From the IMG/VR virus record IMGVR_UViG_3300033182_001174, positions 1 through 57,445 of that record: a stretch of DNA of 57,445 bases; one strand, given 5' to 3'. The position numbers were made by a program, and so were the translations under genes. Origin of the DNA: a virus. The notes below the pieces were generated by a model that saw nothing but the letters and a program-made list of their open reading frames with translations, made no database searches and was not told where the DNA came from. Positions 1 through 57,445 of the stretch are shown here, piece after piece; the first letter of the stretch is position 1; each line of letters begins with the position of its first letter.

Positions 1-83
1 AATTTATCTTCGCGTTCTAAGCTACACTTTTTTTTGTTTTTTTAGCATGGGCAGTGGATGTTCAAATGTGATCAGGTGGAAAC

Positions 84-320
84 TTGATTTTTGACCCAGC
101 AGAGGTTACAATATCCGCAGGAGAATCAGTTCACTTTGTGAACAACATGCTACCTCCACATAACGTGATCGTTGAAGATCATCCAGAACTCGGTCATGAG
201 GCACTCGCACTGCTTCCTGGTGAAGAGTTTGATGTAGAATTCCCTGAAGCAGGAGATTTCATCTATTGGTGTGGTCCTCATAAGGGTGCTGGAATGATCG
301 GGACGGTACACGTTGAATGA
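84..320 (+). CDS. petE: Plastocyanin, interrupted at its N-terminus
   Basis: Plastocyanin is the small blue-copper protein that carries electrons from cytochrome b6f to photosystem I in the thylakoid lumen; cyanophages carry it as an auxiliary photosynthesis gene. The type-1 copper ligands are visible: His in PPHNV and Cys, His and Met in WCGPHKGAGM. Reading upstream in the same frame gives a hydrophobic signal-peptide-like stretch (LFFVFLAWA) and a mature-like VDVQM, then a TGA stop at 69-71, then SGGNLIFDPAEV. The family's N-terminal strand is therefore split by one stop codon. The only start downstream of it is TTG at 84, which would give a protein without signal peptide or first beta strand. 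Either the gene is broken in this phage or there is a base error; the upstream end also lies at the window edge. The identity is firm, the 5' end is not. Confidence 0.8.
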   Translation: MIFDPAEVTISAGESVHFVNNMLPPHNVIVEDHPELGHEALALLPGEEFDVEFPEAGDFIYWCGPHKGAGMIGTVHVE

Positions 321-337
321 AGTACACGCACAATTAC

Positions 338-982
338 ATGAAAATTTTTCTTGATACTGCTGACACAGAAATTATTAATGAATATTTTAAAACGGGACTG
401 GTAGATGGTGTCACTACCAATCCCACTTTGATTATGAAGAGTGGTAGAAATCCTGAGGATGTCTATCAAGAGATTAAGGACATTGGTGTCCGTGACATCA
501 GCATGGAAGTTGTTGGTGACGAGGGTGAGATGTATCGTGAAGGCAAACGTCTTTACGAAAAGTTTGGTGATGTTTGTACTGTGAAGGTTCCTTGCACACG
601 GGAGGGTCTTGCTGTCTGTAAGTCCCTCTCTGATCAGAACATCAAGGTCAACGTCACATTGATTTTCTGTGCTGCTCAGGCAGTTCTTGCAGCAAAGGCA
701 GGGGCAGAGTATGTCTCACCCTTTGTAGGACGGTTAGACGACCAGTCAGTGGCAGGTCTGGAGGTTGTACGATCTATCTCTGAACTGTATCGTATTCATG
801 GAGTCAGGACTCAGGTTCTGTCTGCATCTATTCGTAGTGTTCAACGTGCTATTAGGTCATGGTATAATGGTGCTCAGATCTGCACGATGCCACCCAAGGT
901 GTTTGATCAGATGTATGATCACATTCTTACAGATAAAGGTCTGGAAATTTTTGACAATGATTGGAAGGAGGTACAAAAGTGA
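338..982 (+). CDS. talC: Transaldolase, TalC/fructose-6-phosphate aldolase-like
   Basis: This 214-residue protein belongs to the short transaldolase (TalC/FSA) family and acts in the pentose phosphate pathway, where cyanophages use it to push carbon towards NADPH and ribose-5-phosphate for nucleotide synthesis. The start MKIFLDTAD matches the family N-terminus, so the ATG at 338 is preferred over the ATG at 317 that overlaps the petE stop. Visible family signatures are VDGVTTNPTLI, the Schiff-base lysine in VKVP (DVCTVKVPCTREG) and KVNVTLIF. It directly follows petE and overlaps the glutaredoxin start by four bases (GTGA), so petE, talC and the glutaredoxin look co-transcribed. Length is normal for the family. 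Confidence 0.93.
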   Translation: MKIFLDTADTEIINEYFKTGLVDGVTTNPTLIMKSGRNPEDVYQEIKDIGVRDISMEVVGDEGEMYREGKRLYEKFGDVCTVKVPCTREGLAVCKSLSDQNIKVNVTLIFCAAQAVLAAKAGAEYVSPFVGRLDDQSVAGLEVVRSISELYRIHGVRTQVLSASIRSVQRAIRSWYNGAQICTMPPKVFDQMYDHILTDKGLEIFDNDWKEVQK

Positions 983-1215
983 CATTCACAGTATATTCAA
1001 GAGATGGTTGCCCCTATTGCACTAAAGTAATTCAGGTGTTACAGTTGGCAGAGTTACGGTTTGTGGAGTATAAACTCGGTAGAGATTTTGAACGCAAAGA
1101 GTTCTATAAACTGTTTGGGCAGAGTGCAACTTTCCCAAGAGTTAAATATGGAGAGGAGCTCCTTGGTGGATGCACCGAAACCGTAAAGTATCTAAGGGAA
1201 CAAAAACTGGTCTAA
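979..1215 (+). CDS. nrdC: Glutaredoxin
   Basis: This 78-residue thioredoxin-fold protein has the dithiol active site CPYC in YSRDGCPYCTKV, the cis-proline segment TFPRV and the GGCTET glutathione-site loop. It probably reduces disulfides, in T4-like phages chiefly those of ribonucleotide reductase, in the host cytoplasm. The chosen start is GTG at 979, overlapping the talC stop (GTGA) and preceded by a strong GGAGG at 966-970; an alternative TTG at 961 would add residues unlike the family. The stop overlaps the next ATG by one base. A second, cysteine-less relative occurs at 3393. Confidence 0.92.
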   Translation: MTFTVYSRDGCPYCTKVIQVLQLAELRFVEYKLGRDFERKEFYKLFGQSATFPRVKYGEELLGGCTETVKYLREQKLV

Positions 1216-1574
1216 TGGAACAAAACCTCATCGACATCTACGATCTTATTGAACACGCAATTGATAATGCCTTTGAGGGAAAAATGAATTTAAAGTTTTA
1301 TGATTATCTCAAAGAGTGTAAAATCAAAAAGCATGAAATAGATTCATTTATTTCAAGCACCACCATAAATGAAATCAATAATCTCATTGTAGATCTTGAT
1401 GAATATATCAAAGGTGGTTCTGATGATATACATAAGCAACTGCGTGAGGGGTATGGACACATACCAAAACCACAGGCAAGAAAGATTAGAAACTACTTAG
1501 AAAGTTTCATAGATGATGCAGAGAGGTATAGTTATGACCGAAGACCAGGAAGACGCAAAAAATCTTCTAAATAA
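1215..1574 (+). CDS. Conserved cyanophage protein of unknown function
   Basis: The product is 119 residues. It starts MEQNLIDIYDLIEHAIDNA at an ATG sharing one base with the glutaredoxin stop (TAATG), and ends in a very basic tail (DRRPGRRKKSSK). The body is predicted mainly helical and charged with no cysteine pair or known catalytic motif. The basic tail could bind nucleic acid, but that is inference only. It overlaps the next gene by 41 bases in another frame. I do not recognise the family. Confidence 0.75.
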   Translation: MEQNLIDIYDLIEHAIDNAFEGKMNLKFYDYLKECKIKKHEIDSFISSTTINEINNLIVDLDEYIKGGSDDIHKQLREGYGHIPKPQARKIRNYLESFIDDAERYSYDRRPGRRKKSSK

Positions 1575-1740
1575 TGAGGATACCCACATAAATCGTGGGT
1601 TTGAGTTACTACTACGTAATAGGAGGAGGAAACCAGATCCACCCAAAACTTTTCAGGTAAAGTTTGGTAAGATGGTCTCTCTCTTCCGAAGAGAGATTAT
1701 CTTTCATCTAAATTTCTACCTAGACATTAGAAAGAAATAG
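1534..1740 (+). CDS. Small hypothetical cyanophage protein
   Basis: This 68-residue protein starts MTEDQEDAKNLLNNED and has a basic, aromatic C-terminal half (RRRKPDPPKTFQVKFGKMV, then FRREIIFHLNFYLDIRKK). The ATG at 1534 lies inside the 3' end of the preceding gene with a purine-rich AGAGAGG about 8 bases upstream. No function can be assigned. Confidence 0.65.
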   Translation: MTEDQEDAKNLLNNEDTHINRGFELLLRNRRRKPDPPKTFQVKFGKMVSLFRREIIFHLNFYLDIRKK

Positions 1741-1758
1741 TCTCTGGAGGACAGAAAG

Positions 1759-1980
1759 ATGTTAGCAGTAACACTCACCATAGGAACTTTAGTTTCTCTT
1801 ATGATGTTTTTTGTGGGAGGTGTGGTAGGATGGTTGGCAAAGGACCATGTATATCAAACCCAACCCGTTTACACACATCCAGAGATGTTTGATGAAAACG
1901 GCAATGTATTACCAGACGAAATTTTAGCAGTACGATTTGAAAACAGTTATGACGAGTTCGACGAAGAAGACAACGAATAA
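1759..1980 (+). CDS. Small single-pass membrane protein
   Basis: The 73-residue product has one clear transmembrane helix near its N-terminus (about residues 3-26, LAVTLTIGTLVSLMMFFVGG and on) followed by an acidic tail rich in Asp and Glu (NSYDEFDEEDNE). It is preceded by a good ribosome site (CTGGAGGACAG). Its 3' end overlaps the start of the next gene. It is probably an inner-membrane protein made during infection; the role is unknown. Confidence 0.7.
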   Translation: MLAVTLTIGTLVSLMMFFVGGVVGWLAKDHVYQTQPVYTHPEMFDENGNVLPDEILAVRFENSYDEFDEEDNE

Positions 1981-2452
1981 AAAAAGTTTTACGGTGAAGA
2001 CATCTCCTAAACTTCCTCCTAATCCTTTTGCTCATGAAGTTCTTGAACTTGCTAGTAAGCAAAGATCTAAAGCAAAGAAGGTTGAAATTCTACAAGAGTA
2101 TGCTGATCCCTCTTTGAAGTCCCTCTTTATTTGGAACTTCGATGATACCGTAATCTCTGTAGTTCCATCTGGAGATGTTCCTTATAAAGAGAATGATGTT
2201 CCTGTAGGAACTGATCATACATCTCTTCGTAAGGAGTATAAGCATCTGTACAACTTTGTAAAGGGTGGTAATGATAGTCTCTCTAGTCTTCGTAGAGAGA
2301 CCATGTTTATTCAAATGCTTGAAGGACTTCATCCAGAAGAAGCAAAGATTCTTTGTTTGGTGAAAGATAAACAATTGCAAACTAAATATAAGATATCTTA
2401 CGAAGTTGTTAAAGACGCATACCCTGATATCCAATGGGGAGGTCGTTCATGA
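1949..2452 (+). CDS. DUF6433-like cyanophage protein
   Basis: The product is 167 residues from ATG 1949 (MTSSTKKTTNKKSF). It has a basic N-terminus, then a conserved-looking core (PNPFAHEVLELASKQRSK, DPSLKSLFIWNFDDTV) and a C-terminal segment with LEGLHPEEAKIL that I associate with the cyanophage-restricted DUF6433 family. Function is unknown. It sits in a train of overlapping small genes, overlapping the membrane-protein gene before it and the next gene after it (ATGA at 2449). Confidence 0.72.
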   Translation: MTSSTKKTTNKKSFTVKTSPKLPPNPFAHEVLELASKQRSKAKKVEILQEYADPSLKSLFIWNFDDTVISVVPSGDVPYKENDVPVGTDHTSLRKEYKHLYNFVKGGNDSLSSLRRETMFIQMLEGLHPEEAKILCLVKDKQLQTKYKISYEVVKDAYPDIQWGGRS

Positions 2453-2787
2453 CAGTTGCTGTAGACCAAGAGAAAGAAATGGCAGAGTTCGGATCAGAGA
2501 TTAATAATGTAAATCCCTCTGATTATAGTTGCCAAATTTTACTAGAGAAAACAACTCTTGATGCAGCAGATGACAAATCTTTTCCAAATGATGCCAGACT
2601 TATTTGGTATGTTGTTGATGGAGTAGAGTACATTGATTTGACAAGATGCACTAAGACATCTAAATTATTTGACATGTACTATGACAAGTATGGTAAAGGT
2701 GCTGTCCAAAAAATTGATTTTGGATTTGGTACAGTGAATCCAAAACTCTGGGGTCAAAAACCAAAGAAAGATAAGAAGAGAAAATGA
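2449..2787 (+). CDS. Conserved cyanophage protein of unknown function
   Basis: The 112-residue product starts MTVAVDQEKEMAEFG at the ATGA overlap with the previous stop. It has a beta-rich middle (DARLIWYVVDGVEYIDLTRC) and a lysine-rich end (KPKKDKKRK). It is translationally coupled on both sides, overlapping the next gene by ATGA at 2784. No catalytic motif was seen. Confidence 0.7.
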   Translation: MTVAVDQEKEMAEFGSEINNVNPSDYSCQILLEKTTLDAADDKSFPNDARLIWYVVDGVEYIDLTRCTKTSKLFDMYYDKYGKGAVQKIDFGFGTVNPKLWGQKPKKDKKRK

Positions 2788-3056
2788 ATGACGAGGATCT
2801 CAAGGAACAAATTAACTCTCTGATCCGCGATGAAATCCAAGAGGTCATCAATGACTATGTTGATGACCAAGAACACACTCAGAAAAGTGGACTTGGATTT
2901 GTGGAGAATGAGGATGAATTAAAAGTCAGTGTCTCTCAGAAAGAGATTGATAAAATCATAAAAGAATACAAACGCATCAAGAAGAGTGAAAAATCAAACT
3001 TGTCTCATATTAAAAAGTTAGGACTGGTTGACAAACACGGAAGACCTTTAAAATAA
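2784..3056 (+). CDS. Small charged hypothetical protein
   Basis: This 90-residue, highly charged and probably helical protein starts MNDEDLKEQINSLIRDEIQ. Its C-terminal half is basic (IIKEYKRIKKSEKSN). It is coupled to the previous gene by ATGA. No family is recognised. Confidence 0.68.
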   Translation: MNDEDLKEQINSLIRDEIQEVINDYVDDQEHTQKSGLGFVENEDELKVSVSQKEIDKIIKEYKRIKKSEKSNLSHIKKLGLVDKHGRPLK

Positions 3057-3078
3057 ATAAACTAGCAGGACAGACTTT

Positions 3079-3396
3079 ATGCTCTCTACTCAATATCGAT
3101 TGCGTTTGGAAGCAATCTGTAACAAGATTGTTTTAGGTGAAGAGGTTAGTTTAGATGACATGATATGGGCAAATAAACTAGCAAAATCAAATCAAAGTGC
3201 AGCATCAATTTTAAGAAAAGCACGTAGAAAAGCAAGTAATCCTGACATGCAAGAGGGTGGTCTTGATGATTTTATGAATCAGATGGACCTCGGGGATCCT
3301 GATCCATCTAATCACAGAACAGGATTCCAAAGTGCAGATGAAATCGTAGATTGGTTTAGTAGAGAAAAAACTGATGACTGGAGGCAAAGAGATTGA
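3079..3396 (+). CDS. Conserved cyanophage protein of unknown function
   Basis: The 105-residue product begins MLSTQYRLRLEAICNKIVLG. A helical N-terminal part with a lysine/arginine patch (LRKARRKASN) is followed by an acidic linker and an amphipathic end (EIVDWFSREKTDDWRQ). It begins 22 bases after the previous gene and shares its stop with the TTG start of the following glutaredoxin-like gene (TTGA). Function unknown. Confidence 0.68.
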   Translation: MLSTQYRLRLEAICNKIVLGEEVSLDDMIWANKLAKSNQSAASILRKARRKASNPDMQEGGLDDFMNQMDLGDPDPSNHRTGFQSADEIVDWFSREKTDDWRQRD

Positions 3397-3632
3397 AACA
3401 AGCACTAGTTTACGGCAATGGTGGACAAGAATCTGAACGAGCAGTCATGGTTCTTGAAGCATGTGGTCAAGATGTAAGACAATTCTTATTGGGTATTGAT
3501 TTCACCCATAAACAATTCAAAGCAGAATTTGGAGAAGAAGCAGAGTATCCACAAGTTGCTATTGGATTAGATCATCGTGGAACATTAAAAGAAACACTCA
3601 AGTACATGAGTGATAAAGGTATGTTTTTGTAA
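3393..3632 (+). CDS. Glutaredoxin-like protein lacking the CXXC active site
   Basis: The 79-residue product aligns along its full length with the glutaredoxin at 979: VYGNGG for VYSRDG, LGIDF for LGRDF, EYPQV for the cis-proline TFPRV, and TLKETLKYM for CTETVKYL. The segment equivalent to CPYC reads QESE, so both catalytic cysteines are missing; the only cysteine is in LEACGQD. The fold is therefore probably kept without dithiol chemistry. The TTG start at 3393 overlaps the previous stop and is the only start that keeps the first beta strand. A binding or regulatory role is plausible but inferred. Confidence 0.72.
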   Translation: MKQALVYGNGGQESERAVMVLEACGQDVRQFLLGIDFTHKQFKAEFGEEAEYPQVAIGLDHRGTLKETLKYMSDKGMFL

Positions 3633-3634
3633 AC

Positions 3635-3650
3635 TGTAACACAAGTTACA
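3635..3650. promoter_or_regulatory. Palindromic operator, NtcA-like GTA-N8-TAC
   Basis: TGTAAC-ACAA-GTTACA is a perfect 6-bp inverted repeat and contains GTA-N8-TAC, the core consensus of the cyanobacterial nitrogen regulator NtcA. It lies 7 bases upstream of a strong -35 box. Its centre would be about 50 bases upstream of the predicted transcription start, further than the usual -41.5 for NtcA-activated promoters, so activation from an upstream position or repression are both possible. Confidence 0.5.
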
Positions 3651-3657
3651 AAAAAAC

Positions 3658-3686
3658 TTGACTATATAGTTCAACGGGTTTATAAT
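3658..3686 (+). promoter_or_regulatory. Sigma70-type promoter
   Basis: TTGACT, a 17-base spacer and a perfect TATAAT. It lies between two same-direction genes, 20 bases before the ATG at 3706, and should drive the small genes from 3706 onward with host RNA polymerase early in infection. Confidence 0.8.
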
Positions 3687-3705
3687 ACCCATACGTTCAT
3701 CCAAC

Positions 3706-3903
3706 ATGTTAACACTACTGTTGGCACTGACCTTAGCCCATCACGATCCGTCACCTTACGGGTGGCATATGTCTTGTGAAAGGTTCCTACAAAGAAAAAT
3801 TGAGATTCAGTTAGATGCAAACTTGGACTTTAGGTCTAAGGGAAATCTGATACTTTATCTCAAATCTAAAGTAGACGGTAAGTGTGAATCTGTGTTAACA
3901 TAG
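3706..3903 (+). CDS. Small protein with a hydrophobic N-terminus, possibly secreted
   Basis: The 65-residue product starts MLTLLLALTLAHHDPS, which looks like a short signal peptide with cleavage around residues 11-13. Two cysteines (MSCERF, GKCESV) could pair outside the cytoplasm. It is the first gene after the promoter at 3658. No family recognised; an envelope or periplasmic role is inferred only from the N-terminus. Confidence 0.6.
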   Translation: MLTLLLALTLAHHDPSPYGWHMSCERFLQRKIEIQLDANLDFRSKGNLILYLKSKVDGKCESVLT

Positions 3904-3938
3904 GACGCAAGTAAGTCGCGGAACGGAGCGTTCATCCC

Positions 3939-4100
3939 ATGTTTGATTTATTACTCTACTCTTCTATGCACTGCACTGATGCTGTTGATCTTATCAACCG
4001 TATTGATGCAAATAAAAGTGTAGATGTAATCATCAGGACTGAGGTGATTGAGACCGTAAAGGAAGCAACACCTGAGTGCAACTGGGACGCAAACGACTGA
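3939..4100 (+). CDS. Small conserved cyanophage protein ending WDAND
   Basis: A 53-residue ORF starting MFDLLLYSSMHCTDAVDLIN and ending ATPECNWDAND before TGA. The CXXA-type helix and the ECxWDAND ending recur, as far as I recall, in small cyanophage proteins of unknown function. The ATG is not preceded by a clear Shine-Dalgarno sequence. A GC-richer stretch just upstream (3903-3930) resembles the DNA at this gene's own 3' end (GGACGCAA then GGAACGG), suggesting a remnant of a tandem copy. Confidence 0.6.
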   Translation: MFDLLLYSSMHCTDAVDLINRIDANKSVDVIIRTEVIETVKEATPECNWDAND

Positions 4101-4174
4101 AGGAACGGGAAAAAACGGATCCTGCGAAAGCAGAGAAGGTTCAATTTTCACCCTAGTATTTCAGGAGTAAACCA

Positions 4175-4339
4175 ATGAACACCTTAACACTCATCAAGAA
4201 GCAAATCGACAAGGCAGCAGCACTGCACGACGCACAAATCCTCGTTACCAAGTATCGTGGAGTTGATTGTAAAGTGCATGAGGCACCTGAGGAAACTCAC
4301 GGCACCTTCTGCTATCGTGGTCGCACTTACACCAAGTGA
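4175..4339 (+). CDS. Small DUF4278-like protein
   Basis: A 54-residue ORF starting MNTLTLIKKQIDKAAALHDA with a strong ribosome site (TCAGGAGTAAACCA). The C-terminal half has the repeated YRG pattern (KYRGVDCKVHEAPEE, then FCYRGRTYTK) typical of the DUF4278 family of short cyanobacterial and cyanophage proteins. Function unknown. It is followed directly by promoter and terminator signals. Confidence 0.65.
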   Translation: MNTLTLIKKQIDKAAALHDAQILVTKYRGVDCKVHEAPEETHGTFCYRGRTYTK

Positions 4340-4368
4340 TTGCAAAACCAATTGAATAGTGTTAGAAT
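4340..4368 (+). promoter_or_regulatory. Candidate sigma70-type promoter
   Basis: TTGCAA, a 17-base spacer and TAGAAT, beginning right after the stop of the preceding gene. The predicted start (about 4375) lies inside a terminator-like hairpin, so a transcript would have a leader of only about 18 bases before the ATG at 4393. Overlap with the hairpin makes the call uncertain. Confidence 0.45.
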
Positions 4369-4392
4369 GGGAGGGTTACCTCCCATTTTTTT
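4366..4392 (+). terminator. Rho-independent terminator
   Basis: A 9-bp perfect stem AATGGGAGG / CCTCCCATT with a GTTA loop runs into seven T residues. It closes the small-gene transcript from the promoter at 3658. The T-tract ends immediately before the ATG of the next gene. Confidence 0.75.
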
Positions 4393-4641
4393 ATGGAAAG
4401 AGATAAACTTAAACTGATAGTAAGGAATCTAAAACTGTTGGTTGAAGCTCTTGAATCAGAAGTATATTCAGATCCTGGTGCTTACACTGACAAACGGGAG
4501 AACTTTGATGATCCCATCCCTTACCCTGTAGCAGATTACGACGAAGTATTTAATGACGATGATGACTATGACGATAGTGCGACTAATCGTATAAATAATT
4601 CATACAGATTAGTCAACGACGATGATGGAGATGGATTATAG
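4393..4641 (+). CDS. Small acidic cyanophage protein
   Basis: The 82-residue product has a helical N-terminus (MERDKLKLIVRNLKLLVEAL) and a strongly acidic tail (FNDDDDYDD, VNDDDGDGL). Its start codon abuts a terminator T-tract, so the only GGAGG is 18 bases upstream inside the hairpin. Its last 17 bases overlap the HNH endonuclease gene in another frame. No function recognised. Confidence 0.65.
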   Translation: MERDKLKLIVRNLKLLVEALESEVYSDPGAYTDKRENFDDPIPYPVADYDEVFNDDDDYDDSATNRINNSYRLVNDDDGDGL

Positions 4642-5125
4642 GATACTTGATGAGTATCCTCAATATAAAATATATCCAGATGGAAAAGTTTATTCAATTA
4701 AACTTAAAAAATATATTAACGGGCATAAAAATAAAAGAGGATACTATGCTTTTACCTTGTATGATTTAAAAGGAAAAAGAAAGCATAAGGGACTACATCA
4801 ACTTCTTGCTATGGCATTTATTCCAAATCCAAAGGGATATGAAATAGTCAGGCATCTTGATGATGACAAAGATAATAATTCTTTGTCTAATCTAAAATGG
4901 GGAACAATAAAAGAAAATATTGAAGATGCCATTAGGAATAATGTTTTTAAAATGCCAGACAACTCCAGAAAGTGGTTGGTTAAATCTCCTAGTGGTGATA
5001 TAATAGAAGTTGAAAACCTTTCAAAATTTTGTTCTGAAAATAATCTATCAAAACAAAATTTACATAAAACATACAAGGGTAATAGAAATCATCATAAAGA
5101 TTATAAATTGTTGAAAATGTTATGA
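4625..5125 (+). CDS. Free-standing HNH homing endonuclease (NUMOD4-HNH-NUMOD1)
   Basis: A 166-residue protein with three recognisable parts: a NUMOD4-type N-terminus (YRILDEYPQYKIYPDGKVYS), an HNH core (HQLLAMAFIPNP, VRHLDDDKDNNSLSNLKWGT) and a NUMOD1-type helix-turn-helix end (LSKFCSENNLSKQNLHKTYKG). Such enzymes nick or cut an allele lacking the gene and spread by repair. The usual N before H in the second motif is R here (VRH), but the metal and catalytic positions look intact. DNA is A+T-richer than its neighbours. The start is ATG 4625 (an ATG also precedes it at 4622); the stop overlaps the thyX start as ATGA. Confidence 0.88.
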   Translation: MEMDYRILDEYPQYKIYPDGKVYSIKLKKYINGHKNKRGYYAFTLYDLKGKRKHKGLHQLLAMAFIPNPKGYEIVRHLDDDKDNNSLSNLKWGTIKENIEDAIRNNVFKMPDNSRKWLVKSPSGDIIEVENLSKFCSENNLSKQNLHKTYKGNRNHHKDYKLLKML

Positions 5126-5763
5126 GTCAAGAAGTTAAACTGATTAGTGTCACCCCAGATGCAGAGAAACACATGGCCTACTGTGCCCGTGTGAGCAACC
5201 CAGCAAACCAAGAGAATGAAAAGTTCTCTGGTCTGCTCAAGTATTGTGTGAAGCATCAGCACTGGAGTATCTTTGAGCAGGCATACATGACCCTGGAAAT
5301 CAATACTACCAGGGGGGTGGCAGCTCAAGTGCTGCGCCACCGTTCGTTCACATATCAAGAATTTTCACAACGGTATGCTGATTCTTCCTTACTCGCGGAG
5401 ACGATCCCTCTACCTGAACTACGCAGGCAAGACACCAAGAATCGTCAGAATTCTATTGATGATATTGACCCGTTTGTCCGTCAAGAGTTTCAGATCAAAA
5501 TGCAAAAACACTTTGAAGAGGGAATGAAACTCTACAAAGAGATGCTTGATGCATCGATTGCAAAGGAGTGTGCTCGCTTTGTGCTTCCACTCGCCACACC
5601 CACAAGAATCTACATGACCGGTTCAGTGCGCTCATGGATTCATTATATCGATTTGCGTTCTGCAAACGGTACACAGAAGGAGCACATGGACATTGCTTTG
5701 GGTGCTAAGAAGATTTTTGTTGAGCAGTTTCCTGCCGTTGCTGAAGCAATGGAATGGATTTAA
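5122..5763 (+). CDS. thyX: Flavin-dependent thymidylate synthase ThyX
   Basis: The 213-residue enzyme makes dTMP from dUMP using methylene-tetrahydrofolate and FAD/NADPH, supporting phage DNA synthesis. The ThyX signature RHRxxSxxxxSxR is seen as RHRSFTYQEFSQRY, after HWSIFEQAYMTLEI; a second conserved segment is YMTGSVRSWIHYIDLR. Length matches the family. The start ATGA overlaps the stop of the HNH gene, which is probably an insertion immediately upstream. Confidence 0.96.
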   Translation: MSQEVKLISVTPDAEKHMAYCARVSNPANQENEKFSGLLKYCVKHQHWSIFEQAYMTLEINTTRGVAAQVLRHRSFTYQEFSQRYADSSLLAETIPLPELRRQDTKNRQNSIDDIDPFVRQEFQIKMQKHFEEGMKLYKEMLDASIAKECARFVLPLATPTRIYMTGSVRSWIHYIDLRSANGTQKEHMDIALGAKKIFVEQFPAVAEAMEWI

Positions 5764-5790
5764 TAAATATTAGAAAAGGATTGAACGTTT

Positions 5791-6042
5791 ATGCCAACGT
5801 ACCCCGTTATTAATAAGAAGACAAAAGAAACAAAAACTCTTAGCATGACCATGAAAGAGTATTGTGATTGGAAAGACGAAAACCCAGATTGGGATAAGGA
5901 CTGGTCACAAGGTTGTGCTGGAATCGGTAACGAGTTTAGATGGACAGGAGAAGCAAAATCTAGCGGTTGGAACGAAGTTCTGGACCGTGCATCCAAACAA
6001 CCGGGTGCTACGGTTCGTAAACACCGCGACTACTCCTTCTAA
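5791..6042 (+). CDS. Conserved small cyanophage protein, possibly degenerate FmdB-type
   Basis: An 83-residue protein starting MPTYPVINKKTKETKTLSMTMKEY and rich in Trp (DWKDENPDWDKDWSQGC). The MPTY start and position recall FmdB-like zinc ribbons, but the CxxC pairs are absent (one Cys), so this is a weak idea. AATAAATA in the gap upstream (around 5763-5770) resembles a late box. Role unknown. Confidence 0.68.
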   Translation: MPTYPVINKKTKETKTLSMTMKEYCDWKDENPDWDKDWSQGCAGIGNEFRWTGEAKSSGWNEVLDRASKQPGATVRKHRDYSF

Positions 6043-6051
6043 ATTTTCCTT

Positions 6052-6807
6052 ATGCCAGCAAAAAGAAAGTCCCAGTCTCCTATTGTTCCATTTGGAATGA
6101 GCAACAAACACATGAAAAGAAAGAAACCAATCAATTCAGATTTAATGAAGACGATTGATCCTCTTACAGAGAATCAACAAGAACTCTTCCGTTGCTATAA
6201 GAATGATCAGAACATTGTTGCCTATGGTGCAGCAGGTACTGGTAAAACTTTTATCACTCTCTACAATGCCTTGAGAGATGTGATGGACATGAAGAGTCCC
6301 TATGATAAGATCTACATCGTCAGGTCTCTTGTAGCAACCAGAGAGATTGGATTCCTTCCTGGAGATCATGAGGACAAGTCCTCTCTTTACCAGATTCCTT
6401 ATAAGAATATGGTGAAGTTTATGTTTGAGATGCCCACCGATACAGATTTTGAAATGCTGTATGGTAATCTCAAAGCACAAGGAACTATTTCTTTTTGGTC
6501 TACATCTTTCATTCGTGGTACAACTCTTGACAATTGTATTATTATTGTTGATGAGTTTCAGAACTTGAACTTCCACGAACTTGATAGTATAATTACAAGG
6601 GTTGGAGAGAACTCTAAGATTATGTTCTGTGGTGATGCCACTCAATCTGATTTGGTAAAAACAAATGAGAAGAACGGTATCATTGATTTCATGCGTATTC
6701 TTAGAACAATGCCATCTGTCGATTGTATCGAATTTGGTGTAGATGATATTGTACGTTCTGGTCTCTGCAAAGAATATCTTGTTGCGAAAACGGAAATGAA
6801 TTTATGA
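6052..6807 (+). CDS. phoH: PhoH-like P-loop NTPase
   Basis: A 251-residue PhoH-family ATPase. Walker A is AYGAAGTGKTF (about residues 58-68) and Walker B IIIVDEFQN (about 162-170), with a sensor-like FCGDATQSD. PhoH-like genes are among the commonest auxiliary genes of marine phages; their role is unproven, proposed in phosphate stress or RNA metabolism. The N-terminal 35 residues are basic. The stop overlaps the exonuclease start (ATGA), so the two genes are coupled. Confidence 0.93.
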   Translation: MPAKRKSQSPIVPFGMSNKHMKRKKPINSDLMKTIDPLTENQQELFRCYKNDQNIVAYGAAGTGKTFITLYNALRDVMDMKSPYDKIYIVRSLVATREIGFLPGDHEDKSSLYQIPYKNMVKFMFEMPTDTDFEMLYGNLKAQGTISFWSTSFIRGTTLDNCIIIVDEFQNLNFHELDSIITRVGENSKIMFCGDATQSDLVKTNEKNGIIDFMRILRTMPSVDCIEFGVDDIVRSGLCKEYLVAKTEMNL

Positions 6808-7487
6808 TTTTTGAGCATTGTAATTATCTCGGTGACCTTGAACTAAACAAGAAAGAAACAAACGGCATCCGTCTCTATAACCTTCCAAATGGAGATTGGG
6901 TGCCTTCTATTACGTCTGTAACTTCTTTTTATAACCGACAGATCTTTGCCGACTGGCGCAAACGAGTTGGTATTGAAGAAGCAAATCGTATCACCAAGAA
7001 AGCAACGTCCCGTGGTACAGATTTCCATGCGGCAACTGAACTCTATATGTTGAATAAAGACATAAACTGGGATGAGTTTAAACCTCTAACCAAGTTCATG
7101 TTTCATCATGCCAAACCATATTTGGATAAGATAAATAATGTACATGCTATAGAAAGAACTCTGTACTCAGAGTATCTTGGATTAGCAGGAAGAGTTGACT
7201 GCATTGCCGAGTACGAAGGAGAGTTGGCAGTCATTGACTTTAAAACATCTGAAAAGATTAAACCAGAAAAGTGGTTGGAGAACTATTTCGTTCAAGAAAT
7301 GTTCTATGCAACTGCTTATTATGAGTTGACAGGTATCCCAGTCAAAAAACTAATCACCATCATGGTTACTCCTGGTGGTGAGGTCAAGGTATTTGACAAA
7401 CGTAACAAAGGGGACTATATTAAATTATTAGTACGTTATATTAAAGAATTTGTATCTCACAATCTTAGGACAGAGAATGGAGAATGA
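6804..7487 (+). CDS. PD-(D/E)XK exonuclease, MGME1-like
   Basis: A 227-residue nuclease related to the RecB/MGME1 group that trims DNA ends. Motifs in order are RGTDFHAATELY (helix with His), GLAGRVDCIAEYEGELAVIDFKTS (the metal-binding Asp and the D-x-K strand) and the QxxxY helix QEMFYATAYY. It probably acts in phage recombination or host-DNA degradation, fitting its place beside phoH and upstream of gp59 and gp32. It overlaps the gp33 gene by 11 bases. Confidence 0.85.
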   Translation: MIFEHCNYLGDLELNKKETNGIRLYNLPNGDWVPSITSVTSFYNRQIFADWRKRVGIEEANRITKKATSRGTDFHAATELYMLNKDINWDEFKPLTKFMFHHAKPYLDKINNVHAIERTLYSEYLGLAGRVDCIAEYEGELAVIDFKTSEKIKPEKWLENYFVQEMFYATAYYELTGIPVKKLITIMVTPGGEVKVFDKRNKGDYIKLLVRYIKEFVSHNLRTENGE

Positions 7488-7734
7488 ACTAGAAAAAGTA
7501 TTAGAAAGTAAATTCTTTTGCCCTTCTCGATTTGCACAAGAGATTGAATCTCTTGTAATAGAAAACTCAGGCATGAGTTATATTGATGCTATTATATTTT
7601 TCTGCGAGAAAAATACTATAGATTTAGAGTCGGTTCCGAAGTTAATTTCTAAACCTCTTAAGGAAAAGATCAAGTATGAAGCAATGGAGTTGAACTTTTT
7701 AAAGAGAAGTTCCCGTGCCAAATTGCCCCTTTGA
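7477..7734 (+). CDS. gp33: Late-transcription accessory protein gp33
   Basis: An 85-residue small helical protein beginning MENELEKVLESKFFCPSRFAQ and containing MSYIDAIIFFCEKN and SVPKLISKPLKEKIKYEAM, which I recognise as the cyanophage gp33 family. In T4 gp33 bridges RNA polymerase and the sliding clamp to activate late promoters. Its presence fits the T4-type TATAAATA late boxes seen elsewhere in the window. The start ATG 7477 lies in the end of the exonuclease gene. Confidence 0.85.
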   Translation: MENELEKVLESKFFCPSRFAQEIESLVIENSGMSYIDAIIFFCEKNTIDLESVPKLISKPLKEKIKYEAMELNFLKRSSRAKLPL

Positions 7735-7743
7735 TTTCATTTA

Positions 7744-7789
7744 GGGTCGAAAAATTTTCCGGCAAAAATTTGACCATATTACTTTTTTC
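7744..7789 (+). repeat. Upstream element, copy 1 of 2
   Basis: This 46-base stretch before gp59 closely matches 32724-32767, which likewise ends just before an ATG. Shared core: CCGGCAAA, then TTTGACC, then TATTACTTTTTT. Each copy has partial dyad symmetry (GGTC or GGG ... GACC or GACCC around an A/T-rich stem) followed by six T residues, so it may be a terminator or a leader. TTGACC could also serve as a -35 box but no good -10 follows. Confidence 0.6.
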
Positions 7790-8383
7790 ATGATGCCTTT
7801 CGACGCATATAAACAATACCTTTCTCTGAAGAATCACTTCACGAAAGAGAAGTATGACTACCATAAGTATTGTGGTAAGAGTCGTGCGACTGTTCAATCT
7901 TTCTATAAAAGAAAAGATAGATTTTGGTTTGAAAAACTTGCTAGAAACAAAGACGATAAAGAAGTAATAGAGTTCTTTGTATCTAACTTTATCACCTGCA
8001 CTGATCCAAGTAAGCTTTGGATAGGAGAGATGATACGTGAAGGTGAAGGTAGATATACTTCATGGAAGAAGAGAACTCAGTCACTTTCATATCTTTTCAA
8101 GGAAGAGACAGAGAAAATATTTTCAAGTAATAGATTTGATGACATGTTCTCTATGGAAGGTTCTAGTCATCCACAAATTCTTAAAGAATATTTGAGAGAT
8201 AATATCTCGATTGAAACCTTTGTAATCCTTGATAGGATTCTAGGTTTCAGACAGGACTGGGATGATAAACTATCTGATCCAGTGTGGGAAACCGTCAGTA
8301 TGAGGATGAAAAAATATTCTCCGTTCCTAAATATTGAGGTATCTCGTTATAAAAAAATTCTTAAACAGGTAGTATTAGGGTAA
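7790..8383 (+). CDS. gp59: DNA helicase loader gp59
   Basis: A 197-residue homologue of T4 gp59, which loads the gp41 helicase onto gp32-coated DNA at forks. The start MMPFDAYKQYLSLKNHFTKEKYDYHKY and the basic aromatic helices (SFYKRKDRFWFEKLAR) are typical of cyanophage gp59. Two ATG codons are adjacent (7790 and 7793). Its stop and the next start share a base (TAATG). Placement just before gp32 mirrors the T4 order. Confidence 0.9.
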   Translation: MMPFDAYKQYLSLKNHFTKEKYDYHKYCGKSRATVQSFYKRKDRFWFEKLARNKDDKEVIEFFVSNFITCTDPSKLWIGEMIREGEGRYTSWKKRTQSLSYLFKEETEKIFSSNRFDDMFSMEGSSHPQILKEYLRDNISIETFVILDRILGFRQDWDDKLSDPVWETVSMRMKKYSPFLNIEVSRYKKILKQVVLG

Positions 8384-8727
8384 TGAGTTTTTTCGATTCC
8401 GATGTAGTCCGTGCAGAAATGACGGAGATCAGTGAGTTACAAGACGACGTTTACAAAAACGTTTTCAATTTTCCTTCGATGGATAAAGAAGAAAAACTTT
8501 TTCATGTGTCCATGCTTGAGAAACTTTTGGATAAACAAAAGATTCTTTATACTCGTTTGAGTTTGTCTGATGACCCTGAAGCAAAAATGATGAAACAAAA
8601 AATTGTTGACTCTGCTGTTATGATGGGTCTCCCAAAAGGGACTGACATGAAGATGGTCTTTGATAACATGACCAAAATGCTTGAGGTGATGAAGGACCAG
8701 ATTGACAAAACTGGTTCTGACATGTAG
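8383..8727 (+). CDS. DUF1825-like protein between gp59 and gp32
   Basis: A 114-residue helical protein starting MSFFDSDVVRAEMTEISELQDD. The start and the pattern KEEKLFHVSMLEKLLDKQKILYTR resemble DUF1825, a short cyanobacterial family. It is coupled to gp59 and lies 48 bases before gp32, so a replication-associated role is plausible though unproven. Confidence 0.7.
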   Translation: MSFFDSDVVRAEMTEISELQDDVYKNVFNFPSMDKEEKLFHVSMLEKLLDKQKILYTRLSLSDDPEAKMMKQKIVDSAVMMGLPKGTDMKMVFDNMTKMLEVMKDQIDKTGSDM

Positions 8728-8775
8728 AATACCGAGGTACACACAAGCCAAATCCGTACAAATCCAACTAATCCT

Positions 8776-9699
8776 ATGTCTTTCGCAAATCTTAAAAAGC
8801 AATCCTCTCTTGGTTCCCTGACCTCCAAACTGGTCAAAGAAGTTGAGAAGATGAACAATACTGGTGGCGGTGGAGATGACCGTCTCTGGAAACCCGAAAT
8901 GGATAAAACTGGCAACGGTTATGCAGTCATCCGTTTCCTCCCTGCCCCTGAAGGAGAAGAACTTCCTTGGGCAAAGATGTACTCCCATGCCTTCCAAGGT
9001 CCTGGTGGTTGGTACATTGAGAACTCTCTGACCACTCTGGGTCAGAAAGATCCTGTGTCTGAGCACAACCGTGAGTTGTGGAACAGTGGTCTTGATTCTG
9101 ATAAGGATACTGTCCGTAAGCAGAAACGCAAACTGTCCTACTATGCCAACATCTATGTTGTACAGGACAAAGCAAACCCTCAGAACGAAGGTCAAGTATT
9201 CCTTTACAAGTTTGGTAAGAAGATCTTTGACAAGATCATGGAAGCAATGCAACCTGAGTATGAAGATGAAACTGCCATCAATCCCTTTGATTTCTGGCAG
9301 GGTGCCAACTTCAAACTGAAACTGAAGAAGGTTGCAGGTTACTGGAACTATGATTCTTCTGAGTTCGCAGCACCTAGTGCTCTCCTTGATGATGACGATG
9401 CACTGGAAGCAGTGTGGAAGAAGCAGTATTCTCTGACTGCTCTGACTGCTGCCGATCAATTCAAGTCCTATGAGGATCTGGACAAACGTCTGAAGATGGT
9501 TCTTGGTGCCAAACCTGCCCGTCGTGTGATGGATGAGGAACTGGAAGATGAGAGTGAAGGTCGTGGATCTTTCACTCCTAACTTTGAATCCAGCAAACCT
9601 CCTGCTGACTTCAATGCACCTGACATCACTCCTACCAAGTCAGCTGACTCTGATGAGGATGATGCTCTATCTTACTTCCAGAAACTTGCTGAGGAATGA
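8776..9699 (+). CDS. gp32: Single-stranded DNA-binding protein gp32
   Basis: A 307-residue T4 gp32 homologue that coats single-stranded DNA during replication, recombination and repair. The N-terminal cooperativity region (MSFANLKKQSSLGSLTSKL), the OB-fold segment (NGYAVIRFLPAP, SHAFQGPGGWYIENSL), FKLKLKKVAGYWNYD and an acidic C-terminal protein-interaction tail (DSDEDDALSYFQKLAEE) are all visible. The T4 zinc-binding CPVC element after GWYIE is replaced by KDPVSEHNRELWN, so the zinc knuckle appears lost. Codon use is G+C-richer than in adjacent genes, as expected for a highly expressed protein. Confidence 0.95.
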   Translation: MSFANLKKQSSLGSLTSKLVKEVEKMNNTGGGGDDRLWKPEMDKTGNGYAVIRFLPAPEGEELPWAKMYSHAFQGPGGWYIENSLTTLGQKDPVSEHNRELWNSGLDSDKDTVRKQKRKLSYYANIYVVQDKANPQNEGQVFLYKFGKKIFDKIMEAMQPEYEDETAINPFDFWQGANFKLKLKKVAGYWNYDSSEFAAPSALLDDDDALEAVWKKQYSLTALTAADQFKSYEDLDKRLKMVLGAKPARRVMDEELEDESEGRGSFTPNFESSKPPADFNAPDITPTKSADSDEDDALSYFQKLAEE

Positions 9700-9764
9700 T
9701 GAGATACAACCAGTTGTGCTTGACCCTTCTGGTTATCGCAGCATATATTAACTTACTGAAATAA
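9699..9764 (+). CDS. Putative 21-residue membrane microprotein
   Basis: The ORF MRYNQLCLTLLVIAAYINLLK starts at an ATG overlapping the gp32 stop by one base (TGATG), so ribosomes finishing gp32 could reinitiate. It encodes essentially one hydrophobic helix. Its last 12 bases overlap the 3' end of gp53 on the other strand. Short length makes the call tentative. Confidence 0.4.
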   Translation: MRYNQLCLTLLVIAAYINLLK

Positions 9765-10412
9765 TCTAATATTATCCCCACGTTTTAAGGATTCAGTCAC
9801 ATACTGACTGGATCCTTTTTTATATGTCATGATGTCTTCTAAATCATCCAGGATTATATTCAGATATCTTTGCTTCAGTAGGAATATATTTCTTCTATCT
9901 TTCTGTATGTTCTCTTCATACTCATAGTTCGTTACTTCTTTTACAGGAGATACTTTTCTTTGAGTGACACCATCAAAGTACTCTGTACTGTAGTTTGATG
10001 GAACACGAAGACCAGCTTGAACTATGATGATTCCGTTATTTGGATCTACAACTTCATAAGTTTCATAATGATGTACATCATTTAATTTTTCATAACTACC
10101 ATACTTATCTAACAAATAGACATCAAAATCATACTGTTTCATTGGCCATTCAGTTTGAATGTTGACAATATTATTAGAAGATAAAACAACCCAATCTAAT
10201 CTAGAGTCACCATAGACATTGAATGCTACATTGTCTGGTCTATCGTCACCTTGAATTTGATACTTGGTGAAGAATGCTAGTTCCTGAAAAATATCATCTC
10301 TGAGTTTTCCTCTCTTGAAAAAATTCTTTACAGTAATATAATCTGATATGCTGGCATCAGGGAGCCTGCTGACGTAATCAAGATTGGGAACTTTGCTAAA
10401 GTAATTTGACAT
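9753..10412 (-). CDS. gp53: Baseplate wedge protein gp53
   Basis: A 219-residue homologue of the T4 wedge component gp53. Starting MSNYFSKVPNLDYVSRLP, it has the family segments ISDYITVKNFFKRGKLRDD, the YQIQGDDRPDNVAFNVYGDS region and LDWVVLSSNNIVNIQTEWPM. gp53 with gp6 and gp7 joins wedges into the baseplate ring. It is convergent with gp32 and begins one base after gp48 ends on the minus strand, forming a minus-strand operon gp4, unknown, gp48, gp53. Confidence 0.88.
   Translation of the reverse strand: MSNYFSKVPNLDYVSRLPDASISDYITVKNFFKRGKLRDDIFQELAFFTKYQIQGDDRPDNVAFNVYGDSRLDWVVLSSNNIVNIQTEWPMKQYDFDVYLLDKYGSYEKLNDVHHYETYEVVDPNNGIIIVQAGLRVPSNYSTEYFDGVTQRKVSPVKEVTNYEYEENIQKDRRNIFLLKQRYLNIILDDLEDIMTYKKGSSQYVTESLKRGDNIRLFQ
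9787..9822 (+). terminator. Terminator for the gp32 transcript, inside gp53
   Basis: A 13-bp stem, AAGGATTCAGTCA paired with TGACTGGATCCTT (one G-T wobble in RNA), with a 5-base loop and a following run of T. It is oriented to stop plus-strand transcription and lies within the 3' coding sequence of the convergent gp53 gene. On the minus strand only about four U residues would follow. Confidence 0.8.
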
Positions 10413-10413
10413 T

Positions 10414-11808
10414 TTAGAAACCTATTCTTGCGGGTAAGGTATTGTTGAGAGCAGCTTGTTCTGCAGGATCTTCTCTGAAAGATGCAAATTTATCATCGTT
10501 GTAATCATCATTGAATACAGGCTCAAGTTCAGTCATTTGTAATGTCAATCTGTATTGTGTCATATATCCACCTTTTAAAGTAGAATAATTTTGCTGAGGT
10601 GTGTAGTCAACAGCAACTCTTGTTATTGCACACTCTTTCATCTTTCCTATGAATGGATGTTCATCATTATTATCACCAGCAAGAACATAATGCACTTGGA
10701 AAGTATGTGGTGCTAACAAGAATAGGTTTGATTCTGATCTAATAGGTGCTGATCCTTGCTTGAAGAATCTAATAATTCTAACAATCATATCTGCTTCTTC
10801 TTTTGATCTTGCTGCAAGATCAAATGTAAAATCAAATGGTCTCAGTGTTGGTGCATTGAACAAGAGTTCTAAGTTGGGATTAAAAACTGCACCTCTAGTT
10901 CTTGAGAGAAGACCACCAAATCCTTTTCCTACTGCTTGAGAAGCAAATCCTTCCTCAAGTGCTTTCTTTACTTCTGGACTATTGTTTCCAATAGTGTCCT
11001 GCATATTTTGTAAAGATGAACTTACACTATCACCTGAAGCACCCGTCATTGATCTTGCTAAATCAGAACCTAAAATCTCAAATGCATTCATAGTATCAGG
11101 ACCCCACTCAGCTCCATTCTCATCTTTAATACCACCAGGAATTGGTAGTATGACTGCACCTAATCTTGTTCTACCCTCTGCTTGACCATCAGGACCTACT
11201 CTAGTTCTTGCTCCAAATCCAAAATTATTTGCAGCAACTTTCTTTGCTTTGTATTCAAGCATGGTGAATGATATGTAATCTTGTTGACCACTTTGTGAGA
11301 GGGGGTATCTAAGATCTCCACCACCAGGACCTGAGAAAGATCCAGGACCTTTTCTAGTTCCAGTTTTTACTGGAATATTTAAATCAGATAATTGATTATT
11401 CGCATCACTTACAATTGTATCTGGATCAGCATCAGTCGGAGTGTTCTGCTCTCCATTTTCTAATAATTCTTCTGTTCTTTTTCTGGCAACAGGTTCTTCA
11501 ACTCCAGCTGCTTTTTGTGCCCTTACTGATGTTTCAGTTGCTTGATCTTTTAATTTTTTTTGATTTTCTGGTTTTAAAAATTCTTTTTGCTGCTGCGGAT
11601 TAAAAACCCCACCAAATTGTGCGGTTGGTTTAAATTTTTCCCCAGGTTTAATGGTTCCTAACTTTACATCTAACCCCGAAAAAGCACCTTTTCTCTCATA
11701 ATAAGTTTGCTCACCAGTTTTTGCATCTATTATAACATACAACTTTTTACCAGGATCAACTGGTGAATCAAAAGTATTCTCGTCATTCCTTCCGCCGTAG
11801 GTTGCCAT
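10414..11808 (-). CDS. gp48: Baseplate tail-tube cap gp48
   Basis: A 464-residue protein whose C-terminal half resembles T4 gp48 (LLFNAPTLRPFDFTFDLAARS, EEADMIVRIIRFFKQGSAPI, LFLLAPHTFQVHYVLAG). gp48 sits on the central hub and with gp54 forms the platform for tube polymerisation. The N-terminal 150 residues are polar and low-complexity, a lineage-specific extension relative to T4 gp48. The gene lies between gp53 and an unknown protein on the minus strand. Confidence 0.8.
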   Translation of the reverse strand: MATYGGRNDENTFDSPVDPGKKLYVIIDAKTGEQTYYERKGAFSGLDVKLGTIKPGEKFKPTAQFGGVFNPQQQKEFLKPENQKKLKDQATETSVRAQKAAGVEEPVARKRTEELLENGEQNTPTDADPDTIVSDANNQLSDLNIPVKTGTRKGPGSFSGPGGGDLRYPLSQSGQQDYISFTMLEYKAKKVAANNFGFGARTRVGPDGQAEGRTRLGAVILPIPGGIKDENGAEWGPDTMNAFEILGSDLARSMTGASGDSVSSSLQNMQDTIGNNSPEVKKALEEGFASQAVGKGFGGLLSRTRGAVFNPNLELLFNAPTLRPFDFTFDLAARSKEEADMIVRIIRFFKQGSAPIRSESNLFLLAPHTFQVHYVLAGDNNDEHPFIGKMKECAITRVAVDYTPQQNYSTLKGGYMTQYRLTLQMTELEPVFNDDYNDDKFASFREDPAEQAALNNTLPARIGF

Positions 11809-11822
11809 TACACACTACATTT

Positions 11823-12284
11823 TTATCTATTTAGCACGAACTTTGCATATTGTACGGATAGTAAATCATCTAGTTCTTCTAATTTAACTTCATATAATAA
11901 TCCTGCTACTTCATTCCAAGTATAGTTTCTATATTTTCTCCAATGAAAATTAAGACCTCTGAATCCCCATCCATTTATTTCTACACATGCAATTAATGGA
12001 TGCTGATCATAAGTAATGTCTGGAGTTTTTGCATTGTAAACGAAAGTATATAAACTACCCTCTTCTGGTATGGGAGTTACAGTTTCTTTCAGTGCATCCA
12101 TGATCATGAGCATTTGATCTTCCTGATCCTGAGTGTCATTTAAGTCACCAAGTATTGGTAAAATACGATTGGATGATGATCTTAATTTTTCTAACCTTCT
12201 CTCCTCTTCTCTAGCATTTATTTGTGCTTTTACTTCTTCATAAGAAGGACCACCTGCTCTTCTTCTTTTAGCACGTCTTGCCAT
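11823..12284 (-). CDS. Unknown virion-morphogenesis protein
   Basis: A 153-residue protein with a very basic N-terminus (MARRAKRRRAGGPSYEEV), a coiled-coil-like stretch (REEERRLEKLRSSSN) and a beta-rich C-terminal domain (SLYTFVYNAKTPDITYDQHP, GWGFRGLNFHWRKYRNYTW). The YDQHPLI...GFRGLNFHW pattern reminds me of small phage proteins sometimes labelled DNA-end protectors, and T4 places gene 2 next to gene 4, but this is a weak inference. It is coupled to gp4 by a shared stop/start base. Confidence 0.6.
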   Translation of the reverse strand: MARRAKRRRAGGPSYEEVKAQINAREEERRLEKLRSSSNRILPILGDLNDTQDQEDQMLMIMDALKETVTPIPEEGSLYTFVYNAKTPDITYDQHPLIACVEINGWGFRGLNFHWRKYRNYTWNEVAGLLYEVKLEELDDLLSVQYAKFVLNR

Positions 12285-12727
12285 TACTTGATACCTAACT
12301 CGTCTTCTGTGATTACTTTAAAGTTTATCCTTCTATCTTCACAAAACTCTACTGCTGCTTTCCACTTTGCTTGATTCACAGCATAAGTTTTGCATTCATA
12401 AAGGTATGATTTAGTAACTCTTGTTTTCTTTTTTGGTGGTTGAGTTTGTCTTTTTGGTTTTACTTCGATGACGTAGGTTTTGATTTGACCTGTACTTTCC
12501 CTCACTTTTATGATAAAATCTGGAAAGTATCTATGAACTCTTTTGTCAACTGGTGAGATATATGGAATCCAAAATTCTTCACTACCCCACTCAAGAATGT
12601 TCTCATTTAGATCACAGTAACGACAAAACTTTCTTTCCCAACTGCTACGACAAATAATATTGTCTGCATTTCCTTTATATTTCTTCGGGAAGGAAGGTTT
12701 GTATTTACTTTTTATACTTTCTCCCAT
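12284..12727 (-). CDS. gp4: Head completion nuclease-fold protein gp4
   Basis: A 147-residue homologue of T4 gp4 (gp50/65), required to finish filled heads before tail joining. Visible signatures: IICRSSWERKFCRYCDLNENILEW, the endonuclease-like YFPDFIIKVRES...YVIEVKPKRQTQPP (PD and E-x-K of a restriction-like fold) and a C-terminal helix with KWKAAVEFCEDRRINF. It heads the minus-strand operon, with a minus-strand late box 23 bases upstream. Confidence 0.88.
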   Translation of the reverse strand: MGESIKSKYKPSFPKKYKGNADNIICRSSWERKFCRYCDLNENILEWGSEEFWIPYISPVDKRVHRYFPDFIIKVRESTGQIKTYVIEVKPKRQTQPPKKKTRVTKSYLYECKTYAVNQAKWKAAVEFCEDRRINFKVITEDELGIK

Positions 12728-12749
12728 ACATAGTATATAAGGTAAAAAC

Positions 12750-12757
12750 TATTTATA
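12750..12757 (-). promoter_or_regulatory. Late promoter box TATAAATA
   Basis: An exact T4-type late box on the minus strand, 23 bases upstream of the gp4 start, serving the gp4-to-gp53 operon. It abuts the start codon of the divergent tube gene at 12759. Confidence 0.75.
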
Positions 12758-12758
12758 G

Positions 12759-13547
12759 ATGCCTAGCATAAAGTCGGTTTCGGATATTAAATCATCCCTT
12801 TTAAGACCTGCACTCACCTCTCATTATCTTGTCGAAATTGGTTTGCCCTCTAATGGGACGGCAGGGGACGGTGCTTTCAGATCTCATCTAAAAGAAGATG
12901 GTATCGAATTAAATACAATCAGACAGGAAAAACTAAACTTGCTCTGTGCCGAGGCAAGTCTTCCTGGATCTAGTGTCGCAACATTTGAAATTAATAATGA
13001 TTACAGTGGCACCACTGAGAGACATGCACACAGAAAGTTTTTTGATGATAGAATTGACTTTACTTTCTATGTTGATGCGGAAGATTATCTCCCCATCAAG
13101 TTCTTTGAATCTTGGATTAGATATGTAACTGGATCTGGAACTACAGATACTAACTCAGAGAAAGCAAAAACATATTTTTACAGGATGAATTTTCCTGATG
13201 AATATACCTCAGACCAAGGATTAACTGTCACTAAATTTGAGAAAGATACTTATAAGAGAGAGGGAAAATTTACAGCTACTGGAAATGGTCTGGTCTATAC
13301 TTTTATTAGATCTTTTCCTATTTCAATTACATCAATGCCAGTTTCTTATGAGGGTGCTAACCTATTGAAATGTACGGTCTCAATGTCATACATTAGATAT
13401 ATTGTTGAAGCATTGAAGGACACTCCAGGTGGAAGAGAGTCAACGACTAATAATGATGGATCAAGATTCTCTAATTCTTCGTTCTCTGCACAACAATTTT
13501 TAGACCAGAACGGTCAACTGAGATTAGGATCTCAAAATATTGCCTAA
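12759..13547 (+). CDS. Tail-tube/tube-initiator-like baseplate protein (gp54 or gp19-like)
   Basis: A 262-residue protein with the tube-fold signatures of cyanophage tail-tube-related proteins: SSLLRPALTSHYLVEIGLP, EKLNLLCAEASLPGSSVAT, HRKFFDDRIDFTFYVDAEDY and FPISITSMPVSYEGANLLKCTVSM. Proteins of this type are labelled gp54 (tube initiator) or gp19-like tube. With gp48 nearby and gp26/gp51 downstream, a baseplate tube-initiator role is favoured; the main tube protein would be elsewhere. Transcribed divergently from gp4. Confidence 0.7.
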   Translation: MPSIKSVSDIKSSLLRPALTSHYLVEIGLPSNGTAGDGAFRSHLKEDGIELNTIRQEKLNLLCAEASLPGSSVATFEINNDYSGTTERHAHRKFFDDRIDFTFYVDAEDYLPIKFFESWIRYVTGSGTTDTNSEKAKTYFYRMNFPDEYTSDQGLTVTKFEKDTYKREGKFTATGNGLVYTFIRSFPISITSMPVSYEGANLLKCTVSMSYIRYIVEALKDTPGGRESTTNNDGSRFSNSSFSAQQFLDQNGQLRLGSQNIA

Positions 13548-13578
13548 ATATTCACACTGAAAAACTCTATAGGACATT

Positions 13579-14298
13579 ATGCCTTTACCAAAGATTGCTA
13601 CACCAACTTATGAACTTGAGTTGCCATCTACAGGACAATCAATTCAGTACAGACCCTTCTTAGTAAAAGAAGAGAAGGTTCTGGTGATTGCTTTGGAAAG
13701 TGAAGACACAAAGCAAATCACAACTGCCATCAAAACAGTTATCAAGAACTGTATTAAAACTAAGGGAGTTAAGGTCGAAAGTCTTCCTACATTTGACATT
13801 GAATATTTGTTCTTGAATATTCGTGGTAAATCTGTCGGTGAAAAGATTGAAGTAAATATCATTTGTCCTGATGACGAAGAGACAGAAGTCCCTGTAGAAA
13901 TTAATATTGATGACATTCAAGTCATCAAAGATGACAGTCATGATAATAAGATCAAGATTGATGATAGTATTATGATGGTCATGAAGTATCCTTCATTGGA
14001 TCAATTCATTAAGAACAACTTTGATTTCAGTGATAAGAATGCGATGGATCAATCATTTGAATTGATTGGATCTTGTATTGATTCTATTTGTAGTGAAGAT
14101 GAAGTATGGGCAACAGCAGATTGTTCAAAGAAAGAAGTAAATGAGTTTCTTGAATCAATGAACTCATCACAATTCAAAGGCATTGAAAAATTCTTTGAGA
14201 CAATGCCTAAACTTTCACATACTATTTCAGTTACTAATCCAAAAACTAAAGTTGAAAGTGAGGTTGTGCTTGAGGGACTGGCAAGTTTTTTCGCATAG
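13579..14298 (+). CDS. gp26: Baseplate hub protein gp26
   Basis: A 239-residue homologue of the T4-like gp26 baseplate hub family, recognised by MPLPKIATPTYELELPSTG, IQYRPFLVKEEKVLVIALES and the LPTFDIEYLFLNIRGKSVGE segment. It functions in baseplate hub assembly and precedes gp51 as in other cyanophages. Plus strand, 31 bases after the tube-like gene. Confidence 0.85.
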   Translation: MPLPKIATPTYELELPSTGQSIQYRPFLVKEEKVLVIALESEDTKQITTAIKTVIKNCIKTKGVKVESLPTFDIEYLFLNIRGKSVGEKIEVNIICPDDEETEVPVEINIDDIQVIKDDSHDNKIKIDDSIMMVMKYPSLDQFIKNNFDFSDKNAMDQSFELIGSCIDSICSEDEVWATADCSKKEVNEFLESMNSSQFKGIEKFFETMPKLSHTISVTNPKTKVESEVVLEGLASFFA

Positions 14299-14309
14299 CC
14301 TTGGTTCAT

Positions 14310-14480
14310 ATGAACCTAGAGGCATACCTGAAGTTAAACTTTTCCTTGATCCAGTACCATAAATATTCATTAACGGAGATTGAAAACATGATTCCGTGGG
14401 AACGTGATATTTACGTTGCATTATTACAAAATCATCTTGAGGAAGAAAAACTAAAGCATCAGCAAGCGAATGGCATCTAG
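14310..14480 (+). CDS. gp51: Baseplate hub assembly protein gp51-like
   Basis: A 56-residue ORF (MNLEAYLKLNFSLIQYHKYS ... LTEIENMIPWERDIYVALL ... HLEEEKLKHQQ). The NMIPWERDIY...L motif is the hallmark of the short cyanophage gp51 protein and resembles tail assembly chaperones of other phages. It begins 11 bases after gp26 and its last 11 bases overlap the giant downstream gene, so the three are coupled. Easily missed because it is so short. Confidence 0.72.
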   Translation: MNLEAYLKLNFSLIQYHKYSLTEIENMIPWERDIYVALLQNHLEEEKLKHQQANGI

Positions 14481-17316
14481 GACTAGCACCGATCCAATAG
14501 AAATACTCTTAGAGATGGGTGTAGACCTGGATAATCTCTCCGAAGAGGAAGATTATCTTAGTGCCTTGATGGAGGCAGTTAATACTTTAACGATTAAAGA
14601 TGCAAAGGATCCTCGCATCAGTCCTCTTCAGCAAGAAATAAGAAAGGTAAGAACAAAAAGAAAAGAAGCAGATCCTAAGTTTAAAGCAAAGAAAACAAAG
14701 ATATCTGCAGGTGCATTTAAAAAAGGATCTGCCACAGGAGTCAATCTTAAACCAAAAGCATTACCGACTAGTGCATTGGTTCCTTATCAGGCACCTGAAG
14801 CAGTAACAGAAGAAGAGGGTGGAGAAAAGAAAAAGAGAAAGAGAAAACCAAAAGAAAAAAATCTTTTAAAAGAGATTGCTAAATCTGTCACCAACATTGC
14901 TGACACACTGAAGAAACAATATGACTTAAAGAAAAAATTTACAGAAGAAGAAAGAAGGAGAGCAGAGCAGCAGAAAAGAAAGTTACAAGAAGCAGGACTT
15001 GAAAAAAGATTTAAGGGTATCTTAAAAACTGCTCAGAAAATTATTGCGCCTATCAGAAGTATCTTTGATAGAATAATACAGTTTCTTACGATGGTGTTCT
15101 TGGGTAAATTCTTATCTAAGTTAGTCGATTGGTTTACTAATCCTGAGAATCAAAGTAAGGTAAAATCTATTATTAGATTCCTCTCAGATAATTGGCCAAA
15201 GTTATTATCAGCATATATTATTTTTGGAACAGGTCTTGGTAAGTTCTCAAGGTTCCTTGTTAAGGTTCTTGCCAGAGGTGCTGTTCGATTAGCAGCAGCA
15301 ACAGCAGGGTTACTTGCTAGATTGTTTGGTGGAAGGGCACTGGGAAGGTTCTCAAGATTCCTTGGTAAGAGAGGTAAATTAATTGCTGGTGGTGTAGAAG
15401 CAGTCACCACTATCTTTGCATTCAAAGCACTTGAAGATGCTTTTACAAAAAATTTAGGTCCTGAAGAATCTGCAAGTATTGATAATGATATTCCTGTTAG
15501 TGGATATCAAGGTGGTGGATTAGTACAACCTATTTTTAAATTCCAAGGTGGAGGACCAGTAAAGTTTAATCTTCTTGATCCACGCACTTGGATGAGTGGT
15601 AAAGCTCAACAAACTGTTGATGATAAAACAGGTAGATATAATGATGATACCTTAAGTGGTAGACTTCTGAATAGAAGAAATGCCACCAACGAAGCGATCA
15701 TGAAGATGCGTGGTTATGAAGAAGGTGGAGAGGTAGACGGACCAGCTGGTATTGATAAAGTCCCTGCGATGCTCACTGATGGTGAGTTTGTTATGTCTCG
15801 TGGTGCTGTACAGAAGTATGGTGTCAGTCAATTAGAGGCAATGAATGCTGCTGGTGGTGGCACCAACAGACCAAAGATAATGAATGGCACGGTATTTGCC
15901 AAAGGTGGAGGACATGTCGGTGATCGTGAGAAAGCACCTGATAAGATGTTAACTCCTGTTGAAAAAATTGCACCATCTATTTCTTCAAGTACAATCAAAC
16001 CCTCTTTTGTTCTTGCACTTAAGGATGGAGTGCAAGGTAAGTTAGATAAAGCAACTGGTAAGTTCACTCCTGCAGAATTCACGGAAGCAGAGAGAGCAAG
16101 ATATACTAAGTTTGGTGGAAAAATTCCAGAGAAACCAAAGAAACCAGAGAGAAGTGATTTCCCTATGGGAAGATCTGGTGCTAAAAAATATCAAGAAGCA
16201 AAAAAAAGTTTTGAAGCAGCTGCCGCAACTTCTAAGGTAACTCCTGTAGCAACTCCTATAACTCCTAAAGCAACTACTAAAACATTAACAAAAGAACAGT
16301 TACTAGGAAAATCTGGTGTCATGCCAACGGCAGATCAACTTAGTGCGACGGCAACAAAGAGACATGCTGAGTTGATGAAGTCCACTGATCAAAAGAAAAT
16401 TGCTGATTATGATGCTAAGCATGGTGCTGGAGCATACTCTAAGAAACTGCAGGAAAAACTGAATAAAATGTATTCGCCTGAAAAGGCAAAACAGATGACG
16501 ACAGGTAAAGTAAAACCAACAGGAAAGGTTGTTGGAAGAGAAAATCTGTCACCTCAAGCACAGGCAGCAATAGCACGATTGGAGGCTAAAAAAGGATTGC
16601 CACCTGATATGCAGTACACCAGAAATGGTAAGAAGATATCTGCAGAAGAGTTTAATAGAACCAAAAACATGGTAGGTGCAGCAAAAGAGGGTGGTGCTAA
16701 AGGTGTGTTAAATCACATGCTCTCAGGTGTGAAGGGAATGTTTGGTGGAATGTTTAGTAAAGTTCAGGGTGCTGTTAGTGATCCTAAATCTTTTGTTGAA
16801 TCCATGGGTGGAACCGTTATGGATGGAAATAAACTACCACCAACAGCAGAAGAACAGAGATATATTGATGAAGATAGGGCAGGCAGAGCAAAGATAGATG
16901 CTAAGTACAAAGCCAGAAATGAAGAGAGGAGTAAGGCTGCAGCAAAACAAGATAAGCACGACCGTTTGTTTGGAGAATATAGATCGATTGTGATGAATGA
17001 AGATCATCCTCTACATCGTAAAGTAGCTGGTGATCTTTTTACTGATGATGAAGGCATGAAGTTTGCTGACTTTAAAAAATTTAAGGCACAGCAAAGTCAA
17101 GCAAAGTTATCACCAAATCAACCACAACCAAAGGTATCTGCACCACAACCACCAACACCTCCAAGCAATAATGTTCAGGTGATTAAATCTCCTAGAAAGA
17201 AACAAACAAGAGCAACAGAGTCGGGAAGCACTGGAGGGTCTAATACCCCCAATATCAATGCTGGTAATGGTGATTCAAGCAAGTTTAAAATTTATGGTTT
17301 TTCACCACCGAGGTAA
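14470..17316 (+). CDS. Tape-measure-like giant tail protein 1
   Basis: A 948-residue protein in the position of gp29, the tape-measure/hub protein that sets tail length. Order: charged, Lys-rich N-terminus (1-190) with coiled coil KKKFTEEERRRAEQQKRKL; hydrophobic segments (about 195-330: FDRIIQFLTMVFLGKFLSKL, AAATAGLLARLFGG); Gly-rich YQGGGLVQP repeats; and the tape-measure-type motif GIDKVPAMLTDGEFVMSRGA near residues 430-450. The remainder is Lys/Ala/Pro-rich with low complexity. A second protein of similar architecture follows, so tape-measure function may be shared or split between them. Confidence 0.72.
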   Translation: MASRTSTDPIEILLEMGVDLDNLSEEEDYLSALMEAVNTLTIKDAKDPRISPLQQEIRKVRTKRKEADPKFKAKKTKISAGAFKKGSATGVNLKPKALPTSALVPYQAPEAVTEEEGGEKKKRKRKPKEKNLLKEIAKSVTNIADTLKKQYDLKKKFTEEERRRAEQQKRKLQEAGLEKRFKGILKTAQKIIAPIRSIFDRIIQFLTMVFLGKFLSKLVDWFTNPENQSKVKSIIRFLSDNWPKLLSAYIIFGTGLGKFSRFLVKVLARGAVRLAAATAGLLARLFGGRALGRFSRFLGKRGKLIAGGVEAVTTIFAFKALEDAFTKNLGPEESASIDNDIPVSGYQGGGLVQPIFKFQGGGPVKFNLLDPRTWMSGKAQQTVDDKTGRYNDDTLSGRLLNRRNATNEAIMKMRGYEEGGEVDGPAGIDKVPAMLTDGEFVMSRGAVQKYGVSQLEAMNAAGGGTNRPKIMNGTVFAKGGGHVGDREKAPDKMLTPVEKIAPSISSSTIKPSFVLALKDGVQGKLDKATGKFTPAEFTEAERARYTKFGGKIPEKPKKPERSDFPMGRSGAKKYQEAKKSFEAAAATSKVTPVATPITPKATTKTLTKEQLLGKSGVMPTADQLSATATKRHAELMKSTDQKKIADYDAKHGAGAYSKKLQEKLNKMYSPEKAKQMTTGKVKPTGKVVGRENLSPQAQAAIARLEAKKGLPPDMQYTRNGKKISAEEFNRTKNMVGAAKEGGAKGVLNHMLSGVKGMFGGMFSKVQGAVSDPKSFVESMGGTVMDGNKLPPTAEEQRYIDEDRAGRAKIDAKYKARNEERSKAAAKQDKHDRLFGEYRSIVMNEDHPLHRKVAGDLFTDDEGMKFADFKKFKAQQSQAKLSPNQPQPKVSAPQPPTPPSNNVQVIKSPRKKQTRATESGSTGGSNTPNINAGNGDSSKFKIYGFSPPR

Positions 17317-17323
17317 GTAAATC

Positions 17324-20300
17324 ATGTTACCTATGTTAGCAAGAACAACTGGTAGTGCCTTAGCCCGTAACATTACGGGTAAGAGAAAGACAGTGCGAGC
17401 TGGTGCTATCAAACCAAACACTCAGATGATTCCTGATAGAAAGAGTGGTGCATTAGTTAAACAACCAAAATCATCTTCGGCAATCATGAAACCAATGGCA
17501 CCACTCAAGGAGGCCACTGGTTCTGCTGCTAAACCTGCTGCTAAGGATGATTATATGACAATCATTCATAGTAAAGTTCTTGAGATAGAAGGGATTCTCA
17601 AGGGAACATTAGCAGCAGAGAAGGAAGAGCAGAGACAAAAAAGAAAAGCACGAAAGGATGAGGACAAGGCAAACCAAGAAAAGAAACTAGAAGCAAAAGA
17701 CGATAAGCAAGATAAGAAAGGTATTAAGATGCCTAAGGTTCCTCAGGTAGGAATCTTTGGATGGATAAAAAGGTTTATTGGCAATGTAATACTTGGAATA
17801 TTTTTGTCCAAGATGGTTGACTTTGCACCTGCATTGGGTGGATTTATAAAAGCAGCAGATGGTATCACTACATTCTTAGCAGATGTAGGAATAAAATTAG
17901 TTGATGGTCTTGCTACATTTGTTGACTGGGGATACAAAGCATATGATGCAACTCAAGGATTCTTAGAAAACTTTGGTGTTGGTCAAGAACAATTTGATCA
18001 ATTCTCTGGTGCTGTGTCTGGAATGATTGATGCATTGATCATTGCATCAGTCATTCTCGCGGCAAGGGGTGAAGATGGTTTAGGACCTGGTGGTCTTGAC
18101 AAAGCAAGAAGACCTCAAGGACGTACACCTGGTGTAACACAAGGTCGTGGTGGACAAAGACCTAGAATGAGATTTCCTGGCACTGGACCAAGAATAACTC
18201 AGGGTCGTGGTGGTCCACGTCGTCCTGGAGCACCAGTCACTCAAGGTCGTGGTGGTCAAGGAACAAGTCCAAGATTTCCTGGAACAAGACCACCAGTGAC
18301 TGGTGGAGGGACAACTCCAAGACTTCCTAAAGGAACAAAAGGTGGAAAAGGTAATTGGTTACTAAGTTTAATCCTTGCACCATTTGAATTTTTTGGAAGA
18401 AAAGGTGAGGGACAAACCGATCTTCAAGCTGGAGTTGGCACTGCTGGTAGCACTGCTGGTGGATATGCTGGTATGAAAGCAGGTGGTGCATTAGGTGTTA
18501 AAATAGGAGCATTCCTTGGACCTAAAGGTGCATTAGTTGGTGGTATTCTTGGTGGAATAATAGGTGGAATTGTTGGAAGTGTAACAGGTGGAGCAGCAGC
18601 AGATAAGTTAACAGGTGCAGACAAGGTTGGACAATATCAAGAAGGTGGTAGAATTACCAAGAAGTCAAAAGTAAAACGTGGTATTAAAACTAAGAAGAAA
18701 CCAAAGAAATTAAATCTTAGAAAACCAATAAAACAAGATCTCAAAGATCTTCCACCTCCAGCAAAAGGTCAAGAACCTACACAACAGAGAGCATGGTGGG
18801 ACTTCCTTGGTTGGGCTGGCACTGGTCAGAAACAACCACTTGGTCCTGGTGGTGAGATGCTCGCAGAAAAAGTAACCAATGTAGGTAACACTCTTGGTAG
18901 AGATGATTTCTTCGGTCCTGTTTTAAAAGTAACCTCAAAAATTATTTTAGATCAGGAAGTTAACAACATAGATTATCAAAACGTAAGTCGTGGAATTAAC
19001 TTATTACTTAATGAAGGAATTAAAGCAAACAAAGTTGCTCAAGGTGCTTTTAAATATCAAGAGGGTGGGGAAGTATTGCCCATAAAAACTGCGATTGATG
19101 CTGGAAGGTGGATAGAGAGCACTTTTAGATCCACAATTAGAAACAGTTCTGAAAAATCAATCATGCGTTCTGGATCCTCATTTACTAAAAATAAAATGAA
19201 TGAGGCATCAACTGCAGGACCTGGAACTGCTGCTGGAGAAAGAGATTCTGCTTCTGGTGAAATGGTTCCTGGCACTCAAACAGGTTCCACAACTTCAAAA
19301 TTTGGAACGGTAGAGCAAAAGAAGATGCTTGATGCCATTGCTTTTGCTGAAGGAACGACAGGAAGTTATGGAACTCTTTATGGTGGTAGGGTAATAGATG
19401 AACTTGCTGCAGGGGAGATGACAATAGCAGAAGTTCTTAAGATGCAGAAGAGTAAAATGTATAAAGGTGAAAGTGTTTATGGTTCGGGATATGATTCTAA
19501 TGCTACTGGTAGATATCAGTTTATGTCCTATGTCTTAGAGGAAGAGATAGGCAAACAAGGTGCAGATCCCTCTGAGTTGTTCACCCCTGAGATGCAGGAT
19601 AAATTAATTCTCAATAGGATTTCAAGAATGAGAGGAGTTACTCCAGAACTCTTGGCAGCAGAGGGTATGAGTGATAAGGTTATTGATATGTTAGCACCTG
19701 AGTTTGCATCGTTCCCTAACTTGTTTGGTCCAGATGCTCAAGGTAGAGTGGGAACTAATACAAGTTACTATGGTCAGGGGGGCAAGACAGCAGCAGAAAT
19801 TAAAAAAGCATATGGAGATTCCACAGGAGAGTCCTCTGCTATTGAGATAGCAGACACTCAAGCACAACCTACTGCACTTAATATTGAACCGTCATCAATT
19901 ACTCCAGTTGAAAAAGCAAGTGAACCAGTTGGTCCAGCACCTGGTTCTGCAAATGCTGAGAAGGAGGCAATTGCAGGAGCACTTGGTGATTTTATGAAAG
20001 CAAATAGATCTAAGATTGGAGTTACTGGATCTATTCATCAATGGTTACCAAGACATCCACCCAAGAAGGTTAGAACAAGTTATCAATCATGGCATAATGT
20101 GAACAGAGCACTTGATATTGGTGGTTGGTCTCCATCTAGTCCTGAGGGAGGTGGTGCTGATGAACAGGCACCTGTGATTGCTGCATTACTTGAGTGGAAT
20201 AAGAAGAACGGATATAATCCCGTTGAATTAATTCATGGTTCTCCCGCATATAAGAACGTTGGAAGTTATAGAAAGTATCCCGATGTTCACCATCATCATG

Positions 20301-20638
20301 TTCATGTAGCATATGAAAAGGGTGGCATGACTCTTGACAAACCTCATCTTGCCATGTTAGGTGAGAAAGGAAAAGAGATTGTCATCGATAATGATAGTAG
20401 TGTCAGTGAAGTTTCCCCGATGCTTCTGGCAATCAATGCAGCAAAGAACAAACAAGGAGTTTTAGATGCTATTCAAAACTTTGCCCCATATGATGAGAGA
20501 TCAAGCAAAACCATCTCTGTTCAGGAAGAAGAAATGCCTGAAGAGAGTGGTTACGGTGGTCAAGCAAGAGGTGGATTGCTCCCAGTGATGATGGGTTCTC
20601 CAGATAATTCTTTTGACTTCTTAGAATATCAAGGTTAA
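17324..20638 (+). CDS. Tape-measure-like giant tail protein 2 with two peptidoglycan-hydrolase-like domains
   Basis: A 1104-residue protein. N-terminal coiled coil (about 85-140, Lys/Glu-rich), hydrophobic region (145-250), Gly/Arg/Pro repeats (QGRGG copies, about 265-340), a Gly-rich membrane-like segment (375-430). Residues about 660-860 resemble the lambda R transglycosylase fold: LDAIAFAEGT with candidate catalytic Glu676 and GRYQFM at 729-734. Residues about 910-1000 look like an M15/LAS metallopeptidase: SWHNVNRALDI (His924, Asp931) and HHHHVHV (989-995) as zinc ligands. It would be delivered with the tail to open the cell wall, replacing the lysozyme that T4 carries on gp5. It ends in tape-measure-like LAMLGEKGKEIVID. 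Confidence 0.75.
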   Translation: MLPMLARTTGSALARNITGKRKTVRAGAIKPNTQMIPDRKSGALVKQPKSSSAIMKPMAPLKEATGSAAKPAAKDDYMTIIHSKVLEIEGILKGTLAAEKEEQRQKRKARKDEDKANQEKKLEAKDDKQDKKGIKMPKVPQVGIFGWIKRFIGNVILGIFLSKMVDFAPALGGFIKAADGITTFLADVGIKLVDGLATFVDWGYKAYDATQGFLENFGVGQEQFDQFSGAVSGMIDALIIASVILAARGEDGLGPGGLDKARRPQGRTPGVTQGRGGQRPRMRFPGTGPRITQGRGGPRRPGAPVTQGRGGQGTSPRFPGTRPPVTGGGTTPRLPKGTKGGKGNWLLSLILAPFEFFGRKGEGQTDLQAGVGTAGSTAGGYAGMKAGGALGVKIGAFLGPKGALVGGILGGIIGGIVGSVTGGAAADKLTGADKVGQYQEGGRITKKSKVKRGIKTKKKPKKLNLRKPIKQDLKDLPPPAKGQEPTQQRAWWDFLGWAGTGQKQPLGPGGEMLAEKVTNVGNTLGRDDFFGPVLKVTSKIILDQEVNNIDYQNVSRGINLLLNEGIKANKVAQGAFKYQEGGEVLPIKTAIDAGRWIESTFRSTIRNSSEKSIMRSGSSFTKNKMNEASTAGPGTAAGERDSASGEMVPGTQTGSTTSKFGTVEQKKMLDAIAFAEGTTGSYGTLYGGRVIDELAAGEMTIAEVLKMQKSKMYKGESVYGSGYDSNATGRYQFMSYVLEEEIGKQGADPSELFTPEMQDKLILNRISRMRGVTPELLAAEGMSDKVIDMLAPEFASFPNLFGPDAQGRVGTNTSYYGQGGKTAAEIKKAYGDSTGESSAIEIADTQAQPTALNIEPSSITPVEKASEPVGPAPGSANAEKEAIAGALGDFMKANRSKIGVTGSIHQWLPRHPPKKVRTSYQSWHNVNRALDIGGWSPSSPEGGGADEQAPVIAALLEWNKKNGYNPVELIHGSPAYKNVGSYRKYPDVHHHHVHVAYEKGGMTLDKPHLAMLGEKGKEIVIDNDSSVSEVSPMLLAINAAKNKQGVLDAIQNFAPYDERSSKTISVQEEEMPEESGYGGQARGGLLPVMMGSPDNSFDFLEYQG

Positions 20639-20661
20639 ATAGTAGTGAGAGGTAATAATTA

Positions 20662-22014
20662 ATGACACAACAAATATCTACAAAAGCAGCAGATCCTGGT
20701 ATTGTAGAACAGGTAGACATTTATTCTAATGTTGATCCAAGTAAAACTGTTAGCCTTGTCGGAGGTCTTCTTAGTTTCTCCTACATTGAAAGTATAATGA
20801 GTGACACTATCAAAGTGAATCTTTCATTTAGTGATAGTGGTGATAGTATTGATGGTAAAACAGTGACAGAGGGTCTTCCTCTTGTTGGACAAGAGAAAGT
20901 GGTAATAAAATTTGCAGATAATAATGAAAATTTTATTGGAGATACACCTCAATTAGTGATGTATGTTAATAAGATTACTAATGTCGGAGATAGAACACAG
21001 AAATCTGTTATAAATCTTGAACTTGTATCAAAAGAATATATCTTGAATGAAAAGATAAGAGTAACACAAAGATTTGATGGAAAAATATCAGATCATGTTC
21101 AAAAAATTCTAACAGATCAAAAGTATTTGAAGACAGAGAAACCAGTAACAGTAGAAGATACAATCAATGAATATAATTTCTTTGGTAATAATAAGAAATC
21201 ATTTTACACTGTGACTTGGTTGTCGAAGAAAGCAGTTTCCTCTGAGCATCAAAAACTAGGACAGAGTGCTGGATTCTTTTTCTACGAAACTTATGATGGA
21301 TTCTTTTTTAAATCTATCGATGGTCTTCTAAGTCAAGAACCAAAGTTAAAGTTGATCTATAATGAGACACCAGATACCTCAGGTGCAAATATTCCTGATG
21401 GATATGACCAGAAAATTTTAGATTTTCAGAAGAGTAATAATGTAAATGTGCAAGATAAATTAAAGATGGGTGCGTTCTCTACTAGAACAGTTTTGTTTGA
21501 TCCATTTACATGTTTTTATGAAGTCAAAACACCAAACGCAGAGGAATCTCAAGATTCTCTTAAAATGGGTGGTAAAAATTTGTACCTTGCCTCAGAGGAG
21601 TTGAGAAATAAAGAGTTTGATATTCCAGGAGCAAACAAAGAGTTTTCAAGGACACAATATTTTTTACTTGACAGTGGAACAGCTCCTTCGGGTAGCACTG
21701 ATCAACAGATTGAAAAGTCAGCAGAAGAAAACTTTGAGTATGGACAAATTGCAAACCAGTCAGTCATGAGATACAATCAATTGTATTCCATGAGATCTAG
21801 TATTACCATTGCTGGTAACTTTACATTGCGAGCTGGTGATACAATTTACATTGATTCTCCTGGATTGCAGAAGGAAAGGACCCAGGAGGTAGACCACAAA
21901 GATGGCGGTCTATATATTATAACGGATATCTGTCATCAACTTACCTCTGAAGGCACATACACTCGATGCAATTTAGCAAGAGATTCCTTCGGAAGAAAAC
22001 CTAAAAAACGTTAA
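20662..22014 (+). CDS. gp27: Baseplate hub protein gp27-like
   Basis: A 450-residue protein placed between the tape-measure pair and the gp5-like OB protein, as gp27 should be. Segments TVSLVGGLLSFSYIESIMSD, FNFFGNN-type loops and a C-terminal tube-domain ending (AGNFTLRAGDTIYIDSPG, GGLYIITDICHQLT) fit hub proteins that form the trimeric adaptor between spike and tube. It starts at an ATG after AGAGGTAATAATTA. The gp27 label is by architecture and synteny. Confidence 0.75.
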   Translation: MTQQISTKAADPGIVEQVDIYSNVDPSKTVSLVGGLLSFSYIESIMSDTIKVNLSFSDSGDSIDGKTVTEGLPLVGQEKVVIKFADNNENFIGDTPQLVMYVNKITNVGDRTQKSVINLELVSKEYILNEKIRVTQRFDGKISDHVQKILTDQKYLKTEKPVTVEDTINEYNFFGNNKKSFYTVTWLSKKAVSSEHQKLGQSAGFFFYETYDGFFFKSIDGLLSQEPKLKLIYNETPDTSGANIPDGYDQKILDFQKSNNVNVQDKLKMGAFSTRTVLFDPFTCFYEVKTPNAEESQDSLKMGGKNLYLASEELRNKEFDIPGANKEFSRTQYFLLDSGTAPSGSTDQQIEKSAEENFEYGQIANQSVMRYNQLYSMRSSITIAGNFTLRAGDTIYIDSPGLQKERTQEVDHKDGGLYIITDICHQLTSEGTYTRCNLARDSFGRKPKKR

Positions 22015-22020
22015 GGAACT

Positions 22021-22239
22021 ATGTCTGATAGAAGTATTCAACAACACATTAACGATGATAAGGACCTTTTGGAGAACGGAACTCTGTCTCCACAAATGCG
22101 TCGTCATGTAGCAGACGAACTGGATCACCTTGAGCAGTACCAAGCAAATCATCCTGATGATGATCATGACCCAACGTCATTTGAAATGTATTGTGATGAG
22201 AATCCAGAAGCAGATGAATGTAGAATTTACGAGGATTGA
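22021..22239 (+). CDS. cp12: CP12-like Calvin-cycle inhibitor
   Basis: A 72-residue protein whose C-terminus (EMYCDENPEADECRIYED) is the CP12 signature, with the disulfide pair C-x8-C at Cys58 and Cys67; the central helix (VADELDHLEQYQAN) matches the CP12 AWD-VEEL region. CP12 ties GAPDH and phosphoribulokinase into an inactive complex; phage CP12 is thought to divert host carbon from the Calvin cycle to the pentose phosphate pathway, complementing TalC at the start of this window. The N-terminal cysteine pair of plant CP12 is absent, as in some cyanobacterial and phage forms. It is unexpectedly embedded between two baseplate hub genes and overlaps the next start by one base. Confidence 0.9.
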   Translation: MSDRSIQQHINDDKDLLENGTLSPQMRRHVADELDHLEQYQANHPDDDHDPTSFEMYCDENPEADECRIYED

Positions 22240-22820
22240 TGGAAGGAGGAACACTATTTAATCCAGGATTTCTTGGAGCAGCTTTTCTATGGTGGGTCGG
22301 TCAAATTGCTGACGATTCCACTTGGAGAGATAATATCAATGCAGGAAATTATGAGGATGCAGATGGTGTTCCTGGATGGGGTAGAAGATATAAGGTAAGA
22401 ATTATTGGTCTCCATGATCAGGGTGAGGTAGAGATTCCTTCTGATCAGTTACCATGGGCAAACGTAATGTATCCCATCACTGCTGGTGGATTCCAAACAA
22501 ATAGTGGAGCAACACCACAACTTCGTCAAGGAAATATGGTGTTTGGATTCTTTCTTGATGGACAGGATCAACAAGTTCCTGTCATCATGGGAGTTTTAGG
22601 TAACAACTCTCAGACACAACTGTCTCAAGTTATTGGTGATGATTCTGTTACCAATGCTCAGGCAGGTAGTATTGCAAGAAGTGGATACTCTACTGGAGCA
22701 AGATCCAAAGGTGCTGCGACCGAAGTTGCACCAGATCAAGATTTAGTAATTAAACAACCTGCGAGAAGGAGAAGAGGACAAGGTGGTAGAGGTGGAGATA
22801 CTGTGAGGAGGGTAGCATGA
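22239..22820 (+). CDS. gp5: gp5-like baseplate OB-fold protein
   Basis: A 193-residue protein starting MEGGTLFNPGFLGAAFLWWVGQI. It contains a gp5/VgrG-like OB-fold (GWGRRYKVRIIGLHDQGEVE, LPWANVMYPITAGGF, LRQGNMVFGFFLDGQDQQVPVIMGVLG) and a basic tail (ARRRRGQGGRGG). No lysozyme domain follows, unlike T4 gp5, consistent with the hydrolase domains being on the tail protein at 17324. The ATG overlaps the cp12 stop (TGATG); an upstream TTG at 22236 is unlikely. The stop overlaps the next start by ATGA. Confidence 0.8.
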   Translation: MEGGTLFNPGFLGAAFLWWVGQIADDSTWRDNINAGNYEDADGVPGWGRRYKVRIIGLHDQGEVEIPSDQLPWANVMYPITAGGFQTNSGATPQLRQGNMVFGFFLDGQDQQVPVIMGVLGNNSQTQLSQVIGDDSVTNAQAGSIARSGYSTGARSKGAATEVAPDQDLVIKQPARRRRGQGGRGGDTVRRVA

Positions 22821-24145
22821 CACAAACACCTTTTGATGCAGATGCTGCAAATGATAGAAAAAATGCAAGTGTTGATCGATCATTAGAGGCAACTCTTGCT
22901 AGAGAAGAGGCAGCAACAAATGCTGCTCTTGAAGCCGAGGCACAAAGACAGGCGCAACAACAGCAACAGCAAGAGGATAATGCAGAGGCAGGACCAGGTG
23001 CTGCACCAGAACCAGGTGCCACTCTTGAAAACGAAGGTGTTCATCACATCACTGCTGGTGATGTAAAGAGGCAGGAAAAATGTGAAGAGAAAATAGTTTT
23101 AATGAAACCAGACGAACCTGTCATGTCTGCTATGAAAGGCATTCAAACTGCCATTGAAAATATGACTAGAAAAATTGACAAATATCTTCAAGCAATTCAA
23201 AGTTATGTGGATGCAGTTTCTAGTGTAATTAACGACATTAAGAAACTTATATCAGATATTGCACGGGAAATTGCAAAATACATGAAGATTATCATGGACA
23301 AGATCATGGAATATGTCCTAAAGATTTTAAACAAAGGTCTTACTGCAGTTGTTGCTGCATTGCCATCTAGTTTAAGATATCAATTTGGTGATATGAAGGA
23401 GGTTTTTACTGAACTCATTCTTTGTCTTTACAATAAAATGATGGATGGTATGGGTGAAACAATTGCTGGTGCAATAACAGATGCTATCAATCCAGATCAA
23501 CTTGAGAAAAATGCTAATGATAGAGCAAACAATGGGCAAGATGCAAACGGGCAACTGAATGGTGCTCAAACAAGTCCACAAGTATCACCATGCTATGCTG
23601 ATGAATTAGTCAGTCAAGTTCTTTCAAGTAAGAGATCTCAGATAGATGATGCTAACAATAATTTAGTCGATAATATGAATGCATATCTTGAAGATGTCAC
23701 AGGGACATTATCAGGTATTAGTGGAGCACTTCAAGAGGGTCAGGATGCACTTGGAAACTTGGGTGATATTACAAACATGATTCCAGATATTTCTGGTGGA
23801 ATGGCAGCTGCATTAAATTTTACCAATATAAAGTTGAATGTATTTGGTTGTGAGTTGCAACCAAACATGGCAATATCAGATTTTTATACCTTCTGTAATG
23901 CAGGTGGTGCAGCACCCGCAGCAAAAACACCAAGCACTGCTGCTGTTGCAGAAAATGTAGAGAATGCACCAGCAGCACCTGCAGTAGAACCTGTTCCATT
24001 TGCAGAAGTTCCTAAGGATGCACCTGATGTTGATAATACAACTGCTGGTCAAAGTGATCCTATTGGAGCAGACATTGACGCAGAACTTGAAAGAGCTAGA
24101 GCAGGTGATAGATCTGGTCTTGATGATGCTCTTGATATCATCTGA
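22817..24145 (+). CDS. Baseplate/hub-associated structural protein
   Basis: A 442-residue protein coupled to the gp5-like gene (ATGA). Layout: Ala/Gln/Glu-rich N-terminus with a polyglutamine run (QAQQQQQQED), a long helical region with heptad character (about 100-190: IQTAIENMTRKIDKYLQAIQ, ISDIAREIAKYMKIIMDKI), a polar middle and a Pro/Ala-rich C-terminal tail. By position it is probably part of the central hub or spike complex. No enzyme motif. Confidence 0.65.
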   Translation: MTQTPFDADAANDRKNASVDRSLEATLAREEAATNAALEAEAQRQAQQQQQQEDNAEAGPGAAPEPGATLENEGVHHITAGDVKRQEKCEEKIVLMKPDEPVMSAMKGIQTAIENMTRKIDKYLQAIQSYVDAVSSVINDIKKLISDIAREIAKYMKIIMDKIMEYVLKILNKGLTAVVAALPSSLRYQFGDMKEVFTELILCLYNKMMDGMGETIAGAITDAINPDQLEKNANDRANNGQDANGQLNGAQTSPQVSPCYADELVSQVLSSKRSQIDDANNNLVDNMNAYLEDVTGTLSGISGALQEGQDALGNLGDITNMIPDISGGMAAALNFTNIKLNVFGCELQPNMAISDFYTFCNAGGAAPAAKTPSTAAVAENVENAPAAPAVEPVPFAEVPKDAPDVDNTTAGQSDPIGADIDAELERARAGDRSGLDDALDII

Positions 24146-24151
24146 TAAATA
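24144..24151 (+). promoter_or_regulatory. Late promoter box variant GATAAATA
   Basis: GATAAATA overlaps the TGA stop of the preceding gene and lies 30 bases before the giant gene at 24181. It differs from the T4 late consensus TATAAATA at one base. Confidence 0.55.
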
Positions 24152-24180
24152 CAAAATATGAAGACAAGATGTAATCAATA

Positions 24181-27100
24181 ATGTCATTCAACGTATTCGG
24201 TCCCACTACTGGCAAAGATGTTAGAGTCGGATACATTTCGACAGAAAGAGGATATGTCACAGGTCTCACTGTCTTAGAAGCAAATCAACACGCCTTTAAA
24301 AATCCAGGTACTCAGTTTATTCTGACAACCAGAGATAAGACAAGATATTTAAACATTAATGAAGTAAATAAATTAACAAAGGAAGATCTTTTACCCAAAA
24401 ATAATGCAGCACAAGGAACTTGCGATGGTATAACGGGATTAGATCCTTCAGATACTAAACCAACCCCACCAACTGTCGTCATCAGTGGTGGTGGAGGAGT
24501 TGGTGCTGTTGGAAATCCTGTGATAGGAGAGGATGGATCTTTATTAGATATTATTGTTACTAACGGTGGTTATGGTTATGCGGTTCCACCACAAGTTTCA
24601 TTTGTAGATCCAGATAGATTTGGATCTGGAGTGGTAGCAAATGCAACTATTGGATTAACTACAACTACTATTTTAGAAGAGTACACTGCTGAAGATGAAT
24701 TTGAAGAATATAATTTTTCTCCTGACGGTTCAGAACTTTCTGGATATGGATCTGTAGTTGACGTTGATGGTCAAACAATTGGTGATTGGGATCCAACATT
24801 ATATACATCCTTTGAACAAGACCCTATTGGAATTGAGATTGCAAGGTATCAACAAATTTTAAGTGAAATTGATAATCCTTGGTGGCATACAAGAAAAGAG
24901 ACACCATTGTCTGTGACATTCCTTGACAAAACAACTAGAGTTGTTCATGAGGTTAAGCACCCAGAGTGGGCTAGAGCATTAACAAAGAAAAAAACTGATA
25001 CAACAAACACATCGAATACCACAAGCACAGTAAGCACAGAGTTTACTGAAGTTGAATTTGAAATCTATACTCAAGGAAATCGAGATGCGAGGCAGACCTT
25101 AACATTTAATTTTATTGCTGAGGATAACTCTCACAAACTTCAGTTTAAAGCATCTAATTATAGAGAAGAGAAGAAAACTAAAGTCACTAAAAGAATAAAG
25201 AAAAATACAAAATATAAAGTTGTTTCTACTGGATCTCACAGAGGTAAAGGTACTGAACAAGGTCTTGTTGCTGGCATTGGAAGAAAACCAAAGGAAATTA
25301 AAGGGAACAAAAAAGGATCTGTAATTTTTGCGGACTTTGTTAAGTCCGCAAATGATAATGATGACTTACAAATCAGAGCAACTAAAGGTATATTTACTGC
25401 AGATAGATTACCTGAAAAACCTGAGGGTCATAGTACATATGCTTTAACATATGAATTGAAAGATGATTCTGTCTCTAAAGCCCGTAAAACTAAACCATCA
25501 ACTAAAATTGTAAAGACAGAAGTAGACAGCTTCATGAATAAGTATGCTGTCTGTCCTACATCAATGTCTAATGTTCCTGGTAGTGACTATGCTGGTAGAA
25601 TTTGTACCTTTGAGTGGGAGGAGGACTTTCCGATAACTGGAGATTATATCTTCAGAGGCATGGCAGATAATATCAGTAAGGTTTATATTGATAATGATAT
25701 TATCATGCAACCCAAACATTTTAGAGGATATCCTCTTCCTAAAGATATTGTCAAAAAAACTATAGAATCTGGTCCACATAGAATTAAAATTGATTTATAT
25801 AATATTCCAATACTCGAACCCAAACCTCAGGCATCTGGACCACAAGATCTAACTATTACATATCATGGATTGAATCGTGGTTCTAGTATAAAAGTTTCTG
25901 AAGAAAGAGTATATCCAATTAAAGTAGCAGATCGTGGAAAATTAGGTAGGGGTAATAATGCTGCAGTTAAATCTGTTTCTAATAAGACAATTAAATTTAC
26001 AGATTCGACCAGTCAAAATGATACTGATGCAGAATTCAAGATCGTATCACCATCACCTGGAGTAAGTGCTAAATTTAGAGGAAGTAATGATAACAATCTT
26101 GAGTTAGTTGTCAAGGGAAAAGGGGATGTTACCCTTCGATTGGAATGGAATGATGACCCAAGGAGAAATGGTGAGGCAGTTGGCAACATCAAAGTCGCTG
26201 GTGAGACGTGGAAACAGAGAGCATTTAAAGATAAAAAAGGAGATGTAGAGAAAACTATCAATGTAGGATTTAAAGAAACTAAAGAGGTGGTGGGAAAAGG
26301 TGGATATATCGTTAGTGGTGATAAGAAAGAAGTTAGAATGAAGGATGGTCATGGTGATGACATCAACTCTACATTTTCAATCCAAGATTCTACAAATAAT
26401 GCCAGATTCTCTAATGATGGAAAGAGATTAATAACTGATGGTCCTGGTAACGTTGTATTAAGATTACAATGGAATGATAATCCCAAAACTGCGGGAGTTG
26501 CTGTAGATAAAATTGAGGTTGGTGGTGTAGTATTGGATCAAAGACGTGAAAAAGGTAGAGTTACAAAAACTCTTGTCGTTAAAGGTAGTTCATCATCAAG
26601 CAAGTCATCCAGTAATAGTCAAAGTCCTGGTATGATTTTCAACACCATTGATTATATTAAAAAAGCAGACAGGAAACTTTGGAGAACAAACGTATTTAAT
26701 CGTGGTGGATTCCTGAACGATTATGGTGTTTGTCCTTTTGACACCAGAAAGGTTTTAGATGATAACCCATATGGTGGTACTCATGTAATACGTTGGGAGC
26801 ATGTAACTTTCCCTGCTGATGGTAACTATAAAATTACAGTTGATTGTGATGATAGGGTAAAACTATTCATTGGCAATAGAACTGGTTCAGGTGCCATTGG
26901 AATTGGCAACGGACTAAAAGATATTGAGGAGGGTGGTGATGAAGTAATTATTGAAAATGGTATGGATAAGAAAACCTATACCAAATTCTTTAAGAAAGGA
27001 CAGTATCGGATTAGAGCAGAACTCTATCAGAAACCTGGTGGTAGGTTTGGTTTTGGTACAGATGGTCGTGCAGAACTTTCAGCAAGATTTTCAAAGCAGG

Positions 27101-30030
27101 GAAATGATCTCTTTTTAGTCGTCGATGGTAATGGCACGGGAACGATTAATTTCAAATTAAGAACAGATGATAATCCAAGGGCTAAGGGAAATGCTCTTAC
27201 TCAATTACAAATTGGTGGTGTTACTTTAAAAAGAACTAGAGATAGAAATAGAGGATTTAAAGAGAAAGAAGTTATAACTGGGTCTGGCACATTTACTGGA
27301 GGACAAAAATATAAAATTGTTGTAAGAGGTTCTTCTCCTACGTCAGGAAGTGTTATTCGTGGAGGAGGAGATAGAATAGTATTTGATGATGATATTGGTA
27401 ATGGAGTTGATATGAATGCAGAATTGACTCTTGGTCGGATAAAAGATGTTAAATCTTCTCCAGTCAAAGGATTAAATCCAATGGCTCTTGCGATGACTAT
27501 CGAGGGACAGGCTGCTGAAGAAAAGAAAATCTCTTCTAGATCTTGGCATCAAAATCCATTTGGAGCAGCACTTACAATTGAAGCACCACTACCACCGATA
27601 CCAGAATCTCCTAGAGTTCTTGCAGAAGGTAGATGTCCAGAGAATCCTACCTGGACAACTAGATTCTCAGGTGGACAAGAAAAATGGTGGCCAGTGACAC
27701 ATCGTCGTGCTGATGGTTCAAGAACATGGTCTAAGTTTATGAATAGATATGCGATCTCACCCATCCCACCACTTGCACAGAAAGGAACAGATGGTTCTGG
27801 TATAGTGTATACTAATAGTTGGACCATTGATGTACCGTACAGTGGATTCCATGCAATGAAAGGAACAGTTGATAATGGAGGTAGAGTATTAGTTGATGGT
27901 CAGGTAATCCTTCAAGGAGGATACTTCTCTGGTGCAAAGTTTGCAGGTAGTGTAAGAACTTTAGAGGGATTTGGTTCAGTATCTCCTAAACTTAAAAAAT
28001 TCTACCTAGAAAAAGGGAGTCATACCATTACAGTTGAAGTTGAGAATCGAGATCATTCCACGAAAAAAATTGTTGAAAAGAAAATCTTTACCACTAAAGA
28101 TTGGATTAAACCAGTTAAGGAAGGTTCTCCAGCTCCAACAGAACTCACAGTTGAGTATAGAGGATTGAATCAAGGGATTACCAAAACAGATACTGGTGAA
28201 AAAAGATATCCAATTAGAGTGGCAAACCCTGGATCTTTGGGTAGAGGACCTACTGCTAAAGTTAAATCTGTTTCTAAAAAGACAATTAAATTTACAGATG
28301 CGGCTTATCAGGATGATACTGATGCAGAGTTCAAAATTTTATCACCATCACCTGGAGTAAGTGCTAGATTTAGTGGGAGTAATGATGGCAACCTTGAATT
28401 AGTTGTTAAGGGGAAAGGAGATGTTACTCTTCAATTGGAGTGGGATGATGACCCAAAACGTAATGGAGAGGCAGTTGGTAACATTAAAGTTGCTGGTGAA
28501 ACATGGAAACAAACAGCATTTAAAGATAAAAAAGGAGACGTTAAGAAAACAATTAACGTAGGATCTAAAGAAACTAAAGAGGTAGTCGGTAAGGGTGGTT
28601 ACATCGTCAATGGAAAGAGAGACGAGGTTAGAATGAAGGATGGTCATGGTGATGACATCAACTCAACCTTTAAAATTGAAAGTTCAACTGTCGATGCAAA
28701 GTTTTCTTCAGATGGTAAGAGAATTGAATACAAAGGGTCTGGTACGATTACCCTTAAATTATTCTGGGATGATAATCCACGTACAGCTGGTGTTGCTGTT
28801 GATAGTATTGCCGTGGGTGGTAAAGTTTGGAATCAGAAAGGAACAAAAGGATCAAAAACTCAGACCATCAATGTAACATCTCAAAGTCCTGCAGAAGCTG
28901 CAGTAAAGGGTGGACAGAAAATTGGTGGAGTCACATATGAAGGTCCTCCATTATTCAACTTTAAGCACAGGCTTTGGAGTGACTTTATGAATAGTAATAG
29001 TGTGTCTCCATTCTTAGGAATTTCATTGGATGAGGATAATGACACCATCACTGGCACAAGAACATACATTTGGAAAAATGTTAACTTCCCTGAAACTGGT
29101 AGATATAAAATTTATTTTCAATCAGATGATCAAGCAGATCTTTTCATCGACGGCAATTTAACGAAAAAATCTAGAGGATTTAGAGGAGATCCAGAGGAGA
29201 CATATGCTGAAATTACCACGGGAAATTATGAGGTAAAAGTTGTATGTAACAATCTTAATTTTGCTGGTCGTAATAGATTTAGAAACAACCCTACTGGATT
29301 TGCTGTGAGAATTTTGAAAGACATCACGGTTCGAGGTGAAGGTCAGTCGTGGACAAACAATCCTGTGGGAATATCTGCTATACTGATTCCACCTCCATGC
29401 CCAAAAGTTATTGAAGGAAAAGGAAGGGTTGAAGATATTATTGTAAGACAACCAGGAAATGGATTCATTGCTCCTCCAGGAGAGGGATTCCCTACGATTG
29501 TAACTGTGAAGGATGTTGATATTACTAGTCCTGGTATTAATTATAGTACAGATGATGTTGCTTTAATTGATGGTATTCCTGTTCCAATTGTTGTTGATAA
29601 TTTTGGTAGAATCCAGTCCATAGATCCTACTGCTGGAGGTTCAATTTCTGTGACAAGATATCCTAGTCTCACCGTTCCATCCAGAACTGGAGCTGGGTTC
29701 AGAGGTAATCCTATCATGACAACATCAATTGTCCCTGAGGATGTATTTGATGAAGATCAAATCCTCCAAGTTACCGATCTGGTTGGACTCAAACAAACTG
29801 GTTATGTCAATGGAAAACCATATTATGGATCTGTTTTTGCCAAAGATGGACAGTTGTTTGCTGGAATTTATGAGACAATTGGAGAACTCATTCCAGTTTA
29901 TGCTACTCTACAAGAGAGTATTGATGCTAGAATTACAACCAGACCTTCTGCAATCCTTAGACAGGGTACAGATGTCACTAGCAATGATCCTAGACTTAAT
30001 ATTCCAGGAACTCCCCAAAATCTTATCTAG
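24181..30030 (+). CDS. Giant virion protein with PA14-like and duplicated beta modules
   Basis: A 1949-residue structural protein starting MSFNVFGPTTGKDVRVGYIS. Four related modules share the pattern F-[ML]-N-x-[YN]-[AGS]-[VI]-[CS]-P followed by a beta-sandwich with a W-x-x-x-x-F/V-P-x-x-G-x-Y type motif and a DD-x-V/A-x-L-F-I-D/G-like strand, reminiscent of PA14 carbohydrate-binding domains (starting near nt 25527, 26707, 27735 and 28981). Between them lies a duplicated segment of about 240 residues. The N- and C-terminal parts contain IIVTNGGYGYAVPPQV-like beta motifs. It is most likely a baseplate-attached fibre or side-spike with receptor- or glycan-binding potential. Function is inferred. 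Confidence 0.72.
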   Translation: MSFNVFGPTTGKDVRVGYISTERGYVTGLTVLEANQHAFKNPGTQFILTTRDKTRYLNINEVNKLTKEDLLPKNNAAQGTCDGITGLDPSDTKPTPPTVVISGGGGVGAVGNPVIGEDGSLLDIIVTNGGYGYAVPPQVSFVDPDRFGSGVVANATIGLTTTTILEEYTAEDEFEEYNFSPDGSELSGYGSVVDVDGQTIGDWDPTLYTSFEQDPIGIEIARYQQILSEIDNPWWHTRKETPLSVTFLDKTTRVVHEVKHPEWARALTKKKTDTTNTSNTTSTVSTEFTEVEFEIYTQGNRDARQTLTFNFIAEDNSHKLQFKASNYREEKKTKVTKRIKKNTKYKVVSTGSHRGKGTEQGLVAGIGRKPKEIKGNKKGSVIFADFVKSANDNDDLQIRATKGIFTADRLPEKPEGHSTYALTYELKDDSVSKARKTKPSTKIVKTEVDSFMNKYAVCPTSMSNVPGSDYAGRICTFEWEEDFPITGDYIFRGMADNISKVYIDNDIIMQPKHFRGYPLPKDIVKKTIESGPHRIKIDLYNIPILEPKPQASGPQDLTITYHGLNRGSSIKVSEERVYPIKVADRGKLGRGNNAAVKSVSNKTIKFTDSTSQNDTDAEFKIVSPSPGVSAKFRGSNDNNLELVVKGKGDVTLRLEWNDDPRRNGEAVGNIKVAGETWKQRAFKDKKGDVEKTINVGFKETKEVVGKGGYIVSGDKKEVRMKDGHGDDINSTFSIQDSTNNARFSNDGKRLITDGPGNVVLRLQWNDNPKTAGVAVDKIEVGGVVLDQRREKGRVTKTLVVKGSSSSSKSSSNSQSPGMIFNTIDYIKKADRKLWRTNVFNRGGFLNDYGVCPFDTRKVLDDNPYGGTHVIRWEHVTFPADGNYKITVDCDDRVKLFIGNRTGSGAIGIGNGLKDIEEGGDEVIIENGMDKKTYTKFFKKGQYRIRAELYQKPGGRFGFGTDGRAELSARFSKQGNDLFLVVDGNGTGTINFKLRTDDNPRAKGNALTQLQIGGVTLKRTRDRNRGFKEKEVITGSGTFTGGQKYKIVVRGSSPTSGSVIRGGGDRIVFDDDIGNGVDMNAELTLGRIKDVKSSPVKGLNPMALAMTIEGQAAEEKKISSRSWHQNPFGAALTIEAPLPPIPESPRVLAEGRCPENPTWTTRFSGGQEKWWPVTHRRADGSRTWSKFMNRYAISPIPPLAQKGTDGSGIVYTNSWTIDVPYSGFHAMKGTVDNGGRVLVDGQVILQGGYFSGAKFAGSVRTLEGFGSVSPKLKKFYLEKGSHTITVEVENRDHSTKKIVEKKIFTTKDWIKPVKEGSPAPTELTVEYRGLNQGITKTDTGEKRYPIRVANPGSLGRGPTAKVKSVSKKTIKFTDAAYQDDTDAEFKILSPSPGVSARFSGSNDGNLELVVKGKGDVTLQLEWDDDPKRNGEAVGNIKVAGETWKQTAFKDKKGDVKKTINVGSKETKEVVGKGGYIVNGKRDEVRMKDGHGDDINSTFKIESSTVDAKFSSDGKRIEYKGSGTITLKLFWDDNPRTAGVAVDSIAVGGKVWNQKGTKGSKTQTINVTSQSPAEAAVKGGQKIGGVTYEGPPLFNFKHRLWSDFMNSNSVSPFLGISLDEDNDTITGTRTYIWKNVNFPETGRYKIYFQSDDQADLFIDGNLTKKSRGFRGDPEETYAEITTGNYEVKVVCNNLNFAGRNRFRNNPTGFAVRILKDITVRGEGQSWTNNPVGISAILIPPPCPKVIEGKGRVEDIIVRQPGNGFIAPPGEGFPTIVTVKDVDITSPGINYSTDDVALIDGIPVPIVVDNFGRIQSIDPTAGGSISVTRYPSLTVPSRTGAGFRGNPIMTTSIVPEDVFDEDQILQVTDLVGLKQTGYVNGKPYYGSVFAKDGQLFAGIYETIGELIPVYATLQESIDARITTRPSAILRQGTDVTSNDPRLNIPGTPQNLI
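25861..26586 (+). repeat. Internal duplication, copy 1
   Basis: In-frame segment of about 725 bases that recurs at 28144-28877 with roughly 80% identity by eye. Shared protein landmarks: KFTD, DTDAEFKI, SPSPGVSA, GNIKVAGETWKQ, FKDKKGDV, MKDGHGDDINSTF and TAGVAVD. Confidence 0.8.
28144..28877 (+). repeat. Internal duplication, copy 2
   Basis: Second copy of the module at 25861-26586. Many differences are silent, so the protein sequence is kept more than the DNA, suggesting purifying selection on both copies after an old duplication or repeated exchange. Confidence 0.8.
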
Positions 30031-30055
30031 ATAGTACATACCCTATCCTACAGAA

Positions 30056-30688
30056 ATGGCAACAAACCCGAATACTAATAATGATAGAGTCCCAAATACA
30101 GCTGCTGGTGGGAACAACCTGAAGCAGAATTATACTGCTATTAAATACGGGAATGATCATGGATCGATTGCCTTTGGTAAGATCCATAAGAGAGCAGATG
30201 TTACATCAGATATTATGCTTCAAGCATCTGATGGTGAACACTTCATGTCCATGGATAAGGATGGACAAAGACCTGGATGGACAACATTCATGGGTCCTGG
30301 ATGTTTTCAAGTTGAGGCTGGTAGCAATAGGGAGGAAGACCAAGATACAGTAATGATCAATGCCAAGAATGGTAATATTGACATTATTGCAACAAATGGT
30401 AAAATAAGATTGCAAGCCAATGATATTGAGTTAGTTGCATTTCATAGTGATACCAATAAAGGTAACATCAAAATGGAAGCCACAGAAAATATTTCTGGGC
30501 AAGCAAAGAAGATTCAATTCTCTTCAAAAAATAACACTAAAATTCTATCGGCAGGAATAACAGAGTGTATTGGCAATAGTTGTTTAAAGTTGTATGGTTC
30601 AGTGATTCGTGGTGTCAGTGACGCAGTTGCAGTTAAGGATTCTAAAGTTGCTGGTCAAAGATATCAACAACAACAAAATCAAGCATAA
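30056..30688 (+). CDS. Spike-like beta-helical virion protein
   Basis: A 210-residue protein whose C-terminal half has short beta repeats (MINAKNGNIDIIATNGKIRL, QANDIELVA, GNIKMEATENISGQAKKIQF) like the triple-stranded beta-helix of gp5C/gpV membrane-piercing tips. SDIMLQASDGEHFMSMDKDG precedes it. It may supply the spike missing from the short gp5-like protein at 22239. Inference from repeat pattern and context. Confidence 0.6.
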   Translation: MATNPNTNNDRVPNTAAGGNNLKQNYTAIKYGNDHGSIAFGKIHKRADVTSDIMLQASDGEHFMSMDKDGQRPGWTTFMGPGCFQVEAGSNREEDQDTVMINAKNGNIDIIATNGKIRLQANDIELVAFHSDTNKGNIKMEATENISGQAKKIQFSSKNNTKILSAGITECIGNSCLKLYGSVIRGVSDAVAVKDSKVAGQRYQQQQNQA

Positions 30689-30697
30689 GGAGTAGAG

Positions 30698-31465
30698 ATG
30701 TCATTTAATTTAGACGATGCCAATGTTGGTGGTCAGATAAAAGTAGGAACTGGCATCTTCCCGGCTATTGGTGAAGGTGTCACAAGAGTAAATGGATCGG
30801 CAGGCATAGAGGGTCCTGTGGTGATGGGGAATCCAACAACTTTCCCATTCCCATATGCGACTGTCAATATTGCACCTCTTACTAATAGTGATAATAAGAT
30901 TGGACCAATTATTCCTGGGGCATTGTGCTCAGGTGTAAACAATCCTTATTCTTTAGCAGTGAGTGGATCTGCTGCTTTCATGGGACCTCTTGACACTGCG
31001 GTGAACATTGGATGTGGTGGAAATGTTCTTGCACAAGGACATGTGATTTCCAATTGTGGTGGTCATGTTCTTGCTGCAAAGAAAGATTTTGATATCAAGC
31101 ACCCATCTAGAGAGGGGTGGAGACTTCGTTATGTTGCACCTGAAGCACCCACTGCTGATGTTTATTATAGGGGTAGGGTTGTAAACAAAAAGGAAATTGT
31201 TCTTCCATTGTATTGGAAAGATTTGGTTGACTGGACTACAATTACTGTCAATCTCACTCCGATTGGGGCACATCAAGATGTAATTGTTAAGAGAATTGAT
31301 GAGGAAAAGGTATATCTTCAAGCACAAGGAGGTATGCCAATTAATTGCTTCTTCCACATTTATGGGGAGAGACAAGATTGTGAAAGAAATATCGCAGAAT
31401 ATGAAGGTGAGTCACCCGCCGATTATCCAGGTGACAACTCAGAATACTTACAATCTGGAGGTTGA
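30698..31465 (+). CDS. Virion structural protein, paralogue 1
   Basis: A 255-residue protein, N-terminus Gly-rich, with a C-terminal domain of about 130 residues (FDIKHPSREGWRLRYVAPEA, YYRGRVVNKKEIVLPLYWKDLVD, AEYEGESPADYPGDNSEY) shared with the next gene. The domain resembles fibre C-terminal domains of marine phages, perhaps a trimerisation or chaperone domain. Ribosome site AAGGAGTAGAG precedes the ATG. Confidence 0.68.
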   Translation: MSFNLDDANVGGQIKVGTGIFPAIGEGVTRVNGSAGIEGPVVMGNPTTFPFPYATVNIAPLTNSDNKIGPIIPGALCSGVNNPYSLAVSGSAAFMGPLDTAVNIGCGGNVLAQGHVISNCGGHVLAAKKDFDIKHPSREGWRLRYVAPEAPTADVYYRGRVVNKKEIVLPLYWKDLVDWTTITVNLTPIGAHQDVIVKRIDEEKVYLQAQGGMPINCFFHIYGERQDCERNIAEYEGESPADYPGDNSEYLQSGG

Positions 31466-31467
31466 TC

Positions 31468-32130
31468 ATGGCAGGAAAATTTGTAAAAGCAGAATCTGGG
31501 AAAGATTGTGATAAAAAGCCGGGTGGTTGGGGTGAACCAATGGCTGACTATGAATACATTTGGTATGGAAATAAGGATGAAAAAACTTATCCCGAAGAAG
31601 CATGTCAACCATACTATCATGTCTCAGCACAGATTGATAATCTGAGACTCAATACTTTGATGGATGGTGATGGTAGTATCACTTTGGCAGGACCCATCAC
31701 CAGTACCAATGAAGTGACTGCTGCAGGGATCACATTGACCTCTAGAAAACCATTCGATATTCCTCACCCAACCAAAGAAGGGTATCGTCTTCGTCATGTA
31801 TGTCTAGAGGGACCAGAATCTGGTGTCTATTACAGAGGTAGATTGACAGGTAAGAATGTCATTGAACTGCCTGAGTATTGGAGGGGACTGGTTGATCCAG
31901 AGACAATCACAGTAACTCTGACGCAGATTAAAACGTCTCAAGATCTTGTGGTCGATGCTATTGAATGGGGAAGTAGAATCAAAGTCAAATCTGGAAATGG
32001 AAATGACATTGATTGTTTTTATCTTGTTCATGCAGAGAGAGCAGACGGAGAAAAACTAATCGTAGAGTATGAAGGACAATCATCTGATGATTATCCTGGT
32101 GACAATTCAATTTACAGTATCAATAAGTAG
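31468..32130 (+). CDS. Virion structural protein, paralogue 2
   Basis: A 220-residue protein with a different N-terminus (MAGKFVKAESGKDCDKKPGG) but the same C-terminal domain as its neighbour (FDIPHPTKEGYRLRHVCLEG, YYRGRLTGKNVIELPEYWRG, VEYEGQSSDDYPGDNS). The start ATG 31468 is 2 bases after the previous stop and follows TGGAGGTTGATC. A tandem duplication with swapped N-terminus is the simplest explanation. Confidence 0.68.
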   Translation: MAGKFVKAESGKDCDKKPGGWGEPMADYEYIWYGNKDEKTYPEEACQPYYHVSAQIDNLRLNTLMDGDGSITLAGPITSTNEVTAAGITLTSRKPFDIPHPTKEGYRLRHVCLEGPESGVYYRGRLTGKNVIELPEYWRGLVDPETITVTLTQIKTSQDLVVDAIEWGSRIKVKSGNGNDIDCFYLVHAERADGEKLIVEYEGQSSDDYPGDNSIYSINK

Positions 32131-32140
32131 GAGATAGATC

Positions 32141-32467
32141 ATGGCAAAGCGTTTTTATTTTATTGATGATAGTGTCGCAGCAGGACAAAATACAGTTGTT
32201 GCTATTGAGAACGAATCAGGAACATTTGGTATCGGTGCAACAACAACATTAGAACCAGATAATTTAGGTGTTGGCAATTCTCTCACTGTTGGTGTAGGAG
32301 TAACAGTGCAAGGTGGTATCGTTACCGCAACTGGTGGGTTCATCAGTGGAGTTAGTACAGATGGATTGTTGGGTGTCTCAACGACACCCATTCACATCAC
32401 TTTGGAGGGCAATGTGCTCTCTTTTGCTGCAGTGGGTATTGGGTCCACCTTCTTCACTCTTGCTTGA
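32141..32467 (+). CDS. Small fibre-type structural protein
   Basis: A 108-residue protein (MAKRFYFIDDSVAAGQNTVV) made of Gly/Val/Thr beta repeats (VGNSLTVGVGVTVQGG, IVTATGGFISG), typical of cyanophage tail-fibre accessory proteins. It is the last gene of this structural block; its stop lies inside the -35 box of a consensus promoter. Confidence 0.62.
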   Translation: MAKRFYFIDDSVAAGQNTVVAIENESGTFGIGATTTLEPDNLGVGNSLTVGVGVTVQGGIVTATGGFISGVSTDGLLGVSTTPIHITLEGNVLSFAAVGIGSTFFTLA

Positions 32468-32492
32468 CATTGAGTCCAGGACACCCTATAAT
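32464..32492 (+). promoter_or_regulatory. Perfect sigma70 promoter
   Basis: TTGACA, 17 bases, TATAAT: a full consensus. The -35 box contains the TGA stop (32465-32467) of the preceding gene. It drives the island of small genes and tRNAs from 32516, which sits inside the late structural region. Confidence 0.88.
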
Positions 32493-32515
32493 AAGCAGGT
32501 AATCAAACGAACCCC

Positions 32516-32713
32516 ATGCAAGACGAGTACCTGACCCGATGTGTCGTGGATCCTGTGTCCCGTAAGTTCTTTCTTTATTCTAATGAAGGTGAAGAACGTG
32601 TAGTAGATTGTGACACCGTGGATCAGTTCATGGCAGTGCTTGAACTGTGTCGTGACAACCTTGATGAAGACACACTTGCGTATGCCGATCCCCTGACCAA
32701 AAACGAACTTTAA
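32516..32713 (+). CDS. Small hypothetical cyanophage protein
   Basis: A 65-residue acidic protein (MQDEYLTRCVVDPVSRKFFL ... DQFMAVLELCRDNLDEDTL). It starts 24 bases after the -10 box of the consensus promoter and should be expressed early. Function unknown. Confidence 0.68.
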   Translation: MQDEYLTRCVVDPVSRKFFLYSNEGEERVVDCDTVDQFMAVLELCRDNLDEDTLAYADPLTKNEL

Positions 32714-32723
32714 TTCCATTTTT

Positions 32724-32767
32724 GGGGGAAAAAAATCCCGGCAAATTTTTGACCCTATTACTTTTTT
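32724..32767 (+). repeat. Upstream element, copy 2 of 2
   Basis: Matches 7744-7789 over most of its length, with the same shared core (CCGGCAAA, TTTGACC, TATTACTTTTTT) placed directly before an ATG. GGG ... GACCC pairing with A/T-rich stem gives hairpin potential before the T-run. Confidence 0.6.
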
Positions 32768-32944
32768 ATGAATCATTATTGGTGGTCTAACAACCCAAAC
32801 TTTTACAAAGAAATTCTAAAGTGTTACGAGTATGAGACCAGAAACCCGACAATCTATGGAAATGTTATTCGCAGCGAAGTGGAATTTACCCAAAGCAGCA
32901 AAGAATGCTGGTCTGACCAACAAGGAGATGAAAATCACCTTTAA
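32768..32944 (+). CDS. Putative small protein overlapping the next gene
   Basis: A 58-residue ORF (MNHYWWSNNPNFYKEILKCY ...) whose ATG abuts the repeat element exactly as gp59 does at its copy. The first 20 residues are aromatic-rich and plausible, whereas the rest overlaps another ORF at 32832 in a different frame. Real coding of the second half is doubtful. Confidence 0.4.
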   Translation: MNHYWWSNNPNFYKEILKCYEYETRNPTIYGNVIRSEVEFTQSSKECWSDQQGDENHL

Positions 32945-32987
32945 CGAATATTGTGCATTTCACCCTGCTACCTATGAGACTGAATAA
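32832..32987 (+). CDS. Small conserved-looking cyanophage protein
   Basis: A 51-residue ORF (MRPETRQSMEMLFAAKWNLP, KAAKNAGLTNKEMKITFNEY) with a helix-turn-helix-like pattern (LPKAAKNAGLTNKEMKITF) that could bind DNA. Its stop overlaps the start of the following gene by 14 bases, and I believe similar proteins occur in other cyanophages. DNA binding is inference. Confidence 0.55.
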   Translation: MRPETRQSMEMLFAAKWNLPKAAKNAGLTNKEMKITFNEYCAFHPATYETE

Positions 32988-33264
32988 TCTTAAAATCTAC
33001 TGTCAGACCGAAGAAGACCAATCTAACGTATTTGACTTTCTCTTTTGTGAATATCAAAATGACATCAAATACTGTACTTGGGAACCTGATGGTGATGACG
33101 AGAATCCAGGAACTTGGGGAATGTTCATTGATGATTTCCCACCCGAACTTTGGGACAAAATGATCAATTATCTAGAAAGTGAAGATTCTTGGGTTCTTGA
33201 AGAGACGGTAGAAATGGCATTGGATGATGATGACAATAATGTCTACAAGGAATATTATCCTTGA
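32974..33264 (+). CDS. Small acidic hypothetical protein
   Basis: A 96-residue protein (MRLNNLKIYCQTEEDQSNVF ... DDFPPELWDKMINYLESEDS) ending in an acidic tail, DDDDNNVYKEYYP. The start ATG 32974 is inside the end of the preceding gene. It lies directly 5' of tRNA-Leu. Function unknown. Confidence 0.65.
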   Translation: MRLNNLKIYCQTEEDQSNVFDFLFCEYQNDIKYCTWEPDGDDENPGTWGMFIDDFPPELWDKMINYLESEDSWVLEETVEMALDDDDNNVYKEYYP

Positions 33265-33270
33265 TTTTTT

Positions 33271-33355
33271 GGGAGTGTGGCGGAATCGGTAGACGCACCA
33301 GACTTAAAATCTGTTGATTGTAAAGATCGTGGGGGTTCAAATCCCCCCACTCCCA
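33271..33355 (+). tRNA. tRNA-Leu (anticodon UAA)
   Basis: An 85-base cloverleaf with a type II variable arm: acceptor GGGAGTG / CACTCCC, anticodon stem CAGA / TCTG around CTTAAAA (anticodon TAA), T arm GGGGG-TTCAAAT-CCCCC. CCA is not encoded. A weak ACCCCA/TGGGGT hairpin follows at 33358-33380. Confidence 0.95.
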
Positions 33356-33397
33356 TTACCCCACTAAATAAAGTTGGGGTTTCTCAATGGTATTCTA

Positions 33398-33673
33398 ATG
33401 AAATACCAAATAACTACAGAATACGCCTGGTACGACACACCTGAAGGTAGTAAGGTGATTTTAACGTATTTCATACAGAATGTTCCATTTACATTCGATG
33501 AAATGCCTGAAATAGCAAGAAACCTGCCAGAAGTGGAGATGGCAGCTAACGATAATAAACGGTGGACTCCTGAAGAAATGTATAAGGCAAGTATGTACCT
33601 TATGTACGAAGAAGCACACCCTATGATGTTTGAGTTAGAAGTAGACCGACCAGAACTGTTACCTGTAGATTGA
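33398..33673 (+). CDS. Small hypothetical protein between two tRNAs
   Basis: A 91-residue acidic protein (MKYQITTEYAWYDTPEGSKV ... WTPEEMYKASMYLMYEEAHP). It starts 42 bases after tRNA-Leu and its stop is 1 base before the 5' end of tRNA-Thr, so the mRNA must be processed at both ends. No family recognised. Confidence 0.65.
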   Translation: MKYQITTEYAWYDTPEGSKVILTYFIQNVPFTFDEMPEIARNLPEVEMAANDNKRWTPEEMYKASMYLMYEEAHPMMFELEVDRPELLPVD

Positions 33674-33674
33674 T

Positions 33675-33748
33675 GCCAACTTAGCTCAGCTGGATAGAGC
33701 AGGGTTTTTGTAAAGCTCAGGTCATCGGTTCAAGTCCGATAGTTGGCT
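33675..33748 (+). tRNA. tRNA-Thr (anticodon UGU)
   Basis: A 74-base cloverleaf: acceptor GCCAACT / AGTTGGC, D stem GCTC / GAGC, anticodon loop TTTGTAA (anticodon TGT), T arm ATCGG-TTCAAGT-CCGAT. CCA is not encoded. Confidence 0.93.
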
Positions 33749-33764
33749 TATTAAGGAGGAAAAA

Positions 33765-33935
33765 ATGGTTATAAATCTTTGGTATAATAAGTGTATGAAA
33801 GAGTGGCGATGGACACTTACAGAAACAGGTCTTATGGATCAACACTCTGGAACCAGAGAAAAACTTCGTGATGCCATGAATGATGTTGCAAACACGGTCG
33901 AATACATACTTGACAACGAGTTAAAAGAAGAGTAA
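33765..33935 (+). CDS. Small hypothetical protein after tRNA-Thr
   Basis: A 56-residue ORF (MVINLWYNKCMKEWRWTLTE ... VANTVEYILDNELKEE) with a very strong ribosome site (AAGGAGGA) five bases upstream. It is the last gene before the terminator at 33959. Function unknown. Confidence 0.62.
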   Translation: MVINLWYNKCMKEWRWTLTETGLMDQHSGTREKLRDAMNDVANTVEYILDNELKEE

Positions 33936-33958
33936 TATATAAAGGTGTGAAGGAAGTG

Positions 33959-33996
33959 CGAAAAGGGTGACCCTATATTGGGTTGCCCTTTTTTCG
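33959..33996 (+). terminator. Rho-independent terminator of the tRNA island
   Basis: AAAAGGGTGACCC pairs with GGGTTGCCCTTTT (two wobble pairs) around a TATATT loop, followed by more T residues. It separates the early island from the late fibre region. Confidence 0.85.
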
Positions 33997-33999
33997 TTT

Positions 34000-34007
34000 G
34001 ATAAATA
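34000..34007 (+). promoter_or_regulatory. Late promoter box variant GATAAATA
   Basis: One base from TATAAATA, right after the terminator and 30 bases before the giant fibre gene at 34037. Confidence 0.6.
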
Positions 34008-34036
34008 ATCCATAACAGAACTTATAGTGTAATAAG

Positions 34037-37000
34037 ATGGGTCTTTCCAGATTAGATAATTTTCTGAAGTCTTCGCGTGGTACTATTCTTTATGTTGATC
34101 CTAACAGTCTTGATGCGACTGATAGCATAGAAAATAGAGGAAATTCATTAACACGTCCTTTTAAAACTATTCAACGTGCCTTGGTGGAGGCAGCAAGATT
34201 TTCCTATCAGAGAGGACTGAATAATGATAGATTTGGTAAGACGACCGTCTTGCTGTATCCAGGTGACCATGTAGTTGATAATAGACCTGGATGGATACCA
34301 GATGGAGCAAATAATTTTAGATTGAGGGATGGTTCTACCTCTACAGATTTGACTCCATTTGATCTGACTTCTAATTTTGACTTACAAACAACAGATAATG
34401 AACTCTATAAGCTTAATAGTATACATGGTGGAGTAATTCTTCCCAGAGGTACATCTATTGTTGGTCTTGATCTTCGTAAAACAAAGATTAGACCAAAATA
34501 TGTTCCAGACCCAACTAATAACAATATTGAAAGGGGTGCATTATTCCGTATTACTGGTGGATGTTATCTTTGGCAGTTCTCCATGTTTGACGGAGATCCA
34601 AATGGGGTTGTTTATAAAGATTACACTGCAAACACTTTTGTTCCTAACTTTTCTCACCATAAACTCACCTGTTTTGAATATGCAGATGGTCTGAATGGTG
34701 TATCTGTCAACGATGTTTTCCAAACATACACTACGTCCAGAACGGATCTGGATATGTATTATGAGAAAGTTGGAATAGTATATGGTCAATCTTCAGGTCG
34801 TCCCATTGAACCTGATTATCCTTCAACTTCACTAGATATTCAACCTAAGATTGACGAATATCGTATTGTTGGATCAACAGGTGCTAGTGTGGGCATTTCC
34901 AGCATTAAAGCAGGAAATGGTGTCACTCCAACCACCACGATCACAGTAACTACCACTAGTGCTGTTCCTGGATTGGATGTTGATACTCCTTTCCAAGTAA
35001 GTGGAATTAGTGCATCAGGATATGACGGTAAGTTTGTTGTATCTGAAAAAGTAAGTGATACAGAGATTAAATATACAGTTCAAAATGCTCCCGCAGTAGC
35101 ACTTCCAACTGCAACTGGATCTACACTGGCACTTTCATCTGATACTGTAACTGGTGCATCTCCATACATCTTCAACATCTCTCTGAGATCTGTCTTCGGT
35201 ATGTGTGGTATGCACGCTGATGGATCTAAGGCAACTGGATTTAAATCCATGGTTGTTGCCCAGTTTACTGGTATTGGATTACAAAAAGATGATGCTGCAT
35301 TTGTAAAATATAATGAAAATACACCACCAACAGGTAATTATGATGATAATACTGTTTCTGGTAATGAAAACCTTAGTAGCAATTCAAAAGCACGATATAA
35401 ACCATCTTACAGAAACTTCCACGTAAAGGTATCAAATAATTCCTTCATTCAGGCAGTTTCGATCTTTGCTATTGGATTCTCTGAGCATTTTGTAACGGAG
35501 AATGGTGGTGACATTTCACTGACCAACTCAAACTCCAACTTTGGTGCAAATGCTCTAACCTCTGTTGGTTTTAGAACTGATGCATTTTCTCAGGATGATA
35601 TTGGATATATTACACATATTATTCCACCTAAAGAAGTTTCTTTAACAGAATCTGCTATTGAATTTGATGCGATTGACGTAACAAAAACCGACTCTGTTGC
35701 TGGTGTTGGATCAACTGGAAATCTTTATCTCCTCAATAGATCTAATGTGGATCTTCCACCAGAAAACGTAATCGAAGGTTATAGAATTGGTGCAAGATCT
35801 GAAGATAAATTAAAAGTTTTAATTAATGAAGGTGGCACTACAACAGAGCATTTTGCTCGTATTGTCATGCCTGACAATACAGAATCACCTTCTAAGAGTG
35901 CTGAAAAGTCCTTTAAGGTTAATAGAAGTATTGCTGGTATCAATAGTATTGGTCAGTATAGTGATGGCAGTAAGACAAATCAAATAACATTAACTGAGGC
36001 ACATAACTTCTTAAATGGAGAATCTGTCAGAGTCATTGGTGATACTGGACAGATTCCTGATGGATTAACTCCAAATACAATATTCTATGCGATTACAACA
36101 TCAACTGGTATTACTACCAACACAAATATTAAACTTGCAAAAACTTTAAATGATGCAATCAATGATAGTGCAATTAATATTAACGAAAAAGGTGGTGCTT
36201 TAAGAGTTGTTAGTAGAGTTTCTGATAAAAACGCAGGAGATCTTGGTCACCCAATTCAATATGATACTACTAATAGTCAGTGGTATGTTAAAGTTTCTGG
36301 GGCTTCCACTGAAAACTCAATTTATAGAACAATTGTTTCTCTGGGCACGACTGCCCTTGGATCTGCCACACCAAGAACCTTCATCAATAGAAGAACCGAT
36401 GCAAGATCTGGTTTAGATAAAACATATAGAATGAGATATGTCATTCCTTCTAATGTTGGGGGAGCTGTTGGTAGACCTCCTGTTGAAGGATTCATCATTC
36501 AAGAATCAAACACATCTATTGGTTCAACTGATGGTGAGATTCAAACTTACTTCGGTAGTGGGGATCTTGCAAACATTAATCAGCAGAGAAACTTTAGATT
36601 CATTGCTGATGCAAATTGGTCTTCTGCAACAGCTAACATTATTACAGAACTCCCACATAATCTGAAGATTGGTTCTCAAGTTGAAATTAACAATATCATC
36701 AGTACGGGTAATACCGCAGGAGTGGGCAACTCTGGATTCAATGGAATCTTTAATGTCACTGGTATTGCTAGTGCAAAACAATTTAGCGTTGGATTGACAA
36801 CGAATCCTGGAACCTTTGATACTAACACTTCCAATAGAACAACAGATTTACCATATTACAAACGTAAGAAGTATTCTGATACTTATTATGTGTATAGACT
36901 TTCTGAAGCTCAGAAGTATATCACTGGAGAGCAAGATGGTGTATACTACATTAGTGTTCTTAACGCATCAAATACACCAACAGTAGCACCATTTACTGCT

Positions 37001-39949
37001 GACAAGTATTCTCAACCTGTTAAAGAACTTTTCCCACAAATTAGTAGAGACAATCCCGTTTCTGATCCTAAAGCAACAAAATGTTTTGCTGCGTCTAATT
37101 TAATTGGTAAAGTAGATGTAGATGACAATAGAAACAGTGTAACTAGAGAAACTGCTGAAAAAATTCGTATTGATAATGGAACTGGTATCGGAATAACTGA
37201 TATCTTCTCATCTGCTGGTGCTGCACATACAATTCATACTGCATATGATCATGGATTGAATCGACTGACCAAAGTTTCTATTGTTAGTGGTGAAGTAGGT
37301 GCAGGTTATAGTGATGGCACGTATTATAATGCTAGATTGGTTTCTATTGGATCTTCAGTAACAGGAAAACATGCAACTGCAAAAGTTGTAATTGCATCCA
37401 ATCAAGTTAGTAGTGTGACCATCATGGATGGTGGTTCTGCATATGGTATTGGCAATACGATGCATGTTATTGGAGTTACAACAAATGGAACATCTGGGTA
37501 TTCTCCTGCAGTTGTAGAGGTAGATAAGATTTATGATAACGTAGGTGATGTTGTAAGAGTTGTTGGTGTAACTTCGGAATCATATAATGCATATAATCAA
37601 CTTTATAGAATTACTCACATTGGAGTTGGAACTGCAACAGAAATAACTGTTTCAGCCGCAAGTTCAATTTCTAGTGACTCTTTAGTCGGAAATATAACAG
37701 GTGTTGGTGCTACAGTATGTACTGATGCATATGTTTATCTGACCGGTGAATCTCTAGCTGTAAATACGTTCACCTCTGACATTTCTGGTGTCACTACGAT
37801 TACAACAATTAATCGTCATGGTCTTTCTGTTGATAATTCTGTAACGATTACTGGTGCTGGACAAACTCAGTATAATGGATCATTTGTTGTTACAAAAGTC
37901 AACTCACTCACATCGTTTGAAGCAAATCTTGGTGTATCAACTGTTGCACCAACAGCAACTGGAACTATTTTTGCCTTACCAGAAGGTTTATCCTCAAATG
38001 ATGGTAATATTACTGTAGAAAATGAAAACGTTGCTGGTAGAATGGTTCCTACATATGCTGGAATTACAACTACCATCTCTGCTTCTATCGCAAATGCATC
38101 TACAGATTCGGTAAGTTTGCAAAATGTTGCAGATCTTGATGTCAACATCGGAGATTATCTGATGGTTGATGGAGAATTGATGAGAGTCAAGACAACGACC
38201 ACAGGATCAAACCCAATCAAAGTTTTCCGTGGTATTCTTGGAACTAAAGCAACATCTCATGTCATCAATTCTGTTATTAAGAAAGTAAAAGTTGAACCGA
38301 TTGAACTTAGAAGACACTCTATCATTCGTGCTTCGGGTCATACGTTTGAATATGTTGGATTTGGTCCTGGCAACTACTCTACTGCATTCCCAGATAAGCA
38401 AGATCGTGCAATTTCAGTTGATGAAGAACTTTTAGCACAATCTACTAAGAGAGAGGGTGGAATCAACTTCTACACTGGAATGAATGATAAGGGTATTTCA
38501 TACTCTGGTAACAAACGTCTCAGTACCATTACTGGTAGAGAAGAGATCTTTGATACTCCAGTTCAAACAGTAGAGGGTGAAGATATTAGTCAGGTTCCAA
38601 ACTTGAATGTTGTTGAACCTGTCGAAGTTGTTGCAAGTCGTTCAATTAGAGTTGAGGGTGGACCTGACAATAAAGTTATTTCTGAATTTAATGGTCCTTT
38701 AATTGTTAATAACAAGGTTACAGTTAATTCCACCAAAGGACTTGAGTCAAATAACATTTTCCTTCAAGGTGATGCAACAGTTTCTAGAAAGTATACTGTT
38801 GGCATCGCAACTCCTGCTCTTGCAGGCAACCCAGGTGATGTTGTTTATAATGCAAACCCTGCTCAAGGTGGATGGGTTGGTTGGGTGTACACAACTGATG
38901 ATGGTTGGAAACGTTTTGGAAGTGTAAGTGTCAATTCTGGTGCAAATCAATTCATTTTTGACACTGTTGGAATTGCAACTACATCTGCTGGTGAGTGTGC
39001 ATTAAAGGTTGGATCTGGTACATCTCTTGTATGTGCAGACAACGATGGTGTCGGTATTGGTTCAACTGCAAATGGATTTAAACTTCGTGTCGTTGGTGAA
39101 TCTAGATTCAGTGGATCCATTGTCGCAACAGCATTTACTGGTGATGGAAGAGGATTGACAAATCTTGCCACTGACAGCCTTTGGAGTGGGGTGAATGCTG
39201 GACTTGGAACGGGTATCTATCAAAATGACAATCTTCAGGTAGGTATCGGAACAACCAGACCCGATCAAAATGCGGATCTAACTGTTGGTGCTGTCGGTGC
39301 ATCTGGAACCACATTGATTGTAAGATCTGAAGCAAGATTCTCTGGAATTATCACTGCTAATGATGTAACAGTCACTGGATTCAGTACAGTCGTTGGTAAT
39401 TATGATATTCAGAATTCCTCTGGTAAGATCACTGCTGGTATTGTTACTTCAACTACATTGAATGTGGGTGCTGCTGGAACCATAATCACTACAAATGTTG
39501 GATTTGGTTCTGTTGGTATTGGTTCTACTCTTCCAACTGCAATGCTTGACGTTGTTGGACATACAAAACTGAAGACCTACTCTGAAACTGTTACATCACC
39601 ATCAATCGTTGCTAATGAAGTTGAATTAGATCTGTCTGCTGCACAATCATTTACGATCACTGCAGTGAATGACATCAACGCATTTGTTCTGAAAAATCCT
39701 CCTTCAGGATCAACTTCATTTACAGTTAAGATTCTTCAAGATTCAACTGGTGGTCGTTCTGTTGGCATAGATACCTTTAAGGATGGCAGTGGAACAGCAA
39801 TTCCAGTTTATTGGCCTGGTGGTGGTGTCCTACCAATCGTTACTACAACGGCAGATAGGGCAGACATCTATTCGTTCAAGACATTTGATGGTGATGATAT
39901 TACATCCGCTGGTCTGTATGGTGTCGTAGGAGGTCAGAACTTCGCATAA
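34037..39949 (+). CDS. Giant tail fibre/baseplate fibre protein
   Basis: A 1970-residue protein starting MGLSRLDNFLKSSRGTILYV, an N-terminus I know as highly conserved among cyanophage structural proteins. The N-terminal part (TRPFKTIQRALVEAARFSYQ, TVLLYPGDHVVDNRPG) resembles the start of pectate-lyase-type beta-helix fibres; the middle has many Gly/Thr/Val repeats; the C-terminal 450 residues have repeated fibre segments (VGIGSTANGFKLRVVGESRF, GVNAGLGTGIYQNDNLQVGIGTT). It is probably the main proximal long fibre or a gp10-like wedge fibre. The stop overlaps the next ATG by one base (TAATG). Confidence 0.75.
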   Translation: MGLSRLDNFLKSSRGTILYVDPNSLDATDSIENRGNSLTRPFKTIQRALVEAARFSYQRGLNNDRFGKTTVLLYPGDHVVDNRPGWIPDGANNFRLRDGSTSTDLTPFDLTSNFDLQTTDNELYKLNSIHGGVILPRGTSIVGLDLRKTKIRPKYVPDPTNNNIERGALFRITGGCYLWQFSMFDGDPNGVVYKDYTANTFVPNFSHHKLTCFEYADGLNGVSVNDVFQTYTTSRTDLDMYYEKVGIVYGQSSGRPIEPDYPSTSLDIQPKIDEYRIVGSTGASVGISSIKAGNGVTPTTTITVTTTSAVPGLDVDTPFQVSGISASGYDGKFVVSEKVSDTEIKYTVQNAPAVALPTATGSTLALSSDTVTGASPYIFNISLRSVFGMCGMHADGSKATGFKSMVVAQFTGIGLQKDDAAFVKYNENTPPTGNYDDNTVSGNENLSSNSKARYKPSYRNFHVKVSNNSFIQAVSIFAIGFSEHFVTENGGDISLTNSNSNFGANALTSVGFRTDAFSQDDIGYITHIIPPKEVSLTESAIEFDAIDVTKTDSVAGVGSTGNLYLLNRSNVDLPPENVIEGYRIGARSEDKLKVLINEGGTTTEHFARIVMPDNTESPSKSAEKSFKVNRSIAGINSIGQYSDGSKTNQITLTEAHNFLNGESVRVIGDTGQIPDGLTPNTIFYAITTSTGITTNTNIKLAKTLNDAINDSAININEKGGALRVVSRVSDKNAGDLGHPIQYDTTNSQWYVKVSGASTENSIYRTIVSLGTTALGSATPRTFINRRTDARSGLDKTYRMRYVIPSNVGGAVGRPPVEGFIIQESNTSIGSTDGEIQTYFGSGDLANINQQRNFRFIADANWSSATANIITELPHNLKIGSQVEINNIISTGNTAGVGNSGFNGIFNVTGIASAKQFSVGLTTNPGTFDTNTSNRTTDLPYYKRKKYSDTYYVYRLSEAQKYITGEQDGVYYISVLNASNTPTVAPFTADKYSQPVKELFPQISRDNPVSDPKATKCFAASNLIGKVDVDDNRNSVTRETAEKIRIDNGTGIGITDIFSSAGAAHTIHTAYDHGLNRLTKVSIVSGEVGAGYSDGTYYNARLVSIGSSVTGKHATAKVVIASNQVSSVTIMDGGSAYGIGNTMHVIGVTTNGTSGYSPAVVEVDKIYDNVGDVVRVVGVTSESYNAYNQLYRITHIGVGTATEITVSAASSISSDSLVGNITGVGATVCTDAYVYLTGESLAVNTFTSDISGVTTITTINRHGLSVDNSVTITGAGQTQYNGSFVVTKVNSLTSFEANLGVSTVAPTATGTIFALPEGLSSNDGNITVENENVAGRMVPTYAGITTTISASIANASTDSVSLQNVADLDVNIGDYLMVDGELMRVKTTTTGSNPIKVFRGILGTKATSHVINSVIKKVKVEPIELRRHSIIRASGHTFEYVGFGPGNYSTAFPDKQDRAISVDEELLAQSTKREGGINFYTGMNDKGISYSGNKRLSTITGREEIFDTPVQTVEGEDISQVPNLNVVEPVEVVASRSIRVEGGPDNKVISEFNGPLIVNNKVTVNSTKGLESNNIFLQGDATVSRKYTVGIATPALAGNPGDVVYNANPAQGGWVGWVYTTDDGWKRFGSVSVNSGANQFIFDTVGIATTSAGECALKVGSGTSLVCADNDGVGIGSTANGFKLRVVGESRFSGSIVATAFTGDGRGLTNLATDSLWSGVNAGLGTGIYQNDNLQVGIGTTRPDQNADLTVGAVGASGTTLIVRSEARFSGIITANDVTVTGFSTVVGNYDIQNSSGKITAGIVTSTTLNVGAAGTIITTNVGFGSVGIGSTLPTAMLDVVGHTKLKTYSETVTSPSIVANEVELDLSAAQSFTITAVNDINAFVLKNPPSGSTSFTVKILQDSTGGRSVGIDTFKDGSGTAIPVYWPGGGVLPIVTTTADRADIYSFKTFDGDDITSAGLYGVVGGQNFA

Positions 39950-42828
39950 TGGAGAATAATAATTTTAGAGGGATTCCAACATCCCTATTTCTCAACGGAC
40001 CAACTCTGGGGATTGTTACTGATCCCCAGAGTGTATCAAACGTCATAGGAATTGCAACATTTACGGGTATTGCAACAGCAACATTTACTGATACTAATTT
40101 TGATTTTGATAGTGTATCTAGTGGATCTATTGAATTTAAGTGGTATTTTGATGGATCTAGAATTTTAGATAGTAGTGAAGATAGCAATAGTAACGCGAGA
40201 ATTAGGAGTTTTGATTCTCCAACAGGCACTGGATCTACAATACAAATTACTGGTTTAGATGTAGGTGATGATAGTAAGGAAATTTATTTTGAAGCAGATT
40301 ATATACCCAGTGCCTACCAAAGTTCTTCACCTGTAACTGCAGGAACTGCAAGATCAACAGGAAATGCACTTAATGAACCACTACAATCTGGTATTGGAAC
40401 AATATCTGTATTTCCAATTATTGATATCACCACTCAACCAACAGGTCAGTTAGTATCTGTTGGTGATGATGCAAAGTTTTCTATTGCAGCACAAAAAACT
40501 CCTGGTGGTGGCACAGTAAATTATCAGTGGCAACTTAATGGAACTGACTTGTCTGATGGGACATCAAATACAAATGTTTTTACTGGAGCATCAGGCACAC
40601 CGACATTAACGATTAATGACGGAACAACTGATGTTGAAGTTGATTTTTCTAAGGTGTCCGTATATGATACATTTACACCTGGAGTAACTTATACTGCCAC
40701 TGCAAATGCAGACATAACTGTTAAATTAATTGCAGAAGGTGGTGGAGGAGGTGGATCAGGATTTAGAAATGTTACTGGAAGTAAAGGTGGCAGAACAGAA
40801 GGAACATTTACTTTTTTAGAAGGACAAACATACATAATTCAAGTTGGTGAAGCAGGTCAAGACGGAGCAACTCTTGGACAAGGTGCAGCTACAGCTAAAG
40901 GGGGAAAACCTGGTGGTGGTGATGCACCATCTTTCAATACTAGTTTTAATAGATCTGGTGGAGGTGGTGGATACACAGGAATTTTCATTACTTCAGTCAC
41001 TCAGGCAAATGCTATTTTAATTGCTGCTGGAGGAGGTGGTTCATCAGGAGACCCAGGTGTAGGTGGTGATGGTGGTGGATTAGAAGGTAATGCCGGAGGA
41101 AACCAAGGAGGTGGTAGAGCTGGTTTAGGTGGAACACAAACTGCTGGTGGTCAATCTGGATCCAACTATACTGCTGGAGAGGCTGGTTCAGCTTTGAAGG
41201 GTGGAAGTGGAGCTAATGCTGGTAATGGTGCAGGTGGTGGTGGAGCTGGTTACTTTGGTGGTGGTGGTGGAACAACTGGTGGACCTGGAACTGGAGGAGG
41301 TGGATCTAGTTATCTCCATCCAACATTAATTACTAATGGAACAACAACCACTGGTGGTTCTACTCAAGGAGTTGAACAGGATGGTACACTTTTAATTGAA
41401 CTAATTTCTGCAGTAAAATCTGTAACAACAACTGTCACTGGAGCAAATTCACCAAACCTTACAATTAGTTCAACTGGGTCTGGTATTGCTGGTATTAGAT
41501 GTAAAGTCAGTGCAACTGGTGTTCAAGAATCACCAAGATTCTCAAACACTGTCAGTTATGTTGTTGTAGAACCAAGATCACTGCTTGAGATTGAAACTTA
41601 TAACTACACAAATGCAACTGCAACACTCTCAGAGTTTGACTTAGCTAATGGTGACTTGACGATTGACTATGCATCATACACTGGAAATGCAGTATGCTTG
41701 TATGCAGGTGACAAGGATATTGAGATTGAGATGGAAATGTATGGTGGAAAAGGACCTACGGCAACAGCTGGTGTTGGTGCTGATGGTGGAGATGGTGGAT
41801 ATTCTAAGATTAGATTTACTATGGAGAGAGATGTAGAACATGTGTTGACTGGATTATTCTCTGCAGTAAATGCACCATTCCTTTATAGAAAAGCATCCTT
41901 AATCGCATGTGTTGGTGCAGGTGGTGCAGGTGCTCCATCAGGCGGAAATGCCGGTGGTCAAGGAGGTGGAATCGGTATTGCTGGAGAAGCAGGTCCAAAT
42001 AGAGAAGGTGGAAGTGGTGGTCCAGTTGTCCAAGCAGGACAGGGAACTTTAACAGGTATATTTGGTGGCAATTTTGACGGTCCAACATTAACTGGTGGAC
42101 TCGTCCCACCCGACATACAAAGAGGTGTCAACTCACAGGCAGGTAATAGTATAATATGTGCCAGAGGAGTTTATTGGAGAAATCAGGGAAAAGCACCTTG
42201 CGATGATGTTGGGACCGTTAAGTTCAGAACTCCAGATGGAACAGAAATATCTAATACTGCAACGATTGAAAGAGGATACAAATCTGGATATAATGTAATT
42301 CAGACAGCAGGAGGTGGACGGAACGACAAATCTGGAGATGGTGGGTGTGGTTTCACTGGTGGAGGTGGTGGAGATAATCGTGGTGGTGGAGGCGGATCAG
42401 GTTATACTGATGGATCTGTAACGGTTGTTGACACTCAACTTGGTGGTAGTGATGGTGATGCAAAAGTTATTATTCGTATTGCTGATCCAAGTTTAATTGC
42501 TCCAGCAACAACTCTTGAGACCGTAACATTTACTGTTACTAGAGAAGCAGCATTTAGTAATATAATTACTTTTGCAAAAGAAAGTGGTAATGGTCCAGAA
42601 AAACTTATATTTGGACCTAATGCAGGAACTGTTACTGTTTCACTTGCAAGAGGTGCTGTATATAATTTTGAATCAAAGAGTGTAAACGGTGATACTAATA
42701 GGGGTTCAATACGATTAAGTAATGGTGTGCTTCAGTTTGAAGATGCTGGTGATAATGACTTTAATGACTTAACTGTAACACCTAATTCTGGTCAATTTGT
42801 CAGTGCGACACGTTATCAGTTCGTATAA
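39949..42828 (+). CDS. Glycine-rich tail adhesin with Ig-like region
   Basis: A 959-residue protein. An Ig-like segment (TTQPTGQLVSVGDDAKFSIA, NYQWQLNGTDLSDG) is followed by two glycine-rich domains (about residues 260-470 and 590-830) in which GGGG-x runs alternate with short beta motifs such as LIAAGGGGSSGD and CVGAGGAGAPSG. Such domains resemble the polyglycine-helix brushes of T4-like gp38 adhesins (phage S16) that display recognition loops. The C-terminus (GSIRLSNGVLQFEDAGDNDF, NDLTVTPNSG) is a calcium-binding-like beta domain. Likely a distal adhesin coupled to the giant fibre. Confidence 0.72.
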   Translation: MENNNFRGIPTSLFLNGPTLGIVTDPQSVSNVIGIATFTGIATATFTDTNFDFDSVSSGSIEFKWYFDGSRILDSSEDSNSNARIRSFDSPTGTGSTIQITGLDVGDDSKEIYFEADYIPSAYQSSSPVTAGTARSTGNALNEPLQSGIGTISVFPIIDITTQPTGQLVSVGDDAKFSIAAQKTPGGGTVNYQWQLNGTDLSDGTSNTNVFTGASGTPTLTINDGTTDVEVDFSKVSVYDTFTPGVTYTATANADITVKLIAEGGGGGGSGFRNVTGSKGGRTEGTFTFLEGQTYIIQVGEAGQDGATLGQGAATAKGGKPGGGDAPSFNTSFNRSGGGGGYTGIFITSVTQANAILIAAGGGGSSGDPGVGGDGGGLEGNAGGNQGGGRAGLGGTQTAGGQSGSNYTAGEAGSALKGGSGANAGNGAGGGGAGYFGGGGGTTGGPGTGGGGSSYLHPTLITNGTTTTGGSTQGVEQDGTLLIELISAVKSVTTTVTGANSPNLTISSTGSGIAGIRCKVSATGVQESPRFSNTVSYVVVEPRSLLEIETYNYTNATATLSEFDLANGDLTIDYASYTGNAVCLYAGDKDIEIEMEMYGGKGPTATAGVGADGGDGGYSKIRFTMERDVEHVLTGLFSAVNAPFLYRKASLIACVGAGGAGAPSGGNAGGQGGGIGIAGEAGPNREGGSGGPVVQAGQGTLTGIFGGNFDGPTLTGGLVPPDIQRGVNSQAGNSIICARGVYWRNQGKAPCDDVGTVKFRTPDGTEISNTATIERGYKSGYNVIQTAGGGRNDKSGDGGCGFTGGGGGDNRGGGGGSGYTDGSVTVVDTQLGGSDGDAKVIIRIADPSLIAPATTLETVTFTVTREAAFSNIITFAKESGNGPEKLIFGPNAGTVTVSLARGAVYNFESKSVNGDTNRGSIRLSNGVLQFEDAGDNDFNDLTVTPNSGQFVSATRYQFV

Positions 42829-42831
42829 ATA
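42824..42831 (+). promoter_or_regulatory. Late promoter box TATAAATA
   Basis: An exact late box containing the TAA stop (42826-42828) of the preceding adhesin, 35 bases before the next start at 42867. Confidence 0.75.
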
Positions 42832-42866
42832 AACATATAAAAATAAACGGGGGAGAGTGAACCCGA

Positions 42867-44108
42867 ATGGCAGTCAATAAGAATTTTGTCGTCAAAAACG
42901 GGTTAGAAGTCGCAACAGATGTAATCCTTGCGGATGCTACTTCTAAAAACGTAGGTATTGGTTCTACCATACCTGTAAATACACTTGATGTTAGAGGTGG
43001 CATTGGTGCTACCGATTTGAATGTCACTGGCATAACAACTGTTGTCAGTGAATTTCGTGTTGGAACTGGAGGAACAGTTCTTGCAGTTAATCAATCCCCT
43101 GGTCGAGTAGGTGTCGGGTCAACACAACCCGAATATCTGCTCGATGTTCGTTCTGAGGTATCTTCTGGAACGACCGCTTTATATGTTCAAGGTGATGTTA
43201 GGATCACTGGTGATCTTAACGTTGATGATCTCACATTATCTGATATCTCTGGTCAAAGCCTGAATATCAGTGGACTGAGCACACTTGGTGGATATGTTGA
43301 TATCAATTCAAGTGTTGATGTCGCAGGAAGTTTGAATGTTGTTGGAGTTTCAACATTAGCAACAACAGAAATCACTGACGTAAATGTTAGTGGTACTGCA
43401 ACTGTTGGAACTTTATTTGCAGCAGCAGGTATTTTTACAGGAACATCTGTAAATGTCAGCACTGCAACGACAACTAAAGATCTGTTAGTCACGGGAATCG
43501 CAACCATTGCTGATGCCCGTATTGCTGCAGGTATCTTAACTGCGACACAAGTTGATATTACTGATTTGAATGTCAGTGGTATTACAACATCAACTGACAA
43601 AGAAATTTATAATCAGTTTGATATAACTAATGATGGGTCGTCTGCGTATCAGTTTGCAGCAACTGGTATTGGATTTACTGAAGCAACGAATAATCCAACT
43701 CTTTATCTGACAAGAGGAAAGAATTATCGTTTCTCTGTAAATGCATCTGGTCACCCATTCTTCATTAAGACCGTTAATTCCACGGGTGTTGGTAACTCAT
43801 ATAATGATGGGGTAGATAATAATGGTGCTGCAGTAGGAATCATTACATTTAAGGTTCCTTATAATGCACCTGATATCTTACATTATAATTGTTCTGTTCA
43901 CTCTGCAATGCACGGAGAAATTCGTGTAGGTGCTCAGGGTGGTGGTGTTGGTGTTGGTTCTGAAGGAACTTTCATTGGTGCTGGTGCAACAATGATTGAC
44001 TTTAAATCATCAAATGCTAGCAATACTGTTGACCTCACAGCAGGCATTGCAACTGTAACAGTTCAAACCGGGGTTTCACTTGGTCTCGCAATCGCTCTTG
44101 GCGGTTAA
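42867..44108 (+). CDS. Tail fibre with an embedded cupredoxin-like domain
   Basis: A 413-residue fibre. Residues 1-245 are fibre repeats (LDVRGGIGATDLNVTGITTV, VDVAGSLNVVGVSTL). Residues about 250-354 form a cupredoxin-like domain: LYLTRGKNYRFSVNASGHPF with His296, then VPYNAPDILHYNCSVHSAMHGEI with Cys342, His345 and Met348, matching a type-1 copper site with C-x2-H-x2-M spacing as in amicyanin. The end returns to a Gly/Thr beta tail. Copper binding is predicted; it could alternatively be structural only. RBS GGGGGAGAGTG precedes the ATG. Confidence 0.74.
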   Translation: MAVNKNFVVKNGLEVATDVILADATSKNVGIGSTIPVNTLDVRGGIGATDLNVTGITTVVSEFRVGTGGTVLAVNQSPGRVGVGSTQPEYLLDVRSEVSSGTTALYVQGDVRITGDLNVDDLTLSDISGQSLNISGLSTLGGYVDINSSVDVAGSLNVVGVSTLATTEITDVNVSGTATVGTLFAAAGIFTGTSVNVSTATTTKDLLVTGIATIADARIAAGILTATQVDITDLNVSGITTSTDKEIYNQFDITNDGSSAYQFAATGIGFTEATNNPTLYLTRGKNYRFSVNASGHPFFIKTVNSTGVGNSYNDGVDNNGAAVGIITFKVPYNAPDILHYNCSVHSAMHGEIRVGAQGGGVGVGSEGTFIGAGATMIDFKSSNASNTVDLTAGIATVTVQTGVSLGLAIALGG

Positions 44109-44140
44109 TTTCAATAAATACTCTTAACACATAAAGGAAG

Positions 44141-44692
44141 ATGGCAGAAGCTTTTTCAAATTCTATAACAAGAGCTGTGGGGATTGTGACAACATACTCT
44201 GGCAGCACGATTGGTGCAGCAGGGACCACAATTACGGTGACTGCTAATACTGGCATTGGAGTTTCTGACTTAATTGATAATCAAAACTTTATTGCAGGAA
44301 CTAGAGTTGCTCAGATTGATGGCACAACGATCTATGCAGACCGTGACTCTACCAACACTGCAAGTGCAACCAGTCAAACCATAAGATTCCTTGGTCCAAC
44401 GACTTCATATACATCTCCTGCGGCAACCAAGAGTATCATTATTGGTGGAACATTTGCTAATAACACAAGCAATTCGGTCAATTTAACGGTTGAAGTTCTT
44501 GACAGTAGTGTAGGAGTTACTTCAACTGGTGCAGTTGCTATTGCAAGTAAGATTCCCATTCCTGCAGGAAGTTCTTTCGTCATCTCCGACACAGGTAAAA
44601 CTTTGTTGGAGGGAACTGATGAGTTGAGAGTTTATTGTGATACCGCAAATGCAGTCGATGTCAGCCTCAGTATTCTGACAGGAGTTAACTGA
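44141..44692 (+). CDS. Virion structural protein, fibre-associated
   Basis: A 183-residue Thr/Ser/Gly-rich beta protein (MAEAFSNSITRAVGIVTTYS). The second half (KSIIIGGTFANNTSNSVNLT, KIPIPAGSSFVISDTGKTLL) resembles small marine-phage head or fibre decoration proteins. Its TGA overlaps the next ATG (TGATG). AATAAATA at 44114-44121 could be a late box. Confidence 0.62.
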   Translation: MAEAFSNSITRAVGIVTTYSGSTIGAAGTTITVTANTGIGVSDLIDNQNFIAGTRVAQIDGTTIYADRDSTNTASATSQTIRFLGPTTSYTSPAATKSIIIGGTFANNTSNSVNLTVEVLDSSVGVTSTGAVAIASKIPIPAGSSFVISDTGKTLLEGTDELRVYCDTANAVDVSLSILTGVN

Positions 44693-45477
44693 TGGCAGAT
44701 CGTAACGGTTATATCGGAAGAGCACCAAGTGACTCATCAGTCACAGTTGCAAGACAAACTTTTACTCCTACCGGAGTTACGACTGATTTTACTTTTTCCT
44801 CTGGATATGTTCCAGGTTATTTTGACATCTATATTAATGGTGTAAAACAAATTGAGGCAAGTGATTATACATCTACGGATGGATCAACATTCTCAGTATT
44901 AAATGGTGGGGCAGAAAACGGAGATGTAATTGAAGCAGTTGCATATAAAGCATTTAATGCTGCAGCTGTTTCTAGTGCAGCAGATTTCACTGTTTCTGGA
45001 AACTTAACAGTAAACGGAACTTCTACACTTGGAGCAGGAACATCAGTTTCTTTTGCAACAACAGCATTTAATCTTGCTAATACACCAAACATTGCTGTTA
45101 ATAATGTAACAGGAACTGCCGCAACATTTACTGGTAATGTAAACATTGGTGGAGTGTTAACTTATGATGATGTAACTAACGTTGACTCTCTTGGTATTGT
45201 TACTGCTAGAGGTGGATTTGAGATTGGTGAATCTGGAGTTGGTGGTACAATCACTGCAGTTGGTAATGCAACCTTTACTGGTATTGTCACTGCATCCAGT
45301 TTTGTTGGTAATGTAACTGGTAATGCAGATACTGCAACTACTGCAACAAATGCACAAGGGTTGACCGGTACACCAGATATAACTGTAAATAATGTTGTTG
45401 CTGGTGTTATTACTGCCACAACATATGTTGGAGTTCCAGAGGGAACTAATGTCCTGAAGGCTATGCTCTTCGTCTAA
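44692..45477 (+). CDS. Tail fibre protein
   Basis: A 261-residue fibre protein (MADRNGYIGRAPSDSSVTVA). The N-terminal domain (TPTGVTTDFTFSSGYVPGYF, DIYINGVKQIEASDYT) is a common marine-phage fibre-attachment domain; the rest is repeated VTGTAATFTGNVNIGG-type shaft. Probably assembles with the neighbouring fibres. Confidence 0.72.
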   Translation: MADRNGYIGRAPSDSSVTVARQTFTPTGVTTDFTFSSGYVPGYFDIYINGVKQIEASDYTSTDGSTFSVLNGGAENGDVIEAVAYKAFNAAAVSSAADFTVSGNLTVNGTSTLGAGTSVSFATTAFNLANTPNIAVNNVTGTAATFTGNVNIGGVLTYDDVTNVDSLGIVTARGGFEIGESGVGGTITAVGNATFTGIVTASSFVGNVTGNADTATTATNAQGLTGTPDITVNNVVAGVITATTYVGVPEGTNVLKAMLFV

Positions 45478-45499
45478 ATAGATTTAAAACAGAAATACA

Positions 45500-45862
45500 A
45501 TGGCTCTTGCACAGGTAGGATTAGGAAGTATTACACAGGTTGCTGCTGGAACCACGCAGGTTGTTTACTCTGTTGGTTCGGCACAGACTGCATATATCCG
45601 AGCACTTGAGATTCATAGTTTGGATACGGCTAACACTGCTAATGTGCAGATTCATATTGTTCCTACAGAAGGTGGTGGAGTTGTTGGAACTGCATCATCA
45701 ATCACAAGAATTGCAAGATTAGGTATATCAACAGAAGATACATATTTCTTTGAGAATGCATATCCCATTACACTCAACGATAACGGAGATGCAGTTTTGA
45801 TTTATAACGAAAATACAGCAGATGCAGTTAATGTATTAGTCCTTGGTGACAGAGAGGGTTGA
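45500..45862 (+). CDS. Small fibre-associated structural protein
   Basis: A 120-residue beta-rich protein (MALAQVGLGSITQVAAGTTQ, AYIRALEIHSLDTANTANVQ). Comparable small proteins lie beside fibre genes in other cyanophages. GATAAATG at its stop resembles a degenerate late box. Role unknown. Confidence 0.6.
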   Translation: MALAQVGLGSITQVAAGTTQVVYSVGSAQTAYIRALEIHSLDTANTANVQIHIVPTEGGGVVGTASSITRIARLGISTEDTYFFENAYPITLNDNGDAVLIYNENTADAVNVLVLGDREG

Positions 45863-45865
45863 TAA

Positions 45866-47713
45866 ATGGCAGGAAGAAGTTCTAAGAATAACAACAGGGG
45901 ATCCGACCTATTTGGATATTTTGTAAGTGGAAAATATAAAGAATATCACACAAATCAGTTTGCTGCTCCAGTTAGTCCATCAGGATTAACAGCAACTGGT
46001 GGCGTCATCAGTGACTATACTGATCCAGGACCGGGCACAATATACAGAGCACATATATTTACTGCATCTGGTGCCTTAAATGTAACTGAATTAGCACAGG
46101 GTGGTACACCCAATAATGTTGACTATATTATCGTCGGTGGAGGCGGCGGTGGTGGATTTGATAGAGGTGGTGGAGGAGGTGCTGGTGCTTTTGTTCCAGG
46201 ATCTCTAACAGCTTCCGTTCAATCGTATCCAGTTGTTATTGGTGCTGGTGGTGTCGGTGCGGTGGTTGCTGCAGAAAGAGGTCGTAATGGATCAACAACA
46301 ACTTTTGGACCTATTACTGTAAAAGGTGGTGGTGGAGGAGGATCCAATAGTTCTGGAAAAAGATCTGGTGATCCATCAGCTGATCCTTATGGTGGTTCTG
46401 GTGGTGGTGGAGCACAGGGACAAACCACACCATATGATGGTGGTAGTGGTGGAACATATGGTAATGATGGTGGACCTGCTGGCACCCTTTATTGGGGTGG
46501 TGGCGGTGGTGGTGCTGGTGGCGCTGCACGCGCTCCAACGACAAGAACAGGTGGATTGGGTGTACAAAATGGCATAACTGGAATTACAACAACATACGCT
46601 GGTGGCGGTGGTGCTGGTGGTGATAACCCTGGTTTCCCTGGTGGTCCTGATGATGGCAGTGGTGGTGGTGCTGGTGCTGGACCAAGTGGAAATGGAACTG
46701 CTGGAGTTTTCGCTACTGGTTCTGGAGGAGGTGGCGGTGCTGGTTCCCCACCAGGTAGAGAAGGTGGTCCCGGTGGTTCGGGAATTGTTGTAGCTCGCTA
46801 TGAAATTGGATCAGTAGCAGCCGCAAAAGCGACTGGTGGTGCTATTTCCTTTACTGACACTAAAACTATTCATACCTTCACTAAGAGTGGAGTATTTACA
46901 AATCCACAATCACTTACTATTGACTACCTTATGGTAGGTGGCGGAGGTGCTGGTGGATCTAATAATGGTGGCGGCGGAGGCGGCGGTGGTATTGTCGCTG
47001 CTACATCACAACCATTACCTGCTAGTACATATAACGTCGTTATTGGTGGTGGTGGTAACGCTGTGATGGGTGGACCAACAGCACTAACTAGACAAGGTGG
47101 AAGTAATACAACTTTCAATTCATTAACAGCTGGATCTGGTGGTGGTGGTGGACAACTGAGCACATATAATAATGGTGGTAATGGAGCACCATCTAACGGT
47201 AGTGGCGGTGGTGCTGCTGCTAGTGGATCAACTGCTGGAACAGGAAATGGCACTGGCAACCCTGGCGGTACTGGCGCTGGAGCTCCTGGATATGGATCTG
47301 GTTCTGGTGGAGGTGCCGGTGGTGCCGGTGCTAATGGATCTTCTACTGGACAAACAGCATCTGCTGGTGGTAACGGAGCACCAAATAGTATTTTAGGAAC
47401 TGACTACACCTGGGCAGGTGGTGGCGGTGGCGTCAACAGTGGTGGTGATGGAGGAGCAGGTGGAACCGGAGGCGGTGGCGGCGGTGGAGCAGAAAATGCT
47501 TATAGCGGCGGTGCTGGAGGCACTGGTGGATTATTTGATGGTGAAGATGGAACCGCAGCACCAGGAGCTGATCCTGGAAATAACCAAGGTGGCCATGGAG
47601 GAGCTAGTACCGGAGGCGGTGGTGGCGGTGGTGGCACCCAAGGAAACGGTGATACTGGCGCACGGGGTGGAAATGGTGGTTCCGGTATCGTTATCATCGC
47701 ATATGATACTTGA
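45866..47713 (+). CDS. Glycine-rich tail adhesin
   Basis: A 615-residue protein of which most is glycine: two units each begin with a beta motif (YIIVGGGGGGGFDRGGGGGA, LMVGGGGAGGSNNGGGGGGG) and end with GGSGIVVARYEIG or GGSGIVIIAYDT. Between them are dense GGGG-x arrays, consistent with a polyglycine helix brush carrying variable tips. The tandem units show an internal duplication. The N-terminal 80 residues (SGLTATGGVISDYTDPGPGT) probably attach it to the fibre. Confidence 0.72.
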   Translation: MAGRSSKNNNRGSDLFGYFVSGKYKEYHTNQFAAPVSPSGLTATGGVISDYTDPGPGTIYRAHIFTASGALNVTELAQGGTPNNVDYIIVGGGGGGGFDRGGGGGAGAFVPGSLTASVQSYPVVIGAGGVGAVVAAERGRNGSTTTFGPITVKGGGGGGSNSSGKRSGDPSADPYGGSGGGGAQGQTTPYDGGSGGTYGNDGGPAGTLYWGGGGGGAGGAARAPTTRTGGLGVQNGITGITTTYAGGGGAGGDNPGFPGGPDDGSGGGAGAGPSGNGTAGVFATGSGGGGGAGSPPGREGGPGGSGIVVARYEIGSVAAAKATGGAISFTDTKTIHTFTKSGVFTNPQSLTIDYLMVGGGGAGGSNNGGGGGGGGIVAATSQPLPASTYNVVIGGGGNAVMGGPTALTRQGGSNTTFNSLTAGSGGGGGQLSTYNNGGNGAPSNGSGGGAAASGSTAGTGNGTGNPGGTGAGAPGYGSGSGGGAGGAGANGSSTGQTASAGGNGAPNSILGTDYTWAGGGGGVNSGGDGGAGGTGGGGGGGAENAYSGGAGGTGGLFDGEDGTAAPGADPGNNQGGHGGASTGGGGGGGGTQGNGDTGARGGNGGSGIVIIAYDT

Positions 47714-47738
47714 TAAATAACCAAAGGATTGCTATAAT
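47710..47738 (+). promoter_or_regulatory. Sigma70-type promoter overlapping a late box
   Basis: TTGATA, 17 bases, TATAAT. The -35 contains the TGA stop of the adhesin gene, and GATAAATA (47712-47719) overlaps it, so host-type and late-type signals are superimposed ahead of the gene at 47778. Confidence 0.65.
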
Positions 47739-47777
47739 CCTAAATATCTAAAACAAACATAGTTAAGATAAAAAACG

Positions 47778-48206
47778 ATGGCACATTTCGCTCAATTAGA
47801 CGAAAATAATGTCGTTACTCAAGTGATTGTTGTGAGTAACGATGATACATCAGATTCTAATGGTGTAGAAACTGAAAGCATTGGTGTTGCTTTCTGTCAA
47901 AAACTCCTTGGTGCTGATACCAACTGGAAGCAAACCTCATATAACAACAACTTCCGTGTGAGATACGCAGGTATTGGATACAGTTTTTCAGAAGAACTAA
48001 ATGCATTTATTCCACCACGCCCATTTGATAGTTGGGAACTTCAAGAGGAAACCGCAGATTGGCAGTCCCCTCTTGGACCTGCTCCAGAATTAACTCAAGA
48101 ACAGATTGATTCTAGAAGTTTCTACAGATGGGATGAGGATGCATATCAAGCCGATAACACCACCGGATGGGTTCTAGAAACCCCTCCAGCGCCCGAAGAG
48201 GAGTGA
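47778..48206 (+). CDS. Conserved marine-phage structural protein
   Basis: A 142-residue protein (MAHFAQLDENNVVTQVIVVS, NNFRVRYAGIGYSFSEELNA, FIPPRPFDSWELQEETADWQ). This family is frequent beside tail fibre genes of marine myoviruses; the YAGIGY and PPxPxxSW motifs are characteristic. Precise location in the virion is unknown. Confidence 0.75.
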   Translation: MAHFAQLDENNVVTQVIVVSNDDTSDSNGVETESIGVAFCQKLLGADTNWKQTSYNNNFRVRYAGIGYSFSEELNAFIPPRPFDSWELQEETADWQSPLGPAPELTQEQIDSRSFYRWDEDAYQADNTTGWVLETPPAPEEE

Positions 48207-48218
48207 TAAATAACTATT

Positions 48219-48304
48219 CCTGAATGGGTAGCACTTTTCAGGTGGGAGGGGCAGAAATGCTCCTTTTTTAGTATAAATATATCTGTCACCTGTTTAGAGT
48301 AGAA
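48219..48304 (+). promoter_or_regulatory. Structured leader of GIY-YIG gene 1
   Basis: Nested inverted repeats precede the start at 48305: CCTGAA / TTCAGG (48219-48242), a GGGGCA-GAAA-TGCTCC hairpin followed by T6 (48248-48269, terminator-like) and CAGGTG (48239-48244) with CACCTG (48287-48292). The exact late box TATAAATA (48272-48279) lies in the loop of the outer pair. Confidence 0.6.
48272..48279 (+). promoter_or_regulatory. Late promoter box TATAAATA inside the leader
   Basis: Exact late box. Initiation just downstream would give a transcript lacking the 5' arm and terminator hairpin of the leader, with a short untranslated region before the endonuclease start. Confidence 0.75.
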
Positions 48305-48985
48305 ATGTATTACGTTTATTCGTATTTAAGAGAAGATTATAGTCCTTATTATATTGGAAAAGGTTCTGGCAGAAGAGCATATACAAAAGGACTAAAGGAA
48401 GTTAAACCACCAAAAGACAAATCAAGAGTTAGAATACTCAAAGCAGATTTAGCAGAAAAAGAGGCATTTCTGTTAGAGAAACTTTATATTCTAATGTTCG
48501 GTAGAATTGATTTAGGTACTGGTATTTTAAGAAACAAAAGTGATGGTGGTGATGGTGCTTCTGGTGCAGTAAGAAGTGAAGAGACCAAAGAAAAAATCCG
48601 TCAAGCAAATCTTGGTAAGCAGAGACCTAAAGAAGTTGGAGAAAAGATATCAAAGGCATTATCTGGTAGAAAACTATCAGAAGAGATGAAAGTGAAATTA
48701 AGTGCAATTCGTAAAGGTAGAAAATGTACAGAGGAACATAAGAAAAATGTGAGTGAAGCAAAGAAAGGATTTAAGCATACTGAAGAAGCAAAAAAATTAA
48801 TGGGCATCAATCAACGTAAAAAAGCAAAACCCCATAAACTTATTTTTGTTGATGGTAGAGAATTAATTGTTGATAATATTATGGAATGGTGTGAAACTAA
48901 TCCTTATTCTGATAGTTGTGTTTATCGTGTTAAGAATAGGGGTATTCCTCATAAAGACATTATAAAAGTAGAACTTGTAAATTGA
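48305..48985 (+). CDS. GIY-YIG homing endonuclease 1
   Basis: A 226-residue free-standing endonuclease. The GIY-YIG core is YYVYSYLREDYSPYYIGKGS with downstream catalytic-type EAFLLEKLYILMFGR (the helix Glu) and GILRNKSDGGDG (Asn). It is followed by NUMOD3-like DNA-binding repeats (SEETKEKIRQANLGKQ, SEEMKVKLSAIRKG, TEEHKKNVSEAKKG) and a C-terminal helix-turn-helix (IMEWCETNPYSDSCVYRVKN). It sits between a structural gene and an oxygenase gene, with a structured leader containing a late promoter. Confidence 0.9.
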   Translation: MYYVYSYLREDYSPYYIGKGSGRRAYTKGLKEVKPPKDKSRVRILKADLAEKEAFLLEKLYILMFGRIDLGTGILRNKSDGGDGASGAVRSEETKEKIRQANLGKQRPKEVGEKISKALSGRKLSEEMKVKLSAIRKGRKCTEEHKKNVSEAKKGFKHTEEAKKLMGINQRKKAKPHKLIFVDGRELIVDNIMEWCETNPYSDSCVYRVKNRGIPHKDIIKVELVN

Positions 48986-49010
48986 CACTCTCTCATAACT
49001 CATATATAAT
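48982..49010 (+). promoter_or_regulatory. Perfect sigma70 promoter
   Basis: TTGACA, 17 bases, TATAAT. The -35 overlaps the TGA stop (48983-48985) of the GIY-YIG gene. It drives the oxygenase at 49041 independently of the late transcripts around it. Confidence 0.87.
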
Positions 49011-49040
49011 ATCGTTGAACACATAATAGGAGATTGAACT

Positions 49041-49661
49041 TTGGCTTTTCAGAGCATATGGTTTTTCAGTGACCTCCCAGAAGATATTGTAGATATCATC
49101 GAGAGGGACGTATCTGAAACTTTTGATGAACAAATGGCAGACTCCAGGTTGCACGGAGATGCCCTAAACAAAGATAAAAGAAACTCACAGAATGCTTGGA
49201 TTCCAACGACTCACTGGGTTGGTGGTTTCTTGTGGCACTATATTCAACGTGCAAATCGTGAGAACTTCCTTTATGATCTGCGGTGTATTGATGGAGAATC
49301 AATGCAATACACCCGATATGGTGAAGGTCAGTTCTACGGATGGCATAATGATGCTGGACTTGCGACACAATACAAACCAGTAGCAGTTGGTAATCGTGTT
49401 GATGGTCTGGGACAGGACTTTGTGAATGAGAATATTGAGATGGTTCGTAAACTGTCTTTTGCGATGCAACTCTCTGACCCCGATGATTATGAAGGTGGTA
49501 ACCTGCAACTTCTTGATGAAGCAGGTAACTCTTATATTGCTCCCCGTAAACGTGGTACGATTGTATTGTTTGACTCCCGCACACAACACCGAGTTCTCAA
49601 GGTAACAAAAGGAACCCGTAAGAGTATTGTTGGATGGGTAGTAGGAAAAAGATGGTCTTAA
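49041..49661 (+). CDS. 2-oxoglutarate/Fe(II) dioxygenase 1 (PKHD type)
   Basis: A 206-residue enzyme of the prolyl-4-hydroxylase-like superfamily. The iron site is visible: GWHNDAG (His102, Asp104) and QHRVLKV (His183), with Arg193 as the likely 2-oxoglutarate anchor. EGGNLQLLDEAGN is the characteristic PKHD strand. The substrate is unknown; phage protein or host targets are possible. Start is TTG at 49041, the only start downstream of the AGGAGAT ribosome site giving the expected N-terminus. A consensus promoter lies just upstream. Confidence 0.88.
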   Translation: MAFQSIWFFSDLPEDIVDIIERDVSETFDEQMADSRLHGDALNKDKRNSQNAWIPTTHWVGGFLWHYIQRANRENFLYDLRCIDGESMQYTRYGEGQFYGWHNDAGLATQYKPVAVGNRVDGLGQDFVNENIEMVRKLSFAMQLSDPDDYEGGNLQLLDEAGNSYIAPRKRGTIVLFDSRTQHRVLKVTKGTRKSIVGWVVGKRWS

Positions 49662-49664
49662 ACT

Positions 49665-49695
49665 ACGGTGGAGGTAATATAAATAGTTCCACCGT
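49665..49695 (+). promoter_or_regulatory. Inverted repeat with late box in its loop (leader of GIY-YIG gene 2)
   Basis: Perfect 8-bp arms ACGGTGGA (49665-49672) and TCCACCGT (49688-49695) flank a 15-base loop holding an exact TATAAATA late box (49678-49685). The 3' arm ends 14 bases before the ATG at 49710. Confidence 0.72.
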
Positions 49696-49709
49696 TGTCC
49701 AATAAAAAC

Positions 49710-50375
49710 ATGGAAAATCATTATGTTTATTATTCTTATGAGGAGTTTGGAAGAGGTTACATAGGTTGTAGAACTTGTGAGGCATCTCCAGAAAAAGATA
49801 GTTATATGGGTTCATTTCATGATGAATCTTTTAATCCTTCTCATAAAATAATTCTTAAAACTTTCCCCACAAGGAAAGAAGCTCTTCAAGCAGAAGTTAA
49901 TCTCCATGAGTTTTATCAGGTAGATAAAAATCCACATTTTGCAAACAAATCAAAGCAAAAAACAACAGGATTTTACTACTCAGAGAAAAAGTTTGGTAAA
50001 GAAAATCCATTTTATGGAAAATCTCACTCAGAAGAAACAAAAAAAGTTATTCGCCAACATCAAATAGAAAACAATGGATATGTAAAGAATCGTAGATCTT
50101 ATGAAGGGGAAAACAACCCATTTTATGGAAAAACCCACTCAGAAGAAACAAAAGAACTTCTTAAAGAAAAATCTACTAAAACTTGGGAAGATAAACCTCA
50201 TCCTTGGATAGGTAGAAAACATAGTGAAGAATCTAAAGCAAAGTTTAGAGAAAATAACAAGGGAGAAAAGAATCCAAACTTCGGCAAAAAACATAGTGAG
50301 GAAACACTTATCAAAATGAAAGAAGCAAGAAAACTTTGGTGGGAAAAGAAACGCCAACAACAATCGGAGGCATAA
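49710..50375 (+). CDS. GIY-YIG homing endonuclease 2 (Seg-like)
   Basis: A 221-residue variant GIY-YIG enzyme: HYVYYSYEEFGRGYIGCRTC holds the divergent motif, and EALQAEVNLHEFYQVDKNPH the catalytic helix. Four NUMOD3-type repeats follow (GKENPFYGKSHSEETKKVI, GENNPFYGKTHSEETKELL, HPWIGRKHSEESKAKF, KNPNFGKKHSEETLIKM). The N-terminal domain differs from the other three GIY-YIG proteins and is closer to T4 Seg enzymes. Start ATG 49710 chosen because it begins at the domain; an upstream TTG at 49695 lies inside the hairpin arm. Confidence 0.87.
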   Translation: MENHYVYYSYEEFGRGYIGCRTCEASPEKDSYMGSFHDESFNPSHKIILKTFPTRKEALQAEVNLHEFYQVDKNPHFANKSKQKTTGFYYSEKKFGKENPFYGKSHSEETKKVIRQHQIENNGYVKNRRSYEGENNPFYGKTHSEETKELLKEKSTKTWEDKPHPWIGRKHSEESKAKFRENNKGEKNPNFGKKHSEETLIKMKEARKLWWEKKRQQQSEA

Positions 50376-50378
50376 ATT

Positions 50379-51116
50379 ATGGCAGAACAAATGACAGAAC
50401 TGCAACTGATGATGCAGGAGAAGACCAATACAGGAACTGCCTGGACACGCAATGATAGTTTTGAAAAGAATGGATATCTTGTAGTTAAAAACCTCTGGGA
50501 TCCTGAAGAACTTTATCATCCAGTCCCCGAAGAGAAAGGTCAGTACAACTATTGGGATAAGAACCCTGAACACTTTAATCATGTTCCCGTTGAGCAACAG
50601 GTAGAAGGTTCTACTTCACGATATTGGCACCCACAATATCGTGCGATTCACTCTGGTATTCGTATGAAACTAGAAGAACATCTGGGTCGTAAACTTTATA
50701 ATACCTATTACTATGATAGGTTCTACTATCCTGGACAGGAATTGACGAAACATGCTGATCGTGATGCATGTGAGATTTCTGTGACTGTTCATGTCAGCAC
50801 CAATCTAGAAGGTAAAGATAAAGATTGGCCGATCTGGATTAAAACTCCCGATACTTACACTGATAAGAAGAAGACAACTGTCCTTGTTCCTGGTGAGAAT
50901 CGTTCGGTCGTTCTTCAACCTGGTGATGGCATGATCTACAAAGGATGTGAAAGACCACACTGGCGTGATAAGATGCCTGGATCTCAAAAGAAGAAGAACA
51001 AGAAACTGTTTGGTAAGAAAACTTCTGATACTGAACTTTATTATCATCAGATCTTTTTTCATTATTGCTTGCAAGACGGTCAAAGAGCACACTGTGCATG
51101 GGATAGAGCACGATAA
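50379..51116 (+). CDS. 2-oxoglutarate/Fe(II) dioxygenase 2
   Basis: A 245-residue member of the same superfamily but a different subfamily. YYYDRFYYPGQELTKHADRD gives His125 and Asp127; LQPGDGMIYKGCERPHWRD supplies the distal His194. A basic insertion (SQKKKNKKLFGKK) precedes the last strand. Begins 3 bases after the GIY-YIG stop, with CGGAGG upstream. Substrate unknown. Confidence 0.85.
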   Translation: MAEQMTELQLMMQEKTNTGTAWTRNDSFEKNGYLVVKNLWDPEELYHPVPEEKGQYNYWDKNPEHFNHVPVEQQVEGSTSRYWHPQYRAIHSGIRMKLEEHLGRKLYNTYYYDRFYYPGQELTKHADRDACEISVTVHVSTNLEGKDKDWPIWIKTPDTYTDKKKTTVLVPGENRSVVLQPGDGMIYKGCERPHWRDKMPGSQKKKNKKLFGKKTSDTELYYHQIFFHYCLQDGQRAHCAWDRAR

Positions 51117-51126
51117 ATACTAATAC

Positions 51127-51211
51127 CTGATTGGGTTGCACTTTTCAGGAGGAGGGTGAAAGTCCCTCCTTTTTAATGTGATATAATAAATAATAATGCA
51201 ACCCAAATCAG
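51127..51211 (+). promoter_or_regulatory. Structured leader of GIY-YIG gene 3
   Basis: CTGATTGGGTTGCA (51127-51140) pairs with TGCAACCCAAATCAG (51197-51211), 14 pairs with one bulged base. Inside are an AGGAGGG / CCCTCCT hairpin with a GAAA-containing loop and following T-run (51150-51174, a terminator) and a late-like AATAAATA (51185-51192). The 3' arm ends 7 bases before the ATG at 51219. The 5' part is homologous to 48219-48242 of the first GIY-YIG leader. Confidence 0.7.
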
Positions 51212-51218
51212 TAAAGAA

Positions 51219-51800
51219 ATGTATTACACTTACGCTTATCTGCGTGAAGACGGAACTCCTTATTATATTGGAAAAGGTAGTGGGGATAGAATTAATAAAC
51301 CTCACGGTAGACCTTGCAGCAAACCACCATTAAATAGAAGAATAAAGTTAAAAACAAATCTCACCGAAAAAGAAGCATTTAGACACGAAATCTATATGAT
51401 TGCTGTTTTCGGAAGAAAAGATTTAGGAACGGGTATTCTTTACAATAAAAGTAATGGTGGCGAAGGAAACTCTGGTCTTATAATGTCGCAGGAAAGTAGA
51501 GAAAAGATGAGTAGGGTTGGTAAAGGAAAAAAGAAACCACCAGGACATGGTGAGGCAGTCAGTAGGGCAAGAAAAGGAAAACCAAGTCCTTTAAGAAACA
51601 GAACATTAACAGAAGAACATAAGAGAAAAATTGGTAACTCTCATGCCAAAACATTTCATTTTATAAACCCAGAGGGAGAACTGATAGAAATAAAGGATTT
51701 GCAAAATTACTGCAAAGATAATAAACTATCAAGAGGTTATTTTTATAAACTTATGAGAGGAGAAAGAAATGAGTATCGTGGTTGGAGATTACCGGAATGA
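51219..51800 (+). CDS. GIY-YIG homing endonuclease 3
   Basis: A 193-residue free-standing GIY-YIG enzyme: YYTYAYLREDGTPYYIGKGS, KEAFRHEIYMIAVFGRKDLG with the catalytic Glu helix, GILYNKSNGGEG. One or two NUMOD3-like repeats and a C-terminal NUMOD1-type helix-turn-helix (LQNYCKDNKLSRGYFYKLMR) bind DNA. The N-terminal domain is closely similar to GIY-YIG genes 1 and 4. Its stop overlaps the following oxygenase start (ATGA). Confidence 0.9.
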   Translation: MYYTYAYLREDGTPYYIGKGSGDRINKPHGRPCSKPPLNRRIKLKTNLTEKEAFRHEIYMIAVFGRKDLGTGILYNKSNGGEGNSGLIMSQESREKMSRVGKGKKKPPGHGEAVSRARKGKPSPLRNRTLTEEHKRKIGNSHAKTFHFINPEGELIEIKDLQNYCKDNKLSRGYFYKLMRGERNEYRGWRLPE

Positions 51801-52348
51801 AAGCACCACTTTTTGAATATCCATCATATCAATATCAAATAGACGATTGGTCGTTTAAACGCAAAGGACTCCTCAAAAGAATCAACTCTCAGAAGTTTGT
51901 AAGAACCACTCTGCAAACTTTTGAGACAGATCGTCAAACAAATCGCAAAAGTTATCTTCATTACTTCCAAGACCTCATTCGCCCACAACTCTTTGAGTTT
52001 TGTCAAGAAGCCCAAGTTACTTGTAGTATGACAGATTGTTGGGCAGTTCGTTATCAGAAGGGTGACCAACAGACCATACATAACCACAGAAGTTGGGGAT
52101 TTACTGGTATTCTTTATGTTGACTTTGATCCTAAAGTTCATACTCCTACCTGTTTTGTAGCACCATGGCAAGATCCTAGAAGTGATACAACATCTCTTGC
52201 ATATCCACAGAATGTAAAAGAAGGAACAATCTTTATCTCTCCATCTTATACATTACATTTTGTGCATCCCAATCAAGTAAGAAAATATAGAACGATTATA
52301 TCTTTTGATCTTCTTCCCAAACTTCCAGATCACCAGTCAGTGGACTGA
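51797..52348 (+). CDS. 2-oxoglutarate/Fe(II) dioxygenase-like protein 3
   Basis: A 183-residue protein of the 2OG-Fe(II)_Oxy_5-like type. TDCWAVRYQKGDQQTIHNHR carries an H-x-H (His95, His97) in place of H-x-D, then WGFTGILYVDFD, and EGTIFISPSYTLHFVHPNQV supplies His154 or His157, with Arg165 as cosubstrate anchor. Whether the second position binds iron is unclear. Start is the ATGA overlap at 51797; the in-frame ATG at 51782 would lie deeper in the previous gene. Confidence 0.75.
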   Translation: MKAPLFEYPSYQYQIDDWSFKRKGLLKRINSQKFVRTTLQTFETDRQTNRKSYLHYFQDLIRPQLFEFCQEAQVTCSMTDCWAVRYQKGDQQTIHNHRSWGFTGILYVDFDPKVHTPTCFVAPWQDPRSDTTSLAYPQNVKEGTIFISPSYTLHFVHPNQVRKYRTIISFDLLPKLPDHQSVD

Positions 52349-52361
52349 GTGGTCTTTTTTT
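52332..52361 (+). terminator. Terminator overlapping the oxygenase 3 stop
   Basis: ACCAGTCAG / CTGAGTGGT with a TGGA loop (one G-G mismatch) then seven T residues. The stop codon of oxygenase 3 is inside the hairpin. Confidence 0.65.
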
Positions 52362-52392
52362 ATGTGCTAAATAACTAGAAAGAAGTTGTGCA

Positions 52393-52797
52393 ATGACGAG
52401 AGCACGGAGTTTAGCAAGATTAGCTAATTCAAATGCATTTACTGTTAGTACTGACTTAAATGTCGGTGTTAATTCAACTTCTCCTGTTGAAAAACTGAAC
52501 GTCGTTGGTGTTGTCAGTGCAACTAGTTTTTATGGTGATGGTAGTGAACTGAGTGGAGTTACTGGACTGGGAACTGCATTATCCAATTCTGGTCCTACAA
52601 ATTTCTTTTACTACGTAAACAATGATCTCAATATCACAGAAACCACCACACTTGATGTGCCTAGCAGTGCAACATTAAGTGCCGATGGGTTCCGTGTTGC
52701 ATATACAAACTATTCAAATATCATCGTTGATGATAGTTATGACTTAATTATTTCTGATGGTGATGAATTAGTTCCTGATGTTTTATCTTTATCATAA
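52393..52797 (+). CDS. Short tail fibre protein
   Basis: A 134-residue fibre fragment-like protein (MTRARSLARLANSNAFTVST, LNVVGVVSATSFYGDGSELS) with a beta C-terminal domain (TTTLDVPSSATLSADGFRVA). The MTRARSLARLAN start is common in cyanophage fibre genes. Translation probably starts after a late transcript from CTAAATAA near 52368. Confidence 0.68.
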   Translation: MTRARSLARLANSNAFTVSTDLNVGVNSTSPVEKLNVVGVVSATSFYGDGSELSGVTGLGTALSNSGPTNFFYYVNNDLNITETTTLDVPSSATLSADGFRVAYTNYSNIIVDDSYDLIISDGDELVPDVLSLS

Positions 52798-52799
52798 TC

Positions 52800-52807
52800 T
52801 ATAAATA
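52800..52807 (+). promoter_or_regulatory. Late promoter box TATAAATA
   Basis: Exact late box 2 bases after the preceding stop and 20 bases before the ATG at 52828. Confidence 0.75.
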
Positions 52808-52827
52808 AGTAAAAAGATCCTAGAGTA

Positions 52828-53643
52828 ATGTCAAGAATTAGAGCCGACAAATTTGTAGATAGGGCAGCGACTGGTGCTCCAGAGGTTACCTATGGTATTG
52901 AAGTTCCTGTTGGATATGGAGTCACTGGTGATGGTGGTATTAACATTGCTGGTGTTGTCACTGCTGCAAGTTTTTCAGGTGCTGCCACTGGATTATCTGG
53001 CACTCCAGACATCACTGTTAGAAATATTGTTGGTGTTGCTGCTACTTTTAGTGGAACTGTTTCTTATGAGGATGTAACTAATATTGATGCAGTTGGAATC
53101 GTTACCTCACAATCTGGAGTTAGAGTTGTCGGTGGTGGATTATCAGTCACCAGTGGGGCATCAAGATTTAGAGGTGTTATTGAAAACGTTGCTGTTGCAT
53201 CAACCCACTTAAGTGGTGCAGGAATGGTGCTTGAAATGGATGTTGCAGAAGCAACTACATTTACATTTGGGAATACTGGTGGTAATATCGGTATTATTTC
53301 ATTCAGAAATATGCCTGCAGATGAGGCAAATGGAACAACAATTACTCTAATTCATACGCAAAATTCTTCAACACCTTCGGGAGTCGGCAACACAACTGCT
53401 GCGACAGGTATTGGAACATATATTCACATTTCACCTACTGTGGGTGGAACAATTCAGACAGGAATTGACACAACAGGTAATATTGGATCTGCGTCTACTG
53501 TAACATTATCTGAAACTGCATCAGATAAGGATTTTGTTTCATTCTTTATTCATTACACTGGTGGTGGTGCAGGAGTTGCAACATGTTTCCAAACTTACGT
53601 CACTAAGAACGGTAACTTCCGTCAGGGCAACATAGGTGTTTGA
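52828..53643 (+). CDS. Tail fibre protein
   Basis: A 271-residue fibre protein (MSRIRADKFVDRAATGAPEV). Shaft repeats (GVVTAASFSGAATGLSGTPD, VTNIDAVGIVTSQSGVRVVG) are followed by a beta-sandwich C-terminal domain (GNIGIISFRNMPADEANGTT, FVSFFIHYTGGGAGVATCFQ). The VTNxDSxGIVTxxxG phrase is also present in the fibre at 44692, showing a shared module. Confidence 0.72.
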   Translation: MSRIRADKFVDRAATGAPEVTYGIEVPVGYGVTGDGGINIAGVVTAASFSGAATGLSGTPDITVRNIVGVAATFSGTVSYEDVTNIDAVGIVTSQSGVRVVGGGLSVTSGASRFRGVIENVAVASTHLSGAGMVLEMDVAEATTFTFGNTGGNIGIISFRNMPADEANGTTITLIHTQNSSTPSGVGNTTAATGIGTYIHISPTVGGTIQTGIDTTGNIGSASTVTLSETASDKDFVSFFIHYTGGGAGVATCFQTYVTKNGNFRQGNIGV

Positions 53644-53658
53644 TAGGAGGTAACTAGG

Positions 53659-54762
53659 ATGAGTATTTTTAAAGATTTTTTTGTAAAACAAAAACCAGTA
53701 TTTACTGGACTTAAATTTGGTTTTGGTGCTGGTGGTGGTGGTGCGGGAGGTCCTGCACCAATCAGTGCTTCAGGTGGTAACATTGCTGATGCACTAGAAC
53801 CAGGAAATGGATATAAGTACCATACATTTGGAACACCAGGCACTTTTACTGTTACTGGTGGACCAAACACAATTGAGGTATTAGTTGTTGCTGGTGGAGG
53901 TGGTGGATCAAAAGCTAATAATATCGCTTCTGGTGGTGCTGGTGCTGGTGGTGTTGTTCATGCTACATCCTACGTTGTAACAGCAGGAACGTATGATGTA
54001 TCAGTTGGTGATGGTGGGGCAGGTGGTGATGGCACCACCACTGCTGGATCCAATGGAGGGGATTCATATTTTGGAGCAGCACCAGTAAGAATAACTGCAA
54101 AAGGTGGTGGTGGTACTGGACTTTGGCCTGGAACCGGTGCGAGCACTGGTGGATCAGGTGGTGGTGGAACAGGAACCACTGCAACTTACCCATGGCCAGC
54201 AGCAGTAATTGCTGGAAAAGCAGCAACCCAAGGGGATGAAACTCACCCAGGAGCACCAGGAACTATCACTAATTACGGAAACCCAGGTGGAAATGGTGGT
54301 GGTGGTGATGCTGCTGGTGGTGGAGCACCCGATGCTTATCTGTCTGGTGGTGCCGGTGGTGGTGCTGGTACTGCTGGTGATAATGGTGGGGGCGACGGCA
54401 CCAGACCTAACGGTGGTGATGGACAACCATTCCCACAATTTGCATATCCATTATGTTTCCCTTCACCATATCTTCCAGGATTTGCTACACCAAGTACTCC
54501 AATTGCTGGATATACAGCTTCACCTACTTCTGATCATTATGGTGGTGGTGGAGGTGGCGGTAAGCACCGTGCTGGCAGCGGAAATGCTCAAACAGGCACT
54601 GGTGCGGGTGGCATCGGCGGTGGTGGCGGTGGAGGTAATGGTCAACCAACTCATTCTTTTAGTGGATTAGATTATCTTGGTGGTGGTGCAGGAGACTCAG
54701 CAGGATATGAGACCACCGCACGCACTGGTGGAAAAGGTGTTGTTATTGTAAGATACACATAG
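53659..54762 (+). CDS. Glycine-rich tail adhesin
   Basis: A 367-residue relative of the adhesin at 45866. After a short N-terminus (MSIFKDFFVKQKPVFTGLKF), a beta motif (TIEVLVVAGGGGGSKANNIA) leads into GGGG-x arrays with aromatic/proline loops (FPQFAYPLCFPSPYLPGFAT) and the end motif GKGVVIVRYT. Likely a receptor-binding tip with polyglycine architecture. RBS AGGAGG precedes the ATG. Confidence 0.72.
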   Translation: MSIFKDFFVKQKPVFTGLKFGFGAGGGGAGGPAPISASGGNIADALEPGNGYKYHTFGTPGTFTVTGGPNTIEVLVVAGGGGGSKANNIASGGAGAGGVVHATSYVVTAGTYDVSVGDGGAGGDGTTTAGSNGGDSYFGAAPVRITAKGGGGTGLWPGTGASTGGSGGGGTGTTATYPWPAAVIAGKAATQGDETHPGAPGTITNYGNPGGNGGGGDAAGGGAPDAYLSGGAGGGAGTAGDNGGGDGTRPNGGDGQPFPQFAYPLCFPSPYLPGFATPSTPIAGYTASPTSDHYGGGGGGGKHRAGSGNAQTGTGAGGIGGGGGGGNGQPTHSFSGLDYLGGGAGDSAGYETTARTGGKGVVIVRYT

Positions 54763-54781
54763 TAATTAAATTATTTTTACA

Positions 54782-55288
54782 ATGGAATTGAATATTATTG
54801 ATGATTTTTTATCACATGAAGATCATCGTCAACTAAAAAATTTAATAGTGTTTAACCAAAACTTCCCTTTGCATTTTCAGAGAGAAGTTTCTGGTGAGAA
54901 GGTAAAACGTGAAAATTGGGATTGGTATGCTACTCATACCTTTTATCACCAAGATCATCCATGCAGCCCATATGCGAATGACATTTGTAATTACTTTATT
55001 CCTAAGTTTGTGAAAATGGATATTTTTAAATCTCTGATGAGAATTAGAGTTAATTTTTATCCATACACCAATGAAATAAAAGAACATGAACCACATATTG
55101 ACTACAAGTTTTCACACCATGCTGCAATTTATTGTTTAAATACTTGTGATGGTTTTACAAGGATAGGTAGAGAAAAAGTTAAGAGTGTTGCTAACAGAAT
55201 GTATTTCTTTGATGGAAGTGTAGAACACAATTCATCAACAACATCAGATAATGCGGGAAGATACAATATAAACTTTAACTTCTTGTAG
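54782..55288 (+). CDS. 2-oxoglutarate/Fe(II) dioxygenase 4
   Basis: A 168-residue enzyme with MRIRVNFYPYTNEIKEHEPH then HIDYKF (His105, Asp107), NRMYFFDGSVEHNSS (His149) and GRYNINFNF (Arg160), a complete 2OG/Fe(II) facial triad and anchor. It resembles the short marine-phage prolyl-hydroxylase-like group found beside fibre genes. Substrate unknown. Confidence 0.85.
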   Translation: MELNIIDDFLSHEDHRQLKNLIVFNQNFPLHFQREVSGEKVKRENWDWYATHTFYHQDHPCSPYANDICNYFIPKFVKMDIFKSLMRIRVNFYPYTNEIKEHEPHIDYKFSHHAAIYCLNTCDGFTRIGREKVKSVANRMYFFDGSVEHNSSTTSDNAGRYNINFNFL

Positions 55289-55312
55289 ACACTCCATAAA
55301 CCGTCCACTGAG

Positions 55313-55338
55313 CCTCACAGAACCCTCTGTGAGGTTTT
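55313..55338 (+). terminator. Rho-independent terminator
   Basis: A perfect 9-bp stem CCTCACAGA / TCTGTGAGG with an ACCC loop followed by TTTTA, 25 bases after the oxygenase 4 stop. Confidence 0.8.
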
Positions 55339-55368
55339 ATAGTATCTGCATACAACACACAGGGGGGT

Positions 55369-55467
55369 ATGACTGCCACTCACAAGTTAATCTTCATTGC
55401 ATCGTTCTTCTGGTTCATGAACTGGGCTCAAAGAATTTGTTATCTTGTATTTTCAAATGTTCTCTAA
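55369..55467 (+). CDS. Putative 32-residue membrane peptide
   Basis: MTATHKLIFIASFFWFMNWA then QRICYLVFSNVL, a hydrophobic single helix. AGGGGGG lies just upstream but very close to the ATG. The rest of the 55289-55553 gap holds only the terminator and the leader of GIY-YIG gene 4. Low confidence because of its size. Confidence 0.3.
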   Translation: MTATHKLIFIASFFWFMNWAQRICYLVFSNVL

Positions 55468-55477
55468 ATACAGATGC

Positions 55478-55547
55478 TTGACTGTGGTTATTCAAGCAAG
55501 GGGGGGTGGAAACACCCTCCACCATAAATAATACATACCACAGTCAA
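55478..55547 (+). promoter_or_regulatory. Structured leader of GIY-YIG gene 4
   Basis: Perfect 11-bp arms TTGACTGTGGT (55478-55488) and ACCACAGTCAA (55537-55547) enclose a GGGGGGTG-GAAA-CACCCTCC hairpin (55501-55520) and the late-like CATAAATA (55523-55530). The 3' arm ends 6 bases before the ATG at 55554. Confidence 0.7.
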
Positions 55548-55553
55548 AGCAGT

Positions 55554-56120
55554 ATGAATAACTATTATACTTACGCTTATTTGCGTGAGGATGGAACTCC
55601 TTATTACATCGGCAAGGGTGTCGGAAGGAGAGTCCATCATAAAAATCACTGTTTACCAATTCCCCCTAAAGATAGGATATTGATGCTTAAGCAGAACCTT
55701 TCAGAGGATGATGCGTTCAAACATGAAATCTATATGATTAGTGTGCTTGGACGTAAAGATAAGGGAACAGGTATGCTAAGAAATCTTACAGATGGTGGAG
55801 AAGGAACATCCGGCAACATACTGTCAGATGAAACTAAAAGAAAAATAGGAACAGCAAACAGTGGACAGAACAACGGAATGTATGGAAAGTCCGGCGAGAG
55901 CAACCCCTTCTATGGGAAACATCACACAGATGATTTCAAACAGCAAAAAAGTAGGGAGGTAAAAGAGCACTGGAAAAAGAACCCTCACCCCTGGATAGGT
56001 AGAAAGCACTCCCCAGAAACCATTGAAAAAATTAGACAGACAAAACTTGGTAGAAAACTCTCCCCAGAACATAAGGAGAAAATAAGACAGTCTATGTTGA
56101 AACGCAATGCTCTATCTTGA
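55554..56120 (+). CDS. GIY-YIG homing endonuclease 4
   Basis: A 188-residue GIY-YIG enzyme: NYYTYAYLREDGTPYYIGKG, DAFKHEIYMISVLGRKDKGT, GMLRNLTDGGEG, then NUMOD3 repeats (GKSGESNPFYGKHHTDDFKQ, HPWIGRKHSPETIEKIRQ, SPEHKEKIRQSMLKR). The N-terminal domain is very close to gene 3 at 51219 while the repeats resemble gene 2 at 49710. Start is ATG 55554, right after the leader hairpin; longer N-terminal reading would cross the leader. Confidence 0.9.
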   Translation: MNNYYTYAYLREDGTPYYIGKGVGRRVHHKNHCLPIPPKDRILMLKQNLSEDDAFKHEIYMISVLGRKDKGTGMLRNLTDGGEGTSGNILSDETKRKIGTANSGQNNGMYGKSGESNPFYGKHHTDDFKQQKSREVKEHWKKNPHPWIGRKHSPETIEKIRQTKLGRKLSPEHKEKIRQSMLKRNALS

Positions 56121-56173
56121 CATCACCGGAAAGGCGTCTAAAAGACGCTGTAAGGACATCATTCCCTAATCGC

Positions 56174-56202
56174 TTGACAAGTTCTAAAAAACCCTGTATA
56201 AT
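56174..56202 (+). promoter_or_regulatory. Perfect sigma70 promoter
   Basis: TTGACA, 17 bases, TATAAT, about 25 bases before the ATG at 56228. It should drive the following early operon of small genes and the amidohydrolase. Confidence 0.88.
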
Positions 56203-56227
56203 TACCTTTGTGGAGGTTGATCAAACC

Positions 56228-56434
56228 ATGGCTATTAAAACTAAAAAAGAACTCATTAATGTCTCTCCAAAAACTAAACGTGCCCGAAACAGATTCTGTA
56301 ATCAAATGGATTCTTTACACGCATGTGTAGTAGAACAACGTAAAGATGGAAAACTATTTCTTGCTTCTATCTCTGGTAAATACTTCTTTTGGATGAATGA
56401 ATCATCCGACGATCACTGGGAGATTGTAAAATGA
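56228..56434 (+). CDS. Small basic hypothetical protein
   Basis: A 68-residue protein (MAIKTKKELINVSPKTKRAR, then HACVVEQRKDGKLFLASISG). The start at 56228 follows a GGAGG 10 bases upstream and the consensus promoter; longer readings would begin upstream of that promoter. Its stop overlaps the next start (ATGA). Function unknown. Confidence 0.66.
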   Translation: MAIKTKKELINVSPKTKRARNRFCNQMDSLHACVVEQRKDGKLFLASISGKYFFWMNESSDDHWEIVK

Positions 56435-56628
56435 AAGATCAGAACAACATCGAAGATAATGAAAGTAAGCAAGACAAATGGAATCGTGGTCTTGATATTT
56501 TCATTGAATCTGTAATCAAACCTGATCCTGCTTTACGACAGTGTGCCCACAATCAGTTGTGTTATCATGAATTGATGGATGTTCGTCAGGATGTTCTTGA
56601 TTATCTTAAAACCAAAAGATGGAACTAA
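56431..56628 (+). CDS. Small hypothetical protein
   Basis: A 65-residue helical protein (MKDQNNIEDNESKQDKWNRG, ALRQCAHNQLCYHELMDVRQ). Coupled by ATGA to the previous gene and overlapping the next by ten bases. No function recognised. Confidence 0.62.
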   Translation: MKDQNNIEDNESKQDKWNRGLDIFIESVIKPDPALRQCAHNQLCYHELMDVRQDVLDYLKTKRWN

Positions 56629-56837
56629 TTAAACCTAACGATCCACAGTATTTTACACTTTCATCTGATGAACCTTATGATCGTCATCACTACAAAGTGA
56701 CCAGTAAATCTGGTGATATTATTACTGTGGATAATTGGGAAGATTTGAGAACTATTTGGTGGAACAAAAAAGCATTTCTTTCACATGTAGAAGTCATTGA
56801 CAAACCAAAAGCAAAACAATCCAGAGGATTTCAATAG
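56619..56837 (+). CDS. Small hypothetical protein
   Basis: A 72-residue protein (MELIKPNDPQYFTLSSDEPY) with a beta segment (HYKVTSKSGDIITVDNWEDL) and a basic end. Part of the early small-gene operon. Function unknown. Confidence 0.62.
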   Translation: MELIKPNDPQYFTLSSDEPYDRHHYKVTSKSGDIITVDNWEDLRTIWWNKKAFLSHVEVIDKPKAKQSRGFQ

Positions 56838-56859
56838 AATACCTTATGTTCTATCACTC

Positions 56860-56961
56860 TTGGTTGTAATTTTCTCTTGTATCTGTGTTATAGTGGCAGG
56901 ATACATACATGGAAACATGCATGTTAGTGCTGTTTACAAGTCCCTCACTAATTTCACATGA
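56860..56961 (+). CDS. Putative small membrane protein, start uncertain
   Basis: The open frame ending at TGA 56959-56961 reads LSLLVVIFSCICVIVAGYIH then GNMHVSAVYKSLTNFT, a clear single transmembrane helix. No ATG is available; the listed start is TTG 56860, but the frame is open further upstream and an unusual start could be used. The stop overlaps the next ATG (ATGA), which supports real translation. Confidence 0.45.
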   Translation: MVVIFSCICVIVAGYIHGNMHVSAVYKSLTNFT

Positions 56962-57116
56962 ATCTATCACTGCAAGAAGTCGATCACCTTTTGAAAGCAT
57001 TGGATACAATGTCAGCACATGATGTTGCAAGAGCAAGGGAACAAATTGCACCAGGAGTTGTAGATCATCTGCGACTGGTACAAAAACTACAAGATTATCG
57101 TGTTCGTTTAACCTGA
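56958..57116 (+). CDS. Small helical hypothetical protein
   Basis: A 52-residue ORF (MNLSLQEVDHLLKALDTMSA, HDVARAREQIAPGVVDHLRL). It is coupled to both neighbours: ATGA with the membrane protein before it and TGATG with the amidohydrolase after it. Predicted two-helix protein of unknown role. Confidence 0.6.
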   Translation: MNLSLQEVDHLLKALDTMSAHDVARAREQIAPGVVDHLRLVQKLQDYRVRLT

Positions 57117-57445
57117 TGAGTATTCATGAAAGAATTGAGGAACTATCTCAGATTGGTCGTAATGAAGATGGTTCGATTTACAGAAAAGCAGGAACAAAAG
57201 AATATTATGATGCAATTAAAGTAGTCAGTGACTGGATGATTGCAGATGGGATGCACACCTATGTTGATGAACATAACAATCTCATTGGTACAATCCCTGG
57301 AACAGATCGTGATGCAAAACCAATCGTAGTTGGTTCACACATTGACACCGTACCTACTGGTGGTAAGTATGATGGTGTCTTAGGTGTGTTAGGTGGCATG
57401 GAGGCAGCAAAAAGATTGAAAGGAACTACTAAACATCCTATTCAG
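57116..57445 (+). CDS. M20-family carbamoylase/amidohydrolase (5' part, runs off the window)
   Basis: The first 110 residues (MSIHERIEELSQIGRNEDGS, MHTYVDEHNNLIGTIPGTDR) contain VVGSHIDTVPTGGKYDG, the metal-binding signature of the hydantoinase/carbamoylase branch of M20 amidases (N-carbamoyl-L-amino-acid hydrolase, allantoate amidohydrolase, ureidoglycolate amidohydrolase). His in GSHID and Asp in KYDG would bind the two metal ions. Such enzymes release ammonia or CO2 from ureido compounds. Start is the TGATG overlap at 57116. Which substrate it uses cannot be told from this part. Confidence 0.82.
   Translation, partial: MSIHERIEELSQIGRNEDGSIYRKAGTKEYYDAIKVVSDWMIADGMHTYVDEHNNLIGTIPGTDRDAKPIVVGSHIDTVPTGGKYDGVLGVLGGMEAAKRLKGTTKHPIQ

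What the first reader, a model, noticed from the sequence alone, without database searches (positions are those of the whole stretch)
17324..20638. Tail protein with two different cell-wall hydrolase-like domains
The second tape-measure-like protein carries a lambda-R-like transglycosylase segment (AFAEGT with Glu676, GRYQFM) and, 250 residues later, a LAS/M15-like zinc site (His924, Asp931, HHHHVH). The gp5-like protein of this phage lacks a lysozyme. Both glycan and peptide cross-links could be cut during entry by one injected protein.
Basis: partly seen in the sequence, partly recalled or inferred. Interest (0 to 1): 0.6.

Follow-up and report, generated by a model that had tools for sequence, protein, structure and literature searches.

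The report
Two-enzyme wall-cutter in cyanophage tail
A tail protein of an ocean virus of photosynthetic bacteria carries two different wall-cutting enzymes, one for the sugar strands and one for the peptide links; such two-enzyme tail proteins are already known, but in this virus family the enzymes have been swapped repeatedly and sit away from the spike where the textbook relative T4 keeps its cutter.

Summary
ORF 17324-20638 (1104 aa, here X2) has Glu676 in AFAEGT, GRYQFM, His924/Asp931 and HHHHVH at the stated places. The first domain (aa 659-832) is a lambda-R-type transglycosylase (GH104): profile E 2.6e-16, predicted fold Z 15. The second (aa 882-1001) is a LAS-type zinc peptidase, more divergent and not a classical Pfam M15. 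The gp5-like spike indeed lacks a lysozyme, as do nine other cyanophage gp5 proteins, most annotated 'tail lysozyme'. X2 and its neighbour X1 hold the wall enzymes instead. The LAS domain stays while its partner swaps among GH104, SleB-like, Phage_lysozyme2 and glucosaminidase modules, or the two enzymes are split between X1 and X2. Slot relatives have been found in virions by mass spectrometry. Best reading: a virion-carried two-blade peptidoglycan cutter used at entry. Bifunctional tail hydrolases are known (cyanophage A-1(L) hub gp15, diffocin, phi29 gp13), so this is a new variant of a known kind. Activity, timing, injection and the tape-measure role are inferred, not shown.

The parts
17324..20638 (+). 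X2: 1104-aa tail protein with two wall-hydrolase domains
   Evidence: ORF; synteny gp26 - X1 - X2 - T350 tail protein - gp5 in relatives
17363..18091 (+). Conserved N-terminal region of X2 (aa 14-256), matches phrog_35997; this family matches 43 of 51 relatives
   Evidence: hydrophobic stretches aa 142-175 and 226-249
18503..18601 (+). Gly-rich hydrophobic segment (aa 394-426), of the kind seen in tape measure proteins
   Evidence: hydropathy; weak PHROG tail-lysin hit over aa 249-459
19298..19819 (+). GH104-type (lambda R-like) transglycosylase domain, aa 659-832; AF2 model pLDDT 92
19349..19351 (+). Codon of Glu676, aligned with the Glu of the SEGT motif of lambda lysozyme; invariant in 43 domains
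19967..20326 (+). LAS-type zinc peptidase domain, aa 882-1001; AF2 model pLDDT 84
20093..20116 (+). His924-x6-Asp931: predicted zinc ligands 1 and 2
   Evidence: invariant in 51 proteins; same spacing as VldE H301/D308
20288..20305 (+). HxxHxH (His989, His992, His994): LAS HxH motif with third zinc ligand and probable catalytic His
   Evidence: invariant in 51 proteins; VldE H373-x-H375
20327..20635 (+). C-terminal tail of X2 (aa 1002-1104), conserved independently of the swapped module
   Evidence: aligned at 60-65% identity in L018 and L098
14470..17316 (+). X1: neighbouring tail protein, short N-terminal similarity to X2 (E 2e-4); no hydrolase domain found here, but its counterparts carry one in other phages
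20662..22014 (+). T350 tail protein (phrog_350), downstream marker gene of the slot
22236..22820 (+). gp5-like spike, N-terminal part: Gp5 OB fold only, no lysozyme
22817..24145 (+). gp5-like spike, C-terminal part in another frame; no lysozyme domain

Best explanation
X2 is a virion tail protein of a T4-like marine cyanophage, probably packed in the tail tube or at the baseplate hub as one of two tape-measure-like proteins. It carries a GH104 lytic transglycosylase that cleaves the MurNAc-GlcNAc glycan strand (Glu676) and a LAS-type zinc peptidase that cleaves the stem peptide or cross-link (His924, Asp931 and His994 holding zinc; His992 assisting). After sheath contraction the domains reach the periplasm and open a local hole in the peptidoglycan so that the tube can reach the inner membrane. 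It replaces the lysozyme that T4 carries on spike gp5. Shown here: domain identity, conserved residues, gene position, absence of lysozyme in gp5, module exchange. Inferred: catalysis, exact bond, timing at entry, location in the virion, tape-measure role.
For: GH104 profile vs lambda lysozyme E 2.6e-16 and vs A-1(L) baseplate hub 8kea E 3.5e-11; model Z 15.2 and 14.6 to the same two, next unrelated row 7.5. LAS ligands invariant in 51 proteins; fold list led by LAS enzyme VldE Z 7.8, with ChiX 5.5, LysECD7 5.3, 1lbu 4.8, MepA 4.7, Hedgehog 4.6. Fixed position between gp26/X1 and T350/gp5 in many phages. In S-CREM2 the X1 and X2 slot proteins were in virions (73 and 71 peptides; PMC10665884) and X2 there has a partial GH104 match plus a T4-type lysozyme; S-SCSM1 virions held both slot proteins (PMC9602691). 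gp5 of the window and of nine cyanophages: no lysozyme domain. A cyanophage hub with lysozyme-like, endoglucanase and peptidase domains had hydrolytic activity that mutations reduced (PMC10966104).
Against: No activity measured. The LAS fold match is below the Z 8 noise line on its own. The A-1(L) domain homologous to GH104 ('lysozyme', aa 56-265) was not one of the two domains reported active. The tape-measure role rests on size, position, hydrophobic segments and similarity to X1, plus one annotation in a Pelagibacter phage. The window is a 57-kb fragment, so a separate endolysin elsewhere cannot be excluded.
Confidence: 0.8

Rival explanations
1. The two domains serve host lysis at the end of infection (a tail-gene-encoded endolysin) rather than entry.
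For: Annotations of slot relatives as 'endolysin'; S-SCSM1 authors leave entry or release open; the GH104 founder lambda R is a lysis enzyme (general knowledge).
Against: The domains are fused into about 1000-aa proteins with hydrophobic N-terminal regions in the tail gene cluster; slot relatives are abundant in virions.
Confidence: 0.1
2. X2 is a hub-bound baseplate enzyme that stays outside, like A-1(L) gp15 or the diffocin hub-hydrolase; it is not a tape measure and is not injected.
For: The A-1(L) hub and the diffocin hub carry paired enzyme domains; X2 lies next to hub genes gp26, T350 and gp5.
Against: No hub barrel domain detected in X2 by profile search; hydrophobic and Gly-rich segments fit an internal tail protein better; the T350 protein is a better hub candidate.
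Confidence: 0.3
3. The LAS domain is a degenerate, non-catalytic zinc or wall-binding domain (as in vertebrate Hedgehog, its best sequence hit).
For: Best sequence matches are Hedgehog N-domains, which act mainly as signals and not as peptidases (general knowledge).
Against: All ligands and the HxxHxH motif are invariant in 51 divergent phage proteins; the same slot pairs a glycan cutter with other recognised peptidases (M23, VanY, M15_3) in other phages.
Confidence: 0.07

Closest known systems
Cyanophage A-1(L) baseplate hub gp15 (PDB 8kea, PMC10966104)
   Same: Cyanophage tail protein with sugar-cutting plus peptide-cutting domains; its 'lysozyme' domain is a GH104 relative of this one (E 3.5e-11, Z 14.6)
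   Different: Domains flank a hub barrel; three enzyme domains; phage of Anabaena; X2 has no recognised barrel
Bacteriophage lambda endolysin R (GH104)
   Same: Fold, catalytic Glu in SEGT/AEGT, GRYQ motif
   Different: Lambda R is a free lysis enzyme; here it is a module of a tail protein
VldE / TM4 tape-measure motif 3 (LAS, clan MD)
   Same: Top fold match of the peptidase; H-x6-D and HxH spacing; MT3 occurs inside a tape measure protein and cuts peptidoglycan (PMC11667670, PMC1796659)
   Different: About 14% identical; TM4 is a mycobacteriophage; no GH104 partner known to us
T4 gp5 tail lysozyme
   Same: Job: open peptidoglycan at entry
   Different: On the spike and a T4-type lysozyme only; cyanophage gp5 lacks it
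phi29 gp13 and diffocin hub-hydrolase
   Same: One tail protein with a glycan cutter and a peptidase
   Different: Other enzyme families (M23 or NlpC/P60) and Gram-positive hosts
Slot proteins of S-CREM2, S-SCSM1, S-RIM2, Sf-CH5, ACG-2014f, S-SZBM1
   Same: Same gene slot; wall enzymes; in S-CREM2 and S-SCSM1 detected in virions by mass spectrometry
   Different: Other enzyme pairs (T4 lysozyme+M23, glucosaminidase+M15_3, GH19) or split over X1 and X2

Membership tests
GH104 lambda-type lytic transglycosylase | Sequence profile similarity to lambda R | tested here: met
   E 2.6e-16 to 3d3d and 2.8e-16 to 1am7
GH104 lambda-type lytic transglycosylase | Single catalytic Glu at the end of helix 1 | tested here: met
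   E676 invariant in 43 domains and aligned with the Glu of lambda SEGT
GH104 lambda-type lytic transglycosylase | Fold | tested here: met
   Z 15.2, rmsd 2.2, 135 aligned residues to 1am7; unrelated rows at 7.5 or less
GH104 lambda-type lytic transglycosylase | 1,6-anhydroMurNAc products | not testable with these tools
   needs muropeptide analysis
LAS / clan MD zinc peptidases | H-x6-D and HxH zinc site | tested here: met
   H924, D931 and H992-x-H994 invariant in 51 proteins; VldE H301, D308, H373-x-H375
LAS / clan MD zinc peptidases | LAS fold | tested here: inconclusive
   Best rows are VldE Z 7.8, other LAS enzymes 4.5-5.5, mixed with unrelated folds
Pfam Peptidase_M15 families | Score above Pfam cut-off | tested here: not met
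   No hit for the window protein at E 1 or for its LAS domain alone at E 5; one of 13 domains reaches PF08291 at E 0.18, one of 51 proteins PF13539 at 0.0059
Tape measure protein | Long tail protein with hydrophobic segments encoded beside baseplate hub genes | tested here: met
   1104 aa, segments 142-175, 226-249, 394-426; synteny
Tape measure protein | Length sets tail length | not tested
   Only a hint: S-CREM2, with a 418-nm tail, has X1/X2 of 1565/1456 aa
T4 gp5 tail lysozyme | Phage_lysozyme domain in gp5 | tested here: not met
   Window gp5 ORFs and nine cyanophage gp5 proteins: Gp5 OB or nothing relevant, no PF00959

The most novel reading that the evidence does not exclude
In the T4-like marine cyanophages (Kyanoviridae) the entry lysozyme has moved as a rule from spike gp5 to the two tape-measure-like proteins X1 and X2, which act as an exchangeable holder for usually one glycan cutter plus one peptide cutter. 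The cutters are swapped between phages faster than the holder, possibly tracking host wall chemistry. Support: 19 changes of partner type on the LAS tree (minimum 4; starred branches alone force several); the window's GH104 is 84% identical to one in an otherwise unrelated slot protein; 16 of 18 phages sampled by the neighbouring gene T350 have a hydrolase in X1/X2; T4-type lysozyme itself sits in X2 of Sf-CH5 and ACG-2014f.
Probability: 0.5. Interest if true: 0.62.

Novelty: new variant of a known kind. Interest (0 to 1): 0.45.

Why it matters
It says where marine T4-like cyanophages most likely keep their wall-opening enzymes, shows that the routine 'tail lysozyme' label on gp5 is unsupported by a lysozyme domain in those tested, and offers a natural series of swapped enzyme modules in one fixed protein context. 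That makes testable whether tail enzymes match host peptidoglycan and affect host range at the entry step.

Tried and rejected
Pfam and NCBIfam scans found neither domain in the window protein; only profiles built from homologues did. Single-sequence PDB searches gave noise: the GH104 segment hit an unrelated LacI-type protein, and the LAS segment hit proteins with His tags because HHHHVH looks like one. First clustering of the partner modules lumped them through shared flanks and was replaced by domain profiles. Ascertainment: IMG/VR loci were fetched by GH104 or LAS, so the 71 of 93 pairs with both activities is biased upward; the set sampled by T350 gives 16 of 18 with at least one enzyme and 6 of 18 with both, a lower bound because only locally built profiles were used. 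Considered and rejected: chance motifs and a wrong reading frame. A decayed lysozyme in gp5 was not searched for beyond Pfam.

Full report
Observation. ORF 17324..20638 on the + strand encodes 1104 aa. Nothing in Pfam matches the full protein at E 1; PHROGs gives only an unknown family for the N-terminus and a weak 'tail associated lysin' match.

First domain. Homologues from IMG/VR gave a 43-sequence alignment in which E676 and Q732 are invariant. Its profile finds lambda lysozyme at E 2.6e-16 and, at 3.5e-11, the baseplate hub of cyanophage A-1(L). The AF2 model (pLDDT 92) matches lambda lysozyme at Z 15.2 and the A-1(L) hub at 14.6, with everything else at 7.5 or less. This is a GH104-type transglycosylase domain.

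Second domain. Across 51 full-length proteins the invariant residues include S922, H924, R928, A929, D931, H989, H992, H994. No Pfam M15 model matches the window domain. Sequence profiles reach only Hedgehog N-domains (E 0.003), themselves LAS members. The AF2 model (pLDDT 84) is closest to VldE, an LAS l,d-endopeptidase (Z 7.8), then other LAS enzymes at 4.5-5.5. VldE's zinc ligands H301, D308, H375 and its HxH motif have the same spacing; its catalytic domain is named after motif 3 of the TM4 tape measure protein, which has peptidoglycan-hydrolysing activity. LAS membership is well supported by the site, less so by the fold; bond specificity is open.

Neighbourhood. The order gp26 - X1 - X2 - T350 - gp5 is kept in relatives and in isolates such as Bellamy, S-SM2 and S-SCSM1. 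X1 and X2 share a short N-terminal similarity. The window's gp5 has a Gp5 OB domain and no lysozyme; nine cyanophage gp5 proteins, most labelled 'tail lysozyme', likewise have no lysozyme domain.

Module exchange. Of 64 LAS-bearing proteins, 15 have GH104, 13 SleB-like, 12 Phage_lysozyme2, one glucosaminidase and 23 no recognised partner domain (Pfam support). On the LAS tree the partner label needs 19 changes, minimum 4; the tree is short and partly unresolved, but starred branches alone force several. The closest LAS domain (L098, 84% identical) has no GH104, while a GH104 84% identical sits in L019, an otherwise unrelated protein in the same slot. Many proteins without a partner have it in the neighbouring gene: LAS in X1 with GH104 in X2, or GH104 or SleB in X1 with LAS in X2. 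Among isolates, Sf-CH5 and ACG-2014f have T4-type lysozyme plus M23 in X2, S-RIM2 glucosaminidase plus M15_3, S-SZBM1 LAS in X1 and GH104 in X2.

Function. Slot proteins of S-CREM2 (73 and 71 peptides) and S-SCSM1 were detected in virions. With the A-1(L) hub precedent, whose endoglucanase and peptidase domains hydrolysed host cells, an entry role is most likely. Whether X2 is injected or stays at the hub, and whether it is a tape measure, cannot be settled here.

Verdict. The principle of paired hydrolases in one tail protein is known; the GH104+LAS combination in this slot and the exchange of modules make it a new variant.

Noticed in passing
window 22236-24145: The gp5-like spike is split into two overlapping ORFs in different frames (ATGA overlap), while relatives such as L098 have both parts in one frame; natural split or assembly frameshift.
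   Followed up: partly
window 24181-30030: 1949-aa protein after gp5 with a PA14 domain, probable fibre or adhesin; different parts of it match the same stretch of relatives, suggesting internal repeats.
   Followed up: no
window 34037-42828: 1970-aa ORF without any Pfam hit, followed by a 959-aa ORF with a Gly-rich ALK/LTK-like region and a weak Ig match; likely tail fibres.
   Followed up: no
window 48305-48985: ORF with a NUMOD3 motif, typical of homing endonucleases.
   Followed up: no
window 33270-33356 and 33675-33748: tRNA-Leu(taa) and tRNA-Thr(tgt); several cultured cyanophages carry tRNA-Leu and tRNA-Thr genes downstream of gp5.
   Followed up: no
L176 618-5312: S-CREM2 X1 carries a GH19 chitinase-type domain, another wall-enzyme class in the X1 slot.
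   Followed up: partly
L198, L199: In Pelagibacter phage HTVC008M and Methylophilales phage Melnitz-2, T350 is not preceded by X1/X2; a large gene on the opposite strand beside gp51 and gp26 (annotated putative tail tape measure in HTVC008M) may take the place.
   Followed up: no

Follow-up and report, generated by a model that had tools for sequence, protein, structure and literature searches.

T4-like phages commonly carry free-standing homing endonucleases. How such DNA-cutting enzymes are restrained from damaging the genome that encodes them is, to our knowledge, understood in just a few cases, all from T4 and Aeh1. The leaders of I-TevI, I-TevII, I-TevIII and segB in T4, and of mobE in Aeh1, form hairpins with an internal late promoter (PMC2988022). 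The DNA considered here, a viral stretch of 57,445 nucleotides that we call the window, carries leaders of similar design: as in T4 and Aeh1, a homing-endonuclease gene, here putative, is preceded by an inverted repeat with a late promoter box in its loop, the late transcript would lack the 5' arm and pairing of the arms in longer transcripts is predicted to stop translation. The main class of cyanophage leaders (class A) differs in having a further late-type box upstream, a local hairpin that exposes an antisense sequence and, in the stretch separating the two arms, an intrinsic terminator. Neither the upstream box nor an in-loop terminator was seen in the T4 leaders compared (I-TevI, I-TevII, I-TevIII and segB), the arms of which are short, scoring 14–15 with the same parser, whereas class A arms run to 11–17 nt. 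A sequestered Shine–Dalgarno sequence has been described in T4 (PMC2988022). Such sequences are weak or absent in the present leaders, unlike T4, so that only the overlap of the helix with the initiation region can be stated.

We consider the chances somewhat better than even that the mobile cassette encodes an antisense RNA of about 55 nt directed against the 5' UTR of its own endonuclease, a brake that would act together with fold-back in cis of read-through transcripts.

Homing-endonuclease leaders in the window

The window genes at 48305, 49710, 51219, 55554 and 4622 encode putative homing-endonuclease-type nucleases. NUMOD3 (PF07460) and GIY-YIG sequence is present in all four of the former, with a TIGR01453 match below the cutoff, and gene 4622 has an HNH_3 match. 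The target proteins are nuclease-type, of 167–226 amino acids, and the window cases lie in or adjoin the late tail-fibre region. The predicted features are collected in Table 1.

A first-pass annotation had described the four GIY-YIG genes and set a late box within an inverted repeat ahead of each. The boxes are where it placed them, positioned so that a transcript would start at the 3' arm. It overlooked a fifth case, the HNH gene 4622, the leader hairpin of which lies within the last part of the reading frame before it. In all five instances a NATAAATA box (P2) lies within the inverted-repeat loop, the arms at 48305 being weak, and the five top arm scores among the 18 NATAAATA boxes of the window are those of the five homing-endonuclease leaders.

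The inverted repeats at 49710, 51219 and 55554 are far above chance, and when the read-through RNA is folded to minimum energy their arms pair. At 48305 neither the 6 bp CAGGTG/CACCTG helix nor a 10-pair helix at the homologous position appears in that fold, and sRNA–mRNA binding is predicted to be weak, at -3.1 kcal/mol, where 51219 and 55554 give about -14. The earlier claim of nested repeats on all four genes is for these reasons too strong, although it stands for three. The term start-blocking is too literal for the hairpin: the helix spans roughly -25 to -7 and leaves the start codon outside. Inner G/C hairpins do occur in three of the loops (48305, 51219 and 55554), as annotated, with a T-run at 48305 and 51219 only, and they look like intrinsic terminators. 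The same three leaders have two elements that had been missed: the second late-type box (P1) upstream of the 5' arm, and a local hairpin that competes with arm pairing.

Table 1. Predicted leader elements and genes in the window; promoters and terminators are predictions by consensus match.
Locus	Feature	Position	Strand	Remarks
51219	P1 late box GATAAATA	51112..51119	+	box match
51219	Local hairpin CCTGA/TCAGG, antisense in loop	51126..51149	+	fold
51219	Antisense (5') arm CTGATTGGGTTGCA	51127–51140	+	pairs with TGCAACCCAAATCAG, one bulged A
51219	Intrinsic terminator-like hairpin AGGAGGG-TGAAAGT-CCCTCCT	51150..51174	+	T-run
51219	P2 late box AATAAATA	51185..51192	+	box match
51219	Sense (3') arm TGCAACCCAAATCAG	51197..51211	+	5' end of predicted P2 mRNA
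51219	Putative GIY-YIG/NUMOD3 homing endonuclease gene	51219..51800	+	
48305	P1 late box GATAAATA	48205..48212	+	box match
48305	Local hairpin CCTGAA/TTCAGG	48219..48242	+	fold
48305	Antisense arm	48220–48233	+	weak match to leader
48305	Intrinsic terminator-like hairpin	48244..48269	+	GAAA loop, T-run
48305	P2 late box TATAAATA	48272..48279	+	box match
48305	Sense arm TGTCACCTGTTTAG	48284..48297	+	weak: 10 contiguous pairs, 3 G·U
48305	Putative GIY-YIG/NUMOD3 homing endonuclease gene	48305..48985	+	
55554	P1-like box TCTAAATA	55463..55470	+	C variant outside published NATAAATA consensus
55554	Local hairpin TGCTTGA/TCAAGCA, holds antisense arm	55475..55498	+	fold
55554	Antisense arm GCTTGACTGTGGT	55476–55488	+	11 bp core with ACCACAGTCAAAGC
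55554	G/C hairpin	55501..55520	+	GAAA loop, no T-run; poor terminator
55554	P2 late box CATAAATA	55523..55530	+	box match
55554	Sense arm ACCACAGTCAAAGC	55537..55550	+	
55554	Putative GIY-YIG/NUMOD3 homing endonuclease gene	55554..56120	+	
49710	Class C leader, 8 bp hairpin ACGGTGGA 49665–49672/TCCACCGT 49688–49695	49665..49695	+	
49710	Late box TATAAATA in loop	49678–49685	+	no terminator, no P1
49710	Putative GIY-YIG/NUMOD3 homing endonuclease gene	49710..50375	+	another subfamily
4622	Class C leader, GACTAATC 4581–4588/GATTAGTC 4607–4614	4581..4614	+	
4622	Late box TATAAATA between arms	4590–4597	+	no terminator, no P1
4622	Putative HNH_3 endonuclease gene	4622..5125	+	behind GACTAATC/GATTAGTC hairpin

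Leader architecture in related phages

About 100 dereplicated relatives were surveyed and 109 dereplicated leaders compared. Class A accounts for 72 of them. In these the P1 late box is followed after about 5 nt by a hairpin whose loop carries the antisense sequence; next come an intrinsic terminator and the P2 late box, then the sense arm, placed where the transcript probably starts, and finally the ATG. By consensus match, a P1-like box is found 45–110 nt above P2 in 72 of the 109 leaders (4.2% in shuffles), P1 stands at the tight spacing in 68 of the 72 class A leaders and a terminator lies between the arms in 64 of the 72 (2.8% when shuffled). Pairing of the local hairpin is kept across 11 different stem 5-mers, with a score of 14.0 for own against 8.8 for swapped stems; the stem of the 51219 type has another sequence in other leaders. 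The antisense segment has a predicted unpaired probability of 0.72, compared with 0.31 for the rest of the small RNA, and the 5' end of the mRNA is likewise predicted to be open (0.74 unpaired). The helix core in class A mostly ends 5–16 nt before the ATG.

Two smaller classes were distinguished. Class B comprises 12 leaders with no clear late box in front, and class C (49710, HNH 4622 and S-SRM01 gp207, gp048 and gp225) has the arms and P2 and lacks both terminator and P1. The cultured carriers are S-SRM01, S-B68, B23, S-CREM2 and MC09; Sf-CH5, also cultured, has the other leader type. No such leader is present in the relatives L270, L272 and L273, and it is therefore not essential.

Arm pairing and specificity

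Pairing of the arms is well supported by sequence comparison. The mean energy over the 109 leaders is -21.7 kcal/mol for cognate arms and -12.6 (s.d. 3.8) for swapped leaders. When windows were anchored on P1 and P2 and complementarity was left unused, the arm score was 28.4 for cognate and 13.4 for swapped pairs, and 89% against 2.8% reached the threshold for strong arms (a score of at least 24); the row for S-SRM01 box 51247, which serves the 51314 leader as its P1, was excluded from this comparison. Net sRNA–mRNA binding was -14.2 for cognate and -3.4 for swapped combinations, and for each correctly placed leader in the window and in S-SRM01 its own antisense is the best match within the genome.

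In the S-SRM01 genome nine of 97 boxes reach an arm score of 24, and all nine (eight distinct leaders) precede homing-type nucleases. Two of these seemed to be non-homing only from annotated starts that lie upstream of the post-P2 ATG; the association has P = 2.7e-5 as computed and a smaller value once corrected. None of the 65 boxes of the T4 control reaches the same score. Chance inverted repeats in AT-rich DNA were rejected by these swaps, the shuffles and the whole-genome box scans.

The first-pass annotation had named as its own failure test a lack of conserved pairing in homologous leaders; in related phages the pairing is conserved with compensatory changes. Arm sequences vary between phages, and of 13 pairs that differ, 10 do so in both partners, giving a co-variation score of 0.69 compared with 0.20 when shuffled and at most 0.196 when slid, for 23 leaders chosen for a common arm position. 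The sequences in these sets are related and the cells do not represent independent events. Whole-leader MAFFT alignment misplaces the variable arms, and windows anchored on the promoters were therefore used to measure co-variation. The internal non-Watson–Crick pairs comprise 32 G·U and no A·C, an asymmetry which argues for selection on the + strand RNA.

A probable mobile leader

The site of the 51219 cassette is empty in phage Bellamy, where P1, arms, terminator, P2 and gene are missing as one inserted unit. Empty-site relatives were also sought for S-B68 and S-CREM2 and none was found. The architecture had been described on GIY-YIG genes, yet the same leader type also precedes HNH and Endonuclease VII-type genes, near-identical leaders occur on unrelated nucleases and leader homology between nuclease families begins at P1. 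The leader thus appears to be part of a mobile homing-endonuclease cassette, with co-insertion seen at one site. The TAA of the P1 box at 51112 is the stop codon of the upstream gene (50379–51116); that P1 is a left-over box of this gene is disfavoured by its position inside the 51219 insertion and by the start of the cross-family homology.

Rfam gave no RNA family match in the window leaders, the sole hit being a sub-threshold miRNA match in glycine-rich coding sequence, and S-SRM01 leaders within 1–100000 were likewise unmatched. A blastn search with the S-SRM01 leader at 62425–62520 returned mainly short, low-significance coliphage matches, several of them annotated terminators, and was uninformative.

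Proposed mechanism and alternatives

We suggest that P1, a late-type promoter, starts an RNA of about 55 nt that would end at the inner G/C hairpin and display in the loop of its 5' hairpin some 11–17 nt able to base-pair with the beginning of the endonuclease message. From P2, also late-type and inside the interval, the mRNA would start at or beside the sense arm, with a short 5' UTR open to translation. The small RNA may then bind this 5' UTR in trans and exclude ribosomes, while in read-through from P1 or upstream genes the arms would pair with each other in a single transcript, which would thereby be silenced in cis. With the two promoters on one DNA molecule, the amounts of brake and message would both follow gene copy number and nuclease output would stay low. 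The anatomy, the co-variation, the RNA-level pairing, the fixed spacing of P1, the terminator, the joint insertion at one site and the cross-family sharing can be read from sequence; promoter activity, a free small RNA, repression (including in trans) and dosage buffering are inferred. Selfish DNA-cutting genes of cyanophages often have such a cassette ahead of them, and its RNA, which matches the beginning of the message, probably keeps nuclease production low. Two leaders depart from the scheme: 55554 has TCTAAATA as its P1 and an inner hairpin that lacks a T-run, and 48305 pairs weakly.

A less likely alternative is fold-back in cis only, as in T4 I-TevI, segB and Aeh1 mobE, in which transcripts from upstream would carry both arms and go untranslated, those from P2 would be translated, and P1 and the terminator would serve as mere insulation. 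It predicts the arm co-variation and the G·U bias too, arm conservation being expected from cis fold-back alone, and it describes the class C leaders, for which we likewise propose cis fold-back only. The I-TevI logic invoked in the first-pass annotation fits 49710 and HNH 4622 well and is too simple for the main class, which has P1 and an in-loop terminator. Fold-back alone has no need for a conserved P1 at fixed spacing whose sole product stops at the terminator, nor for a conserved local hairpin that competes with arm pairing. Given that P1 and terminator, transcription from upstream should mostly end without reaching the 3' arm, and a free RNA of about 55 nt is expected from P1. The early/late timing of I-TevI also explains little here: the window cases lie in or near the tail-fibre region, where upstream transcription is itself late, as is the P1 type, and timing would give no on/off difference. 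Early read-through could matter at the S-B68 leader, which lies between the DNA polymerase and UvsX genes.

It is very unlikely that the small RNA instead stabilizes or activates the endonuclease mRNA, shielding its 5' end from ribonucleases and leaving translation unblocked. The duplex does take in the very first nucleotides of the predicted mRNA, and a precedent exists in ISPpu9, where the antisense RNA Asr9 increases translation of the transposase (PMC8450116). Most class A duplexes, however, approach the ATG to within 5–9 nt, a distance that the 30S subunit normally covers, the class B duplex usually extends to the ATG itself and ISPpu9 works by opening an inhibitory structure, whereas here the mRNA 5' end is predicted to be open already. 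Most improbable is a DNA-level operator or homing-site-like sequence for endonuclease autorepression, modelled on the I-TevI operator that overlaps its own late promoter (PMC2988022), which we rejected since a DNA palindrome does not predict the G·U over A·C asymmetry, the arms are about 60 bp apart with a terminator between them and unrelated nucleases carry near-identical leaders.

Returning to the antisense brake, we give an even chance to its general form: a transferable cassette common to unrelated families of cyanophage homing endonucleases, in which a dedicated same-strand antisense RNA, supplied with a late promoter and a terminator for itself, represses the adjacent nuclease in trans, antitoxin-like, private to each copy and moving with the gene. 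It offers a specific, testable cyanophage answer to the problem of restraint, namely a mobile leader with predicted promoters, terminator and antisense of its own, found on three kinds of nuclease and absent from Rfam. If it is correct, homing endonucleases join the mobile enzymes restrained by dedicated antisense RNAs, many naturally orthogonal sRNA–target pairs become available and the leader pattern can be used to find homing genes now annotated as 'hypothetical' or 'translation initiation factor 2'.

Comparison with known systems

The transposase of IS10 is controlled by RNA-OUT, an antisense RNA encoded opposite its target on the same stretch of DNA. Asr9 and Ssr9 of ISPpu9 provide another case of antisense control of a transposase (PMC8450116). 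As in the proposed cassette, a mobile element governs its own enzyme through RNA pairing to the 5' UTR; RNA-OUT and Asr9 are opposite-strand RNAs, whereas the cyanophage antisense is a same-strand inverted copy with a predicted promoter and terminator of its own. An RNA associated with a homing endonuclease is also reported from cyanophage S-PM2, where the CfrI antisense RNA of about 225 nt extends across psbA and the endonuclease gene (PMC2984593), but its architecture is different.

The type I toxin–antitoxin pairs with adjacent small RNAs, ZorO–OrzO, TisB–IstR and ShoB–OhsC, share other parts of the plan (PMC3919570). For OrzO the complementarity is 18 nt, of which 15 continuous pairs suffice (PMC3919570). 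The small RNA gene, here a predicted one, again lies beside its target and short 5'-proximal complementarity to the 5' UTR is specific to each pair; a separate promoter and terminator for the antisense are found here by consensus match (68 and 64 of the 72 class A leaders, respectively). The type I RNAs are encoded divergently and act on small hydrophobic toxins, while the cyanophage elements follow one another on a single strand, a read-through transcript has the further option of folding in cis and the targets are nuclease-type proteins of the size given above rather than small hydrophobic toxins. The cassette would therefore work like a type I system without being one.

The endonuclease leaders of the window

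The window, a virus record of 57,445 bases, represents part of a T4-like cyanophage genome. Its closest relatives at the DNA level are the Synechococcus phages Bellamy and S-SM2. GIY-YIG sequence and NUMOD3 motifs are present in all four genes (starts at 48305, 49710, 51219 and 55554), with 49710 separate from the subfamily formed by the other three. The first-pass annotation had placed the late box of each gene in the loop of a start-blocking hairpin. All four boxes were confirmed and the inverted repeats are real at 49710, 51219 and 55554, but at 48305 pairing is weak and the proposed arms do not pair in the fold of the read-through RNA. Predicted binding between leader halves is −3.1 kcal/mol at 48305, compared with −14.0 at 51219 and −13.8 at 55554. 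A fifth endonuclease gene, the HNH gene at 4622, was missing from that list; its late box lies within a simple 8-bp hairpin inside the upstream reading frame. When the 18 window boxes matching NATAAATA, the cyanophage late consensus (PMC2984593), are ranked by arm strength, the five homing-endonuclease leaders take ranks 1–5.

Leader classes

Searching IMG/VR by protein, with no selection on the leader, yielded 257 loci and 109 dereplicated leaders with a P2 box (the late box before the sense arm and ATG). In these 109, upstream sequence pairs with the leader at −21.7 kcal/mol for its own partner versus −12.6 (s.d. 3.8) for partners swapped between leaders. Strong-arm leaders sort into three classes.

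Leader classes and the additional endonuclease gene
Feature	Location or example	n	Arrangement
Class A		72	P1, then local hairpin and terminator, then P2, sense arm and ATG
Class B		12	Single long terminator-like hairpin with antisense in apical loop, then P2, then sense arm usually up to ATG
Class C	49710	4 (strong set)	Short hairpin round P2 only
HNH_3 endonuclease gene and leader	4581–5125		Between one gene's 3' end and the gene starting at 5122

In a search that ignored the arms, 72 of the 109 leaders had a box resembling P1, the upstream late-type box, at 45–110 nt upstream of P2 (4.2% of shuffles), with P1–P2 distances clustering at 62–74 nt. In class A, P1 reads N[AC]TAAATA in 68/72 leaders and the antisense arm mostly starts 6–7 nt past it. 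Between the arms, a terminator-like hairpin with a T-rich tail, its loop most often GAAA or UUCG, occurs in 64/72 (2.8% of shuffles). The sense arm mostly starts 3–5 nt past P2, and P2 mostly lies 22–28 nt from the ATG. T4-type late promoters are spaced about 6 nt from their start, and the sense arm would begin near this expected position.

No clear P1 was found in the 12 class B leaders, and this class is possibly a second, independent solution with another promoter. Its members include L049, L050, L052, L074, L075, L115, L134, L154, L160, L215 and L275; the frame GGGCAGCAAC...GTTGCGTAAGTCCC is conserved and encloses an antisense loop of variable sequence, whose complementarity extends as far as the ATG.

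Carriers and mobility

In the 240-kb genome of S-SRM01, strong arms occur at 9 of 97 late boxes (eight distinct leaders), all nine upstream of homing-type nucleases (GIY-YIG, HNH-like or Endonuclease VII-like). None of 65 boxes in the T4 control reaches this level; the parser does detect gene e of T4, a known hairpin-controlled gene. S-B68, B23, S-CREM2 and MC09 are further cultured carriers, as is Sf-CH5, whose leader belongs to class B; the leader is absent from the site examined in each of ACG-2014f, S-N03 and RN05-S.

Judged from sequence comparison, the leader travels with the gene. The empty site of Bellamy reads ...GAGCACG/ATGAAGGCACC, and the window ...GAGCACG/ATAAATACTAATACCTG... endonuclease ...ACCGGA/ATGAAAGCACC. 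The unit inserted relative to Bellamy comprises P1, arms, terminator, P2 and gene, and its P1 box supplies the upstream gene with a new TAA stop. In S-SRM01 a leader 86% similar (over window positions 51113–51189, from P1 on) precedes an unrelated HNH-type gene.

Several annotations deserve mention. The annotated starts of S-SRM01 gp075 (L266 1291) and gp297 (L268 42466) fall within the leader; homing-gene ATGs past P2 lie at record positions 51348 and 192520, respectively. GIY-YIG/NUMOD3-type genes at L266 12515, L275 692 and L276 695 are probably mis-annotated, being labelled 'translation initiation factor 2'. At S-SRM01 gp319–gp321 (L269 7378–9040) a homing endonuclease gene splits psbA, consistent with a group I intron. 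S-SRM01 gp253 (L268 12200–12245) differs from the other leaders: its late box is followed by a hairpin, AAGTATGGTTAGTAACCATACTT, immediately 5' of the ATG and within the P2 transcript itself.

Selection on RNA pairing

The arm pairing is almost certainly under selection at the RNA level. When P1 and P2 alone serve as anchors for the windows, the mean arm score is 28.4 for cognate and 13.4 for swapped arms, with 89% and 2.8%, respectively, scoring at least 24. Co-variation was assessed in 23 leaders, the largest equal-spacing group, selected for common arm position. In this group the five strongest mutual-information pairs share one anti-diagonal, 92.3% of cells pair, and co-variation scores 0.69, compared with 0.20 when shuffled and at most 0.196 when slid. 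Compensatory change in related leaders, which the annotation had proposed as a check, is evident here, both sides having changed in 10 of 13 pairs. Mismatches inside the helix comprise 32 G·U and no A·C; this asymmetry, which would not matter to a palindrome in DNA or a site bound by protein, argues for RNA in the gene direction.

A predicted small RNA

Transcription from P1 would halt at the terminator, short of the gene, with a 52–64 nt RNA as its only product; its release would then probably repress the endonuclease message. The 5' hairpin stem of this predicted RNA keeps its pairing while its sequence varies (CCTGA/TCAGG, GCTTA/TAAGC, GTCTGT/ACGGAC and others), scoring 14.0 with its own partner and 8.8 when swapped. 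This local hairpin competes with the arm pairing and is unneeded by cis folding, and we therefore count it toward a separate small RNA. The antisense is 0.72 unpaired, versus 0.31 elsewhere in the predicted RNA, and the mRNA 5' end is predicted to be open (0.74 unpaired). Net binding of the two is −14.2 kcal/mol for cognate and −3.4 for swapped pairs, and inside one genome each correctly placed leader is best fitted by its own antisense.

Comparison with known systems

The original observation was real, and understated. The control logic of T4 I-TevI, which it invoked, matches 49710 and the HNH gene at 4622; the terminator-bearing leaders are a different and more elaborate device. On sequence grounds we incline to the view that these are mobile antisense brakes, with the cis fold-back as back-up. 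Class A leaders have the same anatomy as OrzO-type adjacent antisense RNAs, the small RNA being here a prediction from sequence; for OrzO, 15 continuous base pairs suffice (PMC3919570).
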